Shown one piece after another: positions 1 to 64,000 of a stretch of DNA of 64,000 nucleotides. The notes under the pieces were generated by a model. That model was not told the DNA's origin. It saw nothing but the letters and a program-made list of their open reading frames with translations, and ran no database searches. Source of the stretch: Methylicorpusculum oleiharenae (GTDB lineage: Bacteria; Pseudomonadota; Gammaproteobacteria; Methylococcales; Methylomonadaceae); the NCBI RefSeq assembly GCF_009828925.2, contig NZ_WUTY02000001.1:4494492-4558491 (forward strand), given 5' to 3'. Each line of letters begins with the position of its first letter. Position 1 is the first letter of the stretch. Position numbers and translations under genes: made by a program.

Positions 1-1175
1 CGCAATCGTTCCAGTAAATTTCGGGATTTGCTCCGTTTGATGCGGCCCCTCTTGTTGCGGTCTTTTCCTTCCGGCTCTGGCGGTGGCGGGCATTCCAACT
101 CCGCCTGCTTCACTAGTGCCCGGTATTGTTCGCGGTACTGAACGGCTTGATCTTCAGTTAACCTCCCGCCCTGTGAATAAACCTCATCCAGAATGTCTTC
201 TAATAGATCAATCATCAATTTTGCCCAGGCCTGCCCCTCTTCTTCATGGGCAAAAGCCAATTCCCGTAAGTGATGGGCATTGCATAAGGCATGCTGACAA
301 ATGAGTTTGAAATACGGTTTCCAATGGTCGTGAACCAGGATACCGGTAAACCGTGTTAACAGGGGTAAGCTTGCCATGGCTTCCAGTCCGCGTTTTTCAT
401 GCGCATAATACAGCGTCCACAGCGGACTGGACACGCAGTGTAACCAGCGGTTTTTGCCATTGATATTGATGCCGGTCTCATCGGCATGAATGACCCGCGT
501 ATGGCGTAGTTTGGCGATCAGCTTTTGCTCAAACTGCTCCAGCAGTTCATAGGCCTGTTGATTATAGGTAAAAATCGATCCTTCGCTGATGGGCAAGTCC
601 AGTTGCTCCTGAAAATGCTCTTGGACCCGGTTATAGGGAATCAATTGATACTGCGACAAATACACCGACTGGGCTTTGACGCCGTTGCCGTACTGAACGG
701 CTTTAGTCACACCCGCTGGAAAGGGCGCTGTAAAGCGTTGCCCCTGCAGATTTTCCAAGATTTCGGCTTGGTATTCGATCACGACGCGTCGAATGTCAAT
801 ATCAAACACTTGGCGAGAGTCGAAACCGACCACCGTATAGTCGCCGGGCGGCAAAAGACTTCGGTCGACCGTCAGGGGTTTAATCACATCGGGATTATCA
901 CTCTTTTCCAGCGTGGTGCCAATGCGCCCCGGTTGACCTCCGGTTTTTTTGCCGGAGTCCCCTTTATCACCTTTTCCGCTATTGCCAAACCGATTGGATG
1001 AAGGTGGCTTGCTACTGTTACGGCTGTTCAAGTTCAAACGGCCCGCCATGATCTGCACCAGCAGAATCAGCACGGCCAATACCGAACGAAAAGCCGGTGA
1101 CAATTGCGATTCCTCGGCAAGCAATTGCTGAGCAGTTTTGATCGTGGCTTCCACGTCAATGTCATTGACTGTCAA
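1..1175 (-). mobile_element. IS66 family transposase (TnpC), 3' end beyond the window
   Basis: The minus strand is open from a probable TTG start at 1175 to the left edge, giving about 391 residues. It carries IS66 TnpC hallmarks: an N-terminal NSRNSSKPPSSN stretch followed by a Gly/Lys-rich linker and GGQPGR, then a DDE-type core with HADETGINING (near residue 230) and LVHDHWKPYF (near residue 280), and the late RSKSRNLLERL motif. The third acidic catalytic residue of the family would lie left of the window, so integrity cannot be judged. No frameshift was seen in the visible part. No IS66 accessory genes (tnpA, tnpB) are visible upstream of the start. Family assignment is confident; the exact start is not, because no ATG lies near the N-terminus. 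Confidence 0.88.
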
Positions 1176-1449
1176 ATTAAATACCGTAAACCGTTTGGAA
1201 TGACGCTATTATAAGGCCGGTTTCAGAACTCGAATTTTGCCTTCGAGGATGACCTAAGCGCCACGAAAGGTATGGGTAAGCAATCTGCTGTGCTTGTAAA
1301 GCTCTCCGGCTTTTCTTGAACGAGCTGGAGGCTATAAATAGCAAGCCTAAAGCCTTTCGATGAATTGCTTAAAATTACGGTTATTTGCGAAAAAACGTGT
1401 CAAGCATTATTTTTTATTTTTTGAAAAAATTACGCTGAGTAGTTACTAA
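1176..1449. other. Intergenic DNA between IS66 and a membrane-protein remnant
   Basis: AT-rich stretch without a convincing gene. It should contain the right end of the IS66-type element, but no terminal inverted repeat could be defined because the other end lies outside the window. Confidence 0.4.
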
Positions 1450-1494
1450 AGAAATACAAAAACAGATACTATCTTATTCAGTGCTAACGGCTTT

Positions 1495-2064
1495 TTGATA
1501 GCGTGTATCAGTTTCATTGCCCCTCTTACTGTTTGGTACCTGATGGATAGAAATGGTTTTGAATCTAAACTAGGGTTTAAGTTAATAACTTTATTTGTTT
1601 TTTGGACGCTGGCGTTTGTTTTGATTCACTCTACAATCAATAAAAAACCATTTTTGGTTTGGGCTTCTATGGTTGCAATGGTTGCTTCTGCATGCGTCAT
1701 GTTCATGGGTCATGCTCAGGAAATTTTAGTGCCCCATCGACAGGGTAGGCCCTATGAAGAACTGCGTCACCTTCAGGCATTGAAAAATATACCCTTTTTT
1801 TTCAATGGCAATGTCTCTGGAAATTTCATGGGTGTCGTATGGGCTAGCGGTCGTGAAATTCGGCATTGGAATCCATTGACACAACGGGATTTACCAACTG
1901 AACCTCCGTTGGCTTTTATGAGTCATGAAAAGCCATCGGAGATTTTGCCCGATGAAATATTAGATCGTTATGAAGTCATGGTTTTAGGATTTTTTGATGG
2001 GAACTTCAAGAGTAAAAGGGATACTGTTCTGTCAAATTACATCAGTGTGATTCGAAATAAATAA
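1495..2064 (+). pseudogene. C-terminal remnant of an unidentified membrane protein
   Basis: The reading frame opens at 1450 after a stop, and its first usable start is a TTG at 1495 with no clear ribosome-binding site (189 aa). The N-terminal third has about three hydrophobic segments (for example LITLFVFWTLAFVLIH and MVAMVASACVMFMG). It is followed by a soluble tail of roughly 110 residues with the sequence HRQGRPYEELRHL. The product therefore starts inside a membrane segment and ends in a soluble domain, as the C-terminal part of a polytopic glycosyltransferase-like (PMT/GT39) protein would. That family is a guess from architecture alone. Its position beside an IS66 element suggests that insertion or deletion removed the 5' part. 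It could instead be a short intact gene. Confidence 0.4.
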
Positions 2065-2085
2065 CAATAACCTGTCAGTCGGGGC

Positions 2086-2160
2086 GGTTCCCAGTTTGAT
2101 AATAAACGTAAGCTTTGCGGGCTTGACGGCAGCAGGGATGCTGCCGTCAAGCCCCATGAA
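2086..2160. repeat. Dispersed repeat A, copy 1, with a perfect 16-bp hairpin
   Basis: The segment starting GTTCCCAGTTTGAT resembles the left half of the full copy at 16790-16941. It contains a perfect stem at 2119-2134 / 2139-2154 (GGGCTTGACGGCAGCA and its complement, loop GGGA). It lies between two convergent reading frames and could act as a bidirectional terminator, although no T-run follows. Confidence 0.7.
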
Positions 2161-2172
2161 TGGGTTTTAAGC

Positions 2173-3024
2173 TTACTTTCCGAACAAAAACTGAAACGAA
2201 AAGTTAGCCGACCACTCAGGGCTTTCGCTTACCCTGACCGGGTTGTAGTAGCCTTCCACTTTGGTATTGATTGCATACTGTCCAAGACTAAATAACTTGC
2301 CAACACCGCCGCCAACCGGGACAGTCCAACGATCATCGTTATCCCTATTCCAATTAGCAATCATGTCCATATCGGAAACCAAATACCATCCGTCGTTCAA
2401 ATTGTAATTTACAAAGGGTTGAAAAAGCATTTGGCTAACCCCATCGCGACTATCATTACCGAATACCGACCAAATTTGTTTAACGGCAAGTCCCAGTGAC
2501 CATGGCTTAGGTTGAGTTACAAACATCACAGCTGGACCGACACTGAATTTACCACTGCCTAATTCACGCGATTCACGATCCTCAGTGTCCCCGAATAGAG
2601 TATCTGTTGGAAAAACCAGAGTAGGCCCAAATCCCCAGCTGAAATCATCCGACGTATTGAGAGAAAAATAGGATGTCAGTGTGGTATCGCCAAGACCATA
2701 AGCACCATCTCCAGGAAAAGCTTCCGGCAACTCGGCAATACCATTCACTGGACCCGGTGTACCGATAAAATTCAGAGATAACTGATTAATCAGATTCCAA
2801 TCACCCAGAGCAATGGGGATAACGGGTTTCACGCTGCCAATCGAGACATCACCGTTTTTAGCTCCGCCATGATGGGTATACTCCAACGGAATGCTGTAAA
2901 TCGGAGTTAACGGGTTTTGTGCCTGATATACAAAACGTTCGGTCTCGTCCGCATTAACGCCGCAGCTGAACAATAGCAGTGAAAAGCTGAAAAGAAATGT
3001 AACCGAAATAGATGGTTTTTCCAT
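2173..3024 (-). CDS. Outer-membrane beta-barrel protein (transporter / phenol MetA-pathway-like)
   Basis: The ATG at 3024 is preceded by AGGA seven bases upstream and gives 283 aa; an in-frame ATG at 3045 has no such site. The N-terminus is a signal sequence (MEKPSISVTFLFSFSLLLFSCGVNAD). A Cys in LLFSCG could make it a lipoprotein, but SPase I cleavage after VNA is equally plausible. The rest is rich in alternating aromatic/polar strands (SWGFGPTLVFPT, WYLVSDMDMIANW) and ends in a typical outer-membrane C-terminus, FSFQFLFGK with a penultimate aromatic region. This matches the 'neuromedin U'/MetA-type barrel proteins common in proteobacteria, whose function is mostly unknown. No operon partner is obvious. 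Confidence 0.65.
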   Translation of the reverse strand: MEKPSISVTFLFSFSLLLFSCGVNADETERFVYQAQNPLTPIYSIPLEYTHHGGAKNGDVSIGSVKPVIPIALGDWNLINQLSLNFIGTPGPVNGIAELPEAFPGDGAYGLGDTTLTSYFSLNTSDDFSWGFGPTLVFPTDTLFGDTEDRESRELGSGKFSVGPAVMFVTQPKPWSLGLAVKQIWSVFGNDSRDGVSQMLFQPFVNYNLNDGWYLVSDMDMIANWNRDNDDRWTVPVGGGVGKLFSLGQYAINTKVEGYYNPVRVSESPEWSANFSFQFLFGK

Positions 3025-3342
3025 TGATATTCCTAAAAAATGCAAATTTACTAACAGTAATTCAATCTAGATATCCGATTTGATGTGTTAAATAGTAAGC
3101 TTCCAAGCTTGCCAAAAAACAAAATCGCTTCGATTGAATAGAAAAAACGAAAAGATGTATGAATACGATAGTGTACAGGTAATAAGCCCTACAAAAATTC
3201 AGCTATTACAAAAGCAAAATTTTGGTGAAGCTCATTGGACCTCAAATTTAGGCGTCATTTCCCGCTTGGGAAAAATGGGGTAAAGAGTAAAGACCGAATT
3301 CGATGTGCGAATAATAGCCGTATTGAAAAAATTAACAACATT
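3025..3342. other. Intergenic region, no gene seen
   Basis: About 320 AT-rich bases between the barrel protein and the propeller-like gene. No convincing reading frame, RNA or repeat was recognised. The promoter of the barrel gene is expected here. Confidence 0.4.
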
Positions 3343-4344
3343 CTAGTGAATATCGTTTGATGGAAACGAGAAACACTCGTCAACCGGTTCGATCTGGAAA
3401 ACGCGATTTGGCATATGAGTATTGTAAGTCTTCTCGCGACCCTTTTTATCGCGTTCACGCAATTTAAATGTATTACAATCGGCAATGAGATACGTGCCAA
3501 AAGGTGTCTCTATAGCATCTTGTACCCACTTGACTGGGAAGAAACGGTTGGTACCGGGCACTGTTTCGATAAGTTGAAAATTTCTATCGTAAATGAGTAC
3601 TTCACCATTGCGCGAATTAGAGAGCATATACCCTTTAGAATGCGGTCGGATATGATGCGCCCCATTCAATCCCGAGATTACGATTTCGTGCTCCAAACTA
3701 TCCCTGTCTATACGAATGAGCGTTCTTTGATAGAACAAGATGGTCAGTATTTTAGTATTATCATAGGGGTCAACAATTGCTGAATTTAAATGCGTAGTTT
3801 GTAAACGACCGGGATAATTCTTCAAACGATGATCAATCTTTTTATCGATAACCCGTGTGCTGCCGCCATAAGCTTGATCGTAGCCATGCTCAGTCGCCCA
3901 CCAAGACCAAATCAATTCGCCCGATAAATCAAATTCTAAAATAGCATCTACGCCGCTAGCCGTAACCAATAAACCTCTTTCAGTAAGGCGTAACGAACGA
4001 ACCTGGGTTAATAACGGACTGCGGATTTCCAAGTCAATTTCCCCTTTATCGTTCATTCTCGCAATATGTTCATCACCAGACACACCCTCTTCGCTGCAAG
4101 GTAAACCGGTTATGAAATATAAACCTTTTCCTGTAACATATTGTAAACCAAAGGGTTTAATTTGATTCAATTCTCCAAGGGATTTAATTCCACCTAATTC
4201 GCCATTATGTTCAAACAGCTCCAGTTTACCGCCGGGCAATCCTTTGAAGACATCATTCGAACGGTCTTTACCTAAAATGATACGGTTTAACCTAAACTTG
4301 ACGTAATCCCAATTTGTTTGCGGGTACGAAACTACAAACTTCAT
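3343..4344 (-). CDS. Unrecognised beta-propeller-like protein
   Basis: 333 aa from an ATG at 4344 with an AGAAGAG-type ribosome-binding site. There is no signal peptide or membrane segment, so it is probably cytoplasmic. Repeated strand pairs such as ILEFDLSGELIWSWWATEHG, GEVLIYDRNFQLIETVPG and LIRIDRDSLEHEIVISGLNG, each with an xxxD.xGxxxW/xI pattern, suggest a beta-propeller resembling NHL or arylsulfotransferase-like folds. A conserved-looking GAHHIRPHSKGYMLSNSRNG segment lies near residue 235. The catalytic His/Arg set of arylsulfotransferases could not be assigned with confidence, so no function is proposed. Confidence 0.6.
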   Translation of the reverse strand: MKFVVSYPQTNWDYVKFRLNRIILGKDRSNDVFKGLPGGKLELFEHNGELGGIKSLGELNQIKPFGLQYVTGKGLYFITGLPCSEEGVSGDEHIARMNDKGEIDLEIRSPLLTQVRSLRLTERGLLVTASGVDAILEFDLSGELIWSWWATEHGYDQAYGGSTRVIDKKIDHRLKNYPGRLQTTHLNSAIVDPYDNTKILTILFYQRTLIRIDRDSLEHEIVISGLNGAHHIRPHSKGYMLSNSRNGEVLIYDRNFQLIETVPGTNRFFPVKWVQDAIETPFGTYLIADCNTFKLRERDKKGREKTYNTHMPNRVFQIEPVDECFSFPSNDIH

Positions 4345-4544
4345 ATGTTTTGCTCTTCTAGTTATTTATGAATCAATTTAAAGCTAGGTTTTAAAGATAA
4401 ATCTGATCTATCAGTTCAACCATGAATTACGCAAAATTACCCAGCATTACGGGAAAGTTAGGGATATAGACTTGCTTGGCAATCAGGCGGGCAACGATCC
4501 TGATTTTAATTTTGTAACAGTTGGCTGGTAATTACCGGTGCCTT

Positions 4545-5318
4545 TTATCGGGCTGGCAATACACTTTCGGAGGGTGCTTCGGTACCTGAGTAAAAGTTGT
4601 CGAAGATAGGCGAGACACCTTCCTGCTTATAACTAACAATGTGGACATAAGCAACCAGACCGCTTCTACCGCTCAAAAATTCGCCATCATCGACGGCGGA
4701 AATACGATCCACATAAGCTTGGCCATCCCGCATTTTGAGGGCTTCTCCGGTTTTATTGTCGATCATCTGCCCCCAAAGCTTACCGTCTGCCGACCAAAAT
4801 TTGAGTCGGTAATCGCCGGCTGGGTCGGGCGCCGGCTCCACAAAACGACCTTTAGCCAGAAAAATGGGGAAGCTGACGCCGCCCTTGCTTTTGACTATCA
4901 TCAATTTTCGCGAATGCGGATGAACTTTTCGGTCGTTTCTGAACAGCAAAGCGTAGCCTTGTGGCAGAAAATACGAAGGCAGCGGTTCCTGTACGCGCGC
5001 TACCAAACCGACATCTTCACCCCAACTCAAGGTCCAACTTAACAAGTCCACTTCGACATGAAATTTTGCATGAGGAGGCTCTTTCATATTGATGCTGACC
5101 ATACGGCACGGATCAATCAGACTTCCCCTGGAACACTTCATCTGATAGGCCAAGCTACCCGATTCTTCTACGAATGTGATGGCCCCCGGTCGCGGATTGT
5201 AGTGTATCCAGCCGTCATCGACGCCGTCGTTAAAGTTGTCGTAAGTCGCCGTTTCAGCAGAAGAAAGTCCAAAGCTCAAAAAGAAAAATACGGTGGAGAT
5301 CAATAATTTTGCGTTCAT
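4545..5318 (-). CDS. Secreted protein of unknown function
   Basis: The ATG at 5318 begins a clear Sec signal peptide (MNAKLLISTVFFFLSFGLSSA, cleavage probably after SSA), giving 257 aa. A longer reading up to 5417 would place about 33 unlikely residues before the signal peptide and overlap a repeat, so it is rejected. The mature protein begins ETATYDNFNDGVDDGWIHYN, a pattern seen in extracellular proteins with a jelly-roll or LamG-like fold in which a 'D.FND' segment opens the domain. It ends near the mirrored phrase IFDNFYSG. A few cysteines (KCSRGSLIDPC) may form a disulfide. No enzyme motif was seen. Confidence 0.6.
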   Translation of the reverse strand: MNAKLLISTVFFFLSFGLSSAETATYDNFNDGVDDGWIHYNPRPGAITFVEESGSLAYQMKCSRGSLIDPCRMVSINMKEPPHAKFHVEVDLLSWTLSWGEDVGLVARVQEPLPSYFLPQGYALLFRNDRKVHPHSRKLMIVKSKGGVSFPIFLAKGRFVEPAPDPAGDYRLKFWSADGKLWGQMIDNKTGEALKMRDGQAYVDRISAVDDGEFLSGRSGLVAYVHIVSYKQEGVSPIFDNFYSGTEAPSESVLPAR

Positions 5319-5394
5319 ATCGAAGCTCGGTAAAGCTGTTGGGGAGTCCGGAATCAAATCTTGGATGACAAGGAGGGTCAGTTGGCCAAGTCTT

Positions 5395-5483
5395 GCAATC
5401 AAGCATTTAGACTGCATATTATACCTAGAGTCAGAGTAAACATAATTATCCAGTTGATTTAATTTTACTCTGCCCCAGTTATT
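5395..5483 (+). repeat. Direct repeat E, copy 1
   Basis: Degenerate copy of the segment at 6807-6892. Shared landmarks are ATCAAGCATTTAG, TTATACCT, GTAAACAT, a TTTAATTTT tract and CCCCAGT. Its AGAGTCAGAGTAAA / TTTTACTCTGCCCC halves form an imperfect inverted repeat like those often associated with REP-type elements. Confidence 0.65.
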
Positions 5484-5534
5484 TGAATGGCAACTTTATG
5501 GGTGCGGTTCCAATAGTCACCGCATTTTAAGGCC

Positions 5535-6401
5535 CTAATCATCTTCCCCCAAAAAATGCCCGCAATACTTGCAATAATCGGCATCAAAATCATGGCCGGT
5601 TGCACCGCAGCCGGGACAAGACTCGTTGTCGATTGGCTTGGACTTTTGGCTTTTCATCAGCTCAGCGCTGTAAATTCCGGTGGGAACAGCGATGATGCCG
5701 TAACCCATAATCATGATCATCGACGCGACAAACTGGCCCAGAGCGGTTTGCGGTGAAATGTCGCCATAGCCTACAGTCGTTATCGTAACGATAGCCCAAT
5801 AAATTGAAGTCGGGATGCTGGTGAAGCCGGATTCGCTGCTTTCTATCATGTACATTAACGCGCCGAATACGACGACTAACATTAATACTGTAAATAGAAA
5901 TACCGTGATTTTTCGAAAACTGTTGTTCAGTGCGACCATTAGAATATTCGCTTCGCGGATGTATTCGGACAGCTTTAAAATTCTGAATATCCGCAGCATA
6001 CGCAGAATGCGAAGCGTCAGCATATATTCGGCGCCAGGAATGAGCAGCCCCAGAAAGGTCGGCAGGATGGACAGCAGATCAATAAAACCAAAGAAACTGC
6101 GGGCATAAAGCCAGGGTTTTCGGACGCAAATCAGTCGCAACAAATATTCAAATGAAAATAATAGGGTGAAAAACCATTCCGCTCCATAGAGTTGTTGTCC
6201 ATATTGATTACGCATGGCCTCGATGCTATCGAACATCACCGTAAGGATGCTGAGCAAAATCATGATAATCAGAACGATATCGAAGGCTTTGCCTGCGCGG
6301 GTTTCCGCACCGAAAATGATCTGGTTGAGAGCGGACCGCCATGCCGACGCGGGGCTGTCTTCACTGTGATTTTGCAATTTGACCGGTTTTCTTTCCGTCA
6401 T
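5535..6401 (-). CDS. Voltage-gated-type potassium channel with zinc-ribbon tail
   Basis: 288-aa inner-membrane ion transporter with six predicted transmembrane segments. The S4-like voltage sensor is LRILRMLRIFRILKL (about residues 130-145, regularly spaced Arg/Lys). The pore helix and K+ selectivity filter TITTVGYGD lie near residue 210, followed by S6 with MIMGYGIIAVPTG. After S6 there is a short linker and a C-terminal CPGC-x11-CKYC zinc ribbon, an uncommon tail for a compact bacterial Kv-type channel that may act in assembly or metal/redox gating (inference). Family members conduct K+ and influence membrane potential. The gene stands alone between two direct repeats. Confidence 0.88.
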   Translation of the reverse strand: MTERKPVKLQNHSEDSPASAWRSALNQIIFGAETRAGKAFDIVLIIMILLSILTVMFDSIEAMRNQYGQQLYGAEWFFTLLFSFEYLLRLICVRKPWLYARSFFGFIDLLSILPTFLGLLIPGAEYMLTLRILRMLRIFRILKLSEYIREANILMVALNNSFRKITVFLFTVLMLVVVFGALMYMIESSESGFTSIPTSIYWAIVTITTVGYGDISPQTALGQFVASMIMIMGYGIIAVPTGIYSAELMKSQKSKPIDNESCPGCGATGHDFDADYCKYCGHFLGEDD

Positions 6402-6534
6402 ATTGATGTTGTCCTAATCAGGATTTGCCGTCCTCATCGTCTCGATGCAGTCTTGGACAATCGAGACTTTAAAGGCTCGATTGTCTTCAGTTTCGGTTTG
6501 TCACAGCAAAGTTAGACCAATCACTAAAAGTTGT

Positions 6535-6695
6535 TATACTCATTGTAGATCGAAATTCGGCACCGGGGTGCCCGTCAAAGGACGCCGTAAATACCTCCAG
6601 GTAGGCTCTATGCCAGCATCCATGCTGACAAAGTCTTTGCCGAACAACCCGTTGCCTCCTTAGGCACTGCCGAAATTTCAAGTGCGAAAGGTATA
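6535..6695 (+). repeat. 161-bp structured repeat R, copy 1 (MITE-like)
   Basis: Closely matches the segment at 46369-46529, with the same length and orientation. It begins TATAC and ends GTATA, so the ends are short inverted repeats. Inside are GGCACC-GG-GGTGCC and TGCCAGCAT-CC-ATGCTGACA hairpins. Translations of it on both strands give short spurious frames. It looks like a non-autonomous mobile or RNA-structured element. Confidence 0.8.
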
Positions 6696-6806
6696 TATGA
6701 AATCCCTTATCCTGATATTCTCCCTTTGGAGAAAGTATCAATAAAAACTTATTGGGATTGGTATTATTTATATTTCACGCGGCCACATTTGAGGTTAAAG
6801 AGTTTT

Positions 6807-6892
6807 GCGATCAAGCATTTAGGCGGCATTTTATACCTGGAATCAAAGTAAACATATTATCTACCTAATTTAATTTTTTGACCCCAGTAATT
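6807..6892 (+). repeat. Direct repeat E, copy 2
   Basis: Second copy of the degenerate repeat at 5395-5483, in the same orientation. The two copies bracket the potassium-channel gene and repeat R copy 1. Confidence 0.65.
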
Positions 6893-7319
6893 AAGGATTC
6901 CGTATACATTTCGTCAAACTGCCACGCATGTCAATGCAGAGTCTTACAAAAAAGCTTTACCAGAAATCGACTTTACAGGTCGATTTCAGCTATTTATAAA
7001 TGATTACTGTCTTTAATTTGCAAAGAGGCGATTTTTATCCAACCTTCCGCCGCTTCTTTATTATCTTGGATTCAATTGAAGAGTAGTCTGGCTTTAACAC
7101 CAAAGGCAAGGTGCAGCAACTCGAAAAAATCAAAAATTTACTACGTGATTAGTTTGGCCTGTTGACTACGCCAGATTTATTGGATGCTTCGGTTTTTTTC
7201 CGGAGAGGAATGCGGGAATTTTTGAACAAGGTGTCTGATCAAGATGCAGCATGGATTTTGAATGGCAAAATAAAACGGGGAATTGTTTGCTGTTTCTTCG
7301 CTCTTATCGGCCAGATGCC
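6893..7319. other. Intergenic region with a possible decayed frame
   Basis: No intact gene. On the plus strand about 240 bases before 7322 read as two frame pieces separated by a TAG (GKVQQLEKIKNLLRD, then MREFLNKVSDQDAAWIL and onward). This may be the tail of a lost gene, but it matches nothing I recognise. Confidence 0.3.
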
Positions 7320-7913
7320 CTAATCCAAACTATCATGCCTGAGGATATCGCTTACACTTGTCGCCTCTTCCGAGGCAAAACACTGTCCATAATCCTGACA
7401 GACTTGGCATGAAGGTGCACGGCATAGATTTAGCCCTTCCATTTCGCATAACTGCTTATACAAAAATTTCTTCCACTTCATGTCTTTGTTGTTGCGTGCG
7501 GCCAGTTCGGGAAAATTATGACTCATCAGTCCGGATAATTCTGAACGTGACCATAAACCCAAGTCCTGCCAGAGATGATCGTTTCCCAAGCAGCCGGCAA
7601 CCAGGATGGCGATTATCCATTCAGATTCAGCCACATCCGGCGCGCGAAAATCACCCAGTAATGTTTCCAGATCCTGTTTTTCAAGCATCCGGCTGTAATC
7701 GACTGTTTTGCCGGATACGGCAAGATGAGGGAGGGCAATGTCTGAAAAACAATGACCCCGTAAATTATTGAATTGTATCGGGGAAAGCCCCAAATAATCG
7801 GGCAATGCGCCCTCGCCGACTCGCCAACTGGCAATCATTCTAGCCAACCAGATTGCATTACCGGATCGGTTAGAACGTTCTACCAGTTCCTGAAATATCC
7901 GTTCACGAGTCAT
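7320..7913 (-). CDS. nifQ: NifQ, molybdenum donor for FeMo-cofactor synthesis
   Basis: 197 aa from the ATG at 7913; an in-frame TTG at 7928 is the alternative start. The defining feature is the C-terminal C-x4-C-x2-C-x5-C cluster (CRAPSCQVCQDYGQC, residues about 164-178), the NifQ signature that binds a Mo-Fe-S cluster. Family knowledge: NifQ delivers Mo to the NifEN/NifH complex during FeMo-co assembly in the cytoplasm. It is the last gene of a nifB-led minus-strand operon, 42 bases after the FeSII-like ferredoxin gene. In Azotobacter nifQ also follows nifB, fdxN and nifO, which supports the call. Overall similarity outside the Cys motif was not measured. Confidence 0.85.
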   Translation of the reverse strand: MTRERIFQELVERSNRSGNAIWLARMIASWRVGEGALPDYLGLSPIQFNNLRGHCFSDIALPHLAVSGKTVDYSRMLEKQDLETLLGDFRAPDVAESEWIIAILVAGCLGNDHLWQDLGLWSRSELSGLMSHNFPELAARNNKDMKWKKFLYKQLCEMEGLNLCRAPSCQVCQDYGQCFASEEATSVSDILRHDSLD

Positions 7914-7955
7914 TGCGAAGGTCGCCAAGGCAGTAGACCTTGATTTATTGAATAA

Positions 7956-8306
7956 TCAATATTCGACGCGAATATCCTCATCCCTGACTATCATCTGACA
8001 GGCCAAGCGCCATTCGGTTGGTAAATCATCGACAATCATCGTTTCCACCTGGTCTTTAGTGATTTTGCCCAGTTGCTGCAAGATGATTCTTTCTTTATCG
8101 GTTAGTGGACCACCCATACGTTGATGCTTGTTGTCGATACTGCTTACCCTGACCAGGCAAGTCCCGCACTCGCCGTCCTCGCATTCGAAATTAATCGGGA
8201 TTTTGTTCTCCAATGCCAGTTTCAAAACTGACTGCGTGTGACTGCCGGCCACCGCGTAAACGGTTTTATCCCGGTAATCCGGACTTGTAAATGTAACTAA
8301 AGCCAT
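7956..8306 (-). CDS. 2Fe-2S ferredoxin resembling the Shethna FeSII protective protein
   Basis: 116 aa from an ATG at 8306 with AGGA eight bases upstream. Plant-type 2Fe-2S ligands are in CEDGECGTC near residues 42-50, with the fourth Cys in WRLACQM near residue 103. The segment between them, with LTDKERIILQQLGKI and DLPTEWRLACQMIVRDED, closely recalls the Azotobacter Shethna protein II from memory. That protein binds nitrogenase under oxygen stress and locks it in an inactive protected complex. Its place in a nifB operon next to a flavodiiron protein fits this role. A simple electron-transfer ferredoxin is the alternative. Confidence 0.75.
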   Translation of the reverse strand: MALVTFTSPDYRDKTVYAVAGSHTQSVLKLALENKIPINFECEDGECGTCLVRVSSIDNKHQRMGGPLTDKERIILQQLGKITKDQVETMIVDDLPTEWRLACQMIVRDEDIRVEY

Positions 8307-8332
8307 GATTTATTCCTCAACATTTTTTAAAC

Positions 8333-8620
8333 TTAAACAGGATGTACTGAAATTTCGCCGCCCAATACCTGGGCCTGACAGGCAAGCCGGTTATGTTTTC
8401 CGGCCATGTTTTCTCTTAAAATCTTGTCTTCTAATACGGAGGGTTCAGTCAGATGATTCCAACCGGAGGTCACTTTCATAATACAGGTTCCGCAATCGCC
8501 TTCCCGGCAACCATAGGTGATCCCCGATCCGACTTTTTCTGAAACCTCGATAACGCGGGTTCCGGCAGGAACGGTGACTGTGACGTTGATATCTTCAAAT
8601 GTAATGGTCGATTTGGCCAT
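8333..8620 (-). CDS. 2Fe-2S ferredoxin in the nifB operon
   Basis: 95 aa, ATG at 8620 behind a good AAGGAG site. The plant-type motif CREGDCGTC (about residues 38-46) plus NRLACQAQV near residue 80 supply the four cluster ligands. It is shorter than its downstream neighbour and lacks that protein's long LTDKER insert, so the two are paralogues of different type. It is probably a low-potential electron carrier for nitrogenase-related reactions, or the redox partner of the flavodiiron protein encoded immediately upstream. The exact partner cannot be told from sequence. Confidence 0.85.
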   Translation of the reverse strand: MAKSTITFEDINVTVTVPAGTRVIEVSEKVGSGITYGCREGDCGTCIMKVTSGWNHLTEPSVLEDKILRENMAGKHNRLACQAQVLGGEISVHPV

Positions 8621-8681
8621 AGTGTGACTCCTTAGTTAAAGTTAGTAATATTTGGCGCATGAATCGCCTTGTTTTCCTCTT

Positions 8682-9962
8682 TCAAGCCAAATCGGCAAAA
8701 TTAAGGACTTTTTGACTGCGCAGCCCCATTAATTCTTTTGCCAACTCCAGGCCGAAATCATGGCAGGCCTGAATTTCTTCATCGGTTGGAATTAATTTGA
8801 CGCGCAACCCGGGGATAGGGACACGCATTTTCAAACCGCGCAGGCGGTCTTCAACCAACGGAACGCCTTCGCCGGTCCAGCCGTAAGAGCCAAAAACGCC
8901 ACCCAGTTTGGTTTTGATATTGATGACGGTTAGTGATGACAACAAGTCCCAGATGGGTTTAACCGCATCACCATTGATAGTCGGCGTACCGAATATCAAG
9001 CCGTCGGCCTCCTCGATCAAATCGACAAAAGGGTCCACTTCGCCGCCTTCCAGATCGTACAATGACACCCTGACGTCAGGCACCTGCATCGCTCCCGCGT
9101 AAACGGCCTCTGCCATGCGCCGGGTGTTGCCGTAGGAGCTGATATAAAAAATCAGCAGCGTTTTTTGATCACAACTGATTTCACTGGCCAACGATGGACT
9201 GGAAAGCTGACGATACCGCCTGACATAGCGATCCGGTCTATCTCGCAAAATAGGACCGTGCGTAGGTGCAATCATCGTGACCGGCAAAGGCTCTATCAAA
9301 TCCAGAGCACGCATCACATAGTCTTTGAAAGGCCGCATGATGTGCGCATAATAATATTCAAACGAAAAGCGAAAATCGCCGACATGATCATTAAATAAGC
9401 GGTTATCGCAGTAGTGACAGCCGAACACATCACCGGAAAACAGGATGTTTTCCTCCGCCAAATACGTACATTGGGTATCGGGCCAATGCAAATAAGGGGT
9501 ATGTAAAAACTCCAGGGTCCGATCTCCCAGCGATACCCGGTCACCGGTCAATACCGGCGTGTAGCTCATTTCATCCTGCTTCAGCAAGGCTTTCAGCATG
9601 GATTGGGCTTTTTGGGAAATATAAAGCTGCGCTTGCGGCGCCCGTTTCATCAATTCCGGTAATGCGCCGGTATGATCAGGCTCCAAATGATTCAGCACGA
9701 TGACTTTAATTTCTGAATAATCGGCAACGCTTTCCAGTCTGGAGAAAAAATCATCGGCAAAACCTTCCTTGACCGTATCGACAACCGCCACCCCTTCACT
9801 ACCTCTAATCACATAAGCGTTATAGGTTGTACCGTTAGCGCTTTTGAGAATAATGTCGAACGTTCTTAAATCAGGATCCAGAGAACCCACCCAATGCACG
9901 CGCTCAGACAACATGACCGCTTTGGGCTTTCCATCACTGTCGTGGAGTTCAAGCTTGTTCAT
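8682..9962 (-). CDS. Flavodiiron protein (A-type flavoprotein, FprA/ROO family)
   Basis: 426 aa. Residues 1-260 are a metallo-beta-lactamase-like domain with the complete diiron ligand set: H92, E94, D96, H97 in NHLEPDH, H159 in LHWPDT, D178 in FSGDVFG and H235 in APTHGPI. Residues about 268-410 are a flavodoxin domain with the FMN-binding SSYGNTRRMAE loop. The family reduces O2 to water or NO to N2O in the cytoplasm. There is no rubredoxin domain, so a separate donor is needed, possibly the adjacent 2Fe-2S ferredoxin. The start overlaps the nifO stop by four bases, showing translational coupling. In a nif operon of an aerobe the likely job is local O2 removal (inference). Confidence 0.9.
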   Translation of the reverse strand: MNKLELHDSDGKPKAVMLSERVHWVGSLDPDLRTFDIILKSANGTTYNAYVIRGSEGVAVVDTVKEGFADDFFSRLESVADYSEIKVIVLNHLEPDHTGALPELMKRAPQAQLYISQKAQSMLKALLKQDEMSYTPVLTGDRVSLGDRTLEFLHTPYLHWPDTQCTYLAEENILFSGDVFGCHYCDNRLFNDHVGDFRFSFEYYYAHIMRPFKDYVMRALDLIEPLPVTMIAPTHGPILRDRPDRYVRRYRQLSSPSLASEISCDQKTLLIFYISSYGNTRRMAEAVYAGAMQVPDVRVSLYDLEGGEVDPFVDLIEEADGLIFGTPTINGDAVKPIWDLLSSLTVINIKTKLGGVFGSYGWTGEGVPLVEDRLRGLKMRVPIPGLRVKLIPTDEEIQACHDFGLELAKELMGLRSQKVLNFADLA

Positions 9963-10384
9963 AAATGTTCACCGGCTTGCCGTCTATCGCGGGTACAGGT
10001 TTCCAGATCGCGTCCTGCAACTCCCGAAGATAAGCCAATCCAGGCATCAACCTGTTCAACATCAAATCCTGCCCAACGAATGCCGTCTGATTCAATCAGC
10101 GGGCGCCTTATCAAAATAGGATCATCAATCATTGCCGCAATCGCCTGACTTTCTGACATCATTTGAGGATTTACCAATCCCTGTTTGATGCGGGGCGCGC
10201 TGGGGTTAAACCATTCCGCAACCGGTCTGTTATGAAAAAATGAGCGCAATCTGGCAACGTCATTACGCCAAGGTTCGGACAATAAATCATGAACAATGAT
10301 CAGATGACCGGCGCCCACGAGCAGTTGTTTTTGCCTGGTGTTGTTCAGACATCCCGGTTTTTCGTAAAAATAGACAAGTGCCAT
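9959..10384 (-). CDS. nifO: NifO, ArsC/Spx-like nitrogenase-associated protein
   Basis: 141 aa, ATG at 10384 with AAGGTGA upstream. It has the thioredoxin-like ArsC/Spx fold pattern. The N-terminal strand ALVYFYEKPGC ends in Cys12, followed by NNTRQKQLL. Further on come the typical LxSEPW, FFHNRPVAEWFNPSAPRIK and PILIRRPLIES segments, the last carrying the conserved cis-Pro region of ArsC proteins. In diazotrophs this subfamily is annotated as nitrogenase-associated protein or NifO, found after nifB and fdxN. In Azotobacter it affects Mo allocation between nitrogenase and nitrate reductase. It ends in a four-base overlap with the flavodiiron gene. Confidence 0.82.
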   Translation of the reverse strand: MALVYFYEKPGCLNNTRQKQLLVGAGHLIIVHDLLSEPWRNDVARLRSFFHNRPVAEWFNPSAPRIKQGLVNPQMMSESQAIAAMIDDPILIRRPLIESDGIRWAGFDVEQVDAWIGLSSGVAGRDLETCTRDRRQAGEHL

Positions 10385-10476
10385 AACAGTTCACCTTGAG
10401 AAAATCGGTCAATTCGCTGCGGCATAAAAAACTGTCGCCCATTTCAGTAGCGGGTAGTTCGGATTAAGCCTAAGCT

Positions 10477-10499
10477 GCCTCAGATACTTGTCCTGAGGC
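10477..10499. repeat. Short hairpin between ferredoxin and nifO
   Basis: GCCTCAG and CTGAGGC form a 7-bp stem in the 184-bp gap of the nifB operon. It could be a weak attenuator or an mRNA-processing structure; there is no T-run. Confidence 0.35.
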
Positions 10500-10568
10500 G
10501 TTAGCCGTAACCCAAAGTGGACATTGACCTGTTCGGTTAGCGTCTACCGATCTAACCCAACCTACCCA

Positions 10569-10847
10569 CTAATGCGCCTGCAACTCAGCCATTGCTTCAG
10601 CCATTTTTTCCGGTGGAATACCGGTCAAAGAACCCGGAGGATTTAACGCAACACCCAAGGCATCAAGTATCGCGCCCTCAATAGGACAAATATTTGCACA
10701 TTGTGGTACCGCAAAATCCCCTTCGCATTCGGTGCATTTTTTACTGTCGATTAAAAAATGCGGTTTAGCTTCATAGATTGCCTTGCTGGGACATAAGGGT
10801 TCACAGGCAAAACAATTGACGCAAGTCTCGATGATTTTTAAAGACAT
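10569..10847 (-). CDS. fdxN: FdxN-type 2[4Fe-4S] ferredoxin
   Basis: 92 aa from ATG at 10847. The first cluster motif is C9-x2-C-x2-C-x3-C in CVNCFACEPLCP. The second is the long-spaced C-x2-C-x8-C-x3-C of the nif type, CTECEGDFAVPQCANICP. The tail of about 25 residues is helical. FdxN proteins beside nifB act as electron donors for NifB or nitrogenase maturation in diazotrophs. It lies 51 bases after nifB, in the same order as in Azotobacter. A second, shorter ferredoxin of the same type is encoded at 43379. Confidence 0.9.
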   Translation of the reverse strand: MSLKIIETCVNCFACEPLCPSKAIYEAKPHFLIDSKKCTECEGDFAVPQCANICPIEGAILDALGVALNPPGSLTGIPPEKMAEAMAELQAH

Positions 10848-10898
10848 AATGATTCATCCGTTCAAGTCCAATGGAGTGAGCTTAACAAGCAACCCGGA

Positions 10899-12389
10899 TT
10901 AAGCCGTTGCCCGGTTAACCAGGCTTATCTCATCCAGTTTGCCGCTTTTCGCCATTTCCTTGTAAACCGCCATCACAGCCTCTTCTATCGGTTCCATTGC
11001 ATGTTCACCGTTGGGCATGATCCCGGCGTTCTCCAGCATTTCCCAGGGTTCAAAACCGACTTTGGAACACAACACCGCTTCACAGCCTTCCAGTGACCGG
11101 ATGGTGGTTTGCAATACCGACTCGCCATCGCCACAAGTGCTGTCGCCACCGCAATAAAGATCGGCTTTACGATGACTGATAAAACGCACGCCATCAGGAG
11201 ACGCTTCATAAATCAGAAACTCTTTGGCATGACCAAAATGCACATTGATAACGCCTTGTCCGCTGGTAGCGACCGCCATCAGAACCGGGCGGGTCGTGAG
11301 TTTGGGTTCTTGCGCGATTTGTTCGGCAAATTCGGATTTCTGTGAACGTTTGCTGTTCATTTCTGCTTCTATCGCTTGATGAATCACTTTCCGCTTTTCC
11401 ATCGCGGCTTCGTAATCAATGTCCATCAATTCGATCTTATCCATCGTAAATTCATCGCCTCTATCCTCGCCCAGCATACCCACTGCATCGGCACGGCATT
11501 GGCGACAATGACGCATCATGTTCATATCACCGGAACAGTCGTCTTGTAACTCTTGCAATTCGGCGCCGGTCGGGCCACGCTGCCCCATCACACCGTAAAA
11601 TGTGCCATGCTCGGCTTCCGCGATCAAAGGCATCACATTGTGCAAAAAGGCCCCTTTGGCTTTGACTATCCGGCTGACTTCGGCTAGATGCTTGTCATTA
11701 ACACCGGGAATCATCACAGAATTGACTTTAACCAGAATGCCTTTTGCAACCAGCATTTCCAGACCTTTTTGCTGCTGCTCGATCAAAATTTTCGCCGCTT
11801 TTTTGCCCTTGATGCGCCGGTTTTCCCAGAAAATCCAGGGATAAATCTTCGCGCCAATTTCAGGATCGACACAGTTGATCGTAATCGTGACATGATCAAT
11901 ATTGTGCTTGGCTAATTCTTCAACCGATTCCGGCAGTGAAAGACCGTTAGTCGATACGCACAATTTAATATCGGGGGCTTCTTTGCTAAGCCGTCTAAAC
12001 GTTTCGAACGTCCGTTCCGGATTCGCTAATGGATCGCCGGGACCCGCTATACCCAATACCGTCATTTGCGGAATATTGGCTGCGACCGCCATCGTTTTTT
12101 TAACCGCCTGATCCGGCGTTAATAATTCAGATACCACACCGGGCCTGGACTCGTTGGCGCAATCGTATTTACGGTTACAGTAATGGCATTGAATATTACA
12201 AGCCGGTGCAACCGCTACGTGCATGCGGGCAAAATAATGATGAGCATCTTCAGAATAACAAGGGTGATTTTGAACCTTGGCTTTGATTTCATCGGAAAGA
12301 TGATTCAGTTGATCATCGGTTGAACCGCAAGATCCGGCGGAACAACCGCCCTGGCTTGCAGGCTTTTCGTTTAGTACTGGCAATTCCAT
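10899..12389 (-). CDS. nifB: NifB, radical SAM FeMo-cofactor core synthase
   Basis: 496 aa, the usual length for the two-domain form. The radical SAM cluster motif C64-x3-C68-x2-C71 sits in ACNIQCHYCNRKYDC, with a GIAGPGDPLANP segment after it. The N-terminal GGCSAGSCGS is typical of proteobacterial NifB. The C-terminal part from about residue 365 is a NifX/NafY-like domain (VINVHFGHAKEFLIYE). NifB inserts a carbide and fuses two 4Fe-4S units to make NifB-co, the precursor of FeMo-co. It leads the operon fdxN-nifO-fprA-ferredoxins-nifQ. A sigma-54 promoter lies 39-54 bases upstream of the start and two NifA-like sites lie further upstream. Confidence 0.96.
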   Translation of the reverse strand: MELPVLNEKPASQGGCSAGSCGSTDDQLNHLSDEIKAKVQNHPCYSEDAHHYFARMHVAVAPACNIQCHYCNRKYDCANESRPGVVSELLTPDQAVKKTMAVAANIPQMTVLGIAGPGDPLANPERTFETFRRLSKEAPDIKLCVSTNGLSLPESVEELAKHNIDHVTITINCVDPEIGAKIYPWIFWENRRIKGKKAAKILIEQQQKGLEMLVAKGILVKVNSVMIPGVNDKHLAEVSRIVKAKGAFLHNVMPLIAEAEHGTFYGVMGQRGPTGAELQELQDDCSGDMNMMRHCRQCRADAVGMLGEDRGDEFTMDKIELMDIDYEAAMEKRKVIHQAIEAEMNSKRSQKSEFAEQIAQEPKLTTRPVLMAVATSGQGVINVHFGHAKEFLIYEASPDGVRFISHRKADLYCGGDSTCGDGESVLQTTIRSLEGCEAVLCSKVGFEPWEMLENAGIMPNGEHAMEPIEEAVMAVYKEMAKSGKLDEISLVNRATA

Positions 12390-12427
12390 GAAGGTTGACC
12401 TCGCTGACTGTGTGTTAGTTAGCTATC

Positions 12428-12443
12428 AGCACGGTTCATGCCA
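12428..12443 (-). promoter_or_regulatory. Sigma-54 promoter of the nifB operon
   Basis: The minus strand reads TGGCATGAACCGTGCT, with the invariant GG and GC exactly 10 bases apart. It differs from the TGGCAC-N5-TTGCW consensus at two positions. Transcription would start about 25-30 bases before the nifB ATG. Confidence 0.75.
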
Positions 12444-12505
12444 TTCTTGCCAAAGCCACTAATGCTAATGGTTCATGGACTTACGCAGGCTACGAAAAGT
12501 CATTT

Positions 12506-12521
12506 TGTAGGAAAAATAACA
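12506..12521. promoter_or_regulatory. NifA upstream activator site 1 (TGT-N10-ACA)
   Basis: TGTAGGAAAAATAACA fits the palindromic NifA half-site rule exactly. It lies about 65 bases upstream of the -24 element of the nifB promoter. Confidence 0.65.
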
Positions 12522-12538
12522 ACAAAGGTCAGAATGAA

Positions 12539-12554
12539 TGTGAGCAAACAAACA
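12539..12554. promoter_or_regulatory. NifA upstream activator site 2 (TGT-N10-ACA)
   Basis: TGTGAGCAAACAAACA fits TGT-N10-ACA and lies 33 bases (three helical turns) from site 1, as expected for two activator sites on one DNA face. Confidence 0.65.
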
Positions 12555-12884
12555 ATTACCTGATTACACAAAAGGTTTGGTCAAAATCGATAAGGGGAAG
12601 AGTCAGGTAAGTAAAACGTAGACGCGGTAAATGTAACAGCAGTTTCGTAAGTTGAAAAAATCATGTTATTGAACTTAGCATGAGGGGCGTATACTCACCA
12701 GGTTAAGACAAAATGAACCGAAGAAGCATCCTTAGCTGCCACTGCATGACCATCTGAATTCGCAGAAGCCAAAGTGAGCAATCATAACCTTGTTTGGAAA
12801 CATCCTTAGCCAATTGACGATACCCCGGCGAACTCATCTCGCTATGCTATTGCCCAGCCATCGAACACCTGATCAGGAGATATC
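12555..12884. other. Intergenic region between nifB promoter and DUF1488 gene
   Basis: No gene or repeat recognised. It should hold the promoter of the plus-strand DUF1488 gene. Confidence 0.35.
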
Positions 12885-13151
12885 ATGATTTCTTTCCCTA
12901 GGCTTGAGTGCTGCAACAATACGACAAACATGGCGACCGTTGTCGCCGAAGTAGACAAAAGGCGTGTACTTTGCCGAATTTCACTGCAAAGCTTAAAAGA
13001 TAAATTCGGTTCAATGGACGCGGATGATGAACTCATGCGTTCTGTAGCGCAACATCGGACGGCCATTCATGAGGCCGCGAGACGGCTGATAGAAAGCGAG
13101 CATTTTGAAGTGGATGGTTCCGTTCTGATTCAAACGCAAGATCTTTATTAG
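12885..13151 (+). CDS. Small DUF1488-like protein
   Basis: 88 aa from an ATG with a strong AGGAG site seven to eight bases upstream (CAGGAGATATC). The beginning MISFPRLECCNN, followed by strands ATVVAEVDKRRVLCRISLQSL and a helical half (MRSVAQHRTAIHEAARRLIES), fits the DUF1488 family. These are small proteobacterial proteins of unknown role that turn a strand-rich N-terminus into a helix. It is cytoplasmic and a single gene, followed at once by a palindromic repeat. The family name is from memory of the pattern. Confidence 0.65.
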   Translation: MISFPRLECCNNTTNMATVVAEVDKRRVLCRISLQSLKDKFGSMDADDELMRSVAQHRTAIHEAARRLIESEHFEVDGSVLIQTQDLY

Positions 13152-13155
13152 TGCT

Positions 13156-13246
13156 CGATGGGCACGCTGCGCTTTGCCCATCCTACAAACTACAAATGAT
13201 TTGGGAAAGCAACGTAGGATGGGCAAAGGCAACGCCGTGCCCATCG
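13156..13246. repeat. Palindromic intergenic repeat D
   Basis: CGATGGGCACG...GCCCATCCTAC on the left is mirrored by GTAGGATGGGC...CGTGCCCATCG on the right, giving a roughly 30-base-arm imperfect hairpin. A partial third copy of the arm (GCCCATCCTACAAA) follows near 13312-13325. It may terminate transcription of both convergent genes. Confidence 0.75.
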
Positions 13247-13341
13247 TTGTTTAGCAATGGCATTGAAAATTAAATCCCGGCTGTGATGTGCTTGATAGGC
13301 ACGCGCACTTTGCCCATCCTACAAATGGATGCCTTTCAGTA

Positions 13342-13788
13342 TTAAAAAGCGTGCACCGCTCGGACTCTCAGCGTACTGTATTTATTGTAGCGGTCCTGAT
13401 CGCCGTTGAAAAAGCCCTGAATCCAGGCGCTGTTGCTGTCGAGTTCTGTATCGCTCCAATAGTCGTCATTGGCAAAACCGCCCACAAGGTTTCTTTGTTC
13501 ATACAGTAATTTTAATTCGGTCTTTGTTGGCAAACGCCATTCAGCCCCATAAGCACTGGCTGCACTGACCGCATCAATCCAATTGAGCGAATTGATCTCA
13601 TCGGCTGCTTTAGCCTCCAAGCCATGCTCACCCGAAGCATCGACAAAATAGACTTTGCCGCCTTGAGGGCCAACATCACCCGCAATATAGCTAGCCGAAT
13701 CACGCTTATCGGCCGCTTGCAGTGCATGACTCATTAGCAAGACTACCGCTATCGCAGCGGCATTTAACGCTCTTTTATATACCATCAT
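13342..13788 (-). CDS. Exported DUF1566 (Lcl-type) domain protein
   Basis: 148 aa if begun at the ATG at 13788 (MMVYKRALNAAAIAVVLLM). This gives a signal peptide cleaved after SHALQA; the longer reading from 13830 adds a polar stretch that would spoil it. The mature part has the DUF1566 pattern GGKVYFVDASGEHGLEA, a W-x-A-xxA-x3-GxEWRLPTKTEL core and YWSDTELDSNSAWIQGFFNG. This fold resembles C-type lectin or formylglycine-generating-enzyme-like domains and is common in secreted proteins of unknown function. It ends RVRAVHAF, as family members usually do (xRxVR). Confidence 0.75.
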   Translation of the reverse strand: MMVYKRALNAAAIAVVLLMSHALQAADKRDSASYIAGDVGPQGGKVYFVDASGEHGLEAKAADEINSLNWIDAVSAASAYGAEWRLPTKTELKLLYEQRNLVGGFANDDYWSDTELDSNSAWIQGFFNGDQDRYNKYSTLRVRAVHAF

Positions 13789-13830
13789 TTTGCAAAACCC
13801 TTTTCTGTTTTTATTAAAGTGACACTGCAA

Positions 13831-14157
13831 CCATAGCCGGTACCTATTAATCGGTACTGCTTACTGAATAGCAGATCTTAATGAATGTGAAAGTCAGCCA
13901 TAAGCCTACTCTTGGTGACCGGTTGATCCATAAAAAGTTCGAAGCCGCAGAAATTCTAAACAGAACGTCACTGACCAGAAAGCACTTTATTGAAGTTAAA
14001 CACCGCCCCACCGGTTAATACTGGTTGACAAAAGGGGATCGGGCAGTAAATTAAGATTTTATAAATGGCAGATCAGTACCTCTTGAAGTAACAGCGTTGT
14101 CTGTTATTTTCTCTTCTTGCATTACGTGCATTTACATAAAACATTAAATAATTCCAA
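13831..14157. other. Intergenic region upstream of egtB
   Basis: No gene or repeat was recognised between the divergent DUF1566 and egtB genes. Confidence 0.4.
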
Positions 14158-15435
14158 ATGTCACCTTCATTAAAATCTCATCCGGCTATACCGGCAAATT
14201 CGCGGCAAAAATTGATTGCAGATTACAAGCGTGTCCGCAATATCAGTCTTCAAATTTGTGCACCGTTGATGGCCGATGATTATCAAATACAAAGCTGCGT
14301 TGAGACCAGTCCGCCCAAGTGGCATTTAGCGCATGTGACCTGGTTCTTTGAAACCTTTCTGCTACAAGCTTTTGATTCGGATTATCGCCCCACCAACCCG
14401 GAATACAGTTATTTGTTTAATTCCTACTATCAGACGGTTGGTACTATGCATGCCCGCGCGAAACGCGGTTTATTGTCACGTCCGACGGTTGAACAGGTGT
14501 TTCATTACCGTTCTGAAATCGATAAACGCATCGTCAATTTTCTGCTTGACTGCGACGAATCCCAGTGGCAACAAGTCGCTTTTCGTCTGACTCTGGGCTT
14601 ACACCACGAACAGCAGCACCAGGAATTGCTGTTCATGGATATCAAGCACAACTTTTGGAACAATCCCTTGAAACCGCATTATCTGGAGCGCGCCCAACCG
14701 GCGATTAAAGCAAGCGGAAAATTGAAATGGGAGGAAAGGCCTGGCGGCCTGGTAATGATGGGAAAGGACGATAATAATGATGGCTTTACCTTTGATAACG
14801 AAACGCCCCGGCATCAAGTTTGGCAGGAACCCCACCGGTTAAGTTCTCGCCTGATCACAAACAGCGAATTTCTGGATTTCATTGAAGACGGCGGCTACGT
14901 CCGTTCTGAATGGTGGCTATCAGATGGCTGGAGCCACATCCGGAACAACCAATGGCTATCGCCGCTTTATTGGGAAAACCATGACGGTCAATGGCATGAG
15001 TTTACACTTTATGGACTTGAGACGCTGAATCCCTCAGCCCCTGTCGCTCATATCAGTTATTACGAAGCAGATGCTTATGCTCGCTGGGCAGGCAAACGAC
15101 TACCATCGGAAGCCGAGCTTGAAACAAAATTGCTGGAAATTCCGATAACAGGCCATTTTAGTGATAGCGGCATTGTTCATCCACAAGCAGGTGAAGGTCA
15201 ATTCTATGGTTCGTTGTGGGAATGGACGGCCTCACCTTATCTGGCGTATCCTCGCTTTAAACCACTAGAAGGCAGCATGGGTGAATACAACGGCAAATTC
15301 ATGTGCAACCAATGGGTATTGCGAGGCGGTTCCTGTGTGACACCGGAAGATCATATCCGCCCAACTTACCGTAATTTTTTCAATCCACAGGATCGCTGGC
15401 AATTTTCCGGCATCCGTTTAGCGGACGACTTATGA
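14158..15435 (+). CDS. egtB: EgtB, iron-dependent hercynine sulfoxide synthase
   Basis: 425 aa. An N-terminal DinB_2-like four-helix domain contains the iron ligand motif HHEQQHQE (near residue 148; H-x3-H-x-E) plus an early HLAHVTWFFETF His. From about residue 190 follows a formylglycine-generating-enzyme (FGE/sulfatase-modifying) domain, with ASPYLAYPRFKP and the terminal WVLRGGSC...RPTYRNFF...WQFSGIRLA. The enzyme joins hercynine to cysteine or gamma-glutamylcysteine using O2, making the sulfoxide precursor of ergothioneine. Its stop overlaps the egtD start by four bases. egtA, egtC and egtE are absent, as is usual for the two-gene egtBD arrangement. Confidence 0.92.
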   Translation: MSPSLKSHPAIPANSRQKLIADYKRVRNISLQICAPLMADDYQIQSCVETSPPKWHLAHVTWFFETFLLQAFDSDYRPTNPEYSYLFNSYYQTVGTMHARAKRGLLSRPTVEQVFHYRSEIDKRIVNFLLDCDESQWQQVAFRLTLGLHHEQQHQELLFMDIKHNFWNNPLKPHYLERAQPAIKASGKLKWEERPGGLVMMGKDDNNDGFTFDNETPRHQVWQEPHRLSSRLITNSEFLDFIEDGGYVRSEWWLSDGWSHIRNNQWLSPLYWENHDGQWHEFTLYGLETLNPSAPVAHISYYEADAYARWAGKRLPSEAELETKLLEIPITGHFSDSGIVHPQAGEGQFYGSLWEWTASPYLAYPRFKPLEGSMGEYNGKFMCNQWVLRGGSCVTPEDHIRPTYRNFFNPQDRWQFSGIRLADDL

Positions 15436-16397
15436 ATGCACTAAGCCAAAAAATCAGTTTCCATGATTTTCAACCTGAGCTGGAAAGCTTTCGTGAAACT
15501 GTACTAAAAGGCCTATCCCGTAGACAAAAACAAATACCGCCCAAGTTTTTTTATGATGAAACCGGCTCTCAATTGTTTGAAGCGATTCTGGAACAGCCGG
15601 AATATTACATACCTCATGTTGAGCGCGACCTGTTACAAAGGTATGCGGATGAAATTGGCCGTCTGATTGAACCGGGATCGGTATTGATCGAACCCGGAAG
15701 CGGTAGCTGCGAGAAAGTACAATTACTGCTGGAAAGTCTGCTTCCCTCCGCGTATGTACCGATGGATATTTCCCGTGAATTTCTCAAGCAATCGGCCTGC
15801 GATTTAGGTCAGCAGTTTCCCTGGCTACCCATTTATGCGGCCTGCCTTGATTTTACTCAACAGATGATATTACCTCAGGGCATCCCCCATGGGCGACGTG
15901 TCGTGTTCATTCCGGGTTCCAGCCTGGGCAATTTTGACCCGCTGGAAGTTCAGCATTTTCTGACCGGAATACACCGACTAACCGGCAAAGGCGGCGGTTT
16001 GCTGGTTGGACTTGACCGTAAAAAGGAACCTTCCGTCTTGAACGCTGCTTACAACGATGCGGCCGGCATTACGGCAGAATTCAATCTGAATCTGCTCACC
16101 CGTATCAATAACGAACTGGACGGTCACTTTGACCTAGACCGCTTTGACCATCGTGCCTTTTACAACGATCAGCGAGGTCGAATTGAAATGCACCTGGTCA
16201 GTAGCGAAGATCAGCATGTCAGTATTTCAGGCCAGGATTTCCGCTTTATAAAAGACGAGTACATCCATACCGAAAACTCCTACAAATACAGTCCCGATGA
16301 ATTTATTACCTTAGCTAATGCCGGCGGCTTTAAGTTGCTCAAAATATGGTCTGATAACAAGCAGCTCTTCAGTATTTACTTTCTTGAAGCCGTGTGA
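15432..16397 (+). CDS. egtD: EgtD, histidine N-alpha-methyltransferase
   Basis: 321 aa, the normal length. It has the DUF2260/EgtD signature RRQKQIPPKFFYDETGSQLFEAI near residue 35, the SAM-binding IEPGSGSCEKVQLLL near residue 80, then PGSSLGNFDP and VGLDRKKEP. It trimethylates histidine to hercynine using SAM. It overlaps egtB by ATGA, so the two enzymes are made together. A repeat B-like fragment (TCGTAACGACTCGCCC) follows the stop. Confidence 0.93.
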   Translation: MNALSQKISFHDFQPELESFRETVLKGLSRRQKQIPPKFFYDETGSQLFEAILEQPEYYIPHVERDLLQRYADEIGRLIEPGSVLIEPGSGSCEKVQLLLESLLPSAYVPMDISREFLKQSACDLGQQFPWLPIYAACLDFTQQMILPQGIPHGRRVVFIPGSSLGNFDPLEVQHFLTGIHRLTGKGGGLLVGLDRKKEPSVLNAAYNDAAGITAEFNLNLLTRINNELDGHFDLDRFDHRAFYNDQRGRIEMHLVSSEDQHVSISGQDFRFIKDEYIHTENSYKYSPDEFITLANAGGFKLLKIWSDNKQLFSIYFLEAV

Positions 16398-16404
16398 AAA
16401 CCTG

Positions 16405-16450
16405 AATCGTAACGACTCGCCCGATTTGGATTGAAGGTGTAAGTGATACC
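16405..16450. repeat. Fragment of dispersed repeat B
   Basis: GAATCGTAACGACTCGCCC followed by GATTGAAGGTGTAAGTGAT matches one end of the repeat copies at 20707-20869 and 23421-23583. Confidence 0.55.
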
Positions 16451-16483
16451 CTGAAACATTAAAATTCAACAAGGAGCAAAAAC

Positions 16484-16765
16484 ATGAAAGCTATCTGGAA
16501 GAAAGTCATCATTGCCGAAAGCGATGACACAGTGATGGTCGAGGGAAATCATTATTTCCCTGACAATTCGATCAAAGCCCAATTCTTTAGAGAAAGCAAC
16601 ACGCACACCTTCTGTTCATGGAAAGGCAAGGCTAGCTATTACGACATCGTCGTTGACGATGCGATTAACCGTGATGCCGCATGGTTCTATCCCGATCCCA
16701 AACCGGAAGCGTTGAATATCAAAAACCACCTCGCTTTCTGGCGCGGGGTAGAAGTTATTCAATAA
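16484..16765 (+). CDS. DUF427 domain protein
   Basis: 93 aa, ATG behind AAGGAG. The family is recognised from AIWKKVIIAESDDTVMVEGNHYFP, then the conserved TFCSWKGKASYYDI and the closing AAWFYPDPKPEA...HLAFW. DUF427 proteins are small cytoplasmic folds with unproven function, very widespread in bacteria. It follows egtD by 87 bases and may share its transcript, but the intervening repeat fragment makes that uncertain. Confidence 0.85.
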   Translation: MKAIWKKVIIAESDDTVMVEGNHYFPDNSIKAQFFRESNTHTFCSWKGKASYYDIVVDDAINRDAAWFYPDPKPEALNIKNHLAFWRGVEVIQ

Positions 16766-16789
16766 GGTGCTTTTTGAAAATCCCAGTAA

Positions 16790-16941
16790 TTCCCAGTTTG
16801 ATGATAAAAAGTGTAAGTGTAAGCTTTGCTGGGATGTCGGCAGCAGGGATGTTGCCGTCAAGCCCCTACGGATGAGTCCATGGCGTTCCTCGCAAGGCTT
16901 ACGCCTGCCCTCAAAGCCACATTAAAAGTTCAAACTGGGAA
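16790..16941. repeat. 152-bp MITE-like repeat A, full copy
   Basis: It has perfect 12-bp terminal inverted repeats, TTCCCAGTTTGA at the left and TCAAACTGGGAA at the right. The left half matches 2086-2160 and the right half matches, in inverse orientation, 36966-37090 (GGCGTTCCTCGCAAGGCTTACGCC in pieces). It encodes no protein. Confidence 0.8.
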
Positions 16942-17031
16942 ATGCTGTGAAAATCTAGACATTAGAAGACAGCACGTCAAAAGGTTGATAATACCGGAAT
17001 GATGATTTATCACTGATTATAAAGGCGGATT

Positions 17032-17676
17032 ATGGCCCCTAAAGCTGAAGAATTGGAGTTGATAGAAGCGGTGACGCTCAGTCATTACGACCAAAATGCT
17101 GAAGCCTATTGGCAGGGCACAAAAGATCACGACGTAACTCAGAACTACGCGGCCTTTTTAGCCCCATTTCCTATCGATAAAAAGTTGGATATTCTAGACC
17201 TGGGCTGTGGACCCGGAAGAGATGTTCAGTATTTCAAGTCACTAGGCCACCGGCCTATTGGCTTGGACGGCAGTGAGGTATTTTGCGCGATGGCCCGTCG
17301 GTACTCGGGTTGCGAGATCCTTCATCAAAAGTTTCTTGACCTGGAATTATCCATATACCGCTTCGATGGCATTTTTGCTAATGCCTCTCTCTTCCATGTC
17401 CCCAGCAAGGAATTGCCACATGTTCTTGATAAGCTGCACGCAGCATTAAGACCCGGCGGTATTTTATTTTTATCTAATCCTCGCGGAAATGACGAGGGCT
17501 GGTCCGGGCAACGTTACGGTCATTTCATTCAATTGGAAACCAGCGTGCGATTTCTGGAAGCAGCCGGATTTGCAGTGCTGAATCATTATTACCGGCCTTC
17601 CGGCAAACCCATTGAAGAACAACCCTGGTTAGCAATCGTAGCTCAAGCCGTTAATTCCGGTAGCCAGTCAATTTAG
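17032..17676 (+). CDS. Class I SAM-dependent methyltransferase
   Basis: 214 aa. Motif I ILDLGCGPGRDVQYF (near residue 63), an acidic end of strand 2 in PIGLDGSEVF, and the post-motif RPGGILFLSNPRG identify a Rossmann-type methyltransferase (Methyltransf_11/25-like). FDGIFANASLFHV is the motif II region. The N-terminal YDQNAEAYWQGTKDHDV resembles small cytosolic methyltransferases acting on small molecules such as thiols or tellurite-like substrates, but the substrate cannot be inferred. The gene stands alone after repeat A. Confidence 0.85.
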   Translation: MAPKAEELELIEAVTLSHYDQNAEAYWQGTKDHDVTQNYAAFLAPFPIDKKLDILDLGCGPGRDVQYFKSLGHRPIGLDGSEVFCAMARRYSGCEILHQKFLDLELSIYRFDGIFANASLFHVPSKELPHVLDKLHAALRPGGILFLSNPRGNDEGWSGQRYGHFIQLETSVRFLEAAGFAVLNHYYRPSGKPIEEQPWLAIVAQAVNSGSQSI

Positions 17677-17983
17677 TTGTCACGCGTGGTTGTAAAAAAA
17701 GGTTTGAGGTGAGTTTAGCTATCCATAAACCCATCGAAAAGCACAGGGCGAAAGGATCACCTATATTACCCGGCGAACAAGAACGTTTGTCTATAACCGG
17801 CTCATTGTTAGTGTTTTTATTACATTTCATCGATCAAGAGCTTTTTTAGATGCCCGACCTGATCTGATCATCAAGCATAAGGCTTAAGCAACGCATAAAA
17901 CGGCTCTGATTTAGATGAAAACAGCCTGGCTTTTCCGGCAAGCAGTGGTTAATCCGAATCAATAATTTTTTTTCGGCTGTTTT
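17677..17983. other. Intergenic region upstream of glnD
   Basis: No gene or repeat recognised; AT-rich and presumably carrying the glnD promoter. Confidence 0.35.
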
Positions 17984-17992
17984 TTGATTCGT

Positions 17993-20704
17993 ATGCAGCG
18001 TATATTTGAAAGTAACTTTACCCCAGGTGAAACTGTGATTTACTTATTTCCGAATATCAACTCTTCCCTTTTTGCCCGGCAAGACAGCCTGCTGTTATTT
18101 AAGGAACTCCTCAAACAACAGGACATAAACCTCAGTGAAAAATTTGATCCACACCAATCAGTAGCCGCCTTACTCGAGGAAAAGTCGGATTTTATCGATC
18201 AAATTCTCAGTTGCTGCTGCCAATATTTCCTGGGTGAATATGTATCTCAATTGTCACTGTGTGCGGTCGGTGGCTACGGACGGAGGGAATTATTCCCCTA
18301 TTCTGATATCGATATCCTGGTATTGCTAAATTTTGAAGAATCGACCGTAATCAATGAAGGCCTTGGCCGCTTTCTGACGTTTCTTTGGGATATTGGCTTG
18401 AAGCCGGGCTTTAGCGTGCGGACTATCCATGAGTGTGTAGAGTCGGCCAAACTTGATCAGACCATTATGACCAGCCTCATGGAAATCAGGCTGATAAATG
18501 GTTCGGTTATTCTTTTGGAAGCCCTGAAAGCCGAAATCACACCCGAGAAGATTTGGCCGGCCGACCAGTTTTTTGCCGCTAAAATGCAAGAGCAGAAACG
18601 CCGATACAAGAAATACCATGACACCGCTTACAACCTTGAACCCAATATCAAGGAAGGACCCGGCGGATTGCGCGACCTGCATGTCATTGCCTGGGTATTC
18701 AAACGGCATTACGACACCTCAGAACTCAAGGAACTGGTCAAATACGGATTCCTGCCCGAGGAGCTGGTTAAATACGGTTTTTTGCCCAAATCCGAATATG
18801 CCGATCTGGTCGCCGCACTGGATGTACTGTGGCGTATCCGTTATGCGCTGCATCTTTTGACGCGCCGGTGCGAAAATCGCCTGTTCTTCGATCATCAACG
18901 TGCCCTCGCCCAACAATTTGGTTTCAGTGAAGAAAACCAGCATTACAATGAAGATGTTGAACAGTTCATGCAGTTTTATTTTAAAACAGTGCAGGGCCTG
19001 GAAAGACAAAATGAAATGTTGCTGCAGTTATTTAACGAGCGGTTTATTTTTGGTGATTCCGCCGAAAACTCGACACCTCTCAACGATCATTTCAAAGTCA
19101 TCAACGGTTATCTTGAAGCGGTAGATGACGGCGTTTTCGAACGAGAGCCCACGGCTTTATTCGAGATTTTTCTGCTTCTGCAGCAAAACGGTTCATTGAC
19201 CGGCGTCAGAGCCACGACCATCCGCTTGATACGAAAAAGCCTGCATTTGATCGATGACGACTTCCGGCAAAACAAAACGGCCAATCGCCTGTTTATTGAA
19301 ATATTCCGGCAGCCCCGAGGCATTACTCAACAGTTAAGACGGATGAATCGTTACGGCATTTTAGCCGCTTATTTACCCAGTTTTGCCAATATCGTTGCAA
19401 GGATGCAATACGACTTGTTTCACGTTTATACCGTAGACGAGCATACCCTTTTTGTAATCCGAAATTTGCGCCGTTTCTCGCTAGACATTCATAGCGATGA
19501 ACTGCCCTATTGCAATCAAATATTTTTACTTATCGAAAAACCGGAAGTGCTGTATCTGGCAGCGCTGTTTCATGACATTGCCAAAGGCAGAAACGGTGAC
19601 CATTCGGTCATTGGGGAAGATATCGCGAGAAATTTCTGCATACAACATAACTTGTCCACACACGATACCAAACTGATTACCTGGCTGGTTCGCTATCACT
19701 TGATCATGTCAATGACGGCTCAAAGACGCGATATCAGCGATCTGGATGTCATTCATAAATTCGCCAGTAAGGTGGGTAGCATAGAATATCTTAAGCATCT
19801 GTATTTACTGACCGTTGCCGATATCCGGGCAACCAATCCTAAACTCTGGAATTCATGGAAAGATGCCCTGCTCAAGGAGCTTTACGCCGTCACTTACAAG
19901 ACACTGCAAAAAGGCTTGTCAAGTCCGGCCGCACTCGCCGACCGACGGTTTGAAACCAAAAAAGAAGCCAGAGAAGAACTCATCAAACTTGGGCTCTCAG
20001 AGCCGTCCATCGATGCTTCCTGGCGGCATGCCAGTGATGATTATTTCTTACGTTTTTCAGCCGATGAAATTGCCTGGCATACCATCGCAATTGCTTCTTC
20101 CAGTGAAGTCGACTTTCCTCTGGTACTGCTCCGTCCGCAAACGCAGCTGGGCAGTGCTGAAATTTTCATTTATACCATCAACGAAGGAACAATCTTTTCC
20201 CTCAGCACCGCTACTCTCGACCAATTGGGCCTGACCATTCTCGATGCCCGATTCGTAACCACAATCGACAATTATGTGCTGAGCAGCTTTCAGGTTCTTG
20301 AACAGTCAGGGCAACCCATCAACGAATTGTTTAGGGAAGTTCAAATCTGTAAAACCCTTCGCGCTAGTCTATTGCAAAAGGAAGTAAAAGGAGACGGTAA
20401 TATCCATCGGCAGTCAAGACAGGCAAAACACTTCCCTATTCCTTCCAGCATCAAATTCAATGCCGACTCGGTCAGCCGGCAAACGATGATCGAACTGATC
20501 ACAACCGACCACGCAGGTCTCTTGTCTAAAATTGGCCATGTCTTTCTGGAACAGGCCATCCATCTGCACAGTGCAAAAATAACGACTATCGGCAGTCGGG
20601 CAGAAGACATGTTTTACGTTACCAATCAACACCACTTACCCATCACAGAGCCGGAAGAGCAACAGAAAATAGAAACCGAAATTCTTAAAGTGCTTGATGA
20701 TTAA
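17993..20704 (+). CDS. glnD: GlnD, bifunctional PII uridylyltransferase/uridylyl-removing enzyme
   Basis: 903 aa from the ATG at 17993; an in-frame TTG three codons earlier is possible. Order of domains: nucleotidyltransferase with VGGYGRRELFPYSDIDIL (residues about 92-108), the GlnD helical linker with EGPGGLRDLHVIAW, an HD hydrolase domain with ALFHDIAKGRNGDHS near residue 525, and two C-terminal ACT domains (about 722 and 832) that sense glutamine. It uridylylates PII when glutamine is low and reverses this when it is high, setting nitrogen regulation, including nif control. Odd feature: a tandem 10-residue duplication, ELVKYGFLPE/ELVKYGFLPK (18731-18790), with synonymous differences. Confidence 0.96.
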   Translation: MQRIFESNFTPGETVIYLFPNINSSLFARQDSLLLFKELLKQQDINLSEKFDPHQSVAALLEEKSDFIDQILSCCCQYFLGEYVSQLSLCAVGGYGRRELFPYSDIDILVLLNFEESTVINEGLGRFLTFLWDIGLKPGFSVRTIHECVESAKLDQTIMTSLMEIRLINGSVILLEALKAEITPEKIWPADQFFAAKMQEQKRRYKKYHDTAYNLEPNIKEGPGGLRDLHVIAWVFKRHYDTSELKELVKYGFLPEELVKYGFLPKSEYADLVAALDVLWRIRYALHLLTRRCENRLFFDHQRALAQQFGFSEENQHYNEDVEQFMQFYFKTVQGLERQNEMLLQLFNERFIFGDSAENSTPLNDHFKVINGYLEAVDDGVFEREPTALFEIFLLLQQNGSLTGVRATTIRLIRKSLHLIDDDFRQNKTANRLFIEIFRQPRGITQQLRRMNRYGILAAYLPSFANIVARMQYDLFHVYTVDEHTLFVIRNLRRFSLDIHSDELPYCNQIFLLIEKPEVLYLAALFHDIAKGRNGDHSVIGEDIARNFCIQHNLSTHDTKLITWLVRYHLIMSMTAQRRDISDLDVIHKFASKVGSIEYLKHLYLLTVADIRATNPKLWNSWKDALLKELYAVTYKTLQKGLSSPAALADRRFETKKEAREELIKLGLSEPSIDASWRHASDDYFLRFSADEIAWHTIAIASSSEVDFPLVLLRPQTQLGSAEIFIYTINEGTIFSLSTATLDQLGLTILDARFVTTIDNYVLSSFQVLEQSGQPINELFREVQICKTLRASLLQKEVKGDGNIHRQSRQAKHFPIPSSIKFNADSVSRQTMIELITTDHAGLLSKIGHVFLEQAIHLHSAKITTIGSRAEDMFYVTNQHHLPITEPEEQQKIETEILKVLDD

Positions 20705-20706
20705 AA

Positions 20707-20869
20707 ATTCCTTAAGATTCTTTAATCGTAACTACTCGCCCGCTTGGAATTGACGGGTGGAGGTGATTGATTAAAAAGGCTCCTGCAACAGAGATGTTGC
20801 AGAGATCTTCAGGGACGTATTCATGCGTCCTTTGAAATCAAGCACCTACACAGAGTAAATCGGGAGGGA
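20707..20869 (+). repeat. 163-bp repeat B, copy at the 3' side of the SulP-CA gene
   Basis: Aligns with the reverse complement of 23421-23583. Common landmarks are AACTACTCGC, GGTGATTGATT, GATGTTGCAGAGA, CGTCCTTTGAAATCAAG/GTGTCCTTTGAAATCAAG and the G-rich end GGGAGGG. Confidence 0.8.
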
Positions 20870-20882
20870 TGAGCAGATACAT

Positions 20883-23111
20883 TTAATCATCAACTCCATA
20901 ATATTTCACTTTTCCGGTTTCAATGCTGTACATCGCGCCGACGATGTCAATCTCGCCGCTTTCGACCATACCGTCCAGCAAAGAGCTTTTGTTTCTGATC
21001 TGTTCAACGGTCAACTGCACATTCTTGTCGGCGACCTTTTGCACCAGATTTTCGTTATCAGCCGTTACTGCTAAAGATTGCTCTGCATTTACAGCATCAA
21101 CAGCCGGTTTGATTTTGTCTAAAAGTCCGCTCAAGTGATCCAGTTCAACATTTGCGCACGCGCCTTTGATCGCTCCGCAATGCGAGTGCCCCAATACCAC
21201 AATTAACTTTGAGCCTGCGATTTTACAAGCGTATTCCATACTGCCGAGAATATCGTCATTGACCACGTTGCCCGCTACCCGGACACTGAAGACATCGCCC
21301 AAGCCCTGATCGAAAATGAGTTCAACCGATGTACGCGAATCCATGCAGCTGAGTATAATAGCAATCGGAAATTGCCCTTGCCGGGTGTCGTTAATCTGTT
21401 CCAGTAAATTCCGGTTTGACTTGAGATTATTGACAAAACGCTCATTGCCCTCTTTTAACAACTCCAGCACTTTAGCAGGGGTCAATGATTTCTGAGTATC
21501 ATAAGTGGGCGCCCGCGCATTCTCAACCGGCGGAAGGACGCCGTAACCGCGAAGGTTTTCCAGGGTCAGTTTGATGTGTTTGCGCTGAGCCTCGACTTTG
21601 AAGTTCTCAATGATTTCGTAGACATCATAATCAATGTATTTTGAACGCGTTGCATCAATGATGACGTCCGAATAATCGGGCAACTGTTCGAAGGTTTGCT
21701 GAATATTAGCCTTGTTCAGAAAAGAGACGTGTTCGGATAACCGCAGAATAGTTTTATTACCGATGTGTGACTCATTAAAATAAAAAGCGGTTTTATAGTT
21801 TTCCAGCAAAATAGAAAACAAGGCAGTAACCAGGCCGATAACCAGACCAATGAGCAAGTCGGTAAAAACCATCCCCAAAATAGTCATGCAGAACGGAATA
21901 AAATGATACAGGCCCGCTTTGTACATGACCCTGAAAGATTCCGGTCTGATGAGTTTATAACCGACAACCAATAACACGCTGGCTAGACTGGCTAAAGGAA
22001 TTTTGTTGAGTAGCGTCGGGATAAGAATGACAGCAAAAAACAACAGCAAGCCGTAAATGACACCGGCCGCTTTGGTTTTTGCGCCGGATTGGACATTAAT
22101 GGAACTGCGCACGACGACTTGCGCTAACGGCAAACCGCCGAGAAAACCACTAAATACATTGCCTATGCCCTGAACAATCAGTTCACGATTAGCCGAGGTT
22201 ACTCTTTTTACGGGATCCATTTTATCAACCGCTTCCAAAGAGAGCAGCGTCTTCAAACTGGCAACAACCGCCAGTGTTAACGCGGTTAGGTAAATAGCGG
22301 GATTGTTAAACTGGGAAAAGTCCGGAAAATGAAGTTGACTCAATAAATCACCGGGATTTTGTAACACAGGCACCATGACCAGGTGATTGCCGGTTAGCGC
22401 AAGTTCCGGATAGAAGTTTAGCAGCCCTTGATTGATCAGCACAGCCACAACGATTGCGGTTAAAACCCCTTGGAACAACTGAAAAAACCGGAAATGCCTT
22501 ATAAACGGCTGTTCCCAGAGTATAAGAATCGCCAGTGATATGACTGCTATTAAAATGGCGGTAGGCGAACTGTATTCCAGCATGTGCGCCAGCTCAGAAA
22601 AAGATGAGTAGCTATCCGCCTGAAAAAAGGAAGTGTCACCTTCATAATCCAAGTCATAGCCAACGGCATGGGGAATTTGTTTCAAAAATAGAATGATGCC
22701 TATACCCGACAACATGCCGTTAATAACAGACGACGGAAAATAATAAGCAATAACCCCGGCCCGGGTCAGGCCCATGAGAATTTGAATAATTCCTGCCACC
22801 AACAGCGCGAGAAGGAAACCATTAAAACCCAGCGTTTCAATGGCAGACAGGACAATAACAGCGATCCCCGCGCTAGGGCCACTGATCCCCAACGCGGAAC
22901 CACTCAAGGGAGCAATGATTATTCCGCCGATAATACCGGCTATCAACCCCGAGAACAGGGGCGCTCCGGATGCCAGCGCTATTCCCAACGACAGCGGTAT
23001 GGAAATCAGAAAAACAGCGATACCAGCTGGAAAATCGTATTTCAGGCTGGCGAGCAGGTCACTTTTACCCGATTTTGGGAGCTTATTTGCTTGCATTTGT
23101 ATTGTTTGCAT
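20883..23111 (-). CDS. SulP anion transporter fused to beta-carbonic anhydrase
   Basis: 742 aa from the ATG at 23111; a TTG at 23132 is the alternative and no site is clear. Residues 1-410 are a SulP permease with about 11-12 membrane segments (GISGPSAGIAVIV, GNVFSGFLGGLPLAQVVVRSSINVQSGAKTK in pieces). A cytoplasmic STAS-like region follows (LPDYSDVIIDATRSKYID). Residues about 540-742 are a beta-carbonic anhydrase with zinc ligands in ILSCMDSR and LGHSHCGA. Such fusions are thought to import bicarbonate (or another anion) and interconvert it with CO2; for a C1-assimilating cell that would help pH or anaplerotic carbon supply (inference). The gene is flanked by inverted copies of repeat B. Confidence 0.92.
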   Translation of the reverse strand: MQTIQMQANKLPKSGKSDLLASLKYDFPAGIAVFLISIPLSLGIALASGAPLFSGLIAGIIGGIIIAPLSGSALGISGPSAGIAVIVLSAIETLGFNGFLLALLVAGIIQILMGLTRAGVIAYYFPSSVINGMLSGIGIILFLKQIPHAVGYDLDYEGDTSFFQADSYSSFSELAHMLEYSSPTAILIAVISLAILILWEQPFIRHFRFFQLFQGVLTAIVVAVLINQGLLNFYPELALTGNHLVMVPVLQNPGDLLSQLHFPDFSQFNNPAIYLTALTLAVVASLKTLLSLEAVDKMDPVKRVTSANRELIVQGIGNVFSGFLGGLPLAQVVVRSSINVQSGAKTKAAGVIYGLLLFFAVILIPTLLNKIPLASLASVLLVVGYKLIRPESFRVMYKAGLYHFIPFCMTILGMVFTDLLIGLVIGLVTALFSILLENYKTAFYFNESHIGNKTILRLSEHVSFLNKANIQQTFEQLPDYSDVIIDATRSKYIDYDVYEIIENFKVEAQRKHIKLTLENLRGYGVLPPVENARAPTYDTQKSLTPAKVLELLKEGNERFVNNLKSNRNLLEQINDTRQGQFPIAIILSCMDSRTSVELIFDQGLGDVFSVRVAGNVVNDDILGSMEYACKIAGSKLIVVLGHSHCGAIKGACANVELDHLSGLLDKIKPAVDAVNAEQSLAVTADNENLVQKVADKNVQLTVEQIRNKSSLLDGMVESGEIDIVGAMYSIETGKVKYYGVDD

Positions 23112-23420
23112 TATTTTTAATTGATTACCCAAAAAGATGTTTCAGTTGTCATGATTTATCTACAAACACCTAATACTCAGTCTGCTTAATATTCCGGTTC
23201 ATAAATGTGATCGGTTCGCTCTTAGCTTGTCGATGGGCTCGTGGCTTATGGTTCCAACAAATTTACCACGAACAGTTCTATACAACATCCCATTTGAACT
23301 GAATTGACTGACCACTCTTATTCACAGTTATTGCAAGTCACCCTTTCAATAAATTTTTACGAGCCTTGGCTCTGATAAAAAACAACAAGTTGCACAACCA
23401 ACAGAAAATCGTATCTGCAC
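23112..23420. other. Intergenic region upstream of the SulP-CA gene
   Basis: No gene recognised. It lies between the SulP-CA start and repeat B, and presumably holds its promoter. Confidence 0.35.
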
Positions 23421-23583
23421 TCCCCCTCCCATTTTATTGGGTGTAGGTACTTGATTTCAAAGGACACATGAAACCATCCGTTTTGCTCTCTGCAACATCC
23501 GTGCTGTAGAAGCCATTTCAATCAATCACCTACACCCTCTATTCCCAGCGAGCGAGTAGTTAGAGAAAATCAAGAATTCTGCT
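23421..23583 (-). repeat. 163-bp repeat B, copy at the 5' side of the SulP-CA gene
   Basis: Inverted relative to the copy at 20707-20869, so the transporter gene lies between facing copies. It ends just before the amylosucrase stop and might serve as that operon's terminator region. Confidence 0.8.
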
Positions 23584-23595
23584 GGGGAATCTCGA

Positions 23596-25551
23596 TTACA
23601 ACTCACTCAACCAGTAAAATTGATGAGCCTGCAGGACTATCCTGCGATCAAACTGTGCCGGTTTATTACCACTGTACAAATCGATAAATTGAGCATAAGC
23701 GTTGATGCCTTTGGTACTGATAACATCCAAATCAAGATACTGGGGATTGGCATCGAAATTAGCAACAACCAGGACACGTTCTGACGGACGCTCATGATTG
23801 AAACGGATGAAGCAGAGCAAATGCTCATTTTTAACGTCTAGCAATTCGCGGTTATTAAAATCGGCAAATGCCGATGTTTCTTTGCGTATGGCGATCATTT
23901 TTTTCAACGCATTAAACAAGGTGTATTCAACTGTGCCTTGTTTTTTTCGTAATTCGGCTCTTTCCCAATTGATTTTAGGGCGGTGTATCCATCGATTGTC
24001 TGAACTTTTACTGGTATCGTCCTGATAGCTGTAATCATTGACTACGCCGATCGCATCGCCATTATAAAGTAGCGGAATTCCGCCGAAAGACATAATCAGA
24101 CTGTGTAATAAGAGGATTTTATTAATGGCCATCAATATCAGCTCAGGATCATCTTTTTCCATTGCCGACTCCAGCCCAGCCAAAGAGGCTAATGAACCGC
24201 AAATACGCGCATCACCCGTTGCTTCATTACGCATGAACACCATACCCCGGGCAGTCGATTCTTCAAATTGTCCACTGAAGTAATCAATCAGAAATTTCCT
24301 GTGTGCAAATGGCTCATAACCTGCGGCCCTGACATCGTAATCATCAAACCCGAAACCAATATCATCATGACAGCGCACATAATTGAGCCAAGTCGCTCGT
24401 TCCAGCTTAGCGGGCAAATTTTTCACGCCTTGGTATAGCAATTTTGTATTTTTGGTGGCAATACCGTCCCATAACAAGGCCATCAAAGTAGCGTTGTAAG
24501 CAATTTCGCATTCCTTAGCGATAATTGCGTCTTCTCCGAAATACTTGATCACTTCAACCGGTGCAACAATAGCTTCGGCAATAAACAAAACACCCGGAGC
24601 GGTAACCTGACAGCAATCTTTCATCAATTGCAATATCAGGTGGGCGTTACGCTCGTTTTGGCAAGAGGAGCCGATTTGTTTCCACAAAAAAGCAACTGCG
24701 TCAAGACGCAGCACATCCACACCCTGATTTGCCCAAAACAGAATGATATCCAGCATTTCAATGAATACTTCTGGATTACTGTAATTTAAATCCCATTGGT
24801 AATGATGGAAAACAGTCATTACCCATTTTTGCATGTCCGCATTCCAGGTAAAATTGCCCGGATCGCTTTCCGGAAAAATTTCCGGCATAGCCTGTTCGAA
24901 CATATCGGGAATCTCCCGGTTTTCGAAAATATAATAGTAATCTTGATAACGCCGCTCCCCATTTATAGCCTTTCTAGCCCATTCGTGCTCATCCGAAGTA
25001 TGGTTAAGCACGATATCCAGAACCAGCAGAATGTCGCGTTTCCTGAATTCTTCAGCGACCCGGCGAATATCGTCAAGCCCCCCTATCCTGTCATCTATCT
25101 GTCTGAAATCGCTGACCGCATATCCTCCGTCACTTTTGCCGGATGGGCACATCAAAATAGGCATGATATGAACCATATTGATACCCAGCTCTTGAAAATA
25201 TCCCGTTTTATCCGCCAAATCAGCCAAATTTTCAGCAAAACCGGTGGTATAAAGAGCCTTGCCAACCCATTTCTGAGACAAAAACCAGTTATGATCCTTT
25301 TCACGCTGTATGTCGATCTGTTCGAGCTCGGCAGAACGATCGATATAACCCTTAGCCATCGTCTCAACCAGTTTAAGCATCTGCTGTTTAAAATCGTCAC
25401 GGTGCCCATAGAGTTTAAAAAACAGCGAATAAATAGCGTAAAAGTTAGCCCCCAAACGGGTATAAAAGTGCCGTAAATCCTGTCGTCTGATTTCGGGTTT
25501 TAAATCGTCCAGAATGGCATTCAATAGCGAGTGGGAAACCTGTTCGTACAT
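23596..25551 (-). CDS. ams: Amylosucrase (GH13)
   Basis: 651 aa, the usual amylosucrase length, ATG at 25551 behind AGGAAA. GH13 conserved regions: LVLDIVLNHTSDEHEW (region I), VLRLDAVAFLWK with the nucleophile Asp (region II), GVLFIAEAIV with the acid/base Glu (region III), and NYVRCHDDIGFGF (region IV, HDD). The long N-terminal helical domain and the YQDYYYIFENREIPD segment are typical of GH13_4. The enzyme makes an alpha-1,4-glucan from sucrose with release of fructose, without nucleotide sugars. It is last in the order sps-spp-fruK-ams, which in methanotrophs channels sucrose to glycogen-like polymer and fructose. Confidence 0.94.
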   Translation of the reverse strand: MYEQVSHSLLNAILDDLKPEIRRQDLRHFYTRLGANFYAIYSLFFKLYGHRDDFKQQMLKLVETMAKGYIDRSAELEQIDIQREKDHNWFLSQKWVGKALYTTGFAENLADLADKTGYFQELGINMVHIMPILMCPSGKSDGGYAVSDFRQIDDRIGGLDDIRRVAEEFRKRDILLVLDIVLNHTSDEHEWARKAINGERRYQDYYYIFENREIPDMFEQAMPEIFPESDPGNFTWNADMQKWVMTVFHHYQWDLNYSNPEVFIEMLDIILFWANQGVDVLRLDAVAFLWKQIGSSCQNERNAHLILQLMKDCCQVTAPGVLFIAEAIVAPVEVIKYFGEDAIIAKECEIAYNATLMALLWDGIATKNTKLLYQGVKNLPAKLERATWLNYVRCHDDIGFGFDDYDVRAAGYEPFAHRKFLIDYFSGQFEESTARGMVFMRNEATGDARICGSLASLAGLESAMEKDDPELILMAINKILLLHSLIMSFGGIPLLYNGDAIGVVNDYSYQDDTSKSSDNRWIHRPKINWERAELRKKQGTVEYTLFNALKKMIAIRKETSAFADFNNRELLDVKNEHLLCFIRFNHERPSERVLVVANFDANPQYLDLDVISTKGINAYAQFIDLYSGNKPAQFDRRIVLQAHQFYWLSEL

Positions 25552-25635
25552 ATTTTTCCTGGCTGAGTAAGTGTGGCCCTATCACAAGAGCAGAGCCGTG
25601 ATGTTTTATTGACGACTAGAAACCATCGGAAACGG

Positions 25636-26520
25636 TTAATGCCATTGTTCATTAAATACACTATAAAAAGTGCTGTCAGTGACGGTTGCCCCGCGCCTGC
25701 CTACCAAATTGCTTGCAAAGGCTTGAGCTCGATCCAGCATAAGATCCATCGACCATTGTTTGCTCAGTCCCATCAGCAATACGGCCGCGAATGCATCGCC
25801 CGCACCTACCGTGTCGACAACCGGCATGCTTTTCGGCGGTTCCACTGAGACAAAATCTTGCCGCCTGTCGCAAGCGACGGCCCCCTTTGGACCCCGGGTT
25901 ACGACCAGCATATCCAGATTGAACTGAGCGCAACATGCCCGCATGGCATTTTCCAAACTTGATTCTTCCGAGCATAACTCGGCCAGTTCCGCTTCATTGA
26001 GTTTGACCCAATCCGCATCATGAAGCAACGACAACACCAAGTCCCTATCCCACCAAGGTACCCGCAGGTTGACATCGACAAATATTTTACCTTGATGCCT
26101 CGCTTTGGTGGTTTGCAGCGCCCTATATGAAGGCAGGTTTCTGAGCGCCAGCGAACCGTGATATAAGATGCCTTGGGTTGTTTTTTCATCCAGCAACTGG
26201 CTATCGATAAAATCGTAAGCGCAATCGGGTATGATTTCGTAATGCGGCTCGCCATTGTCGATGGACACACGGACACTGCCGGTTGGATGTTCAGGATCCC
26301 GTTGTAATGCCTCTTTATGCATACCCCAAAAGTCCATTAAGGCAGCAACTTCCTGTCCGGAAGGATCATCACCGATGCGGCTAATGAATCGGGGCGACAG
26401 TCCAAACGCCTGCAAATGCCAGGCAACATTAAACGGTGCACCACCCAGAACCCGACTGCCGTCAGGAAAATGATCAAACAGCACTTCACCGAAAATATGC
26501 AGAGGTTTGTTATTGTTCAT
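25636..26520 (-). CDS. fruK: PfkB-family fructokinase
   Basis: 294 aa from the ATG at 26520 (MNNNKPLHIFGEVLFDHFP); longer readings lack support and would run deep into spp. Ribokinase/PfkB signatures are GGAPFNVAWHLQAFG near residue 32 (signature 1) and VDTVGAGDAFAAVLL near residue 230 (signature 2, catalytic Asp in GAGD). Also visible are DVNLRVPWWD and LNEAELAEL, which match fructokinases. It phosphorylates the fructose released by amylosucrase to fructose-6-phosphate. The gene overlaps the end of spp by 11 bases and lies 84 bases before ams, consistent with one transcript. Confidence 0.92.
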   Translation of the reverse strand: MNNNKPLHIFGEVLFDHFPDGSRVLGGAPFNVAWHLQAFGLSPRFISRIGDDPSGQEVAALMDFWGMHKEALQRDPEHPTGSVRVSIDNGEPHYEIIPDCAYDFIDSQLLDEKTTQGILYHGSLALRNLPSYRALQTTKARHQGKIFVDVNLRVPWWDRDLVLSLLHDADWVKLNEAELAELCSEESSLENAMRACCAQFNLDMLVVTRGPKGAVACDRRQDFVSVEPPKSMPVVDTVGAGDAFAAVLLMGLSKQWSMDLMLDRAQAFASNLVGRRGATVTDSTFYSVFNEQWH

Positions 26521-27364
26521 CGTCTTGCTCCATCCAATGCCGGGTCTCAGGGTGATAATGGGCAACGCCCTCAAGTATGCCAGCACTGTAATTGCCGTTC
26601 ATACCCATAAAACCGCCTTGCGCCAGATATAAAGCCGATTCCGAACCTTCCTGCAAAGATTGATATTGAGCTTGTTCGACGACATCGAGGCCGGCATTGG
26701 CGACCAATACGGACTGAATCGCACTGGTAAGCACCGGTAAATCATTTCCGCTGTCGCCGGCAAAAACGGTATTTGAAATATCAAAGTCCTTATTCCGCAT
26801 TAAAAATTCTACGGCATGAAGTTTAGTCGCGCGTTCCGGCAACACATCCAGCAGACCCGTTGACGTCTCTTCATCGACGCTGTAAATCAGGCTTGCGCGA
26901 ATATTTGCCAAACTAAGCCGCAACAACATAGCATGTTGAAGTGGCCGGACTTTTGTTTCTAACGGCAGATAATAGCTAAGCTTATAACGGTTTTGTTTAC
27001 TTTCTTCCTGTAAAGTCAAGGCCTTAAATTCTCTAAAAAAAGGCCTCAAATCATGTGCCGTCAACCCCTGCCAGTCTAAAGAGATTTCTTGTTCCCATTC
27101 CGGCCAAGGCAGCCATTTATTGTCTTTTAGTTGATATATTGTCGTGCCGACATCACCGATCACCCAATCGGGAATGGGTATTTGATATTGGCTAATAGCC
27201 TCTTCAACCAGCTGCCTGTGCCGGCCACTGACAAAAGCCAGGGAGACCTCCAGACGCGAAACCAGTCGAGCAAATGCGGCTCTAGCTCCGGGTGATTCAG
27301 GTTGTTTTCCATTTGGGAGCAATGTGCGATCAAGGTCAGTACAAATCAAGATATGTTTGGACAT
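26510..27364 (-). CDS. spp: Sucrose-phosphate phosphatase (HAD IIB)
   Basis: 284 aa, ATG at 27364. HAD motif I ICTDLDRTLLP with the two catalytic aspartates is at residues 8-12. Motif II is LAFVSGRH. Lys in TKLHAVEFL supplies motif III, and motif IV is VFAGDSGNDLPVL. The C2B cap with YKLSYYLP is shared with sucrose-phosphate phosphatases and with the C-terminal domain of the neighbouring synthase. It removes phosphate from sucrose-6-phosphate, completing sucrose synthesis. Mannosylglycerate phosphatases are similar, but the adjacent sps decides the call. It lies 15 bases after sps. Confidence 0.9.
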   Translation of the reverse strand: MSKHILICTDLDRTLLPNGKQPESPGARAAFARLVSRLEVSLAFVSGRHRQLVEEAISQYQIPIPDWVIGDVGTTIYQLKDNKWLPWPEWEQEISLDWQGLTAHDLRPFFREFKALTLQEESKQNRYKLSYYLPLETKVRPLQHAMLLRLSLANIRASLIYSVDEETSTGLLDVLPERATKLHAVEFLMRNKDFDISNTVFAGDSGNDLPVLTSAIQSVLVANAGLDVVEQAQYQSLQEGSESALYLAQGGFMGMNGNYSAGILEGVAHYHPETRHWMEQDDEQ

Positions 27365-27379
27365 ACTGTTTAATCCCCG

Positions 27380-29515
27380 CTAAAGATTGAAAAAATCGTA
27401 ATGTTCTATAGCTTCCAATATGCCCTTCGCATGCGATTGTTCAGCGAAATAAACCTGCTCCGTATCGCTCAGTATCGATAATTCTTCACGGTGCCGATTG
27501 GCAACAACAACCCCTAACGTGTTTCCTCGCAGCATATCTTCGTCGCCGCCTGATCCCCCCGTAACTAAGATACGTTCCAGAGGAATATTCCATTGCCTGG
27601 CAACATATCTTAAGGCCTGCCCTTTCGAGGCTCTGGCTGGAACGATATCTAAAAACTGTCCAAAAGAGAGTGTCGGATTGACCGTAAATTCCTGCTGCCG
27701 CAATAGCGTTAAAATCTCTTCCATCGGCGGTGCGATAGTACTGTCGTAATAATAGGAAAGTTTAAAACGGCTTAATTCGCTTTTGGGTTGCGGAGTCAGA
27801 CCGGGCAAGCCTCCGATGATGCGCCTTAAAACCTGCGGCATCCACAAATGATCGATATGGTAAGTCCAGGCAATATCCGCAATCAGCTGGGGAGCATAAT
27901 AGATTTCAGTTCCGAGACTTGTAATTAAAATATCCGGCATCGGAATTCGGTGCTTTTTTAAAATGGCCAATACCGAATCCAGCCGCCTTCCGCTTGCAAT
28001 ACCGAATAGAAATGTTTTACGTTTTTCGCGTATAAGTTTTACAAAATGCTCCAAACCTTCAGAGTCGCCTAACAAAGTGTTATCGATAGCGGTAAAAATG
28101 GCTTGCTTGCGGTAGCGGCCAGTTTTGGCGACAAGAGGCGTTTTGTGAAGATGTTCACGGTGCGGTAACATCGAAATTTTCCGCAAATAGGCTTGTGCAT
28201 GAGCATCCCATGAATAATAGCGGGCAACATTTTGCAAGCCATTTCCGGAAAACTCCGACCACAGTTTTGTATCTTCGAGAAGAGTCAACAATGCTTCAGC
28301 CATCGCCGCTTTATCAAGCGGGTCAACCAGCAGGCCGTTATGACAATTGCCAATAATATCTACCGGACCGCCGTTTTCTGTGGCAACCAGAGGCAGACCT
28401 GTTGCGGCCGCTTCCAGCAGCGTCAAACCGAATGGTTCGGTTAATGCCGGATTAACGAAAATGCCGCGGGACAACGCGGCAAGACGATAAATATCGGCAA
28501 CGTCGTCAGCTGAGTGATGTTTCGGCAGCGCAACGCGCCCGTAAAGATTGTAATAATCGACAACGAGTAACAACTCCGTTAAAACCCCTTGCGGACCCTC
28601 GCTCAACTCCCTGATATCTTCACGATTGCCCGCGACAATGACCAGATTAGCCATCGCCTGCAAACGGGGCGATTGACCATAAGCTTCCAATAGACCTACG
28701 ATATTTTTCCTTTCATCAGGGCGGGATAACGCCAAAATCATGGGCTTATCCGGTTCATTCAGAAACATCTCGAGAACTTTTGCAAAGGCAATGTCTTCAC
28801 ACCGATGAAGGGGGGGATGAAACTGTTCCAGATCGGTTCCTGGCGGAATAATCGCCATCTTGTCCGGTGTGTAGCAATCGTAAAGTTCGTATTGCTCTTC
28901 AATTTCATTGCGGGTACTGGTAATCACCAAGTCAGCGTTGGTTAATGTGTCCTCCTCAGCCTCGATGCGGCGCAGCAAATGATAGCGCTTCTCTATATCC
29001 TCCATAGTCAATCCCATAGCTAACAACCTATGGCATTTATCTCGCCCCAAAGAATGACCCGTATGAATCAACGGTAAACCGGTCCAATGCGAAAGACGGA
29101 TACCCACATAACCAGCATCGGCATAATGGCTATGCAGAATATCGGGCATTTCGGACTGATGGTGAAGCCAGGTTAACAAATTGTCGGCAAAACTATCCAG
29201 ATGATCCCACAGTTCCTCTTTGCGAATATAAGCTTCCGGGCCCGCATCGATTCGAATTATTTGTGCATTTTCAGCTAACGGCTCCGTAGCTAGGGCATAA
29301 TCGGGAGCTACTTCGCAATCAATTATCCGACGCGTTACCAAATCCACACGCTTGACATTGACCTGTCTTGCCAGTGATTTCGCCAACTCAATCACATATT
29401 TGGTTTGGCCACCGGTATCGGCATCGCGGCCTAATTCCAAGTCGCGACTGCGAATCAAGCCGTGGACACTTATTAATAAAATATAAAGTGGCTTGGCATT
29501 CGTATTTTCGCTCAT
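27380..29515 (-). CDS. sps: Sucrose-phosphate synthase, two-domain type
   Basis: 711 aa from the ATG at 29515 (MSENTNAKPLYILLIS); GGGAGA lies about ten bases upstream. The first 470 residues are a GT-B GT4 glycosyltransferase: RDADTGGQTKYVIELAKS at the acceptor loop, HSHYADAGYVGI, HTGHSLGRDK, LALSRPDERKNI and the E-x7-E nucleotide-sugar motif EPFGLTLLEAAATGLP. Residues about 485-711 are a HAD-like SPP domain (FTAIDNTLLGDSEG, GIASGRR, TGGSGGDEDML) in which the second motif I Asp is replaced by Asn (AIDNT), so it may be catalytically weak. It makes sucrose-6-phosphate from UDP-glucose and fructose-6-phosphate, and leads the sucrose operon. Confidence 0.94.
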   Translation of the reverse strand: MSENTNAKPLYILLISVHGLIRSRDLELGRDADTGGQTKYVIELAKSLARQVNVKRVDLVTRRIIDCEVAPDYALATEPLAENAQIIRIDAGPEAYIRKEELWDHLDSFADNLLTWLHHQSEMPDILHSHYADAGYVGIRLSHWTGLPLIHTGHSLGRDKCHRLLAMGLTMEDIEKRYHLLRRIEAEEDTLTNADLVITSTRNEIEEQYELYDCYTPDKMAIIPPGTDLEQFHPPLHRCEDIAFAKVLEMFLNEPDKPMILALSRPDERKNIVGLLEAYGQSPRLQAMANLVIVAGNREDIRELSEGPQGVLTELLLVVDYYNLYGRVALPKHHSADDVADIYRLAALSRGIFVNPALTEPFGLTLLEAAATGLPLVATENGGPVDIIGNCHNGLLVDPLDKAAMAEALLTLLEDTKLWSEFSGNGLQNVARYYSWDAHAQAYLRKISMLPHREHLHKTPLVAKTGRYRKQAIFTAIDNTLLGDSEGLEHFVKLIREKRKTFLFGIASGRRLDSVLAILKKHRIPMPDILITSLGTEIYYAPQLIADIAWTYHIDHLWMPQVLRRIIGGLPGLTPQPKSELSRFKLSYYYDSTIAPPMEEILTLLRQQEFTVNPTLSFGQFLDIVPARASKGQALRYVARQWNIPLERILVTGGSGGDEDMLRGNTLGVVVANRHREELSILSDTEQVYFAEQSHAKGILEAIEHYDFFNL

Positions 29516-30133
29516 TATCGATATTCTCCCAATTACCTGTGAATTAACAACCCACACCCGCAATTATCGAGCCGGAGCTTAAGTCCATCGTCTGTTCGAA
29601 AGTGACTTAATTGTCTTTGATCTCGACCTCAAGCCGAGAACCAATGAAACAGGGTATAGGGTTATTTATTCAGTTACCAGAAAAAACAATGATTTTTTCT
29701 GTGTTTTTGAGATTATGCCGGAATATGAAGAGGGGGTTTGGCCGGTTGAAGTTTAAGAGTGAACTGGCATTCCAGGGTAAGGCGAAATTGATCAAGAAAA
29801 ACGAGTCAGGCCGATTCGGAATCAATGGATATTGCGACAGCCGATGGCAGCTTTGTTATCTGTCTAAAGGAACGCTGCAACAAGTTCAGCTACTCCGCAG
29901 ACATTAGTGCTTATGCTTGTTGCAGCGTCGGATCTACGTTATTGAGTCAAACGGTATTCTGTCAACTGTATTTTAACAGTGGATATTAGAGCCCAATTAG
30001 CTTAGAACTTGCTTTCAGAAGGTTCAAAAAAATCCGATTGATTAAACGCTGAATAGTTGCGTTTGCAATTATAGGCAGCCGTGTTGATCCGGACTGCCGT
30101 TAGTTCCTTATTGTGTCGTAAATATCTTTATTA
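29516..30133. other. 618-bp gap with one long-loop inverted repeat
   Basis: No credible gene. CGCTGCAACAAG (29873-29884) and CTTGTTGCAGCG (29916-29927) form a perfect 12-bp inverted repeat with a 31-base loop. A 98-codon plus-strand frame from a TTG at 29611 has no ribosome-binding site and an unlikely composition. Confidence 0.45.
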
Positions 30134-30418
30134 TCAACGAGCACCGGATGCTTCATCCGGCGTGTCCATAATACGGTTTAGCAGGTTGGTCTTTTGCGAT
30201 ACCCTATCGGCTTGAGTTAAGTCGATCATCGTTTTAAGTTCTGCAAAACGTTTCTCGGCTTCTTTAGCAAAAAGACCCAAAGTTGCGTCAATGCCTTCAA
30301 TCGGAGTCATTCTGTTATACATACATGCCATCCCCAAACAGACATCAGCTGTAGCTGAAAACGGTCCAAATGAAACTGCCAATGTAGTAACGACGACAGC
30401 GCTTTCTAATAATTTCAT
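30134..30418 (-). CDS. Small exported protein of unknown function
   Basis: 94 aa, ATG at 30418 with AGGG about ten bases upstream. The N-terminus is a signal peptide (MKLLESAVVVTTLAVSFG, cleavage probably after SATA), followed by a mature chain of about 70 residues. That chain has two close cysteines (DVCLGMACMYN) and a helical, charged second half (LGLFAKEAEKRFAELKTMIDLTQADRVSQ) ending in a Pro-Asp-Glu tail. The two Cys could form a disulfide or bind metal/heme, but no CxxCH is present. I do not recognise the family. It is divergent from the metallophosphatase gene. Confidence 0.55.
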   Translation of the reverse strand: MKLLESAVVVTTLAVSFGPFSATADVCLGMACMYNRMTPIEGIDATLGLFAKEAEKRFAELKTMIDLTQADRVSQKTNLLNRIMDTPDEASGAR

Positions 30419-30582
30419 GTAAAGTCAACCCTATTGTATTTATTATTAGGCATGCAACTGCCTGAGTATTAAATATATTGGGTTATTTACATAACGATAC
30501 GCCTATGACAAGGTGTGAATTTTTATATCTCCTAACAAACCCGCTCTTAAATGACGCGTTTAACAATAAAACAGGTTGCACG

Positions 30583-32256
30583 ATGAACTTTTGGAAGGTG
30601 GCCAGGCATGTTTCGCTAATCAGCGTCTTGTTGTGGACGGCAAGTTGTTCGGAATTAACACCGCTAGATGACAGTGCTGATCTCGCTCCGGTTCAACGCG
30701 AAGCGCATTTTTCAATTTTGCAGATTAATGATTCCTATAAGATCGAGGGTCTGCAAAACGGCAGTGTCGGTGGTTTTGCTCGTTTGCGCACGCTTCGCAA
30801 GCAGCTTGAAGATGCCGGTAAACAGATATTGATGCTGCACGGCGGCGATTTTCTGTTTCCATCGGTCATGAGCAAGTATTTAAAAGGCGATGGCATGGTT
30901 AAAGTTTTAAACCTGATGGATGGCAATGAATCGGCTTTCGATGACCGTATGATAGCTGTGTTCGGCAACCATGAATTTGACGATCCTGATCCGGGCGTGT
31001 TGCTAGGACGCATTGCACAGTCTGATTTTGCCTGGGTATCTGCCAATGTCAGGTACCGTTCTTCCGAGAGTTCATCGGGCTCACCCCTCTCTGAACGGTT
31101 AACCAATGCTCATGATGTACTGATCAAGAATATCAACGGCGTGAAGGTAGGTCTGTTCGGCATCACGCTGGACAGCCAACAACCGCCTTATGTCAGTTTC
31201 GATTACGATCTGGAAATTCGCCGAAAAGTGATCAGCAAAGCGATAGCCAATTTGAAGGCAAAAGGTGCCGCGGTGATCATCGCGCTGACGCATCAGAATC
31301 TCGATCAGGATCAATGGCTGGCGCATGAGTTTCCTGAGATAAACCTGATAATTGGCGGCCATGAGCATTTCTATATCGAGAAACAAGCCGGTAAAACCTG
31401 GATTACCAAGGCCGATGCAGACATTCAGAGCGCCGTGCTGCATGATGTCCGTGTTTTGTCGGATGGCAGCGTCGAAACCCGTCACCGGAAAATCGACGTG
31501 AGCAGTAAGCTAGAAAAAGATGCTCGGGTCGATGCCGAAGTGGGCAAACAATTGGAACGGCTGGCGGAAGAATTCAGCAAAGAGAACAAGGATCTGAACC
31601 AGGTATTAGGCTATACCCGCTATCTGCTCGAAGGCGTTGAACCGGCAGTGCGAGGCCGGGAAACGGCACTGGGAAATTTTCTGACCGATGTGATCCGCGA
31701 GCACATGAAAACCGACATTGCGTTTACCAACGGCGGTGGCATTCGCATCAACGACAACATTCCGCCCGGTCCGATTACGGTTTATGACATGGAAGGGCTT
31801 TTTTATTACGACAATGGACTGGTCAGTTTCGAACTTACCGGCGCGCAAATAATGGATGTACTGAAAAACTCGGTGTCAAAATCACATCTGGGTGACGGAC
31901 GTTTTCTTCAGGTAGCCGGGCTTCGGTTCAAGTATCATGCGATGGAATCGAACGGCGTTTATACTTATTCCATAACTCCTGCCGATGTTGAGGTCAAATT
32001 GCGAGGTAACGCTGCCTATCAACCGCTGGATATTAATAAAAATTACCGGGTTGCCAGCAACGATTTCATTTGGGAAAAAGGTTTCATCGATGGCTATACC
32101 CTCTTTTCCAAAGGGGCAGGAAAATCCAGTCCCACACGTCTGGATAAAGGAACTGCCGCAAGTTTCCGTAAAACCGTCGAGGAAGCGATCAGCAAGTTGC
32201 CTGATAGGACAATAAGGCATCAAATAGAAGGCAGAATCATCCGGGAAGCACAGTAA
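30583..32256 (+). CDS. Bifunctional metallophosphatase / 5'-nucleotidase lipoprotein
   Basis: 557 aa from the ATG at 30583, which starts a lipoprotein signal (LISVLLWTASC lipobox, C22). The longer reading from 30478 buries this signal and is rejected. The UshA-type calcineurin-like domain has ILQINDSY, HGGDFLFPS, FGNHEFDDP, IIALTHQNLDQD and IIGGHEHFY. The first motif reads DSY rather than the D-x-H of classical 5'-nucleotidases, as in the LQxNDxY subgroup. The 5'-nucleotidase C domain follows (ETALGNFLTDVIREHM, FTNGGGIR, DGRFLQVAGLRF). Likely periplasmic, membrane-anchored hydrolysis of nucleotides or other phosphoesters; the substrate is unknown. Confidence 0.85.
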   Translation: MNFWKVARHVSLISVLLWTASCSELTPLDDSADLAPVQREAHFSILQINDSYKIEGLQNGSVGGFARLRTLRKQLEDAGKQILMLHGGDFLFPSVMSKYLKGDGMVKVLNLMDGNESAFDDRMIAVFGNHEFDDPDPGVLLGRIAQSDFAWVSANVRYRSSESSSGSPLSERLTNAHDVLIKNINGVKVGLFGITLDSQQPPYVSFDYDLEIRRKVISKAIANLKAKGAAVIIALTHQNLDQDQWLAHEFPEINLIIGGHEHFYIEKQAGKTWITKADADIQSAVLHDVRVLSDGSVETRHRKIDVSSKLEKDARVDAEVGKQLERLAEEFSKENKDLNQVLGYTRYLLEGVEPAVRGRETALGNFLTDVIREHMKTDIAFTNGGGIRINDNIPPGPITVYDMEGLFYYDNGLVSFELTGAQIMDVLKNSVSKSHLGDGRFLQVAGLRFKYHAMESNGVYTYSITPADVEVKLRGNAAYQPLDINKNYRVASNDFIWEKGFIDGYTLFSKGAGKSSPTRLDKGTAASFRKTVEEAISKLPDRTIRHQIEGRIIREAQ

Positions 32257-32262
32257 AAAACC

Positions 32263-32937
32263 ATGTATACACATAATAATGATTTTCGGCAGGATGCGCT
32301 TGAGTGCGGCACAGATTATTATTCTGATGCCTCGTTAAATCCGCAAAATATCGACACTGCTTTTAAAATCTATCAGCATGCCCGGCAAGGGACGACATTA
32401 CTTGATGCCGATGGAAATATCATACCGTTCGGGGTGACCATTGTCGGCCGTCTGGCGCTCCAGATAAGTATCCGCAAAGATAACGGTAAAGAAGACTATT
32501 CCTGGGTTCCGTCTGACGAGTCATTTCCCAGTATTGATGCCATCATGAAAGAAAACCTCGGCACACTCGCCGAAGAATCGACTGGCCCGATGGGCAGCAT
32601 TCTGGACACCCGAAACTGGTCTCTGTTGGCCAATGACGCCTGGTTATTGGGTAGCATCCAGGCCATGACTGAATTTCATTTTGCCTCGCCGCTTAGCTGG
32701 AGCAATCTGTGGGACGACACGATGGAACGAATAACGGTGACAGCCAGAGAAGTCATCGGCATTACAACACAGGGTTATGAAATTCGCAAACCACACCCAA
32801 AACTGGAAGCCGTTGCTGTGTGTATCGACAAAAATAAAGCCCTGGAGGCATCGTTGATAAGCTATAAAGACCAGGTGAAACGATACGGTAACCCTGCTGG
32901 GCTTAAATCACTGCTCAAGAATGCAACGTTAACCTGA
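32263..32937 (+). CDS. Unrecognised cytoplasmic protein
   Basis: 224 aa starting six bases after the metallophosphatase stop, so probably co-transcribed. There is no signal peptide or transmembrane segment. Tryptophan-rich centre (WSLLANDAWLLGSIQAMTEFHFASPLSWSNLWDD) with a TAREVIGITTQGYEIRK stretch after it. The N-terminal half contains a positionally conserved-looking DADGNIIPFGVTIVGR segment. No known motif was recognised. The codon use and clean frame support a real gene. Confidence 0.65.
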   Translation: MYTHNNDFRQDALECGTDYYSDASLNPQNIDTAFKIYQHARQGTTLLDADGNIIPFGVTIVGRLALQISIRKDNGKEDYSWVPSDESFPSIDAIMKENLGTLAEESTGPMGSILDTRNWSLLANDAWLLGSIQAMTEFHFASPLSWSNLWDDTMERITVTAREVIGITTQGYEIRKPHPKLEAVAVCIDKNKALEASLISYKDQVKRYGNPAGLKSLLKNATLT

Positions 32938-32994
32938 CATTATCGGAAATTCATTTGATGAACCCCTCGCCAAACATTGCTTCAACTTGGATTA

Positions 32995-33678
32995 ATGGCT
33001 GTGACCAATGCTGAACATCACTGTTTCGATGGCCTTCATACCCTACCCAATGTACGCAGGGATTTTCCGGAATGGCATTTAGGAAGATCGCATTTTGCCT
33101 TCTGGGCAATCGACGTTGATTACCCTGATGTAGGTCAAAAGGTCAATGCCGCAAAGCAACATCTGGCCGAATTTCTGCTGGATGACTATAACCGCCAACC
33201 GCATATCACTTTAAGCCTCTGCGGATTTCCAAGCAACAATCCCAGGCACTCTGACGACTTCGGAGCCAAGTCCTTAGATTCCCAAATAGCATGGATGCGT
33301 CAGGCCTGTCTGAAGCCTTTTGAAATCAAAATTGGCGCATTGTCGAGCTTTTCTTCCGCCCCTTTTTTGCATGTTCATGAGAGGACAAACAGCATTGCTA
33401 CTTTGCATAACTGCCTGGCTTCCTCGGCGCAGGCCTATTTCAGTTCAGCTTATACACCTCATGTGACGGTTGGACTTTATGCTGGAACTTGGCCCAGAGA
33501 TCACGTTATCTCGCGTATTAAAGTATTTCCACAAAGCTGCGCAACTGCTTGCTTGATACAACGAATCAGCCTAATGACTTATGCCGCAGCTGAAATTGGC
33601 GGCCCTTTAAAAACCATCGCCGATTACCATTTGGAACACGCCGAAATTGAATGGCACGAACCCTTTCCGTTTAATTGA
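32995..33678 (+). CDS. 2'-5' RNA ligase-like (2H phosphoesterase) protein
   Basis: 227 aa from the ATG at 32995 (the frame is open to a TTG at 32977). Two H-x-T/S-type catalytic motifs, separated by about 90 residues, define the 2H superfamily: PHITLSLCGF and PHVTVGLYAG. Between them are FEIKIGALSSFSSAPFLHVHE and a helix LHNCLASSAQAYF, in the usual order of the LigT/CPDase fold. Members hydrolyse or form 2',3'-cyclic phosphates or 2'-5' linkages in RNA. The specific substrate is not visible. It lies 57 bases after the preceding gene on the same strand. Confidence 0.75.
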   Translation: MAVTNAEHHCFDGLHTLPNVRRDFPEWHLGRSHFAFWAIDVDYPDVGQKVNAAKQHLAEFLLDDYNRQPHITLSLCGFPSNNPRHSDDFGAKSLDSQIAWMRQACLKPFEIKIGALSSFSSAPFLHVHERTNSIATLHNCLASSAQAYFSSAYTPHVTVGLYAGTWPRDHVISRIKVFPQSCATACLIQRISLMTYAAAEIGGPLKTIADYHLEHAEIEWHEPFPFN

Positions 33679-33888
33679 GTGATGGCAATATGCAAACCAT
33701 TAGTTTTTCCAAAAAAAATGAACAGACATCCTTGGGCTTTGTCAGACAGATGCCAAAGAAGTACAGATAACGATTAATTGAAGTTTTCTATTTTCAACTG
33801 CCAAAGAACGATATAATTTTGTGAAAAACTGTCATCATCAGCTGTTGATATTTCCCCGACCACCCCTAAGAATTCCAACTCATTTGCA

Positions 33889-34785
33889 ATGATACATAAT
33901 TTCCCAAACCGCTTATCTCATCTTGGCATTCTGACCTTAACAGGAAAGGATGCAGGTCGTTTTATACAAGGCCAGGTTACTTGCAACATCAATGACATTA
34001 CGGAAGAAAAAGCCAGCCTGGGTGCCTTATGCAACGTCAAAGGTCGAGTAATCTCGACGTTTATTGTCGTCAAATACGATGAATCCTACAAATTGATTCT
34101 TCCCGAAACCTTGCTGGATGATGTAAAAATAACATTGCAACGCTATGTACTGAGATCAGATGTCAAACTGATTGATTCAAGTGAAACTGACTGTTTAGTT
34201 GGTTTGATGCTGAATCAGGAGGCCCCGGAATTAAATTTGCCGGAGCCGGATTTCGGAATTTTTCTAACGCCTGTCTACGGACTTAAACTGCCATCACCCA
34301 AACCCCGTTTTCTGGTTATTCTGAGTGCAGAACAAAGCTTGGATTCGCTGGCATCGATAACCGGTTCAGACAAACCTTTTAAACCGGCTACGAGTGAGGA
34401 ATGGCAACTGCTGGATTTGAATGCCGGTATTCCCTGGCTGGACAAAACCACCTCTGAAGAATTTATTCCTCAAATGCTGAATCTGGACAAACTGGGCGGA
34501 ATCAGCTTTAACAAAGGATGCTATACAGGCCAGGAAATTGTTGCACGGACTCACTTTCTTGGCAAAGCCAAACGCGAACTTTATCTGGCCGAGGCTAATT
34601 GTGAAACAGCCCCCTTACCCAACACTGAAATTTCTGACAGTAAAGGCGAAACGGTAGGAAAAGTTCTACAAGCTTTTTATAACGGCAAAAATTGTAGCCT
34701 TCAAGTCGTATTACCCACGACAGAAAGCACCAATGATGCCCTGCAAGTAAAATCGGCCAGGTTGCAACTTAGAAATTATTTATAG
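33889..34785 (+). CDS. ygfZ: YgfZ/GcvT-like folate-binding protein
   Basis: 298 aa. The signature K-G-C-Y-T-G-Q-E is present in FNKGCYTGQEIVARTHFLGKAKR (about residues 206-228), with the essential Cys. The N-terminal LGILTLTGKDAGRFIQGQVTCNI matches the GcvT-like folate domain start. YgfZ proteins use tetrahydrofolate in maintenance of some Fe-S enzymes, such as MiaB and dimethylsulfoxide reductase, in the cytoplasm. An Fe-S repair factor is useful in a cell making nitrogenase, but the gene stands alone and is a normal housekeeping gene. Confidence 0.9.
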   Translation: MIHNFPNRLSHLGILTLTGKDAGRFIQGQVTCNINDITEEKASLGALCNVKGRVISTFIVVKYDESYKLILPETLLDDVKITLQRYVLRSDVKLIDSSETDCLVGLMLNQEAPELNLPEPDFGIFLTPVYGLKLPSPKPRFLVILSAEQSLDSLASITGSDKPFKPATSEEWQLLDLNAGIPWLDKTTSEEFIPQMLNLDKLGGISFNKGCYTGQEIVARTHFLGKAKRELYLAEANCETAPLPNTEISDSKGETVGKVLQAFYNGKNCSLQVVLPTTESTNDALQVKSARLQLRNYL

Positions 34786-35073
34786 CTATACTTTACTACC
34801 GTGATCATTTTTGGCTAAATCCAAAAAAAACAATTTGTGTTTGTAATCATCCAGCCTTGGATCGGGCGATGATCGTAACGACCTTTCGAAAGCTGAATGA
34901 TTCGATGGTTGGATTAGCAAATCCGGTTCTCGACTTTCGTTGAGTTGTTCTGCTGATCAGTTGTTTATTTTTAACACGAGCAATCGCTGCATAAACAAAA
35001 ACCATTAGCCGGGTTAACGATAAATCGTTTTATAAAAGTAAGCCATTTCCATCTATATTGAGATTTTACCCCG

Positions 35074-35916
35074 ATGCAATTTAAATCCGTTCAAGATTTT
35101 CTAGAGCATGTTCAGCAGGAACTGAATGCAAACCGCCTTATTTTGCCGACCCTGCCGGATATTGCTATAAAGGTCAGAGACACTGTTAATAAGGGTGAAG
35201 CAACTGCCCACGATCTGGCAAACATGATTGTGACCGACGCAGCCTTGTCAGCCCGGCTTATTCAGGTTGCAAACAGCCCTTTATACCGGGGCTCCAATGA
35301 AATTAAGAATATTCAGACGGCAGTTACCCGACTGGGAAATAAAACGCTTAAATCGTTGATAACCAGCTTGGTTATGCAGCAAATGTTTAATCCCACGTCA
35401 AATAACTTGAAACAATATTTCAGGGAAACCTGGGAGCAAAGTGTTAATGTATCCGCTATCAGCCGGGCACTTGCCGCCTTTGTACCTCATCTTAACCCTG
35501 ATGAAGCAATGCTGGCAGGGTTGATTCATCAAATCGGCAAACTGCCTATTTTAATGCTGGTTGAAAAAATGCCCGAGTTCAGTGACAGTCCGTCACGGCT
35601 CTCAAAACTATTGGAAAAAGCGCATCCTGCGATTGGAAAAATCATTATGCAAAACTGGACTTTTCCGGAAGAGCTGAAAGCGGTGCCCTACCAATACATC
35701 AATTTTTCTTACGATTCGGGGCCTAAAGCCGATTATGTCGACCTTGTCCAGGTTGCATTTTTGCAAAGCATTGCAGGAACAGATCACCCGGCCACCCGGG
35801 TCGACTGGTCAACAGTACCGGCATTTGGCAAGTTGGGTATTGCCCCTGACTCTGAGATTTTGGAAATTGAGGGTGTTTCTGAAGAAATTGAATTAGCACA
35901 AATGCTCCTTAATTAA
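35074..35916 (+). CDS. HDOD domain protein
   Basis: 280 aa, a single HDOD (HD-related output) domain starting near residue 20 with LILPTLPDIAIKVRD. It continues VTDAALSARLIQVANSPLYRG and IQTAVTRLGNKTLKSLI, then the HD-like half AMLAGLIHQIGKLPIL. HIGKLP-type variation (HQIGK instead of HDIGK) shows the degenerate metal site usual in this family. HDOD proteins act in signalling, often tied to c-di-GMP or chemotaxis pathways, without proven enzyme activity. No partner domain is fused. It is followed after 22 bases by the heme A synthase gene. Confidence 0.85.
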   Translation: MQFKSVQDFLEHVQQELNANRLILPTLPDIAIKVRDTVNKGEATAHDLANMIVTDAALSARLIQVANSPLYRGSNEIKNIQTAVTRLGNKTLKSLITSLVMQQMFNPTSNNLKQYFRETWEQSVNVSAISRALAAFVPHLNPDEAMLAGLIHQIGKLPILMLVEKMPEFSDSPSRLSKLLEKAHPAIGKIIMQNWTFPEELKAVPYQYINFSYDSGPKADYVDLVQVAFLQSIAGTDHPATRVDWSTVPAFGKLGIAPDSEILEIEGVSEEIELAQMLLN

Positions 35917-35938
35917 ATCAGCAAATCAAAGCGAAGCA

Positions 35939-36955
35939 ATGACCGACACACACTCTTTTAAAAGCTTCAGGCGATTGGGCACCATAACCATTATCGCCGT
36001 TTATTTCTTGATCCTGGTTGGCGGCATCGTCCGGGCTTCCGGTGCTGGAATGGGCTGCCCCGATTGGCCTACCTGCTTTGGGTCCTGGGTACCGCCTACC
36101 GATGTTAGTCAGCTCCCAGATAATTACCAAACCCTCTATGCCGAGCGTGGCTATAAAAACACAACGTTTAATCCGGTAAAAACCTGGACCGAATATCTGA
36201 ATCGCCTTAGCGGCGTCACGATAGGCATTTTGATTCTTGCTACTGCCTGGGCATCGCGCATTTATTTAAGAACGGATAAAACCGTTTTTTATTTGTCGTG
36301 CTCGGTGGTTTTGATTGTCGGTTTTCAAGGCTGGCTGGGATCAGCTGTGGTCGCCAGCAATCTTAAACCGCTGATCATCACGCTGCATATGATGCTGGCC
36401 CTGTTTATCGTGGCATTGCTGATTTATGTGATCGCCCGATCTCAACACGATACGTTGCAGACGCTATCCATCGACCAATTACCCCCACAATTCAGAACCG
36501 TCATCAAGGTTGCCATGGGGATGACTTTAGTGCAGATTTCCATGGGCACTCAGGTACGCGAAGCGGTTGATCTCATTGCAAATCAGCACAGTTATATTGA
36601 CAGGCAATTCTGGCGCAATGATTTACCGGTCATTTTTTATGTCCACCGTTCATTTTCGTCAGTTATTCTGTTCACCAATTTATGGCTGGGCTGGAAATTA
36701 TTCAAACTGACGGGTAATAACAGAGCATTACAGCAACTCGGTATCCTTTTGACCAGTTGTGTTGTCATTGCAATCTTAGCCGGTGTTTCGCTGGATAGAT
36801 TAGGTTTTCCGGCGTTCGCTCAACCGATACACTTATTGATGGCCAATCTCATTTTTGGCGTACAGTTTTTGATTTATATCTGCCATAAGTACGCCAGCGA
36901 ATCCCAGGCCACGCCGTTAACTCACGATTCATTCAGAAATCAAATTGACGTGTAA
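35939..36955 (+). CDS. ctaA: Heme A synthase (COX15/CtaA)
   Basis: 338 aa polytopic inner-membrane protein with about eight helices. The N-terminus has the family motif GGIVRASGAGMGCPDWPTC. EYLNRLSGVTIGI, LHMMLALF, FYVHRSFSSVILF and QPIHLLMANLIFG supply the Glu and histidines that hold heme. The enzyme oxidises heme O to heme A for aa3-type cytochrome oxidase. ctaB and the cox genes are not adjacent in this window. It belongs to the larger type with full N- and C-terminal halves. Confidence 0.92.
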   Translation: MTDTHSFKSFRRLGTITIIAVYFLILVGGIVRASGAGMGCPDWPTCFGSWVPPTDVSQLPDNYQTLYAERGYKNTTFNPVKTWTEYLNRLSGVTIGILILATAWASRIYLRTDKTVFYLSCSVVLIVGFQGWLGSAVVASNLKPLIITLHMMLALFIVALLIYVIARSQHDTLQTLSIDQLPPQFRTVIKVAMGMTLVQISMGTQVREAVDLIANQHSYIDRQFWRNDLPVIFYVHRSFSSVILFTNLWLGWKLFKLTGNNRALQQLGILLTSCVVIAILAGVSLDRLGFPAFAQPIHLLMANLIFGVQFLIYICHKYASESQATPLTHDSFRNQIDV

Positions 36956-36965
36956 GCAGCAACAA

Positions 36966-37090
36966 TTCCCGGTTTGAACATTTAATCTGGCTTGAGTTAG
37001 AGTTGGCGTAAGCCTTGCGAGGAACGCCGTAGACCCATCCATGGGGGCTTGACGGCGCAGGATCGCTAAGCCGCTGACCCCGCCCCGACT
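36966..37090 (-). repeat. Dispersed repeat A, partial copy 3
   Basis: Its reverse complement matches the right half of the full copy at 16790-16941, including GGCGTTCCTCGCAAGGCTTACG and the terminal TTCCCGGTTTGA (one change from the TIR). The other terminal repeat is missing or replaced by GGGGCGGGGTCAG. Confidence 0.7.
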
Positions 37091-37097
37091 TGATAGA

Positions 37098-37715
37098 TCA
37101 GCGGTGTGTGCAGACTTGCTGCCAAGCCGGATGATTTTGCACTTCGGACAATGCCAAATCCAGTAACCTGATGCCCGGTTCTGTCCTGTGCCAGGTTGAA
37201 GCGCCAGAAGGGTGCGGCAGCGGTATCGCTTCAGTGGTATGCCCGTGATAAGTGACCTGATGAAGTTTACCAATCACATCGTTCAACTTTTTGACCGGCA
37301 TCAGCTGGCTGATCGCAAGTTTGCCAACCGGCAAAATCAGCGCCGGTCTGAGTAGCTTGATCTCAGAATGCAGCCAACGGGCGCAGTTATCAATTTCGGA
37401 AAGACTGGGAACACGGTCTCCGCCCTTGGGATTCTTGCCCGGAAAACAACGGCACACAGCGGCCATGTAAACTCGCTGCCGGAAAGAAGCTTCATCGAGG
37501 CCGATACGCTGGAACCATTTGAACAGCGTTTTGCCTGCAGTCCAGGCAAAGGGCTTGCCATAAATACCTTCTTTATCGCCTGGCGCCTGACCTATCAATA
37601 AGATAGGTGACAGTATCGGACTGCCGCTAACAACCGGGCCTTTCATATCAGGACAGGCACTGCAAGCAGACAAAGCCGAGCGATGTTCCAGCAGCAGGTG
37701 TTCAGATTTAATCAT
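37098..37715 (-). CDS. Uracil-DNA glycosylase, iron-sulfur family 4/5-like
   Basis: 205 aa. Motif A is ILLIGQAPGDKEGIYGKPFAWTAGKTLFKW, split as GQAPGDKEG (near residue 42) with GKPF. Motif B is LPHPSGASTWHR near residue 168, the His-Pro-Ser loop of the UDG superfamily. Four cysteines in CSAC (residues 17-20), CRCFPGKNP and NCARWL fit an iron-sulfur cluster of the family 4 type. It removes uracil (or related bases) from DNA. It lies four bases from the exonuclease III stop, in the same direction, forming a base-excision-repair pair. Confidence 0.82.
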   Translation of the reverse strand: MIKSEHLLLEHRSALSACSACPDMKGPVVSGSPILSPILLIGQAPGDKEGIYGKPFAWTAGKTLFKWFQRIGLDEASFRQRVYMAAVCRCFPGKNPKGGDRVPSLSEIDNCARWLHSEIKLLRPALILPVGKLAISQLMPVKKLNDVIGKLHQVTYHGHTTEAIPLPHPSGASTWHRTEPGIRLLDLALSEVQNHPAWQQVCTHR

Positions 37716-37718
37716 CGG

Positions 37719-38483
37719 TTACAACGCAATCTCAATACCGACCGGACAGTGATCCGAACCCAAAATGTCCGGCAGAATAAAAGCCTGCCTGACCTTGTCG
37801 ATCAGTGTTTGGCTGGTCAAAACGTAATCAATCCGCCACCCGATGTTTTTTACCCTGGCATTGGCACGGTAACTCCACCAACTGTAGGCAACTGTATCCG
37901 GATGAAAGTGACGAAAAGTATCGACCCATCCAGCCTCGACCATGCGGCTAAAGCCATCAATTTCAACCTGCGTATAACCGGACGATTTATTGTAATTGGC
38001 CTTAGGGCGGGCAATATCGATTTCCTGGTGTGCCACATTAAAGTCTCCACAGGCAATCACGGGCTTTTTGCTTTGCAATTGCTGCAGGTAAGCTAGAAAC
38101 TCACCATCCCAAACCTGCCTGTAATCGAGCCTTGACAAGGCTTCGCCGGAATTGGGCACATAGACATTCAGCAAATAAAACCCCTCGAACTCGGCAACAA
38201 TGACGCGCCCTTCCCTGTCATGTTCTGCTATCCCGATATCACGGATAACTTGCAGCGGCTCATGCCGGGATAAAATCGTTACACCGGAATACCCTTTACG
38301 TTCAGCACAATTGGAATAGATGTGATAGCCGTTGATACCTTCCAGCGCTTTGTCGATCTGTTCGGCCTGCGCCTTGGTTTCCTGAAGCAAGATACAATCT
38401 GCATCAAGTTGAGCCAGCGTCTCGGCAAAGCCTTTACCTTGTATGGCGCGTATACCGTTAACGTTCCATGAAATGATTTTCAT
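37719..38483 (-). CDS. xth: Exodeoxyribonuclease III (AP endonuclease)
   Basis: 254 aa from ATG at 38483. ExoIII/Mg-dependent endonuclease-exonuclease-phosphatase motifs are MKIISWNVNGIRA, LLQETKAQ (metal-binding Glu), NVYVPNSGEA, ACGDFNVAHQEIDIARPK, YSWWSYRANARVKNIGWRIDYVL in pieces, and the final LGSDHCPVG with the catalytic Asp-His. It cuts DNA at abasic sites and has 3' exonuclease activity. It is coupled with the uracil-DNA glycosylase gene just downstream. Confidence 0.93.
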   Translation of the reverse strand: MKIISWNVNGIRAIQGKGFAETLAQLDADCILLQETKAQAEQIDKALEGINGYHIYSNCAERKGYSGVTILSRHEPLQVIRDIGIAEHDREGRVIVAEFEGFYLLNVYVPNSGEALSRLDYRQVWDGEFLAYLQQLQSKKPVIACGDFNVAHQEIDIARPKANYNKSSGYTQVEIDGFSRMVEAGWVDTFRHFHPDTVAYSWWSYRANARVKNIGWRIDYVLTSQTLIDKVRQAFILPDILGSDHCPVGIEIAL

Positions 38484-38566
38484 CTATAAATTCCGGGTGT
38501 GGGTAGTAATAGAAATTTTGTCAATGTGAAAATAATAAGGCCATCGCAATAAATTGAAAGGCTATA

Positions 38567-38631
38567 TTGTAGGAGCGGGCCATGCCCGCGACCCAAGTTA
38601 ATTCAATCGCGGGCATGGCCCGCTCCTACAA
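38567..38631. repeat. Perfect 25-bp-arm palindromic repeat between xth and nifH
   Basis: Arms 38567-38591 and 38607-38631 are perfectly complementary (beginning TTGTAGGAGCGGGCCATGCC), with a 15-base loop ACCCAAGTTAATTCA-like spacer. It is a REP-type element placed upstream of both divergent promoters. Confidence 0.85.
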
Positions 38632-38703
38632 AATACGCTTAACCACACTGCCGTCCTGAAAAAACGTACTGTTCTTGTTGAAAATACCACCAGTCCTAAC
38701 AAA

Positions 38704-38725
38704 TTGTTGGTAACACAACCAACAA
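38704..38725. promoter_or_regulatory. Possible NifA-type inverted repeat upstream of nifH
   Basis: TTGTTGGT and ACCAACAA form an 8-bp inverted repeat with a six-base spacer (38704-38711 and 38718-38725). The core is TGT-N14-ACA, four bases longer than the standard NifA site. It lies about 60 bases upstream of the -24 element, where an activator site is expected. Confidence 0.4.
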
Positions 38726-38785
38726 TCACCTTACAACATAATTAATAAATCATTTGATTCAATAGCTTAGATTATTTTTTCAGTT

Positions 38786-38801
38786 TGGCACACGGCTTGC
38801 T
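38786..38801 (+). promoter_or_regulatory. Sigma-54 promoter of nifHDK
   Basis: TGGCACACGGCTTGCT matches the TGGCAC-N5-TTGCW consensus completely, ending 44 bases before the nifH start codon. Confidence 0.95.
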
Positions 38802-38803
38802 AA

Positions 38804-39727
<924 letters not shown>

Positions 39728-39779
39728 AGCTGATTGGGTTTTGCTTGTTTTAAGTTAAACCCGGCACACAGCTCAAGAT

Positions 39780-39807
39780 GTTGGGTTAGGCATTCGCCTA
39801 GCCCAAC
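39780..39807. repeat. Hairpin in the nifH-nifD gap
   Basis: GTTGGGTTAGGC and GCCTAGCCCAAC pair with one G-T/T-G mismatch around the loop ATTC. It is a member of the GTTGGGTT repeat family found after nifD and nifK and at 57980. Confidence 0.75.
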
Positions 39808-39865
39808 CTACGATTCCCACAACTGCCTGTTGGGAGATTACCCACGGCATTAGGAGGATAACATC

Positions 39866-41344
39866 ATGGCAGCCATGACAAGAGAAGAGACTGAAGCACT
39901 CATTCAGGAAGTGCTGGAAGTCTACCCTGAAAAAGCTAAACTCGATCGCGCCAAACATTTGGCCGTGAACGATCAAAGCCTGGAAAAAGCAAATAAATGT
40001 ATTACCTCAAATCGTAAGTCCCTGCCGGGTGTCATGACCATTCGTGGTTGCGCCTATGCCGGTTCAAAAGGGGTGGTTTGGGGTCCGATCAAAGACATGA
40101 TCCATATTTCCCACGGCCCGGTCGGCTGCGGACAATATTCCCGCGCCGGTCGCCGTAACTATTACGTCGGTACCACAGGTATCAACACCTTCGGCACGAT
40201 GAACTTTACCTCCGATTTTCAGGAAAAAGACATCGTTTTCGGTGGCGATAAAAAACTCGCCAAGTTGATCGATGAAATCGAAGTGTTGTTTCCATTGAAT
40301 AAAGGTATCTCGATTCAATCAGAATGCCCTATCGGCCTGATCGGTGACGACATCGAAGCGGTCGCCAAAGTGAAGAAAAAAGAACATGGAAAAACTATCG
40401 TGCCGGTTCGTTGCGAAGGCTTCCGCGGTGTTTCTCAATCATTAGGCCATCATATTGCGAATGATGCGATCCGTGACTGGGTGCTGGAAAATCGAGATGG
40501 CGACGACAGCTTCCCGACCACACCTTACGATGTCGCTGTGATCGGCGATTACAACATCGGCGGAGATGCCTGGTCATCCAGAACCTTACTGGAAGAAATG
40601 GGTCTGCGCGTAGTGGCTCAATGGTCAGGTGACGGCACCATCGCTGAAATCGAAAAAACCCCGAAAGTGAAGCTGAACCTGATTCACTGTTACCGTTCGA
40701 TGAACTACATCGCCCGGCATATGGAAGAAAAGTACAGCATTCCCTGGATTGAGTACAACTTCTTCGGTCCTACCAAAATAGCAGAATCGTTACGCAGAAT
40801 CGCGTCCCACTTCGATGAAACCATCCAGGCAGGCGCGGAACGTGTGATTGAGCGCTACAAGATCGAGTATGAAGCGGTTATCGCCAAATATAAACCTCGC
40901 CTGCAAGGTAAACGCGTGATGCTGTATGTGGGTGGTTTGCGTCCACGTCACGTTATCGGCGCTTATGAAGATCTGGGCATGGAAGTGGTGGGGACCGGCT
41001 ACGAATTTGCTCACAATGATGACTACGACCGGACCATCAAGGAAATGGGTAACGCTACCCTGCTTTATGATGATGTAACCGGCTATGAGTTTGAAGAATT
41101 CGTCAAAAAAGTACAGCCTGATCTCGTCGGCTCCGGCATCAAGGAAAAGTATATTTTCCAAAAAATGGGCGTGCCGTTCCGCCAAATGCACTCTTGGGAT
41201 TATTCAGGTCCTTATCACGGCTATGATGGCTTTGCCATCTTCGCCAAAGATATGGATATGACTATCAACAATCCTTGCTGGAAAAACTTTAAAGCACCTT
41301 GGAAAACCGAGGCTGCCAGCGATGCGGTAAAAGCGGTGGCATAA
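39866..41344 (+). CDS. nifD: NifD, nitrogenase MoFe protein alpha chain
   Basis: 492 aa. P-cluster cysteines lie in RGCAYAG (near residue 65), [10 protein letters not shown] and [10 protein letters not shown]. The FeMo-co ligands are the Cys in [12 protein letters not shown] and the His in [13 protein letters not shown]. The environment residues around [11 protein letters not shown] and [12 protein letters not shown] match molybdenum nitrogenase, not the V or Fe-only forms. A ribosome-binding site AGGAGG precedes the ATG. It forms the alpha2beta2 tetramer with NifK. Confidence 0.98.
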
Positions 41345-41355
41345 CACCTTGTGTT

Positions 41356-41377
41356 GGGTTGCAAACACCTGCAACCC
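41356..41377. repeat. Hairpin in the nifD-nifK gap
   Basis: GGGTTGCA and TGCAACCC form a perfect 8-bp stem with loop AACACC just after the nifD stop. It belongs to the same GTTGGGTT-type family. Confidence 0.7.
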
Positions 41378-41481
41378 ATCCTAAACAGATCTACCTAATG
41401 CAGGCTGGGTTGACCGATAAAACAACCCGGCAAAATCCAATCTACGCTGTCCACAGATTAGTGGCGCGTCAGGAGATTATC

Positions 41482-43053
41482 ATGAGCCAAGAAGTCGACA
41501 ACATTCAACCCAGTTATCCATTGTTCCGTACTGACGAATACAAAGATAACCTGGCCAATAAACGCGAAGCCTACGAAGAACGTCACCCGCAGGAAACCAT
41601 TGACGAAGTGTTCCAATGGACGACCACTCAGGAATACAAAGAATTAAACTTCAACCGCGAAGCGCTGACCGTAAACCCAGCCAAAGCCTGTCAACCTTTA
41701 GGTGCGGTATTATGTGCGCTGGGTTTTGAAAAAACCCTGCCTTATGTGCATGGATCACAAGGTTGTGTGGCTTATTTTCGTACCTATTTCAATCGTCATT
41801 TTAAAGAACCGATCTCCTGTGTCTCCGACTCTATGACAGAAGATGCGGCCGTTTTCGGTGGGCAAAAAAATATGTTTGCCGGTCTCGAAAACGCGAAGGC
41901 ACTTTACAAGCCCGACATGATTGCCGTTTCGACGACCTGTATGGCCGAAGTTATTGGTGACGACTTGAACGCGTTTATTAACAACGCCAAAAAAGAAGGC
42001 CATATCGAACAGGAATTTCCAACTCCGTTTGCGCATACGCCAAGCTTCGTCGGCAGCCATACGACCGGCTGGGATAATATGTTCGAAGGGATTGCCCGGT
42101 ATTTCACGCTAAATTTCATGGAAGATAAAGAAGTCGGTTCCAACGGCAAAATCAATTTTGTACCCGGTTTTGAAACCTATCTCGGCAACTTTCGCGTGAT
42201 TCATCGCATGATGAAAGAAATGGGTGTCGATTATTCATTGCTCAGTGATCCTACCGAAGTGCTGGATACTCCGGCTGATGGACAGTTCCGCATGTATGCC
42301 GGCGGCACGACGATGGATGAAGTCAAGGATGCGCCGAATGCCATCAATACAATTCTGCTGCAACCCTGGCAATTGGAAAAAACCAAGAAATACCTGAACG
42401 CTACCTGGAAACACGAAACGCCGAAGCTGGATATTCCGATGGGCCTGGAGTGGACCGACAAATTGTTGATGACCATTTCCGACCTGACCGGCAAACCGAT
42501 TCCAGCCTCACTGGAAAAAGAGCGCGGCCGCTTTGTCGACATGATGACTGACTCTCATGCCTGGTTACACGGCAAGAAGTTCGCACTGTATGGCGATGCC
42601 GACTTTGTCTTGGGAATGACAAAATTCCTGCTGGAACTGGGTGCCGAAGTGACTGACGTCTTGGCCAATCATGCGAACAAACGCTGGAAAAAAGCCTGTG
42701 AAGAAATATTGAATGCTTCACCTTACGGCCAAAGTGCGACGGTTCATATCAGCAAAGACTTGTGGCATTTTCGGTCATTGGTTTTCACCAACAAGCCCGA
42801 TTTCATGATCGGTAATTCATACGGTAAATTTATTCAACGTGACACCTTCTACAAAGGTGAAGAGTTCGAAGTACCGTTAATCCGGATAGGCTTTCCAATC
42901 TTTGACCGTCACCATTTGCACAGAATGACAACGCTCGGTTACGAAGGCGGCATGTATATCCTGACAACCCTCGTCAACGCCGTACTGGAGCAATTGGACA
43001 AGGAAACCAAAGGCATGGGCACTACCGACTATAACTACGATTTGGTTCGCTAG
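41482..43053 (+). CDS. nifK: NifK, nitrogenase MoFe protein beta chain
   Basis: 523 aa from the ATG at 41482, which has AGGAG seven to eleven bases upstream and gives the standard start MSQEVDNIQPSYPLF. A longer reading back into nifD is not supported. P-cluster cysteines lie in NPAKACQPLGAVLCALGFE (residue ~70), HGSQGCVAYFR and STTCMAEVIGDD. The C-terminal DTDYNYDLVR type ending is present. It pairs with NifD and carries the P-cluster at the interface. Confidence 0.98.
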   Translation: MSQEVDNIQPSYPLFRTDEYKDNLANKREAYEERHPQETIDEVFQWTTTQEYKELNFNREALTVNPAKACQPLGAVLCALGFEKTLPYVHGSQGCVAYFRTYFNRHFKEPISCVSDSMTEDAAVFGGQKNMFAGLENAKALYKPDMIAVSTTCMAEVIGDDLNAFINNAKKEGHIEQEFPTPFAHTPSFVGSHTTGWDNMFEGIARYFTLNFMEDKEVGSNGKINFVPGFETYLGNFRVIHRMMKEMGVDYSLLSDPTEVLDTPADGQFRMYAGGTTMDEVKDAPNAINTILLQPWQLEKTKKYLNATWKHETPKLDIPMGLEWTDKLLMTISDLTGKPIPASLEKERGRFVDMMTDSHAWLHGKKFALYGDADFVLGMTKFLLELGAEVTDVLANHANKRWKKACEEILNASPYGQSATVHISKDLWHFRSLVFTNKPDFMIGNSYGKFIQRDTFYKGEEFEVPLIRIGFPIFDRHHLHRMTTLGYEGGMYILTTLVNAVLEQLDKETKGMGTTDYNYDLVR

Positions 43054-43065
43054 TTAACTCAAGTT

Positions 43066-43091
43066 CAGGTTAGCTGGAAACAGCCAACCTG
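43066..43091. terminator. Hairpin 1 after nifK
   Basis: CAGGTTAGCTG and CAGCCAACCTG pair with one mismatch around GAAA, 13 bases after the nifK stop. There is no T-run, so it is more likely an RNA-stability or partial attenuation structure. Confidence 0.45.
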
Positions 43092-43107
43092 ACGCACAAG
43101 CTTCAAC

Positions 43108-43133
43108 GTTGGGTTGGTTATTGCCAACCCAAC
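43108..43133. repeat. Hairpin 2 after nifK (GTTGGGTTGG family)
   Basis: Perfect 10-bp arms GTTGGGTTGG / CCAACCCAAC with loop TTATTG, in tandem with the preceding hairpin in the nifK-nifT gap. Confidence 0.75.
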
Positions 43134-43155
43134 CTACTTTTGTTTGGAGAACCCT

Positions 43156-43368
43156 ATGCCCAGCGTCATGCTGAGAAAACGTGAAGACGGCAAACTGCTG
43201 TTTTATGTGGCTAAGAAAGATCTTGAAGAAACGATTGAGTCCATGGAATTCGACACACCGGACAAATGGGGTGGCGAAGTCGTGCTAGGGGATGGTTCCC
43301 GTTATTATTTTGAACCGACCTCACCCCCACCGAAAATTCCAACGACTTTACAAGCAAAACGTTTATAA
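43156..43368 (+). CDS. nifT: NifT/FixU small nitrogen-fixation protein
   Basis: 70 aa from the ATG at 43156, with GGAGA upstream. The usual start MPSVMLRKREDGKLLFYVAKKDLEE and the core WGGEVVLGDGSRYYFEP identify NifT. Its role is still unproven; mutants in Azotobacter and Klebsiella are nearly normal, and a part in FeMo-co or MoFe maturation is suspected. It keeps the nifHDKT order. Confidence 0.93.
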   Translation: MPSVMLRKREDGKLLFYVAKKDLEETIESMEFDTPDKWGGEVVLGDGSRYYFEPTSPPPKIPTTLQAKRL

Positions 43369-43378
43369 GGAGGCTGTC

Positions 43379-43579
43379 ATGGCTTTATATATAGTGGCTG
43401 ACGAATGCATTTCCTGCGGTGATTGTGAGCCGGTCTGTCCGACCGGATCGATCAAAGAAGGCGCCATCGTCTACGAAATCAACAAAAAAACCTGTACTGA
43501 ATGTTTGGGCGACCACGACAAACCTGAATGTGTCAGGGTATGCCCCATCGACAACTGTATCCTACCGTTAACGGCCTAG
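43379..43579 (+). CDS. Small 2[4Fe-4S] nif ferredoxin
   Basis: 66 aa from the ATG at 43379, eight to nine bases after AAGGAGG. Clusters are CISCGDCEPVCP (C10, C13, C16, C20) and CTECLGDHDKPECVRVCP with the eight-residue loop typical of the nif/Alvin-type ferredoxins. It is an electron carrier, shorter than the FdxN-type protein beside nifB. It sits between nifT and nifY, a place where Azotobacter vinelandii (from memory) has no ferredoxin gene. It probably serves nitrogenase or cofactor assembly. Confidence 0.9.
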   Translation: MALYIVADECISCGDCEPVCPTGSIKEGAIVYEINKKTCTECLGDHDKPECVRVCPIDNCILPLTA

Positions 43580-43581
43580 TC

Positions 43582-44292
43582 ATGAACAAGCCAAATCTAA
43601 ACAGGGATCTGGCTTTGCGTATCGGGCTGGCAGCGCGCTCCCTGCCCGATACACAGACTAAGTTATTCATGACCGTATTAACCGAATGCACCGGTTTACC
43701 CTTGACGGAAGCGTCGGTTGACTCACTGGATAAAACCCGGTTCAGCGAGGTTTTCAAGCGACACGGACGAGCGTTTACTGAAACTGTCCTTGACCACGCA
43801 TTAAGTATTCTTAAAACGGCCAAACCGGTCGAACTATCTGCTCCAGGTCAAACAGACTATCATGACGGCGAAATGCCGGGCTCTATCCGGATTGCGATCG
43901 GCAGTCAGGATGGCTACCATGTCGACGGTCATTTCAGTTCGTGCCTGCAATTCATGATTTATCAAATATCGACCAGCGAAATCCGCCCTATCGATATTCG
44001 CCCGATACAGATGGAAGACGCGCGAAAATATTCGGACAAAAACGAATACCGTGCCGATCTGATTGCCGATTGCCAAATCCTGCACATTGCCTCCATAGGC
44101 GGTGCCGCTGCGGCCAAAATCGTAAAAAAGGGCGTCCATTTGATCAAAATCGGGAACCATAAAACGATAGCCTCCGTGCTGGAACAACTGCAACTCATAC
44201 TCGTAGAGTCTCCACCACCCTGGCTCGCCAAGGTGATGGGTATCGAAGGCACTCAGCGCTTCCGTTTCGAAAAACAGGAACCGGTTTTATGA
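43582..44292 (+). CDS. nifY: NifY/NafY-type FeMo-cofactor-binding protein
   Basis: 236 aa from the ATG at 43582, two bases after the ferredoxin stop. N-terminal residues 1-100 are helical (LALRIGLAARSLPDTQTKLFMTVL), as in the NafY/NifY apo-dinitrogenase-binding domain. The C-terminal half from about residue 105 is a NifX/NifB-type dinitrogenase cofactor domain (IRIAIGSQDGYHVDGHFSSCLQFMIYQ). The family binds FeMo-co and escorts it to apo-MoFe protein. The stop overlaps the next start by ATGA. NafY is an alternative name; gene order favours nifY. Confidence 0.85.
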   Translation: MNKPNLNRDLALRIGLAARSLPDTQTKLFMTVLTECTGLPLTEASVDSLDKTRFSEVFKRHGRAFTETVLDHALSILKTAKPVELSAPGQTDYHDGEMPGSIRIAIGSQDGYHVDGHFSSCLQFMIYQISTSEIRPIDIRPIQMEDARKYSDKNEYRADLIADCQILHIASIGGAAAAKIVKKGVHLIKIGNHKTIASVLEQLQLILVESPPPWLAKVMGIEGTQRFRFEKQEPVL

Positions 44293-44558
44293 TTAACCCA
44301 CAGCTGACACAAACGATTGCTGAAACCATTGCCTCGCAAGGTATTGATGAAACGGTGATCGGTTTATTGAGAGAGCAACATCCGGGGATTCACTTTACTT
44401 ATTGCATGGACGATGACATCCCTGATCAAACCCCTGTATTGGAACATCCCGAATTTAATTTATACCTGGTTGACGGAAGAGATCATTGTCTGTGCCTGAC
44501 GCAAAGTTATGAACAGGCATCCGGTTTCGTCGTTGCTGAAATTGTGGAATACGACTGA
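44289..44558 (+). CDS. Small nif-cluster protein of unknown function (DUF6129-like)
   Basis: 89 aa, coupled to nifY by a four-base overlap. There is a helical N-terminal third (TQTIAETIASQGIDETVIGLLREQ) then strands HFTYCMDDDIPD, EFNLYLVDGRDHCLCLTQS and GFVVAEIVEYD. A small orf at this position is conserved between nifY and lrv in Azotobacter-type nif clusters, and I believe it is called DUF6129, but this is from memory. No catalytic motif is visible. Genomic constancy suggests a nitrogenase-assembly accessory. Confidence 0.65.
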   Translation: MINPQLTQTIAETIASQGIDETVIGLLREQHPGIHFTYCMDDDIPDQTPVLEHPEFNLYLVDGRDHCLCLTQSYEQASGFVVAEIVEYD

Positions 44559-44570
44559 TAAGGATACTCG

Positions 44571-45335
44571 ATGGACGGTGAACAACGCCCCGTTTCGACT
44601 CCGATGGCCGACTGCAGTCTGTGCCGTTTTCGCAGCAAAACCTTGTTGATGGGACGCTGCATGCCGGGAGATACCTGTGTGATGGCCGAGAGTGGCCGGC
44701 AAATTGACCGCTTTCTTAGAGTCAATCCGCTTTATGCCGTGCTATTTCTGAACGATGCCTTTTGGGAAAGACGTGCCATTGCTGTTCGCTATGCGCCGTT
44801 AAAAGCATTGCTGAACGTGATGAACGACGAAGATGAAGTCGTCAGACGTGCCGTTGCTTTTAGGCTACCCCAGCATCAGTTGCTGCCGATGATCGACGAC
44901 CCTGACCGGGAAGTACGCATGACGGTTGCCAGCCGCATCGAACTGGAGCATCTGGAAAAACTGGCAACGGACCGGGATTACATTGTCCGGGTAACCGTCG
45001 CCAAACGCCTGCCTACCGGCCGTTTATTCCGTTATATCAAGGATGAGGATCTGGAGGTACGCAAAATCGTAGCTAAACGCCTCCCGGAGATGAGCCTTGG
45101 CCTGATGATCCATGATGCCTCCCCGGAAATAAGACGAATTCTGGCAGAACGGATGGCGCCGAAGGATGTTTCGGTGCTGTTCAACGACGCTGACTGGCTG
45201 GTACGCTATACCGCCGCGCTCCGGGCCAACCCTGACGACCTGTCGGGACTGGCCGACGATCCGGAACCTGATGTCCGGGCCTTGGTAAATCAACGCCTTA
45301 ATGCTGTGCATCCCTCTGGAGCCGAATATGAATGA
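44571..45335 (+). CDS. lrv: Lrv protein: 4Fe-4S domain plus leucine-rich-variant repeats
   Basis: 254 aa. N-terminal cysteines C15-x2-C18-x11-C-x5-C (CSLCRFRSKTLLMGRC...C) form the small [4Fe-4S] domain. From residue ~75 come seven or eight tandem helical LRV repeats of about 24 residues with the pattern D-x-E-V-R-x-x-V-A-x-R-L-P (for example DREVRMTVASRIELEHL and DLEVRKIVAKRLPEMSL). The fold was described for the Azotobacter vinelandii LRV protein, encoded in its nif region; its function is unknown. The stop overlaps the next gene by eight bases. Confidence 0.85.
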   Translation: MDGEQRPVSTPMADCSLCRFRSKTLLMGRCMPGDTCVMAESGRQIDRFLRVNPLYAVLFLNDAFWERRAIAVRYAPLKALLNVMNDEDEVVRRAVAFRLPQHQLLPMIDDPDREVRMTVASRIELEHLEKLATDRDYIVRVTVAKRLPTGRLFRYIKDEDLEVRKIVAKRLPEMSLGLMIHDASPEIRRILAERMAPKDVSVLFNDADWLVRYTAALRANPDDLSGLADDPEPDVRALVNQRLNAVHPSGAEYE

Positions 45336-46290
45336 ATCGCAATTAATCATTGCCGGTCAAACCCTCTCCGAATGCTGTAAAAAAATTATCCCGGGCCAAA
45401 GCGATGAGGCGCTGCTGGCTAAATTAGAATCACTCATTCCGGATTATCCGGTACGTTTGGCCATGATTGGAGAAGAATGGTATCGCATAGGGGGTGTGGT
45501 CGACTCCGAAGGTAAACGTATCGCCCATGATTTAATTGAATGGACGGAAAGAACCTATATTCAGTGCGGCCAAAATCTGCAAATTCTGATCGACCATGCC
45601 CGCGAACAAAAACTGATTGCCACCCGGCAAACCGGAAAAACGCTGTATTATGTCGTTCAAACCGGCAAACAAGCCGCTGATTTCACCCTGATTGAAATCG
45701 ATAAGACGCATGAAATTTCCGACCGGTTAATGGTCAATGAAAAAGAGTTGCCGGAAGATTTAGAGGAATTTATTGATCCGATGAATCCGGCCAGTATTGA
45801 AAGTTTTTACCTGGGCTCATCCAACTACACCTACCGGCGCAAAACCGATATCAATTTATTCATGGAAGAAATCAACAAACATCATGCGTTCGAACATCCG
45901 GTTCAACGTTTTATGGACGACTGGAACCGTAGCAGCGCCGGTCAAAGTCATAAACTGTCTGAAGACTGGATCATCCGACCCTATCAACATACCGGCCGTT
46001 TCGGCGAGCAAATTGTGAACGCCGAAATTATCAACACCCACGTCAATCACCTGCCTTACCTTGAAGATATCAGCGGAATCAAAGGCAACACACTCAACAA
46101 TCTGTTAAACCGGTTCGATCGCCAGGCCGGCTATCCATTTGCCTGGTTTTTTTACATGGTCAAAGGAAAACTGGTTTCGCCCTACAGCGCCCAATCGGTT
46201 TACAAAGACATCACCGGTGATTTTGCTTACCTTCCGGAACGTGATGAAGCCATCCTGCGCGACTGGATTGCCCAGCCTTATAATGTGTAA
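45328..46290 (+). CDS. Unrecognised nif-cluster protein
   Basis: 320 aa. The ATG at 45328 has GGAG six bases upstream and overlaps lrv, so translation is probably coupled. There is no signal peptide, membrane segment or Cys cluster; cytoplasmic. Notable stretches are WYRIGGVVDSEGKRIAHDLIEWTERTY (split) and QCGQNLQILIDHAREQKL at residues 50-100, EFIDPMNPASIESFYLGSSNYTYRR in the middle, and a C-terminal PYSAQSVYKDITGDFAYLPERDE. I cannot assign a family. In Azotobacter nifE follows lrv; here this gene takes the place and ends the operon before a repeat. Confidence 0.75.
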   Translation: MNESQLIIAGQTLSECCKKIIPGQSDEALLAKLESLIPDYPVRLAMIGEEWYRIGGVVDSEGKRIAHDLIEWTERTYIQCGQNLQILIDHAREQKLIATRQTGKTLYYVVQTGKQAADFTLIEIDKTHEISDRLMVNEKELPEDLEEFIDPMNPASIESFYLGSSNYTYRRKTDINLFMEEINKHHAFEHPVQRFMDDWNRSSAGQSHKLSEDWIIRPYQHTGRFGEQIVNAEIINTHVNHLPYLEDISGIKGNTLNNLLNRFDRQAGYPFAWFFYMVKGKLVSPYSAQSVYKDITGDFAYLPERDEAILRDWIAQPYNV

Positions 46291-46368
46291 TCCGTAACCC
46301 GGATTCATCTGTATTTGCGAATCTAATCATATGGCCTTGAAACTTAAGTTAACCATTTCAACGAAAAA

Positions 46369-46529
46369 TATACCCATCGTGGATCGAAATTCGGCACCGG
46401 GGTGTCCGTCAAAGTACGCCGTAAATACTTCCCTATAGGCTCTATGCCAGCATCCATGCTGGCAAAGCCTTTGCCGAACAACCCGTTGCCTCCTTAGGCA
46501 CTGCCGAAAATTGAAGTGCGAAAGGTATA
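46369..46529 (+). repeat. 161-bp structured repeat R, copy 2
   Basis: Same length and orientation as 6535-6695. Contains the perfect hairpin TGCCAGCAT-CC-ATGCTGGCA, which is changed at one base in copy 1. It lies between the convergent nif operon and fmdB gene, and touches the fmdB stop codon. Confidence 0.8.
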
Positions 46530-46904
46530 CTAATGACTGATCATCCACGGCCGCTGGGACGGAAAGACCTTGCTGCCATCGGGCATAAACACCACCTGCT
46601 GACTCAAATCACTGCGATCCGGATGTTTAATGTTACAGCCGCAGCTTTTGCCGTGCTGATGGCGTAAGGCCGTTTCTTCTCGGGCATCCGGTGTTGATAG
46701 CCGGGGTTCATGCTTTGCCTTCTCGTTGGTTTCGATGATTTTTCGTTTGGCCGGCGCCATAGCCAGCACCTGCGGAGCGATCAAAATCACACGGGCGCTG
46801 GGCTTGCCGCATCTTGGGCACGCACAGGGCATACCGGCTTGATCCATGGTCGCAAGATCATGGAAAACGCCATGATCTGAACATTTATAATCATAAACAG
46901 GCAC
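46530..46904 (-). CDS. fmdB: FmdB-type zinc-ribbon regulatory protein
   Basis: 124 aa starting at a GTG at 46904. AGGAG lies eight bases upstream of that GTG but only three before the in-frame TTG at 46910, and GTG gives the family start MPVYDYKC. Zinc ribbon: C8 region in YDYKCSDHG and CPRCGKPSARV. A later CGCN with the GKSCGC segment may bind a second metal. FmdB family members beside fmdA in Methylophilus influence formamidase expression. It is the last gene of the urt-fmd operon. Confidence 0.85.
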   Translation of the reverse strand: MPVYDYKCSDHGVFHDLATMDQAGMPCACPRCGKPSARVILIAPQVLAMAPAKRKIIETNEKAKHEPRLSTPDAREETALRHQHGKSCGCNIKHPDRSDLSQQVVFMPDGSKVFPSQRPWMISH

Positions 46905-46993
46905 GATCAACGCTCCTCTTGATTTGTTTAAGATAGAAACATCACTGATCCACGAAGCTACTCTAATGTGGACTCATTGCGGATTTTTTATAA

Positions 46994-48223
46994 TTAAAGA
47001 TCCGGTGACAAAGGCACTTGAACACTGCCGTCCACTTCTATTTTGGGACCATCGGCATTGGGCTTGACCTCAAACTTGAAGATATCCGTAGGCAGCCATA
47101 AGGTCGCACAGGCATTTGGAATATCTACAACCCCGCTGATATGGCCTTGAACCGGCGCAACACCGAGAATGGTATAGGCCTGCGCTCGCGAATAGCCGAA
47201 TTTGGTCAGATATTCTATCGCGTTTAAACAGGCCTGGCGGTATGCGATATGAACATCCAGATAATGCTGTTTGCCGCCCTCATCGACGGAGATACCTTCA
47301 AATATCAAATAATCGTCATATTTGGGCGCCATCGGGCTGGGTTTGAAAATAGGATTTTTGATACCGTATTTCTGCATGCCATCCTTGATCAGGTTAACCC
47401 GCATATGAATCCAGCCGGCCATTTCAATGGCGCCGCAAAACGTAATTTCGCCATCGCCCTGACTGAAATGCAAATCGCCGACACTGAGCCCGGCATTGTC
47501 GACATAAACCGGAAAATACACAGTTGAACCGCGGGATAAATCCTTGATATCGCAGTTACCGCCATGTTCGCGCGGCGGAACGGTCCTGGCACCTTCTGCA
47601 GCGGCAGCCTTTGCCTCTTCGCCCTTCATCCGGCCCATATGCGCGGTATCCGCATAAGGCAATGTTGCCAGCGCAGGCACTCTATCCGGATCGGTATCGT
47701 ATAACGCTTTTTCCCGTGTATTCCACTCTTCCAGCATGGCTTTTGAAGGCAATGTTCCGATCAGCCCCGGATGGATCAACCCGGCAAATTCAACGCCCGG
47801 CACATGGCGAGATTTGGTAAACATGCCGTTAAAATCCCAGATTGTCTTTTGCGCTTCAGGGAAATGTTCGGTCAAAAAGCCGCCGCCGTTCTGTTTGGAA
47901 AAGAAGCCGTTAAACCCCCACTGACTCTCTTCAAATGCACCGATATCGAGAATTTCTACGACCAGCAAATCACCGGGTTCTGCGCCTTCAACCCCTACAG
48001 GTCCCGATAGAAAATGCACTTTTGACAAGTCGACATCACGCACATCATCGGCGGAGTCGTTGTTTTTGATCTGACCGCCGGTCCAGTCCACCGACTCGAC
48101 TATAAAATCATCGCCGGGTTTCACCATCGCCACCATAGGAATGTCAGGATGCCAGCGGTTGTGAATCATATCGTTTTCGTAAGGGGATTTGTTTAAATCG
48201 ACTTTTATAATGGTGTCAGCCAT
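46994..48223 (-). CDS. fmdA: FmdA, formamidase
   Basis: 409 aa acetamidase/formamidase family protein, ATG at 48223 behind CAGGAG. The start DTIIKVDLNKSPYENDMIHNRWHPDIP and the segments SGPVGVEGAEPGDLLVVEILDIG, HPGLIGTLPS, FPVYVDNAGLSVGDLHFSQGDGE (split) and GWIHMRVNLIKDG are the usual FmdA landmarks. It hydrolyses formamide (and slowly other short amides) to formate and ammonia in the cytoplasm. Its gene follows urtABCDE, whose transporter would supply urea or short amides. Formate can be oxidised for energy by a methanotroph. Confidence 0.94.
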   Translation of the reverse strand: MADTIIKVDLNKSPYENDMIHNRWHPDIPMVAMVKPGDDFIVESVDWTGGQIKNNDSADDVRDVDLSKVHFLSGPVGVEGAEPGDLLVVEILDIGAFEESQWGFNGFFSKQNGGGFLTEHFPEAQKTIWDFNGMFTKSRHVPGVEFAGLIHPGLIGTLPSKAMLEEWNTREKALYDTDPDRVPALATLPYADTAHMGRMKGEEAKAAAAEGARTVPPREHGGNCDIKDLSRGSTVYFPVYVDNAGLSVGDLHFSQGDGEITFCGAIEMAGWIHMRVNLIKDGMQKYGIKNPIFKPSPMAPKYDDYLIFEGISVDEGGKQHYLDVHIAYRQACLNAIEYLTKFGYSRAQAYTILGVAPVQGHISGVVDIPNACATLWLPTDIFKFEVKPNADGPKIEVDGSVQVPLSPDL

Positions 48224-48259
48224 ATCATTTCTCCTGAGTGGATTGATTGCTTGGGTGGT

Positions 48260-48949
48260 TCAAACGGATAAATAAGCCGCGACTTTGGCTTCGTTAAGCG
48301 ATGCCCGCTCTTCTTCATGAACAATTTCGCCTTTTTCCAGCACGATGACCCGATCCGCGATTTCAAGCGTAAAGCTCAGCACTTGCTCGGATACGATGAT
48401 GGACAAGCCTCGGGTATCCCTGATCTTTTTCAAGGTCCGAGCCATCTCGCGGATGATGGACGGTTGAATCCCTTCAGTCGGTTCATCCAGCAACAACAGT
48501 TTGGGCTTGCTGGCCAATGCCCTGGCGATGGCCAATTGCTGCTGCTGACCGCCGGAAAGATTCCCGCCGCGCCGGTTACGCATTTCCTCAAGCACAGGAA
48601 ACAGTTCGTAAAGATCTTCCGGTATGGTTTTTTCACCGGTGCTGGTCAGACCGGTTTCAATGTTTTCCTTGACGGTCATGGTTGAAAAAATCATGCGTCC
48701 TTGAGGTACAAAACCCAATCCCCCGGCCACACGCTGATGGCTTTTAAGATGAGTAATATCGATGTCTTCCAGCGTAACCCTGCCCTGCGCAGCCGGTATC
48801 ATGCCGATCAGCGACTTCATCAGCGTCGATTTACCCATGCCGTTACGGCCCATCACCGCCACAATTTCTCTGGGTTTAACCTGAAAGTTAAGCCCATGCA
48901 GTACTTCACTCTGACCATAAGCCACGTGATAATCTCTAACGCTCAACAT
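48260..48949 (-). CDS. urtE: UrtE, urea/amide ABC transporter ATPase 2
   Basis: 229 aa, LivF-like ATPase. Walker A GRNGMGKSTLM (near residue 34), Q-loop in GFVPQGRMIF, signature LSGGQQQQLAIARAL, Walker B LLLLDEPTEGIQP and His-equivalent region IVSEQ. The E-subtype is shown by its place after urtD and by the pattern TEGIQPSI. It powers import with UrtD. Transcribed from the urtABCDE operon on the minus strand with short gaps. Confidence 0.93.
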   Translation of the reverse strand: MLSVRDYHVAYGQSEVLHGLNFQVKPREIVAVMGRNGMGKSTLMKSLIGMIPAAQGRVTLEDIDITHLKSHQRVAGGLGFVPQGRMIFSTMTVKENIETGLTSTGEKTIPEDLYELFPVLEEMRNRRGGNLSGGQQQQLAIARALASKPKLLLLDEPTEGIQPSIIREMARTLKKIRDTRGLSIIVSEQVLSFTLEIADRVIVLEKGEIVHEEERASLNEAKVAAYLSV

Positions 48950-48970
48950 TCTGATTTCTCCTGATTCTCA

Positions 48971-49720
48971 TCAATGCCCAAGGTAAACTTCAATCACTTT
49001 GGGATCATTTTTCACGCGTGACATGGAGCCTTCCGACAACACTTTGCCCTGGTGCATGACTGTCACCCGATGAGCAATATCTTCAACGAACTGCATATCG
49101 TGTTCGACCACCAGAACAGAACGTCCTTCGGTAATTCGGTTAAGCAAATCCGCCGTTTTTTTACGTTCGGCAACGGACATCCCGGCAACCGGTTCATCCA
49201 GCATCAGCAAATCCGGCTTCTGAATCAGTAACATCCCGATTTCCAGCCATTGTTTCTGACCATGACTTAACAGACCGGCCTGTTTGTCCAGGTCATCTTT
49301 TAGAAATATGGTTTCGGCGGTTGCTTCCACCTCCCGGATGACTTCCTTATCCCGCTTGAACGCTAACGCACCAAAAACACTGCGGCCACGCGGGTAAGAA
49401 ATCTCCAGGTTTTCAAAGACGGTCAAGTCTTCGTAGATGGAAGGATTTTGAAACTTTCGGCCCACGCCCGTATGCACAATTTCGTGTTCTTTCATCCGCG
49501 TCAGCTCTTTCCCCCGGAACTTGATGGAGCCTTTTGTGGCTTGCGTGCGTCCGCAGATCAAATCCAGCACGGTGGTCTTACCCGCCCCGTTCGGTCCGAT
49601 AATCACCCGAATTTCGCCTTCATTGACATAAAACGACAAATCATTAACGGCTTTAAATCCGTCGAACGATACCGTGAGCCCTTCCACTTCAAGGACAAAA
49701 TCATTCGCCTTAATCGACAT
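48971..49720 (-). CDS. urtD: UrtD, urea/amide ABC transporter ATPase 1
   Basis: 249 aa from the ATG at 49720, which has AAGGGGG upstream and matches the family start. The frame is open further (to 49759), but that would lie inside urtC. Walker A GPNGAGKTTVLD, signature LSHGQKQWLEIGMLL (the LivG/UrtD-type LSHG), Walker B LLMLDEPVAGMS, H-loop LVVEHDMQFV. It overlaps the end of urtC by 11 bases. Confidence 0.93.
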   Translation of the reverse strand: MSIKANDFVLEVEGLTVSFDGFKAVNDLSFYVNEGEIRVIIGPNGAGKTTVLDLICGRTQATKGSIKFRGKELTRMKEHEIVHTGVGRKFQNPSIYEDLTVFENLEISYPRGRSVFGALAFKRDKEVIREVEATAETIFLKDDLDKQAGLLSHGQKQWLEIGMLLIQKPDLLMLDEPVAGMSVAERKKTADLLNRITEGRSVLVVEHDMQFVEDIAHRVTVMHQGKVLSEGSMSRVKNDPKVIEVYLGH

Positions 49721-50954
49721 AAACGCCCCCTTCCAGCGAATTGACAGGCACCGTTTCATCGGATTGTTTTTCAGTGCTTTTACTGGTTGCGGTTTCAGGC
49801 TGAGTATCCGTTGAAGTCAACGGCGCTTTTTCCAAAACTTCAGCAGGTTGGACCGGTTTTGCTTTGCCGTGATACCAGGCAGGAAGATAGGGTTCTATAT
49901 AGCGAAGAAACAGACTGGCAAGCCCATTGGGAAAAGCCATGACGACACCAATGAACAGTGCGCCCATGGCGAACAGCCATAATTCTGGAAATGATTCGGA
50001 AAAACTGGTTTTAGCCCAATTCACCAGCAAAGAACCGTAGACCGCGCCGAGTATCGACAATCTTCCGCCCACAGCGCAAAAAATCACCATTTCTATGGAC
50101 GGCACAATGCCCACAAAAGAAGGCGACATAAACCCGACCTGCAGCGTAAACATCGCTCCGCCGACTGATGAAATGGCAGCGGCCAGACAAAACACAAAGA
50201 TTTTGAAGTTGGCCACATCGTAGCCGGAAAACCGGACCCGTTCTTCACGGTCACGCATCGCTACCAGAATCCGGCCTAATTTGTTCTTACGGATAAACTG
50301 AGCGATCAGCAGGCAGCCAAACAACAGGATGCAATTGACAAAATAAAGAACCAGCTTCGCATTATCGCTGCGGATGTCCCAACCCAGCAGCGTGCGTAAA
50401 TCGGTAATACCATTAACGCCGCCGGTATAACCTTGCTGACCGATGATCAGGATGGTCAGTATTGCCGCCAACGCCTGGGTTATGATGGCAAAATAAACGC
50501 CGCCCACCCGACGTTTGAACATCGCCACGCTGATAATAAATGCAAACACAGTGGGCACCAGAACCACCACGATCAAGCTCAGCGTCAGACTGTTAAAAGG
50601 CTGCCACCACCAGGGTATAGCGGTAATCTGATTCCAGTCCATAAAATCGGGAATGCCGGGAGTGGACTGGATTTTGGTCGATACGGGATCGGACGCTTCC
50701 AGCTTCAAAAACATAGCCATACAATAGCCACCCAGCCCGAAAAACAAGCCCTGCCCCAAACTCAGAATACCGCCGTACCCCCAGCACAGCACCAGACCCA
50801 ATGCGACGAAAGAATAAGTCAGGTATTTGCCGACCAGATTCAAACGAAACACATCCAAAACCAGCGGCAGTATCACGATCAAAATAAGCGCCAGCACTGC
50901 AAATCCAATCAGGTCCTGGCGTGGCATAAATAAAGCTTTAGCACGTTCCTGCAT
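49710..50954 (-). CDS. urtC: UrtC, urea/amide ABC transporter permease
   Basis: 414 aa, ATG at 50954 behind GGAGA. LivM-like permease with about ten membrane segments; GYGGILSLGQGLFFGLGGYCM and VGGVYFAIITQALAAILTI are family landmarks. A C-terminal tail of about 45 residues is rich in Thr, Glu and Ser (TDTQPETATSKSTEKQSDE) and lacks structure; such a tail is longer than in typical UrtC proteins. Works with UrtB as the membrane channel. Confidence 0.92.
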   Translation of the reverse strand: MQERAKALFMPRQDLIGFAVLALILIVILPLVLDVFRLNLVGKYLTYSFVALGLVLCWGYGGILSLGQGLFFGLGGYCMAMFLKLEASDPVSTKIQSTPGIPDFMDWNQITAIPWWWQPFNSLTLSLIVVVLVPTVFAFIISVAMFKRRVGGVYFAIITQALAAILTILIIGQQGYTGGVNGITDLRTLLGWDIRSDNAKLVLYFVNCILLFGCLLIAQFIRKNKLGRILVAMRDREERVRFSGYDVANFKIFVFCLAAAISSVGGAMFTLQVGFMSPSFVGIVPSIEMVIFCAVGGRLSILGAVYGSLLVNWAKTSFSESFPELWLFAMGALFIGVVMAFPNGLASLFLRYIEPYLPAWYHGKAKPVQPAEVLEKAPLTSTDTQPETATSKSTEKQSDETVPVNSLEGGVYVD

Positions 50955-50975
50955 GGGAATATCTCCTTGATTTCA

Positions 50976-51902
50976 TTAATGACGGATCTTGAGAGCGAAG
51001 AGACCTTGAGGCCGCAACATGAGGATGCCGACCACCAGCAGCAACGTAATGACCTTGGCCATTGACCCACTGAGAAAAAATTCCAGCGTGGATTGCGATT
51101 GCGAGATGGTGAACGCAGATGCGATAGTACCCAGCAGACTTTGTGCGCCTCCGAACACAACAACCAGAAACGTATCGACTATATATAACTGGCCTGAAGT
51201 CGGTCCGGTGGAACCGATCATCGTAAAAGCACTGCCCGCGATACCCGCAACACCGCAGCCTATCCCGAACGTATAGCGATCGATTTTTTCGGTATTGATG
51301 CCTACAGCGCCGGCCATGGGCCGATTTAACACGACTGCGCGTACCTGTTTACCCCATCGTGAACGGAACATCAGTAAATAAACGCACAAAGAAATAAACA
51401 GCGTCAGCACCATGACAAAAATACCGTTGATCGGTACTTCAATGGTTTCGCTCAAGGCATAAGAACCCATCATCCAGTCCGGCAAAGTGACGCCCACTTC
51501 GCGCGCGCCGAAAATCGTCCGATAAAGCTGCTGCAAAATCAGGCTCAAGCCCCAGGTTGCCAGCAAAGTATCCAGAGGACGTTTAAAGAGGAAGCGAATC
51601 ATGCACCACTCCACCAGCACACCCAGCGCAAACGAAGCAAGAAAAGCCAAGCCCATCGCGACAAAGAAATAACCGTCAAACAGGCTGGGCATGTAAGTCT
51701 CAAATAATTTAGCCGTTAAATAGGTTACGTAAGCACCCAGGATCATGAACTCCCCGTGTGCCATATTGATGACCCCCATCTGACCGAAAATAATGGCCAA
51801 GCCCAGCGCCATCAAAACCAGTACAGAAAACAGAATCAATCCTGCAAATCCCTGCATCGCAAGAATTGAGGTCAGCTCACTCATGGTGTACTCATCAAAC
51901 AT
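50976..51902 (-). CDS. urtB: UrtB, urea/amide ABC transporter permease
   Basis: 308 aa, ATG at 51902 behind GGAGG. LivH-like permease with eight or more membrane segments; GFAGLILFSVLVLMALGLAIIFGQMGVINMAHGEFM (in pieces) and RPMAGAVGINTEKIDRYTFG are family landmarks. The usual periplasmic extension that some UrtB proteins carry at the N-terminus is absent. Partner of UrtC. Confidence 0.92.
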   Translation of the reverse strand: MFDEYTMSELTSILAMQGFAGLILFSVLVLMALGLAIIFGQMGVINMAHGEFMILGAYVTYLTAKLFETYMPSLFDGYFFVAMGLAFLASFALGVLVEWCMIRFLFKRPLDTLLATWGLSLILQQLYRTIFGAREVGVTLPDWMMGSYALSETIEVPINGIFVMVLTLFISLCVYLLMFRSRWGKQVRAVVLNRPMAGAVGINTEKIDRYTFGIGCGVAGIAGSAFTMIGSTGPTSGQLYIVDTFLVVVFGGAQSLLGTIASAFTISQSQSTLEFFLSGSMAKVITLLLVVGILMLRPQGLFALKIRH

Positions 51903-51979
51903 GGTTCAATCCTCCATTGCTGCCGTTTGAATAGCGTAGGCCGGAGTCAGGGTTAACCTGATCCGGCCCTTTGAAGCGT

Positions 51980-53263
51980 TTACTGATAGCCCACCGGGAA
52001 TGGATTGGGTTCAATCAGATCGGCACTTTCAAATACGACTTTGTATTGACCGTCTTTCTGAGCCAGACCGACGCGGGTCTTGGACCAAAGATGATGGTTC
52101 TCATGAATCTTGACATACCCTTCAGGGGCTGTGGTCAATTCGATACCCGGTGAAGCGGCACGCACTTTGTCGATATCAAATGAACCGGCTTTTTCTACCG
52201 CAGCTTTCCACAACCAGGGTCCCAGATAGGCTGCCTGCGTTACGTCGCCGATCACAATGTCTTTACCCCATTTGTCTTTGAAGGCCTGAACAAATGCTTT
52301 GTTATTGGGATTGTCCAAACTTTGGAAATACTTCATCGCGGCATAGGCGCCTTCAATATTTTCTCCGCCTATCCCCAGGATTTCATCTTCAGTCACGGAA
52401 ATAGTCAGCAGCAGCGGTTTTTCACTGGGCAGCTTGATACCGGCGGCATTCAGCTGTTTGTAAAAGGCAACGTTAGACCCGCCCACCACAATGGCGTAGA
52501 TCACATCCGGCTTTTTGAGTTTGATCTTGTTGATCACGGAGTTGAACTGGGTATGGCCCAGAGGATAGTATTCTTCCCCAACGACGGTCAGACCCAGCTT
52601 TTCAATATGTTTACGGGCAATCTTGTTGGAGGTACGCGGCCAGATGTAATCGGAACCGAGCAGATAAAATGTTTTGGCACCCTTCTCTTTTACGACCCAG
52701 TCGATACCGGCAATAATCTGTTGTGTCGCTTCCTGACCGGTATAAATTACGTTAGGCGACTGTTCCAATCCTTCATAAAACGTCGGGTAATACAACATGC
52801 CGTTATATTGTTCAAACACCGGCAATACCGCCTTACGTGACGCGGAAGTCCAACAACCGAATACAGCCGCTGTTTTGTCATTGACCAGCAGTTTTTTGGA
52901 TTTTTCAGCAAATGTCGGCCAATCACTGGCGCCATCTTCCTGAATGTATTCGATCTTACGGCCTAATACGCCTCCCGTGGCGTTGATCTGATCGATCGCC
53001 AGTTTCTCCGCTTGCACCGAGCCGGTTTCGCTGATCGCCATGGTGCCGGTCACCGAATGCAAAATACCGACGGTTACGGTATCATCGGTTACGGCCAATC
53101 CCGTGGTATTGACTTCACTGGTTGCCGGTGCCGCCCAGGCCATGTGTGACGCCAGCAACAGGCTCACAGGCAGGGCGCATAGCGCTTTGACAGTCAGACG
53201 ACGTCCAGACACCTGACAAGTGCTGCCGGCTTTGGATAGTCGAAGATCGGTTGGGTTACGCAT
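51980..53263 (-). CDS. urtA: UrtA, urea/amide ABC transporter substrate-binding protein
   Basis: 427 aa, ATG at 53263 with AGGAG eight bases upstream. Signal peptide LTVKALCALPVSLLLASHMAWAA, cleaved after AWA, after a polar leader of about 24 residues containing RR, longer than a normal Sec signal. The mature part has the type-1 periplasmic binding fold: GILHSVTGTMAISETGSVQAE, FGCWTSASRKAVLPVFEQYNG (split) and FYLLGSDYIWPRTSNK. These are typical of UrtA and of the Methylophilus FmdD protein. Substrate may be urea or short amides; sequence alone cannot tell. Confidence 0.93.
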   Translation of the reverse strand: MRNPTDLRLSKAGSTCQVSGRRLTVKALCALPVSLLLASHMAWAAPATSEVNTTGLAVTDDTVTVGILHSVTGTMAISETGSVQAEKLAIDQINATGGVLGRKIEYIQEDGASDWPTFAEKSKKLLVNDKTAAVFGCWTSASRKAVLPVFEQYNGMLYYPTFYEGLEQSPNVIYTGQEATQQIIAGIDWVVKEKGAKTFYLLGSDYIWPRTSNKIARKHIEKLGLTVVGEEYYPLGHTQFNSVINKIKLKKPDVIYAIVVGGSNVAFYKQLNAAGIKLPSEKPLLLTISVTEDEILGIGGENIEGAYAAMKYFQSLDNPNNKAFVQAFKDKWGKDIVIGDVTQAAYLGPWLWKAAVEKAGSFDIDKVRAASPGIELTTAPEGYVKIHENHHLWSKTRVGLAQKDGQYKVVFESADLIEPNPFPVGYQ

Positions 53264-53574
53264 AATGTGCTCTCCTAAGGTTTATGTGGTTCGCGGTTAG
53301 TGTCCGTTAAAGCGGCTTAGTCCGCCATTCGTCGGATGATCACCCCTGTTACGTCATATGACGTATAGCTAATGACACAGTGTCCAGGTATGCTTTCAAC
53401 TATGAAACCCCGTTTAGCCAAGCTTTATGCTGTTGCCTGTGGTAACTCGCAATCAGAACAACCGCCTTTTGATCCCGGTTTGGATTGGAGTACGTACATT
53501 CCATACACCATTGGTTTAAGACCCGCTTCGTCACTTTCAAAAAGACGCTTAAGCCAAGTGGCTACGCTCACCTC
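53264..53574. promoter_or_regulatory. Divergent urtA / sensor-kinase promoter region
   Basis: A 311-bp gap between divergent genes. It holds a perfect 16-bp palindrome at 53350-53365 (TACGTCATATGACGTA). No sigma-54 element matching GG-N10-GC in the right place was noticed on either strand. Translations of this gap are not gene-like. Confidence 0.5.
53350..53365. promoter_or_regulatory. Perfect 16-bp palindrome TACGTCATATGACGTA
   Basis: Self-complementary over its full length, centred 87 bases from the urtA start. It is a candidate operator for the LuxR-family regulator encoded downstream of the sensor. Confidence 0.55.
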
Positions 53575-56500
53575 ATGAACGCCCAGCAAAAAGTTTTTCG
53601 GGTTCGACGGAATTACAATCGCTGGGTAGCCAACCAAACACTTGAAGACTATGCGTTGCGTTTCACGGCCAATAGCGCCAGAAAATGGTCGGCCACGCAG
53701 GTAGCGCTTACTGCTTTGGGTGCGATTTCATTTTTGGCTTTGGAGGCCATTGGCGGCGCAATAACCCTCAGCTACGGATTTACTAACGCCGTAACGGCTG
53801 TTGCGGTAGTCGGAACGATCATTTTTTTGACCGGTTTGCCAATTTGTTACCACGCGGCAAAACAAGGCATTGATATTGACTTGCTCACCCGGGGAGCAGG
53901 CTTCGGTTATATCGGATCGACCATTACATCGCTGATTTATGCGTCTTTCACCTTTATTTTTTTCGCACTGGAAGCCGCGATCCTGTCACTGGCGCTGGAA
54001 CTGATACTCAATATTCCACTATCGATCGGCTATTTAATCAGCGCGTTGCTGGTCATTCCTCTGGTTACCCACGGCATCACGCTGATCAGCCGGTTTCAGA
54101 TCTGGACTCAACCGCTGTGGCTTGTTCTGCAAATTCTGCCCCTGGCCTGCATTGCTTTAAAATCGGATGAAGCCATCAGCCTCTGGACTGAATACAATCC
54201 CACGGCAACCGGCCCGGATTTCAATTTGATCGCTTTTGGCGCTGCATCTGCAGTTTTGTTCTCACTGATAGCGCAAATCGGCGAACAGGTAGATTTTCTT
54301 CGCTTTCTTCCCCAGGAAAATAAATCGTCGCGCAGTTGGTGGTTAGCGATGCTGACTGCAGGCCCCGGATGGATCATCATCGGTTCCGGCAAGATATTGA
54401 TAGGTTCTTTCTTAGCTGTGCTGGCTCTCAAGCATGGCATCGCTCACGAGGAAGCCTCCGATCCTAACCGGATGTACCTGACCGCATTCAGTTATATGAA
54501 TCAAAGCCCGCAATTCACGCTGTTGATGACCGGTGCGTTTGTAATTTTGTCGCAGCTCAAAATCAACGTGACAAACGCCTATGCCGGATCCATTGCCTGG
54601 TCCAACTTTTTCTCCAGACTCACTCAGAACCATCCCGGCCGCGTCGTCTGGCTGGTGTTCAATGTTGCAATTGCATTAATGTTGATGGAACTTGGCATTT
54701 ACCGGGTTCTGAAAGAAATTCTCGGCGTTTATGCGATTATTGCCCTGGCCTGGGTAGGCTCAATGGTTGCGGATCTGGTCATCAACAAACCGCTGGGCTT
54801 ACGTCCCCAAACCATGGAGTTCAAACGCGCCCATCTTTACGATATCAATCCTGTCGGCGTAGGCTCGATGCTCGTTGCTTCAGTCACCGGCTTTATGGCT
54901 CACGCCGGGCTGTTCGGGGAAATTCCGCGCGCCCTGTCTTCTTTTATCGCCCTGGGCTCTACGTTTATTTGCGCCCCTCTGATCGCCTGGCTAACCCAGG
55001 GGCGTTACTATATTGCCCGCGAACCTTCGGTTTTTCCTTCTCGTGCAGAGATAAGCTGTTGTATCTGTGAACACCATTTCGAACCCGAGGACATGAGTCA
55101 TTGCCCTGCTTACGCCGGGCCCATCTGTTCGCTGTGTTGTTCGTTGGACAGCCGTTGTCACGACATGTGTAAAACCAACGCCAGACTGTCGGATCAATTG
55201 ACGGCATCGTTAAGCCTGGTGTTCCCCCTGAGCTGGGTGAAAGTGTTGAATAACCGCATTGGCCATTTTCTGGGTTTGTTCATACTGACCAGTTTGATGA
55301 TCGCCTGCTTGTTGATGCTGGTGTTTTTTCAAATAACGCTTGATGAAGGGGTTGAAAAAAATGGAGTTGCCCTGGCATTGATCAATGTTTTCTTTATACT
55401 TTTGATCGTATCGGGCGTCGTAGCCTGGATGTTCGCGCTGGTCCACGAAAACAGAAAGATTGCCCAGGAAGAATCCCGACGCCAAACACAACTCCTGATG
55501 GCCGAAATTAGCGCCCATAAAAAAACCGACCAGGAATTGCAGCAAGCCAAAGAGGTCGCAGAATCTGCCAACAAGGCCAAAAGCCGCTATTTGACGGGAA
55601 TCAGCCACGAATTACGCTCACCGCTCAATGCCATCATGGGCTATGCGCAACTTCTGGAAAAAGACCAGACCATTCCGGCAAAAAGGAGGGATGCGCTGGC
55701 CGTTATCCGCCGCAGCAGTGAACATCTAGCCGACTTGATCGAAGGTCTGCTTGATATTTCCCGCATTGAGGCAGGCCGTCTTCATCTGTCGCGCAGCGAT
55801 GTCCAGCTGGGCGGTCTGTTGGATCAGATTGTCAGCATGTTCGAAGTTCAGGCAATTGCAAAGGGCATCCATTTTGAGTACAAACGTCTGACTCCGCTTC
55901 CCGATACGGTGCGCACCGATGAAAAACGCCTGCGTCAAATCCTGATCAATGTAATATCGAATGCGATTAAATATACCCACCAAGGCCAAGTCAGCCTTTC
56001 GGTCAGTTATCGAAATCAGGTCGCCGAATTTTCTATCAAAGATACCGGTGTCGGTATCGCATCCAAAGATATGGACCGAATTTTCCGGCCTTTCGAACGG
56101 ATACGCAAAGCCGGATCGCCCCATATCACCGGCACGGGTTTGGGTCTGACCATTACCCGCTTCCTGACTGAGATCATGGGCGGCGATATCAGCGTAGAGA
56201 GTACACCGGGTGTGGGCAGCCATTTTAATGTCCGGCTGATGCTGAGCAGCGCCATGACCCTTGCCGCCAATACCGCGCCCGAAAAAATAGTCTGCGGCTA
56301 CGCGGGCAAAGAGAAAACCGTATTTGTCGTAGATGATGAACCCAGTCATCGTGGCCTGCTTCAGGAAATGCTGACACCACTGGGCTTTAATGTAATTCAG
56401 GCTCAGGACGGCTTGTCTTGCCTGGATATGCTGCAATACTGTGAATGCGAACCGCATATTTTCCTGCTGGATATCGCCATGCCCGGAATCAGCGGCTGGG

Positions 56501-56973
56501 AACTGGCTCATATTGTTCGCAAGCGGATACCTTCAGCTGTCATCCTGATGGTATCCGCCAACGCCAATGAGCAAGTTCCGCCGCAGCTTCAAATGGCGCC
56601 CCATAATGCTTATTTGGTAAAACCCCTGCGCATGGCTCAACTTCTGGACACGCTTCAGCAACAGACCGGACTCACCTGGCTTTATAAACCCTGTGAACAA
56701 GACACCCAAAATCAAACCGGTCTTGCTTTGGCAGCACCCCAACAAAATCGCAGTATCAGCGATACGTTAAAAACCAACCTGATAACCGATCAAGAAGCTC
56801 GAGGCGAGTTAATCCGGCTGGCACAAATCGGCTACGCCAATGGCATCTGTTCATTACTTGAACAGCTTAAAAATGAGCATCAGATTGATGCCGACCTGAT
56901 GCAGCAGCTTGAAGAATTAACGCATCAGTTCCAGTTTTCAGCACTGATCAAATTACTCAAGGAACAGGCATGA
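53575..56973 (+). CDS. NCS1 permease-like sensor hybrid histidine kinase
   Basis: 1132 aa from the ATG at 53575 (an in-frame TTG at 53485 is less likely; no strong ribosome-binding site). Residues about 30-450 are an NCS1-type nucleobase:cation symporter domain (NRWVANQTLEDYALRF, ~12 helices). Residues 491-525 are a Cys-rich stretch (CCICEHH...CSLCCS...CHDMC). Two more helices lie at 562-622, then HisKA with GISHELRSPLNAIMGYAQLL near 677, HATPase with NVISNAIKYT, DTGVGIA and GTGLGLTI (788-860), and a C-terminal receiver from 915 (FVVDDEP, Asp in LLDIAMPG). Presumably it senses a nitrogen compound while binding or moving it. Divergent from the urt-fmd operon; overlaps the regulator by ATGA. 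Confidence 0.9.
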   Translation: MNAQQKVFRVRRNYNRWVANQTLEDYALRFTANSARKWSATQVALTALGAISFLALEAIGGAITLSYGFTNAVTAVAVVGTIIFLTGLPICYHAAKQGIDIDLLTRGAGFGYIGSTITSLIYASFTFIFFALEAAILSLALELILNIPLSIGYLISALLVIPLVTHGITLISRFQIWTQPLWLVLQILPLACIALKSDEAISLWTEYNPTATGPDFNLIAFGAASAVLFSLIAQIGEQVDFLRFLPQENKSSRSWWLAMLTAGPGWIIIGSGKILIGSFLAVLALKHGIAHEEASDPNRMYLTAFSYMNQSPQFTLLMTGAFVILSQLKINVTNAYAGSIAWSNFFSRLTQNHPGRVVWLVFNVAIALMLMELGIYRVLKEILGVYAIIALAWVGSMVADLVINKPLGLRPQTMEFKRAHLYDINPVGVGSMLVASVTGFMAHAGLFGEIPRALSSFIALGSTFICAPLIAWLTQGRYYIAREPSVFPSRAEISCCICEHHFEPEDMSHCPAYAGPICSLCCSLDSRCHDMCKTNARLSDQLTASLSLVFPLSWVKVLNNRIGHFLGLFILTSLMIACLLMLVFFQITLDEGVEKNGVALALINVFFILLIVSGVVAWMFALVHENRKIAQEESRRQTQLLMAEISAHKKTDQELQQAKEVAESANKAKSRYLTGISHELRSPLNAIMGYAQLLEKDQTIPAKRRDALAVIRRSSEHLADLIEGLLDISRIEAGRLHLSRSDVQLGGLLDQIVSMFEVQAIAKGIHFEYKRLTPLPDTVRTDEKRLRQILINVISNAIKYTHQGQVSLSVSYRNQVAEFSIKDTGVGIASKDMDRIFRPFERIRKAGSPHITGTGLGLTITRFLTEIMGGDISVESTPGVGSHFNVRLMLSSAMTLAANTAPEKIVCGYAGKEKTVFVVDDEPSHRGLLQEMLTPLGFNVIQAQDGLSCLDMLQYCECEPHIFLLDIAMPGISGWELAHIVRKRIPSAVILMVSANANEQVPPQLQMAPHNAYLVKPLRMAQLLDTLQQQTGLTWLYKPCEQDTQNQTGLALAAPQQNRSISDTLKTNLITDQEARGELIRLAQIGYANGICSLLEQLKNEHQIDADLMQQLEELTHQFQFSALIKLLKEQA

Positions 56974-57884
56974 TGCAGACCGGCCGGAAAAAAGACGTGG
57001 TTTTGATTGTGGATGACTCCCCTGAAACCTTGAGCATGCTTAACGACACACTCGATCAGGCCGGACTGACCGTGCTGGTTGCGCTGGAAGGTGCTCAAGC
57101 GCTGACCATTGTGGACAACATCACGCCGGACATCATATTGATGGATGCGATCATGCCCCACATGGATGGATTTGAAGCCTGTAAACGACTGAAAGCCAAC
57201 CGATCGCTGGCTCATATTCCCGTCATCTTCATGACCGGATTGTCCGATACAGAAAGCATTGTCAAAGGCCTTCAGGCCGGAGGCGTGGACTACATCAACA
57301 AACCCGTCAAAGGTGATGAATTAATTGCGCGTATGCAAGTCCATTTAGCCAATGCCAGGCTCACCTTAAGCGCACAAACCGCTCTGGATACCGCCGGTCA
57401 ATACCTGTTCGCCGCATCCTCGGAAGGCGCTTTGCTGTGGACTACTCCCCAGGCCAATCAACTGTTCAATACGGCAGGTGTCACAATAGACTGGCTTGAG
57501 GAAAATCTTCCCAATCAATTGCGCCAGTTACTGCAGCCTCAGTTTAATAAAGAAAAAGGTCTCCTCATCAAGGTGAACGAGAAGCCATTGGAAATTCGTT
57601 ATATAGGCCAAACCGGTGCCAACGAATTTTTATTACGGCTGATTGATTTGCAGCGCCCCAGTGAAATCGAACGCTTACGCTCCGCGCTGCCCATTACCGA
57701 ACGGGAAGCCGAAGTGTTACTCTGGATTGCCCGAGGCAAAACCAACCGGGAAATCGGGACTATTCTGAGCATGAGCCCCCGAACGGTTAATAAGCACCTG
57801 GAACAGGTTTTCCGAAAATTGAATGTGGAAAACCGCACGACCGCCGCCGTTTTTGCGATGAAGTATCTGAATCAGGAATCCTGA
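56970..57884 (+). CDS. LuxR-family response regulator
   Basis: 304 aa. N-terminal receiver (VLIVDDSPETL; phospho-acceptor Asp in DIILMDAIMPHMDG; Lys in YINKPVKGDE) at residues 8-125. A linker of about 100 residues (120-225) is longer than in NarL-type regulators. The C-terminal LuxR HTH has TEREAEVLLWIARGKTNREIG and SPRTVNKHLEQVFRKLNVENR. It is coupled to the sensor kinase by a four-base overlap. It probably controls urtABCDE-fmdAB through the palindrome in the shared promoter (inference). A second alternative start is the next codon but one (ATGATG). Confidence 0.92.
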   Translation: MMQTGRKKDVVLIVDDSPETLSMLNDTLDQAGLTVLVALEGAQALTIVDNITPDIILMDAIMPHMDGFEACKRLKANRSLAHIPVIFMTGLSDTESIVKGLQAGGVDYINKPVKGDELIARMQVHLANARLTLSAQTALDTAGQYLFAASSEGALLWTTPQANQLFNTAGVTIDWLEENLPNQLRQLLQPQFNKEKGLLIKVNEKPLEIRYIGQTGANEFLLRLIDLQRPSEIERLRSALPITEREAEVLLWIARGKTNREIGTILSMSPRTVNKHLEQVFRKLNVENRTTAAVFAMKYLNQES

Positions 57885-57975
57885 TGTTTTTGATGCGGTA
57901 AACCATTCTGCGTTGATCTATAGCCACACGTCAGTCTATCGAAGTATGGGTCTGATTAGATCGTAATTATTAGGT

Positions 57976-58062
57976 GTAGGTTGGGTTGCGTGCTTTTCGC
58001 AACCCAACAATTAACGCTATGGCCTTGAAATGTTGGGTTGGCTATCGCCAACCGCAACCTAC
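57976..58062. repeat. Tandem GTTGGGTT-family hairpins
   Basis: Two hairpins: GTTGGGTTGCG / CGCAACCCAAC (57980-58008, loop TGCTTTT) and GTTGGGTTGGC / GCCAACC (58032-58053). An outer pair GTAGGTTG / CAACCTAC closes the unit. Same family as the nif intergenic hairpins. Confidence 0.75.
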
Positions 58063-58210
58063 GAGGTCCATCACCTTTGTTTGGTTGGTCCTCTGAAAAG
58101 TTACCTTTAAACTTATTTTGTGTTTATGGTAGGTTCTATCAAGTGTTCAAATTCGGGCCTATAAAGAGGATGCCCGCCGGGAAACCATCGTAATCGGGAA
58201 ATATTTCAAA

Positions 58211-59017
58211 ATGGCTGACAAAATAGACTTTACCCTATTAATTACAATCACAGCCTGTGTCCTATTTTTTTTAATGGTGGCTGTTTCTGAACTTGGAAGG
58301 CGAATCGGCCTTAACCGCATCGCAAATGACCCCAAAGGCTTGGCAGAAGGGATCGGAGCGGCTGAGGGTGCTGTGTTTGCCTTGTTAGGACTGGTTATCG
58401 CTTTTACCTTTTCGGGCGCAGCAACGAGACTGGAAGAACGCCGAGATTTGATAACCGAGGAAGCCAATGCCATCGGCACGGCCTATCTGCGTATTGACTT
58501 GCTTTCCAAAGAAGCCCAGCCGGAAATTCCTGAATTGTTTCGCACCTACACCGGCATCAGGGCAACCATTTACGAAGACAGGGCTAATAAGCCCCTCATG
58601 AAAGTAAAACAGAACAAGGTAGCTGATCTGCAAACCCGGATTTGGAGGTTGTCATTGGCAGCAAGCCGTTTGCCTGACGCATCGCCCCAGGCAACCATGT
58701 TGCTGATCCCCGCATTAAATGAAATGATCGACATCACCACAACCAGAGAGATGGCAACCAAGAATCATCCTCCGGTACAGATCTATATCTTGCTTTATGG
58801 ACTGAGCTTTATCGGTGCTTTGCTGGTTGGCTACAGCATGTCCGTCAACAAGGAACGCAGCTGGCTGCATATTTTGTCTTTCTCGGCGGTTATGTCGCTT
58901 GCTATCTACGTGATTGTCGATCTTGAATACCCGCGACTCGGCATTATAAAAGTTGACACTTCAGACCAAGTGCTTTTCGATCTACAAAAAAGCATGGAGG
59001 CAGAACAAAGTGACTGA
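58211..59017 (+). CDS. DUF4239-like membrane protein
   Basis: 268 aa. Two N-terminal helices (LLITITACVLFFLMVAV; GAVFALLGLVIAFTFSGAATRLEERR), a soluble cytoplasmic central part of about 110 residues (ITEEANAIGTAYLRIDLLS, WRLSLAASRL), and two to three C-terminal helices (YGLSFIGALLVGYSM, SAVMSLAIYVIVDLEYPRLG). This bestrophin-like/DUF4239 layout is common in bacteria and functionally unknown; ion conduction is a guess. Convergent with the mxa genes. Confidence 0.75.
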   Translation: MADKIDFTLLITITACVLFFLMVAVSELGRRIGLNRIANDPKGLAEGIGAAEGAVFALLGLVIAFTFSGAATRLEERRDLITEEANAIGTAYLRIDLLSKEAQPEIPELFRTYTGIRATIYEDRANKPLMKVKQNKVADLQTRIWRLSLAASRLPDASPQATMLLIPALNEMIDITTTREMATKNHPPVQIYILLYGLSFIGALLVGYSMSVNKERSWLHILSFSAVMSLAIYVIVDLEYPRLGIIKVDTSDQVLFDLQKSMEAEQSD

Positions 59018-59063
59018 TAGATAAGGACATGGCTTTTAAACATCCGGATTTGAGTATTTCAGC

Positions 59064-59999
59064 CTATATAAACACCAGCAGCAAAGCCAACAGCGCTATT
59101 GAAGCAAACTGCCAGCGCCTGTCGATCCAGATGTCTTTGTTAACCGCTAATGCTTCTGATTGAAGCGCCTGATTAAACGCTGCTGTTTCGGTCAAGCGTT
59201 GATACCCCAAACCGGTCTCTGCCGCCAATTGTTTCAAATACGGTTCATGCAACCGGCTCAAATGTTCCGAACCTACCGCAGCCTCACTGCCGAAAGGAGC
59301 ATTGCGGGCATCGTAGCCTTGAATCGATTCAGGATTCAGATCCGATTCGCCAAAAGTTGAACGGTGCGGTACATCATCGGCGCTATAAAACCCCACACGT
59401 TTGCCTTGCTGATCAAATTTCGGGATAGGTTTCGGTTCTAACCCACCGACGCCCACGATCAAACCTTTGATCGTGTCCTTCACGATGGAAAAATCAGGTC
59501 CATAACGCGAATTGAGCGGTGGCGCCTCATGACCGTCCGAGATAAATATCAAACGGGTTTCCTGATCATCTTTCAACATATCCAGAGTATTCAATAAACC
59601 GTGAGCAATCCGGCTATCAGCTGCCCAGGCCGATTGCCAATCCAATGCAGCAATGGCGGCATCCAGTTCATTAAAACCGGAACAGACTTCTATAGGCTGG
59701 AATAACAGTGACGAACGCCGTTCGGTAAACACGCCCAAACCCACTTTGGATTGGCACGGCAAGCTCGACAAAAGCTCACGTAAGGTCATTTTGACAAACT
59801 CGAGTCGGCTGATGATTTCACCGTGATAACGGTAATCCTCGGTGTTCATGCTCCGGGTGATATCGACAATGAATGTCATCTGATAGGCCGGACCCGATCG
59901 CTTGATCTTGGGAAACAGAAACAGCATCACCAAAGCCAACAAAGCGAAGGTTAAACACCAAAAGCGAAAGTCTTTGAAACACTCACGTTTAGCTAACAT
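59064..59999 (-). CDS. mxaL: MxaL-like von Willebrand A protein
   Basis: 311 aa from the ATG at 59999; an in-frame TTG at 60020 is possible. An N-terminal signal anchor (FWCLTFALLALVMLFLF) is followed by a VWA domain with the MIDAS-like FIVDITRSMNTED, and a C-terminal anchor FASIALLALLLVF. The Asp-x-Ser-x-Ser MIDAS reads DITRSMN, so the first Ser is Thr with a displaced Ser. In mxa clusters MxaL, MxaK and MxaC are needed for active methanol dehydrogenase, probably for Ca2+ insertion. It is the last of the mxaS-A-C-K-L series; no mxaD follows. Confidence 0.8.
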   Translation of the reverse strand: MLAKRECFKDFRFWCLTFALLALVMLFLFPKIKRSGPAYQMTFIVDITRSMNTEDYRYHGEIISRLEFVKMTLRELLSSLPCQSKVGLGVFTERRSSLLFQPIEVCSGFNELDAAIAALDWQSAWAADSRIAHGLLNTLDMLKDDQETRLIFISDGHEAPPLNSRYGPDFSIVKDTIKGLIVGVGGLEPKPIPKFDQQGKRVGFYSADDVPHRSTFGESDLNPESIQGYDARNAPFGSEAAVGSEHLSRLHEPYLKQLAAETGLGYQRLTETAAFNQALQSEALAVNKDIWIDRRWQFASIALLALLLVFI

Positions 60000-60023
60000 G
60001 GTTGCTCTCTGCACTGTCAACCA

Positions 60024-60581
60024 TTACGGCAAACCTCGGGGAAAGCCCGGCACTGTAGTCCATAACCGGGTTTTCCGGTTTTCCTTGTCATCGGCTTCGA
60101 CAGTGATTCTGTCCATTTCCGGCGCAATGCGCATCGCCACCTCAAGGTTGTATTTCGCATCCCAAAACTGACTGTCCAGCGCAAGCGCTTGCCGGTAAGC
60201 CTGCTTTGCCAATGCCGCCAGGGGAAGTGCATCGTTGATCGCCATTTTTTCAGCCCGTTCAACTGTTTGCGTTAAATAAAGATTACCCAGGTTATAACGG
60301 GTTTTAGCCTGAAGGCTTGGGCTGCCCTGATCCAGAATTAAATTGAGCGTCGCCAGTGCTTCATCATACCGGCCTTTTTCCCTTAAATAGACGGCTCGTG
60401 CCAAACGCACTTCCGGCGAGGCCTTCACGACTTTCTCAATGGCAATATCGTGACCCGACAGCAACCGGTTTATCCAGGCGTTCTCATTGTGAATTTGCAG
60501 CAATGTCCAGGCCTGGATAATAAAAACCAGCGTACTGACGCTGAATATTCCCCACAACACAGTATTTTTTATTATTCTCAT
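60024..60581 (-). CDS. mxaK: MxaK-like protein
   Basis: 185 aa from the ATG at 60581, with AGGTGA eight bases upstream and an ATGA overlap with the mxaC stop; the longer reading from 60641 is rejected. It starts with one membrane anchor (LWGIFSVSTLVFIIQAWTLL). The rest is helical and TPR-like, with VYLREKGRYDEALATLNLIL and RYNLGNLYLTQTVERAE as repeat-like units and QALALDSQFWDAKYNLEVAMR near the end. The periplasmic helical domain could scaffold the two VWA proteins encoded on either side. Call rests on order and size. Confidence 0.78.
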   Translation of the reverse strand: MRIIKNTVLWGIFSVSTLVFIIQAWTLLQIHNENAWINRLLSGHDIAIEKVVKASPEVRLARAVYLREKGRYDEALATLNLILDQGSPSLQAKTRYNLGNLYLTQTVERAEKMAINDALPLAALAKQAYRQALALDSQFWDAKYNLEVAMRIAPEMDRITVEADDKENRKTRLWTTVPGFPRGLP

Positions 60582-61564
60582 GACCGATTCACCTCGCACA
60601 GTTTCAACACCAGCAATAGAGCAATCATCAGACTTGCCCATTGATAACAGAGCCCTGATAGATCCTGCTTGGGTAGGCGTTCAAAATAATGTAACGGACG
60701 ATTTTCCAGCTTATCGATATCGTCAATAGCCGCTTGCAAACCTTCAGGAGACTCGGCTTCATAAACTTGATAAGGCACATTCAAACTCGAAAAAAACAAA
60801 TGCAGATACTTTTCCGGCAAGGCCTGGGCATTGTCATCACGGGTATTTTCAGGTTTTTCATGAATACCGGGACTGTTTGACGTCCTCAGGAATACCCAAT
60901 ACAAACGGATGTGCTGATCCTTGATTAATGTTCGCAGCGCTTGCTCACTGTCAGAGTCGATCGCTGCAGCCCCGTCGGAAACCAAAACGACAATACGGGT
61001 TCCGTTTGTCGGCTGTTCGTCAAAAAATGACAAGGCCATGGCCAGGCCTTTGCTGATATGGGTATAAGCCAATGCGGGAGTCGCTGTCGCGTCAATGGCA
61101 GCATGCAGTGCCTGTTTATTTTCAGTCAGCGGCATGACAAACAGCGGTGCGGTGCTGAATTCGGCGATACCCATCAAATCATGGCTGCGTTTGTCGATAA
61201 ATTCAGTCAATAGCCTTCTTGCGGCTGCAGATTTGGATTCTTCCTGATCATTCATCGGTGCTTTTCCCGCAAAGGTCGTGTCCATGCTGTTACTTCTATC
61301 TAAAAGCAGCACGATATGCGCACCCCGACCAATACGCTCGATGCGTTGTTCTTTTAAATAAACGCCGGACAATCCCAGAATCAGCAAGCCAATTGCCGCC
61401 ATGCCGATGATGCGGATCAAAACCGAAAGCAACGAAGAGAGCGTATCCTCAGGCAGGATAGCAAGCCACGGATAAGCTTGCGATTTGATGCCGGTTCTCA
61501 GCAGAGGCACCATCATCAAAAGCAATCCGGAAAGAAGCCACGGTGTATCGAAATTAATCAGCAC
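60578..61564 (-). CDS. mxaC: MxaC-like von Willebrand A protein
   Basis: 328 aa starting at a GTG at 61564, with GAGG eight bases upstream. Architecture is BatA/MxaC-like: two N-terminal helices (WLLSGLLLMMVPLL; IIGMAAIGLLILGLSG), a VWA domain with intact MIDAS DRSNS (LLLDRSNSMDTTF), TEFIDKRSHDLMGIAEFST and RIVVLVSDGAAAID, and a C-terminal helix. It belongs to the methanol-dehydrogenase maturation set. Its stop overlaps mxaK. A generic aerotolerance (Bat) operon would have a different neighbouring gene order. Confidence 0.82.
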   Translation of the reverse strand: MLINFDTPWLLSGLLLMMVPLLRTGIKSQAYPWLAILPEDTLSSLLSVLIRIIGMAAIGLLILGLSGVYLKEQRIERIGRGAHIVLLLDRSNSMDTTFAGKAPMNDQEESKSAAARRLLTEFIDKRSHDLMGIAEFSTAPLFVMPLTENKQALHAAIDATATPALAYTHISKGLAMALSFFDEQPTNGTRIVVLVSDGAAAIDSDSEQALRTLIKDQHIRLYWVFLRTSNSPGIHEKPENTRDDNAQALPEKYLHLFFSSLNVPYQVYEAESPEGLQAAIDDIDKLENRPLHYFERLPKQDLSGLCYQWASLMIALLLVLKLCEVNRS

Positions 61565-61567
61565 AAA

Positions 61568-62506
61568 TCAGCCTCTTTCCAGTTCGACACAGCGTTGACA
61601 CATTTTTTTCAGAGCGTCCCACTCATCAGCACCGGCAGACGGTTTTCCACCGAAAAAATAGTCGTTGGAAAAATTGAAAAACCACTCCAGTTCGGGGCCT
61701 ATTTCTTTGAACTCCGGCCTTAGCCTGTAAAACTCTGACAAGCGGTGCTTAAACAGGGGTTTATGATTCAACTGATTGAAAGCCTGATGAATAATCACCA
61801 AAGCCAAACCCAGTTCATTGGGCTGCATTTTCTTTATTCGTCCGTTTGCCCGGCTAAAAAAACTGCGCCTTGGAAAACCAACGAAATAGCCGTAACGAAA
61901 CGCCAATAACAAGCCGCAAAACAGACCTGACGCCACACTGATCGATAACAGGCGCAAAGCGTTTTGCGAAGAAATTAGGGTGGGTGTTGCATCGGGCCGA
62001 CGATACGTGTTGCCCTCCTCTTTTCTGACAGCCAATTCATGAATCGGTGAAACGGTAAATGACCATTCGGGCACAACCTGTTCAATAGCCTGGTCACCTT
62101 GTTTGAACCGAAGTTTAAAGCCCGCAATAGTCAACATTTTGACTTCCAAAGGCGCGTAAAAGACCTGGTATGTCAACTCGATTTCAGTCAGATGCTTTGA
62201 AACTGGCCGAACAGTAATTTGATCGATTGACAACCAACGGTTGAGATCACCTTTGGCAGGGAGACTCGTAGGTTCCAGTTGAATACCGGAACGGGTTCCA
62301 ATCACTATCCGATGCCGAATTTTATCGCCAATGACATAGCCAAAAGGTTTAGGCGTCTCAAATTCAAATCGTTCGATAGGAGGCGGCAAGCCTTCTGAAC
62401 AGGCAACCAGTAAAAACAGTGAATACACCAGAATAGAGCGGGCATATTTTACTATTTGGTGGCTTAAGTCGGTGTCTTTGCAATGCAGGAAAGGTAACGA
62501 TTTCAT
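61568..62506 (-). CDS. mxaA: MxaA-like methanol dehydrogenase maturation protein
   Basis: 312 aa, coupled by ATGA to mxaS. A lipoprotein-type signal (LVYSLFLLVAC, Cys near residue 36) after a polar leader, then a periplasmic strand-rich domain (residues ~45-175, FGYVIGDKIRHRIVIG, VFYAPLEVKMLTIAGFKLRF). One membrane helix follows at ~185-205 (LLSISVASGLFCGLLLAF) and a cytoplasmic helical tail (ALVIIHQAFNQLNHKPLFKH). This layout matches MxaA, and not the short DUF4381 protein of generic MoxR operons. MxaA mutants of methylotrophs make calcium-free inactive methanol dehydrogenase. Confidence 0.8.
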   Translation of the reverse strand: MKSLPFLHCKDTDLSHQIVKYARSILVYSLFLLVACSEGLPPPIERFEFETPKPFGYVIGDKIRHRIVIGTRSGIQLEPTSLPAKGDLNRWLSIDQITVRPVSKHLTEIELTYQVFYAPLEVKMLTIAGFKLRFKQGDQAIEQVVPEWSFTVSPIHELAVRKEEGNTYRRPDATPTLISSQNALRLLSISVASGLFCGLLLAFRYGYFVGFPRRSFFSRANGRIKKMQPNELGLALVIIHQAFNQLNHKPLFKHRLSEFYRLRPEFKEIGPELEWFFNFSNDYFFGGKPSAGADEWDALKKMCQRCVELERG

Positions 62507-63354
62507 AATGCTCTCGCCTGAAAATACCGGGTCACTGCTTCGGCTTGATAACCTTGGCTAATAAACAACGGCTCGGTACCTAACGATCTGAAACATTGTT
62601 GCAAATCGGCTTTTCGTTGCGCGAAGGCATCGATAATCTGTTTTTTGAACGCCGGTCTCATCAGTAAAGTACGGGTAACTCCGTTTTCCTTGTCTTTAAA
62701 TTTAACGATCCCCCACTCAGGCAGATCCGAAGAAGCTACTTCGTTCCACAACACAACAGGAACGACCGCATGCCTGTTCAGTTGCGGCAGCAACGCCTTA
62801 AGCACAGCCAAATCAAAGTGAAAATCGGAAACCAAAAAAATCAATGCGCGTTGTGAAGTTATGAGTGCAGGTGTATTGAGCAAGCCGGAACTGGTCCCAA
62901 CCGGTTTTGAATCAGCCAACTGTCCGGCCATTTTTTGGACAATGCCCCAATGATGACCGGCCGGAATATGCCACTTCGAACTGATACCGGTATCACAACC
63001 AATAAACCCGAAGCGGTCGCCTGTCTGATAAGCCGAAAGCGCAGCAGAAAGCATAAATTGAGACATGACCTGCATCACGCTTGATTGTCCTTCAATCCCC
63101 ATGGACCCCGACAAATCAGCGATCATGTAAAGTGTAGTTTGTGTGTGTTGCTGAAAGACTTTGACCCAATAGGACTGGAATGGATTAAGCAGACTGGCTC
63201 TCAAATCGATGCGCCGAGTGTCGGGACTGGCCATCAACGGCACATGAGCTTTGAACAACTGCCCGGCGCCTGTCAGCCGTCCCGGATGCGCTCCAGGATA
63301 AACATGGGTTGACGGCTGACCCAAACGGTAAATAAACGGAGTGGTAGAAATCAT
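62503..63354 (-). CDS. mxaS: MxaS-like DUF58 protein
   Basis: 283 aa, ATG at 63354. DUF58/VWA-like fold with DLRASLLNPFQSYWVKVF and the degenerate MIDAS YMIADLSGSMG, then DRFGFIGCDTG and LIFLVSDFHFDL. It has no membrane segment, so it is cytoplasmic. In mxa clusters mxaS follows the MoxR ATPase gene mxaR; here the upstream gene is a membrane protein, so mxaR, if present, lies beyond the window. The stop overlaps the mxaA start. Confidence 0.8.
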   Translation of the reverse strand: MISTTPFIYRLGQPSTHVYPGAHPGRLTGAGQLFKAHVPLMASPDTRRIDLRASLLNPFQSYWVKVFQQHTQTTLYMIADLSGSMGIEGQSSVMQVMSQFMLSAALSAYQTGDRFGFIGCDTGISSKWHIPAGHHWGIVQKMAGQLADSKPVGTSSGLLNTPALITSQRALIFLVSDFHFDLAVLKALLPQLNRHAVVPVVLWNEVASSDLPEWGIVKFKDKENGVTRTLLMRPAFKKQIIDAFAQRKADLQQCFRSLGTEPLFISQGYQAEAVTRYFQARAL

Positions 63355-63375
63355 CGATAAGCCAGAAAAGATGCG

Positions 63376-64000
63376 TTATTGATGGGTAATCAAATGAACA
63401 AATAAACCGCTCATCACCAAGTAAGCCGGTAAAGCATATTTGAGCGGTGTTTTTATCAGCCAATCAATGACGCCGGACACCTGTTGATCATTGTGGTTAT
63501 AAAGTGCTTCACCCAACAACCAAAGTAACGTATTGGCCAGACAAAGCCCCACCAACGCAAGAAATCCAATATCACTGAATAAAAATGACTTCGACGCCAG
63601 CAGCGATGCTTTTTCGCTGGCATGAAAGAAATTGGCTACCAATATACCGATCATCAGCGCGCCTTCATCAAAAGCCACGACGAAAAAGGTATAGGTCAAT
63701 TGTCTCAACCTGGTCGCTACCTTTTCAAATCGCTTGAGATGTTCGGCCAGATAGACCAACGGTAAATTGACACACAGTAACAACAAGCCGATAACCGATA
63801 GCAAAATCCAGAATTTATAACCTACCGCGTCATTGACCGCATTGGTGTAATAAGCTGCATAAGCCACCTCCGCATATTCATCCAGCGCTGTAGCCACATA
63901 AGAGCCGATGAATCCGACACCGGCCCAGGTTAAATAAGTTGCTTTTAGATGCGTTAATCCTGCTTTGGGAATAATAATCGCCAAGTATTTTTGATAATTC
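63376..64000 (-). CDS. Polytopic membrane protein upstream of mxaS, 5' end outside window
   Basis: The frame is open to the right edge; the first start codon inside the window is a TTG at 63984 (202 aa), but no stop precedes it, so the true start may lie beyond 64000. About five hydrophobic helices (YLTWAGVGFIGSYVATAL, FWILLSVIGLLLLCVNLPLVYLA in part, LTYTFFVVAFDEGALMIGILV, IGFLALVGLCLANTLLWLL, YALPAYLVMSGLFVHLI). Family not recognised. It is 22 bases from mxaS in the same direction, so it seems to belong to the mxa operon. Confidence 0.65.
   Translation of the reverse strand, partial: NYQKYLAIIIPKAGLTHLKATYLTWAGVGFIGSYVATALDEYAEVAYAAYYTNAVNDAVGYKFWILLSVIGLLLLCVNLPLVYLAEHLKRFEKVATRLRQLTYTFFVVAFDEGALMIGILVANFFHASEKASLLASKSFLFSDIGFLALVGLCLANTLLWLLGEALYNHNDQQVSGVIDWLIKTPLKYALPAYLVMSGLFVHLITHQ

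Follow-up and report, generated by a model that had tools for sequence, protein, structure and literature searches.

Urea and formamide rank among the important sources of nitrogen. In the window analyzed here, a 64,000-nucleotide stretch of the Methylicorpusculum oleiharenae genome, a gene for a large histidine kinase with a transporter-like N-terminal part stands back to back with an operon for urea/amide uptake and formamidase. The locus raises the question of what such a protein senses and what it controls. The answer is very probably that it is an NCS1-fold, transceptor-like kinase that responds to urea or short-chain amides by switching on the uptake and hydrolysis operon next to it.

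Table 1. Features of the sensor locus and the divergent operon (positions in the window)
Feature	Position	Strand	Basis
Hybrid sensor histidine kinase, transporter-like, 1132 aa	53575..56973	+	ORF; Pfam HisKA, HATPase_c, REC; H-box HELRSP at residue 678
NCS1-fold membrane domain, residues about 25-480, 12 TM helices (predicted)	53647..55014	+	AlphaFold model, fold matches
Cys-rich module, residues 495-532, C-x2-C-x11-C-x7-C-x2-C-C-x5-C-x3-C, cytoplasmic, probable binuclear treble-clef zinc finger	55057..55170	+	Cys conservation, model, weak fold matches
Helices 13 and 14, residues 561-621, joining Cys module to kinase	55255..55437	+	AlphaFold model
HisKA dimerisation/phosphoacceptor domain, residues 668-734	55576..55776	+	PF00512
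HATPase_c, residues 781-890	55915..56244	+	PF02518
Hybrid kinase receiver (REC), residues 916-1027	56320..56655	+	PF00072
Response regulator, 304 aa: REC, unassigned middle region, LuxR-type HTH (GerE)	56970..57884	+	PF00072, PF00196
Predicted operator, perfect 16-bp palindrome TACGTCATATGACGTA	53350..53365	.	Between urtA and sensor; 87 bp from urtA start, 210 bp from sensor start
urtA, substrate-binding protein, urea/amide ABC transporter	51980..53263	-	TIGR03407 556.6 bits, cut-off 492.75
urtB, permease	50976..51902	-	ORF; gene order conserved in relatives
urtC, permease	49710..50954	-	ORF; gene order conserved in relatives
urtD, ATPase	48971..49759	-	ORF; gene order conserved in relatives
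urtE, ATPase	48260..48949	-	ORF; gene order conserved in relatives
fmdA, formamidase	46994..48223	-	NF045496 781 bits, cut-off 500; PF03069 E 5e-187
fmdB-type zinc-ribbon protein	46530..46910	-	PF09723, TIGR02605, NF053663

Sensor Kinase and Partner Regulator

The sensor is built, in order, of 12 helices, the Cys module, helices 13 and 14, HisKA, HATPase_c and REC. The last three domains score far over the Pfam cut-offs, bearing out the kinase and receiver of the original prediction, and the two helices that it placed between the Cys stretch and the kinase are found in the AlphaFold model. The expected coupling to a LuxR-type regulator is also seen: the regulator ORF overlaps that of the sensor by 4 bp. 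The genes thus encode a hybrid histidine kinase/REC-LuxR pair, with an H-box HisKA, HATPase_c and REC in one protein and REC plus a LuxR HTH in the other. A Pfam domain search found no HPt domain that could link the receiver of the kinase to the regulator. On the opposite strand, profile matches to UrtA, FmdA and the FmdB-type protein confirm that the sensor gene diverges from urtABCDE-fmdAB, as had been proposed.

Membrane Domain

The membrane domain had been described as an NCS1 symporter domain, and the predicted fold agrees. In the AlphaFold model (pLDDT 88), the best fold match is CodB (Z 38.0, 3.1 A, 397 of 400 residues); Mhp1 matches with Z 28-31, other LeuT-fold families reach at most about 24, and SLC5 members rank below NCS1. 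One correction concerns the direct family match: PF02133 (NCS1) hits neither the sensor nor any other protein of its genome. No match at E up to 1 was obtained when a profile of the domain was compared with the sequences of solved structures. The sensor also lacks Pfam matches to PF00474 (SLC5/SSF) and to the Amt domain, and the SSS control in the profile comparison gave a probability of 0.1. A kinase-less relative, L049, that is 42% identical does match PF02133 (E 8.6e-8, 31.8 bits, cut-off 23.5). Judged from the predicted fold and this relative, the domain is a divergent NCS1-fold domain beyond the reach of PF02133.

The small NCS1 alignment may contain some mis-framed rows, single-sequence comparisons ranging from 0 to 86% probability; the fold search is therefore the main evidence, and the following alignment is provisional. 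In it, K329 and I330 fall on the Na2 Ser/Thr positions of TM8. K329 is invariant, as are the intramembrane residues E133, Q234, E237, Q238, D240, N331 and N334, and all eight are common to the sensors and their kinase-less relatives. At position 333 of TM8, all 102 amide-type sensors have Thr, and 27/41 urea-type sensors have Met or Ala; with few lineages behind the pattern, it is only a lead to a possible specificity residue.

Cys-Rich Module

The stretch after the membrane domain contains nine Cys (495, 496, 498, 510, 518, 521, 522, 528 and 532) rather than the ten first counted, and eight of the nine are invariant across all kinase-bearing relatives. The model shows a hairpin plus a helix. 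The Cys pattern and the predicted secondary structure agree with a treble clef: a CxxC knuckle, a beta-hairpin, a second CxxC at the start of the helix, and a second Cys quartet. Fold matches to treble clefs are weak (Z <= 4.0, E at best 0.5). The kinase-less transporters L036b and L248b retain the complete module, and urease-linked kinase-less relatives have lost Cys 510, 522, 528 and 532 together, exactly four of the eight. The module is most likely a binuclear, FYVE/RING-like treble-clef zinc finger, the zinc itself being predicted. A redox switch was also considered and was judged less likely because one quartet is lost in concert; a structural zinc site fits better with both the treble-clef layout and this correlated loss.

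Genomic Association and Distribution

If the sensor serves the neighboring operon, sensors of this type should co-occur with urt/fmd genes, a test set beforehand. When 398 genomes were drawn evenly from the phylum, 54 assessable sensor loci were obtained, and inspection of the surrounding 20 kb revealed urt, fmdA or urease genes at all 54. The 80 loci closest to that of the window include urtA in 75, fmdA in 48, ureC in 10 and a homologous regulator in 76. The operon partner has repeatedly changed its type (amide or urea) without loss of the association. Some sensors (L030, L233, L234, L228, L236 and L237) have no urt genes nearby and are accompanied by fmdA-AmiS or urease alone. In the class sample, about nine loci are without urt, fmd or ure neighbors (three of them on a short contig or close to the end of one), among them L032, a paralogue with 50% identity from the same genome.

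The kinase-less relatives keep similar company. They are found in urease clusters (Klebsiella, Acinetobacter, genome G279), next to fmdA or amiE (genome G263, Tsukamurella) and, in Arthrobacter, next to an aliphatic amidase. These neighborhoods suggest that the sensor domain descends from a urea/amide transporter.

About one in seven of the genomes sampled from the phylum carries the sensor family, which also occurs on 532 plasmid records, 342 of them from Klebsiella. Its members are mostly annotated just as ATP-binding protein.

Predicted Operator

The intergenic region between urtA and the sensor gene contains TACGTCATATGACGTA, the only perfect site of its kind across the 5.85-Mb genome. Its core, TACG-N8-CGTA, is present in 54/79 divergent urtA/sensor intergenic regions, against 0.55 expected from controls; most of the remaining regions carry it with one mismatch, and half-site enrichment is found essentially at gap 8 only. 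In the systematic sample, the exact motif is present at 30/54 sensor loci and in 0.3% of control stretches; 5 amide-type and 9 urea-type loci have no recognizable site in the 600 bp that precede the sensor. Given this recurrence and its uniqueness in the genome, TACGTCATATGACGTA is predicted to be the operator of the urtA/sensor region. A genome-wide search for a wider regulon returned ten other sites with 2-3 mismatches, no commoner than in the reversed control, and scanning the intergenic region for sigma-70 promoters gave nothing over chance. The predicted operator opens the regulatory claim to a simple reporter test.

Proposed Mechanism and Alternatives

The 12-helix domain would bind urea or a short-chain amide; since the operon here ends in fmdA, formamide or something closely resembling it is the most likely ligand. 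Ligand binding would change its conformation, and the change would pass through the putative cytoplasmic binuclear zinc module and the two-helix hairpin to the histidine kinase. Phosphate would then move from the kinase to its own receiver and reach the REC-LuxR regulator by phosphotransfer. The regulator would bind the palindrome upstream of urtA and turn on urtABCDE-fmdAB. A bolder version, which we consider doubtful, is a true transceptor: the sensor would itself carry amides or urea, sodium-independently with K329 replacing the Na2 ligands, and signal flux through the zinc module, which would have been a cytoplasmic gate already in the ancestral transporter. If so, it would be a first representative of a large family of NCS1-fold sensor kinases in which amide and urea regulons are interchangeable.

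The NCS1 fold might instead be a mere scaffold, leaving the nutrient unbound while the sensor reads Urt transporter activity or the internal nitrogen state. Retention of the domain without an adjacent urt/fmd operon in L114 and its clade, and in the paralogues L032 and L034, speaks for such a role, but the invariant intramembrane residues are shared with kinase-less transporters of urease and amidase clusters, and some sensors are accompanied only by fmdA-AmiS or urease, with no urt genes nearby. We regard the scaffold as improbable. Slightly less probable still is a reading in which the true input comes through the Cys-rich module, which would gate the kinase as a redox or metal sensor, with the membrane domain providing location or coincidence sensing. 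The invariance of eight Cys among kinase-bearing members speaks for it; against it, the module is complete in two transporters that have no kinase and half-kept in urease-linked ones, which lack one predicted metal quartet, and its predicted treble-clef form suggests structural zinc.

It is very unlikely that the neighborhood is coincidental or a selfish cluster, in which mobile DNA carries the sensor and urt/fmd together but the sensor controls something else. The many plasmid copies, largely from Klebsiella, speak for this, but the association spans the even genome draw, several classes and three catabolic partners (fmdA, urease and fmdA-AmiS), and the operator-like site sits in the shared intergenic region. 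Sensing of amides or urea by the NCS1-fold domain is the preferred reading.

Comparison with Known Systems

The original prediction likened the sensor to CbrA, with a transporter domain acting as sensor and a different transporter family, and the CodB/Mhp1 fold match together with the missing SLC5/SSF match agrees. The sensor works like CbrA, CrbS/MxtR and RpuS, in which a LeuT-fold transporter domain forms the N-terminal part of a kinase and a small cytoplasmic module separates the two, yet it is outside that SLC5/STAC family. Its membrane domain is NCS1-like where theirs is SLC5, and where they have a four-helix STAC, the model places a hairpin-helix module with eight Cys, together with two TM helices. 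The regulators that pair with CrbS and RpuS are of the LuxR family, and RpuR drives a transporter operon via a promoter motif (PMC9100948, PMC5715377); the TACG-N8-CGTA operator predicted here differs from the ACTU motif of CrbR. The likely substrates are amides or urea, as opposed to acetate, pyruvate or histidine. CbrA has a Lys in its Na2 site (PMC13022988), to which the invariant K329 may correspond on the provisional alignment.

Ks-Amt5, an ammonium sensor, likewise joins a transporter domain to a histidine kinase (PMC5764959). It resembles the proposed nitrogen-source receptor in this fusion, but it has an Amt fold, another ligand and no Cys module, whereas the sensor is of the LeuT/NCS1 type. 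CodB, Mhp1 and MetT share the NCS1 fold, and only the sensor has a kinase fused to it; the Na2 Ser/Thr ligands on TM8 of CodB and Mhp1 are provisionally aligned with K329 and I330. As MetT shows, the substrates of NCS1 transporters can include small nitrogen compounds that lack a ring (PMC13390362). The Methylophilus methylotrophus fmdCABDEF cluster combines formamidase with short-chain amide/urea ABC uptake, as here, and is induced by formamide and urea; the parts of its description available through a review (PMC10781810) contain no such sensor pair.

Our literature search covered open literature and returned no report of an NCS1 kinase or of two-component sensing of urea or amides. Within that literature, two-component receptors for urea and short-chain amides appear to be undescribed, as apparently is this widespread sensor family. 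Independently of SLC5, the family provides a second LeuT-fold lineage for studying the change from transporter to receptor, with kinase-less relatives at hand for comparison.

Organization and distribution of the sensor system

The sensor system is real and conserved, and it extends far beyond a single locus. The sensor, a hybrid histidine kinase with HisKA, HATPase_c and REC domains (Pfam), is encoded together with a REC-GerE (LuxR-type) regulator, divergently from urtABCDE, fmdA and fmdB; UrtA and FmdA exceed the curated NCBIfam cut-offs. Other window genes include nitrogen-fixation-like genes and a VWA/DUF58 group in an arrangement that resembles mxaSACKL, genes for methanol dehydrogenase maturation. 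Together with a Methylomicrobium among the nearest relatives, this group suggests a methanotrophic host.

Coordinates of genes and sites (window positions unless a locus is named)
Feature	Position	Strand	Description
Sensor ORF	53575-56973	+	1132 aa; 4 bp overlap with regulator ORF
Regulator ORF	56970-57884	+	start overlaps end of sensor ORF
Regulator interdomain region	57336-57692		~120 aa between REC and LuxR HTH; no assigned domain, possibly PAS-like by eye
Palindrome	53350-53365		urtA/sensor intergenic region
Iron-molybdenum cofactor-type genes	43528-45335	+	dinitrogenase cofactor-type protein, then LRV-FeS protein, as in nitrogen-fixation clusters
329-aa protein	45301-46290	+	no Pfam or NCBIfam match
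VWA/DUF58 genes	59064-63354	-	order reminiscent of mxaSACKL
Second sensor kinase	L032:11974-15336		same contig (G000:C1), ~110 kb before the sensor; NCS1 fold, own regulator, 50% identical
Klebsiella kinase-less relative	L244:7971-9578		downstream of ureDABCEFG; annotated cytosine permease

Matches were found in 57 of 398 genomes drawn evenly from the phylum, the majority being full-length sensors. Fifty-five sensor-like loci of this sample were taken with about 9 kb per side, one of them a 4.8-kb contig; urt, fmdA or urease genes are present in every one of the other 54, a positive outcome for the originally suggested check on whether NCS1-kinase fusions co-occur with urt/fmd. The 80 genome_contigs loci nearest to the window, a set skewed to the window's own type, contain urtA (75), fmdA (48), ureC (10), aliphatic amidase (18) and the regulator (76). 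An earlier class sample held about nine sensors without urt/fmd/ure neighbors, three of them close to the end of a contig or on a short one. Among the nine or so are the paralogue that the window genome carries and the corresponding gene of a relative. The second sensor at L032 has no urt/fmd/ure neighbors at its locus and no palindrome upstream; in genome G249 a counterpart (L034) is separated by about 9.5 kb from that genome's first sensor.

Annotated sensor loci include urt-fmd (Chelatococcus, Azospirillum), urt plus urease (Sphingobium), fmdA plus an AmiS/UreI channel (Paracoccus), and conjugative plasmids of Klebsiella and Burkholderia. The sensor occurs in 342 Klebsiella plasmid records; in the one plasmid inspected (L028, conjugative) urt is present beside it, and the place of fmdA is taken by an amidase of the AmiE family that carries a formamidase annotation. 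In a 107-row tree, amide-type loci and urea-type loci cluster, yet have swapped several times; thus the catabolic enzyme varies while the sensor remains tied to the urea/amide compound class. For urt-type transporters adjoining fmdA and amiE, amides rather than urea have been proposed as cargo in B. japonicum (PMC3098086) and P. veronii (PMC13209695).

The membrane domain and its putative ligand

The predicted NCS1 symporter domain held as to fold, though not as to Pfam family: PF02133 matches neither the window protein nor any other in the genome, marking a divergent subfamily. It does match a kinase-less relative with 42% identity. An AlphaFold model built from a 51-sequence alignment of relatives (mean pLDDT 88) has 12 helices, a Cys-rich module and two further helices. 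Its top solved-structure matches are the NCS1 transporters CodB (Z 38, 3.1 A, 397 residues) and Mhp1 (Z 28-31); all remaining LeuT-fold families score about 24 or below. In a provisional profile alignment the invariant K329 and I330 of TM8 fall on Thr278 and Thr279, the two hydroxyl residues that serve CodB as Na2 ligands (PMC9379551). CbrA has a lysine in its Na2 site, and its transport depends on protons (PMC13022988). Sodium coupling may have been lost in the sensor domain.

The strongest evidence for urea or an amide as the putative ligand is the gene context of the kinase-less homologues (518-565 aa) and the invariant intramembrane residues they have in common with the sensor (E133, Q234, E237, Q238, D240, K329, N331, N334). 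These homologues adjoin ureDABCEFG in Klebsiella, urease genes on an Acinetobacter plasmid and in genome G279, formamidase in Tsukamurella, formamidase plus amidase in genome G263, aliphatic amidase in Arthrobacter, and the sensor gene itself in Methylovirgula. The transporter presumably preceded the sensor in evolution. The Klebsiella "cytosine permease" is a candidate urea transporter. Residue 333 of TM8 is Thr in 102/102 amide-type sensors and Met or Ala in 27/41 urea-type sensors, and is a possible specificity position.

The Cys module

The stretch after TM12 (residues 495-532), cytoplasmic by NCS1 topology, was originally credited with ten Cys; nine were counted. Eight (495, 498, 510, 518, 521, 522, 528, 532) are Cys in all kinase-bearing sequences, and some kinase-less members have them too. 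The urease-linked kinase-less group keeps 495, 498, 518 and 521 but has jointly lost 510, 522, 528 and 532, a pattern that would fit a pair of four-Cys metal sites, cross-braced as in FYVE/RING fingers. The predicted structure shows treble-clef elements (knuckle, hairpin, helix); fold matches are weak (Z at most 4.0), nearly all FYVE, RING, PHD, ZZ or LIM fingers, and are only suggestive of a treble clef. Redox sensing, suggested originally as an alternative to zinc binding, has no specific support. The module sits where CbrA has STAC, the domain joining SLC5 transporter to kinase, which is docked beneath the transporter (PMC13022988); by analogy, it could plausibly couple the membrane domain to the kinase.

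A predicted operator

The urtA/sensor intergenic region contains a perfect palindrome, TACGTCATATGACGTA, the sole perfect match within the 5.85-Mb genome. Of 79 divergent urtA/sensor intergenic regions, 54 contain the pattern TACG-N8-CGTA, where same-length stretches from other parts of those loci give 0.55; most of the other regions have it with one change, and N8 is essentially the only spacing at which it occurs. In the even sample, 30/54 loci have the exact motif (0.3% of control stretches) and 40/54 have it when up to one mismatch is allowed among the eight fixed bases (6.6% of control stretches). Inverted repeats are known binding sites of LuxR-family regulators. The palindrome is probably bound by the REC-LuxR regulator. 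The motif differs from that of CrbR (PMC5715377).

Comparison with known transporter-fused kinases

The sensor varies a known design, the transporter-fused kinase. The proposed likeness to CbrA, with a different transporter family, stands: the predicted fold is NCS1, and the sensor lies outside the SLC5/STAC family. The transporter family and the linker module are new relative to known transporter-fused kinases; the system also comes with a predicted operator, and the operons associated with it form a well-defined class.
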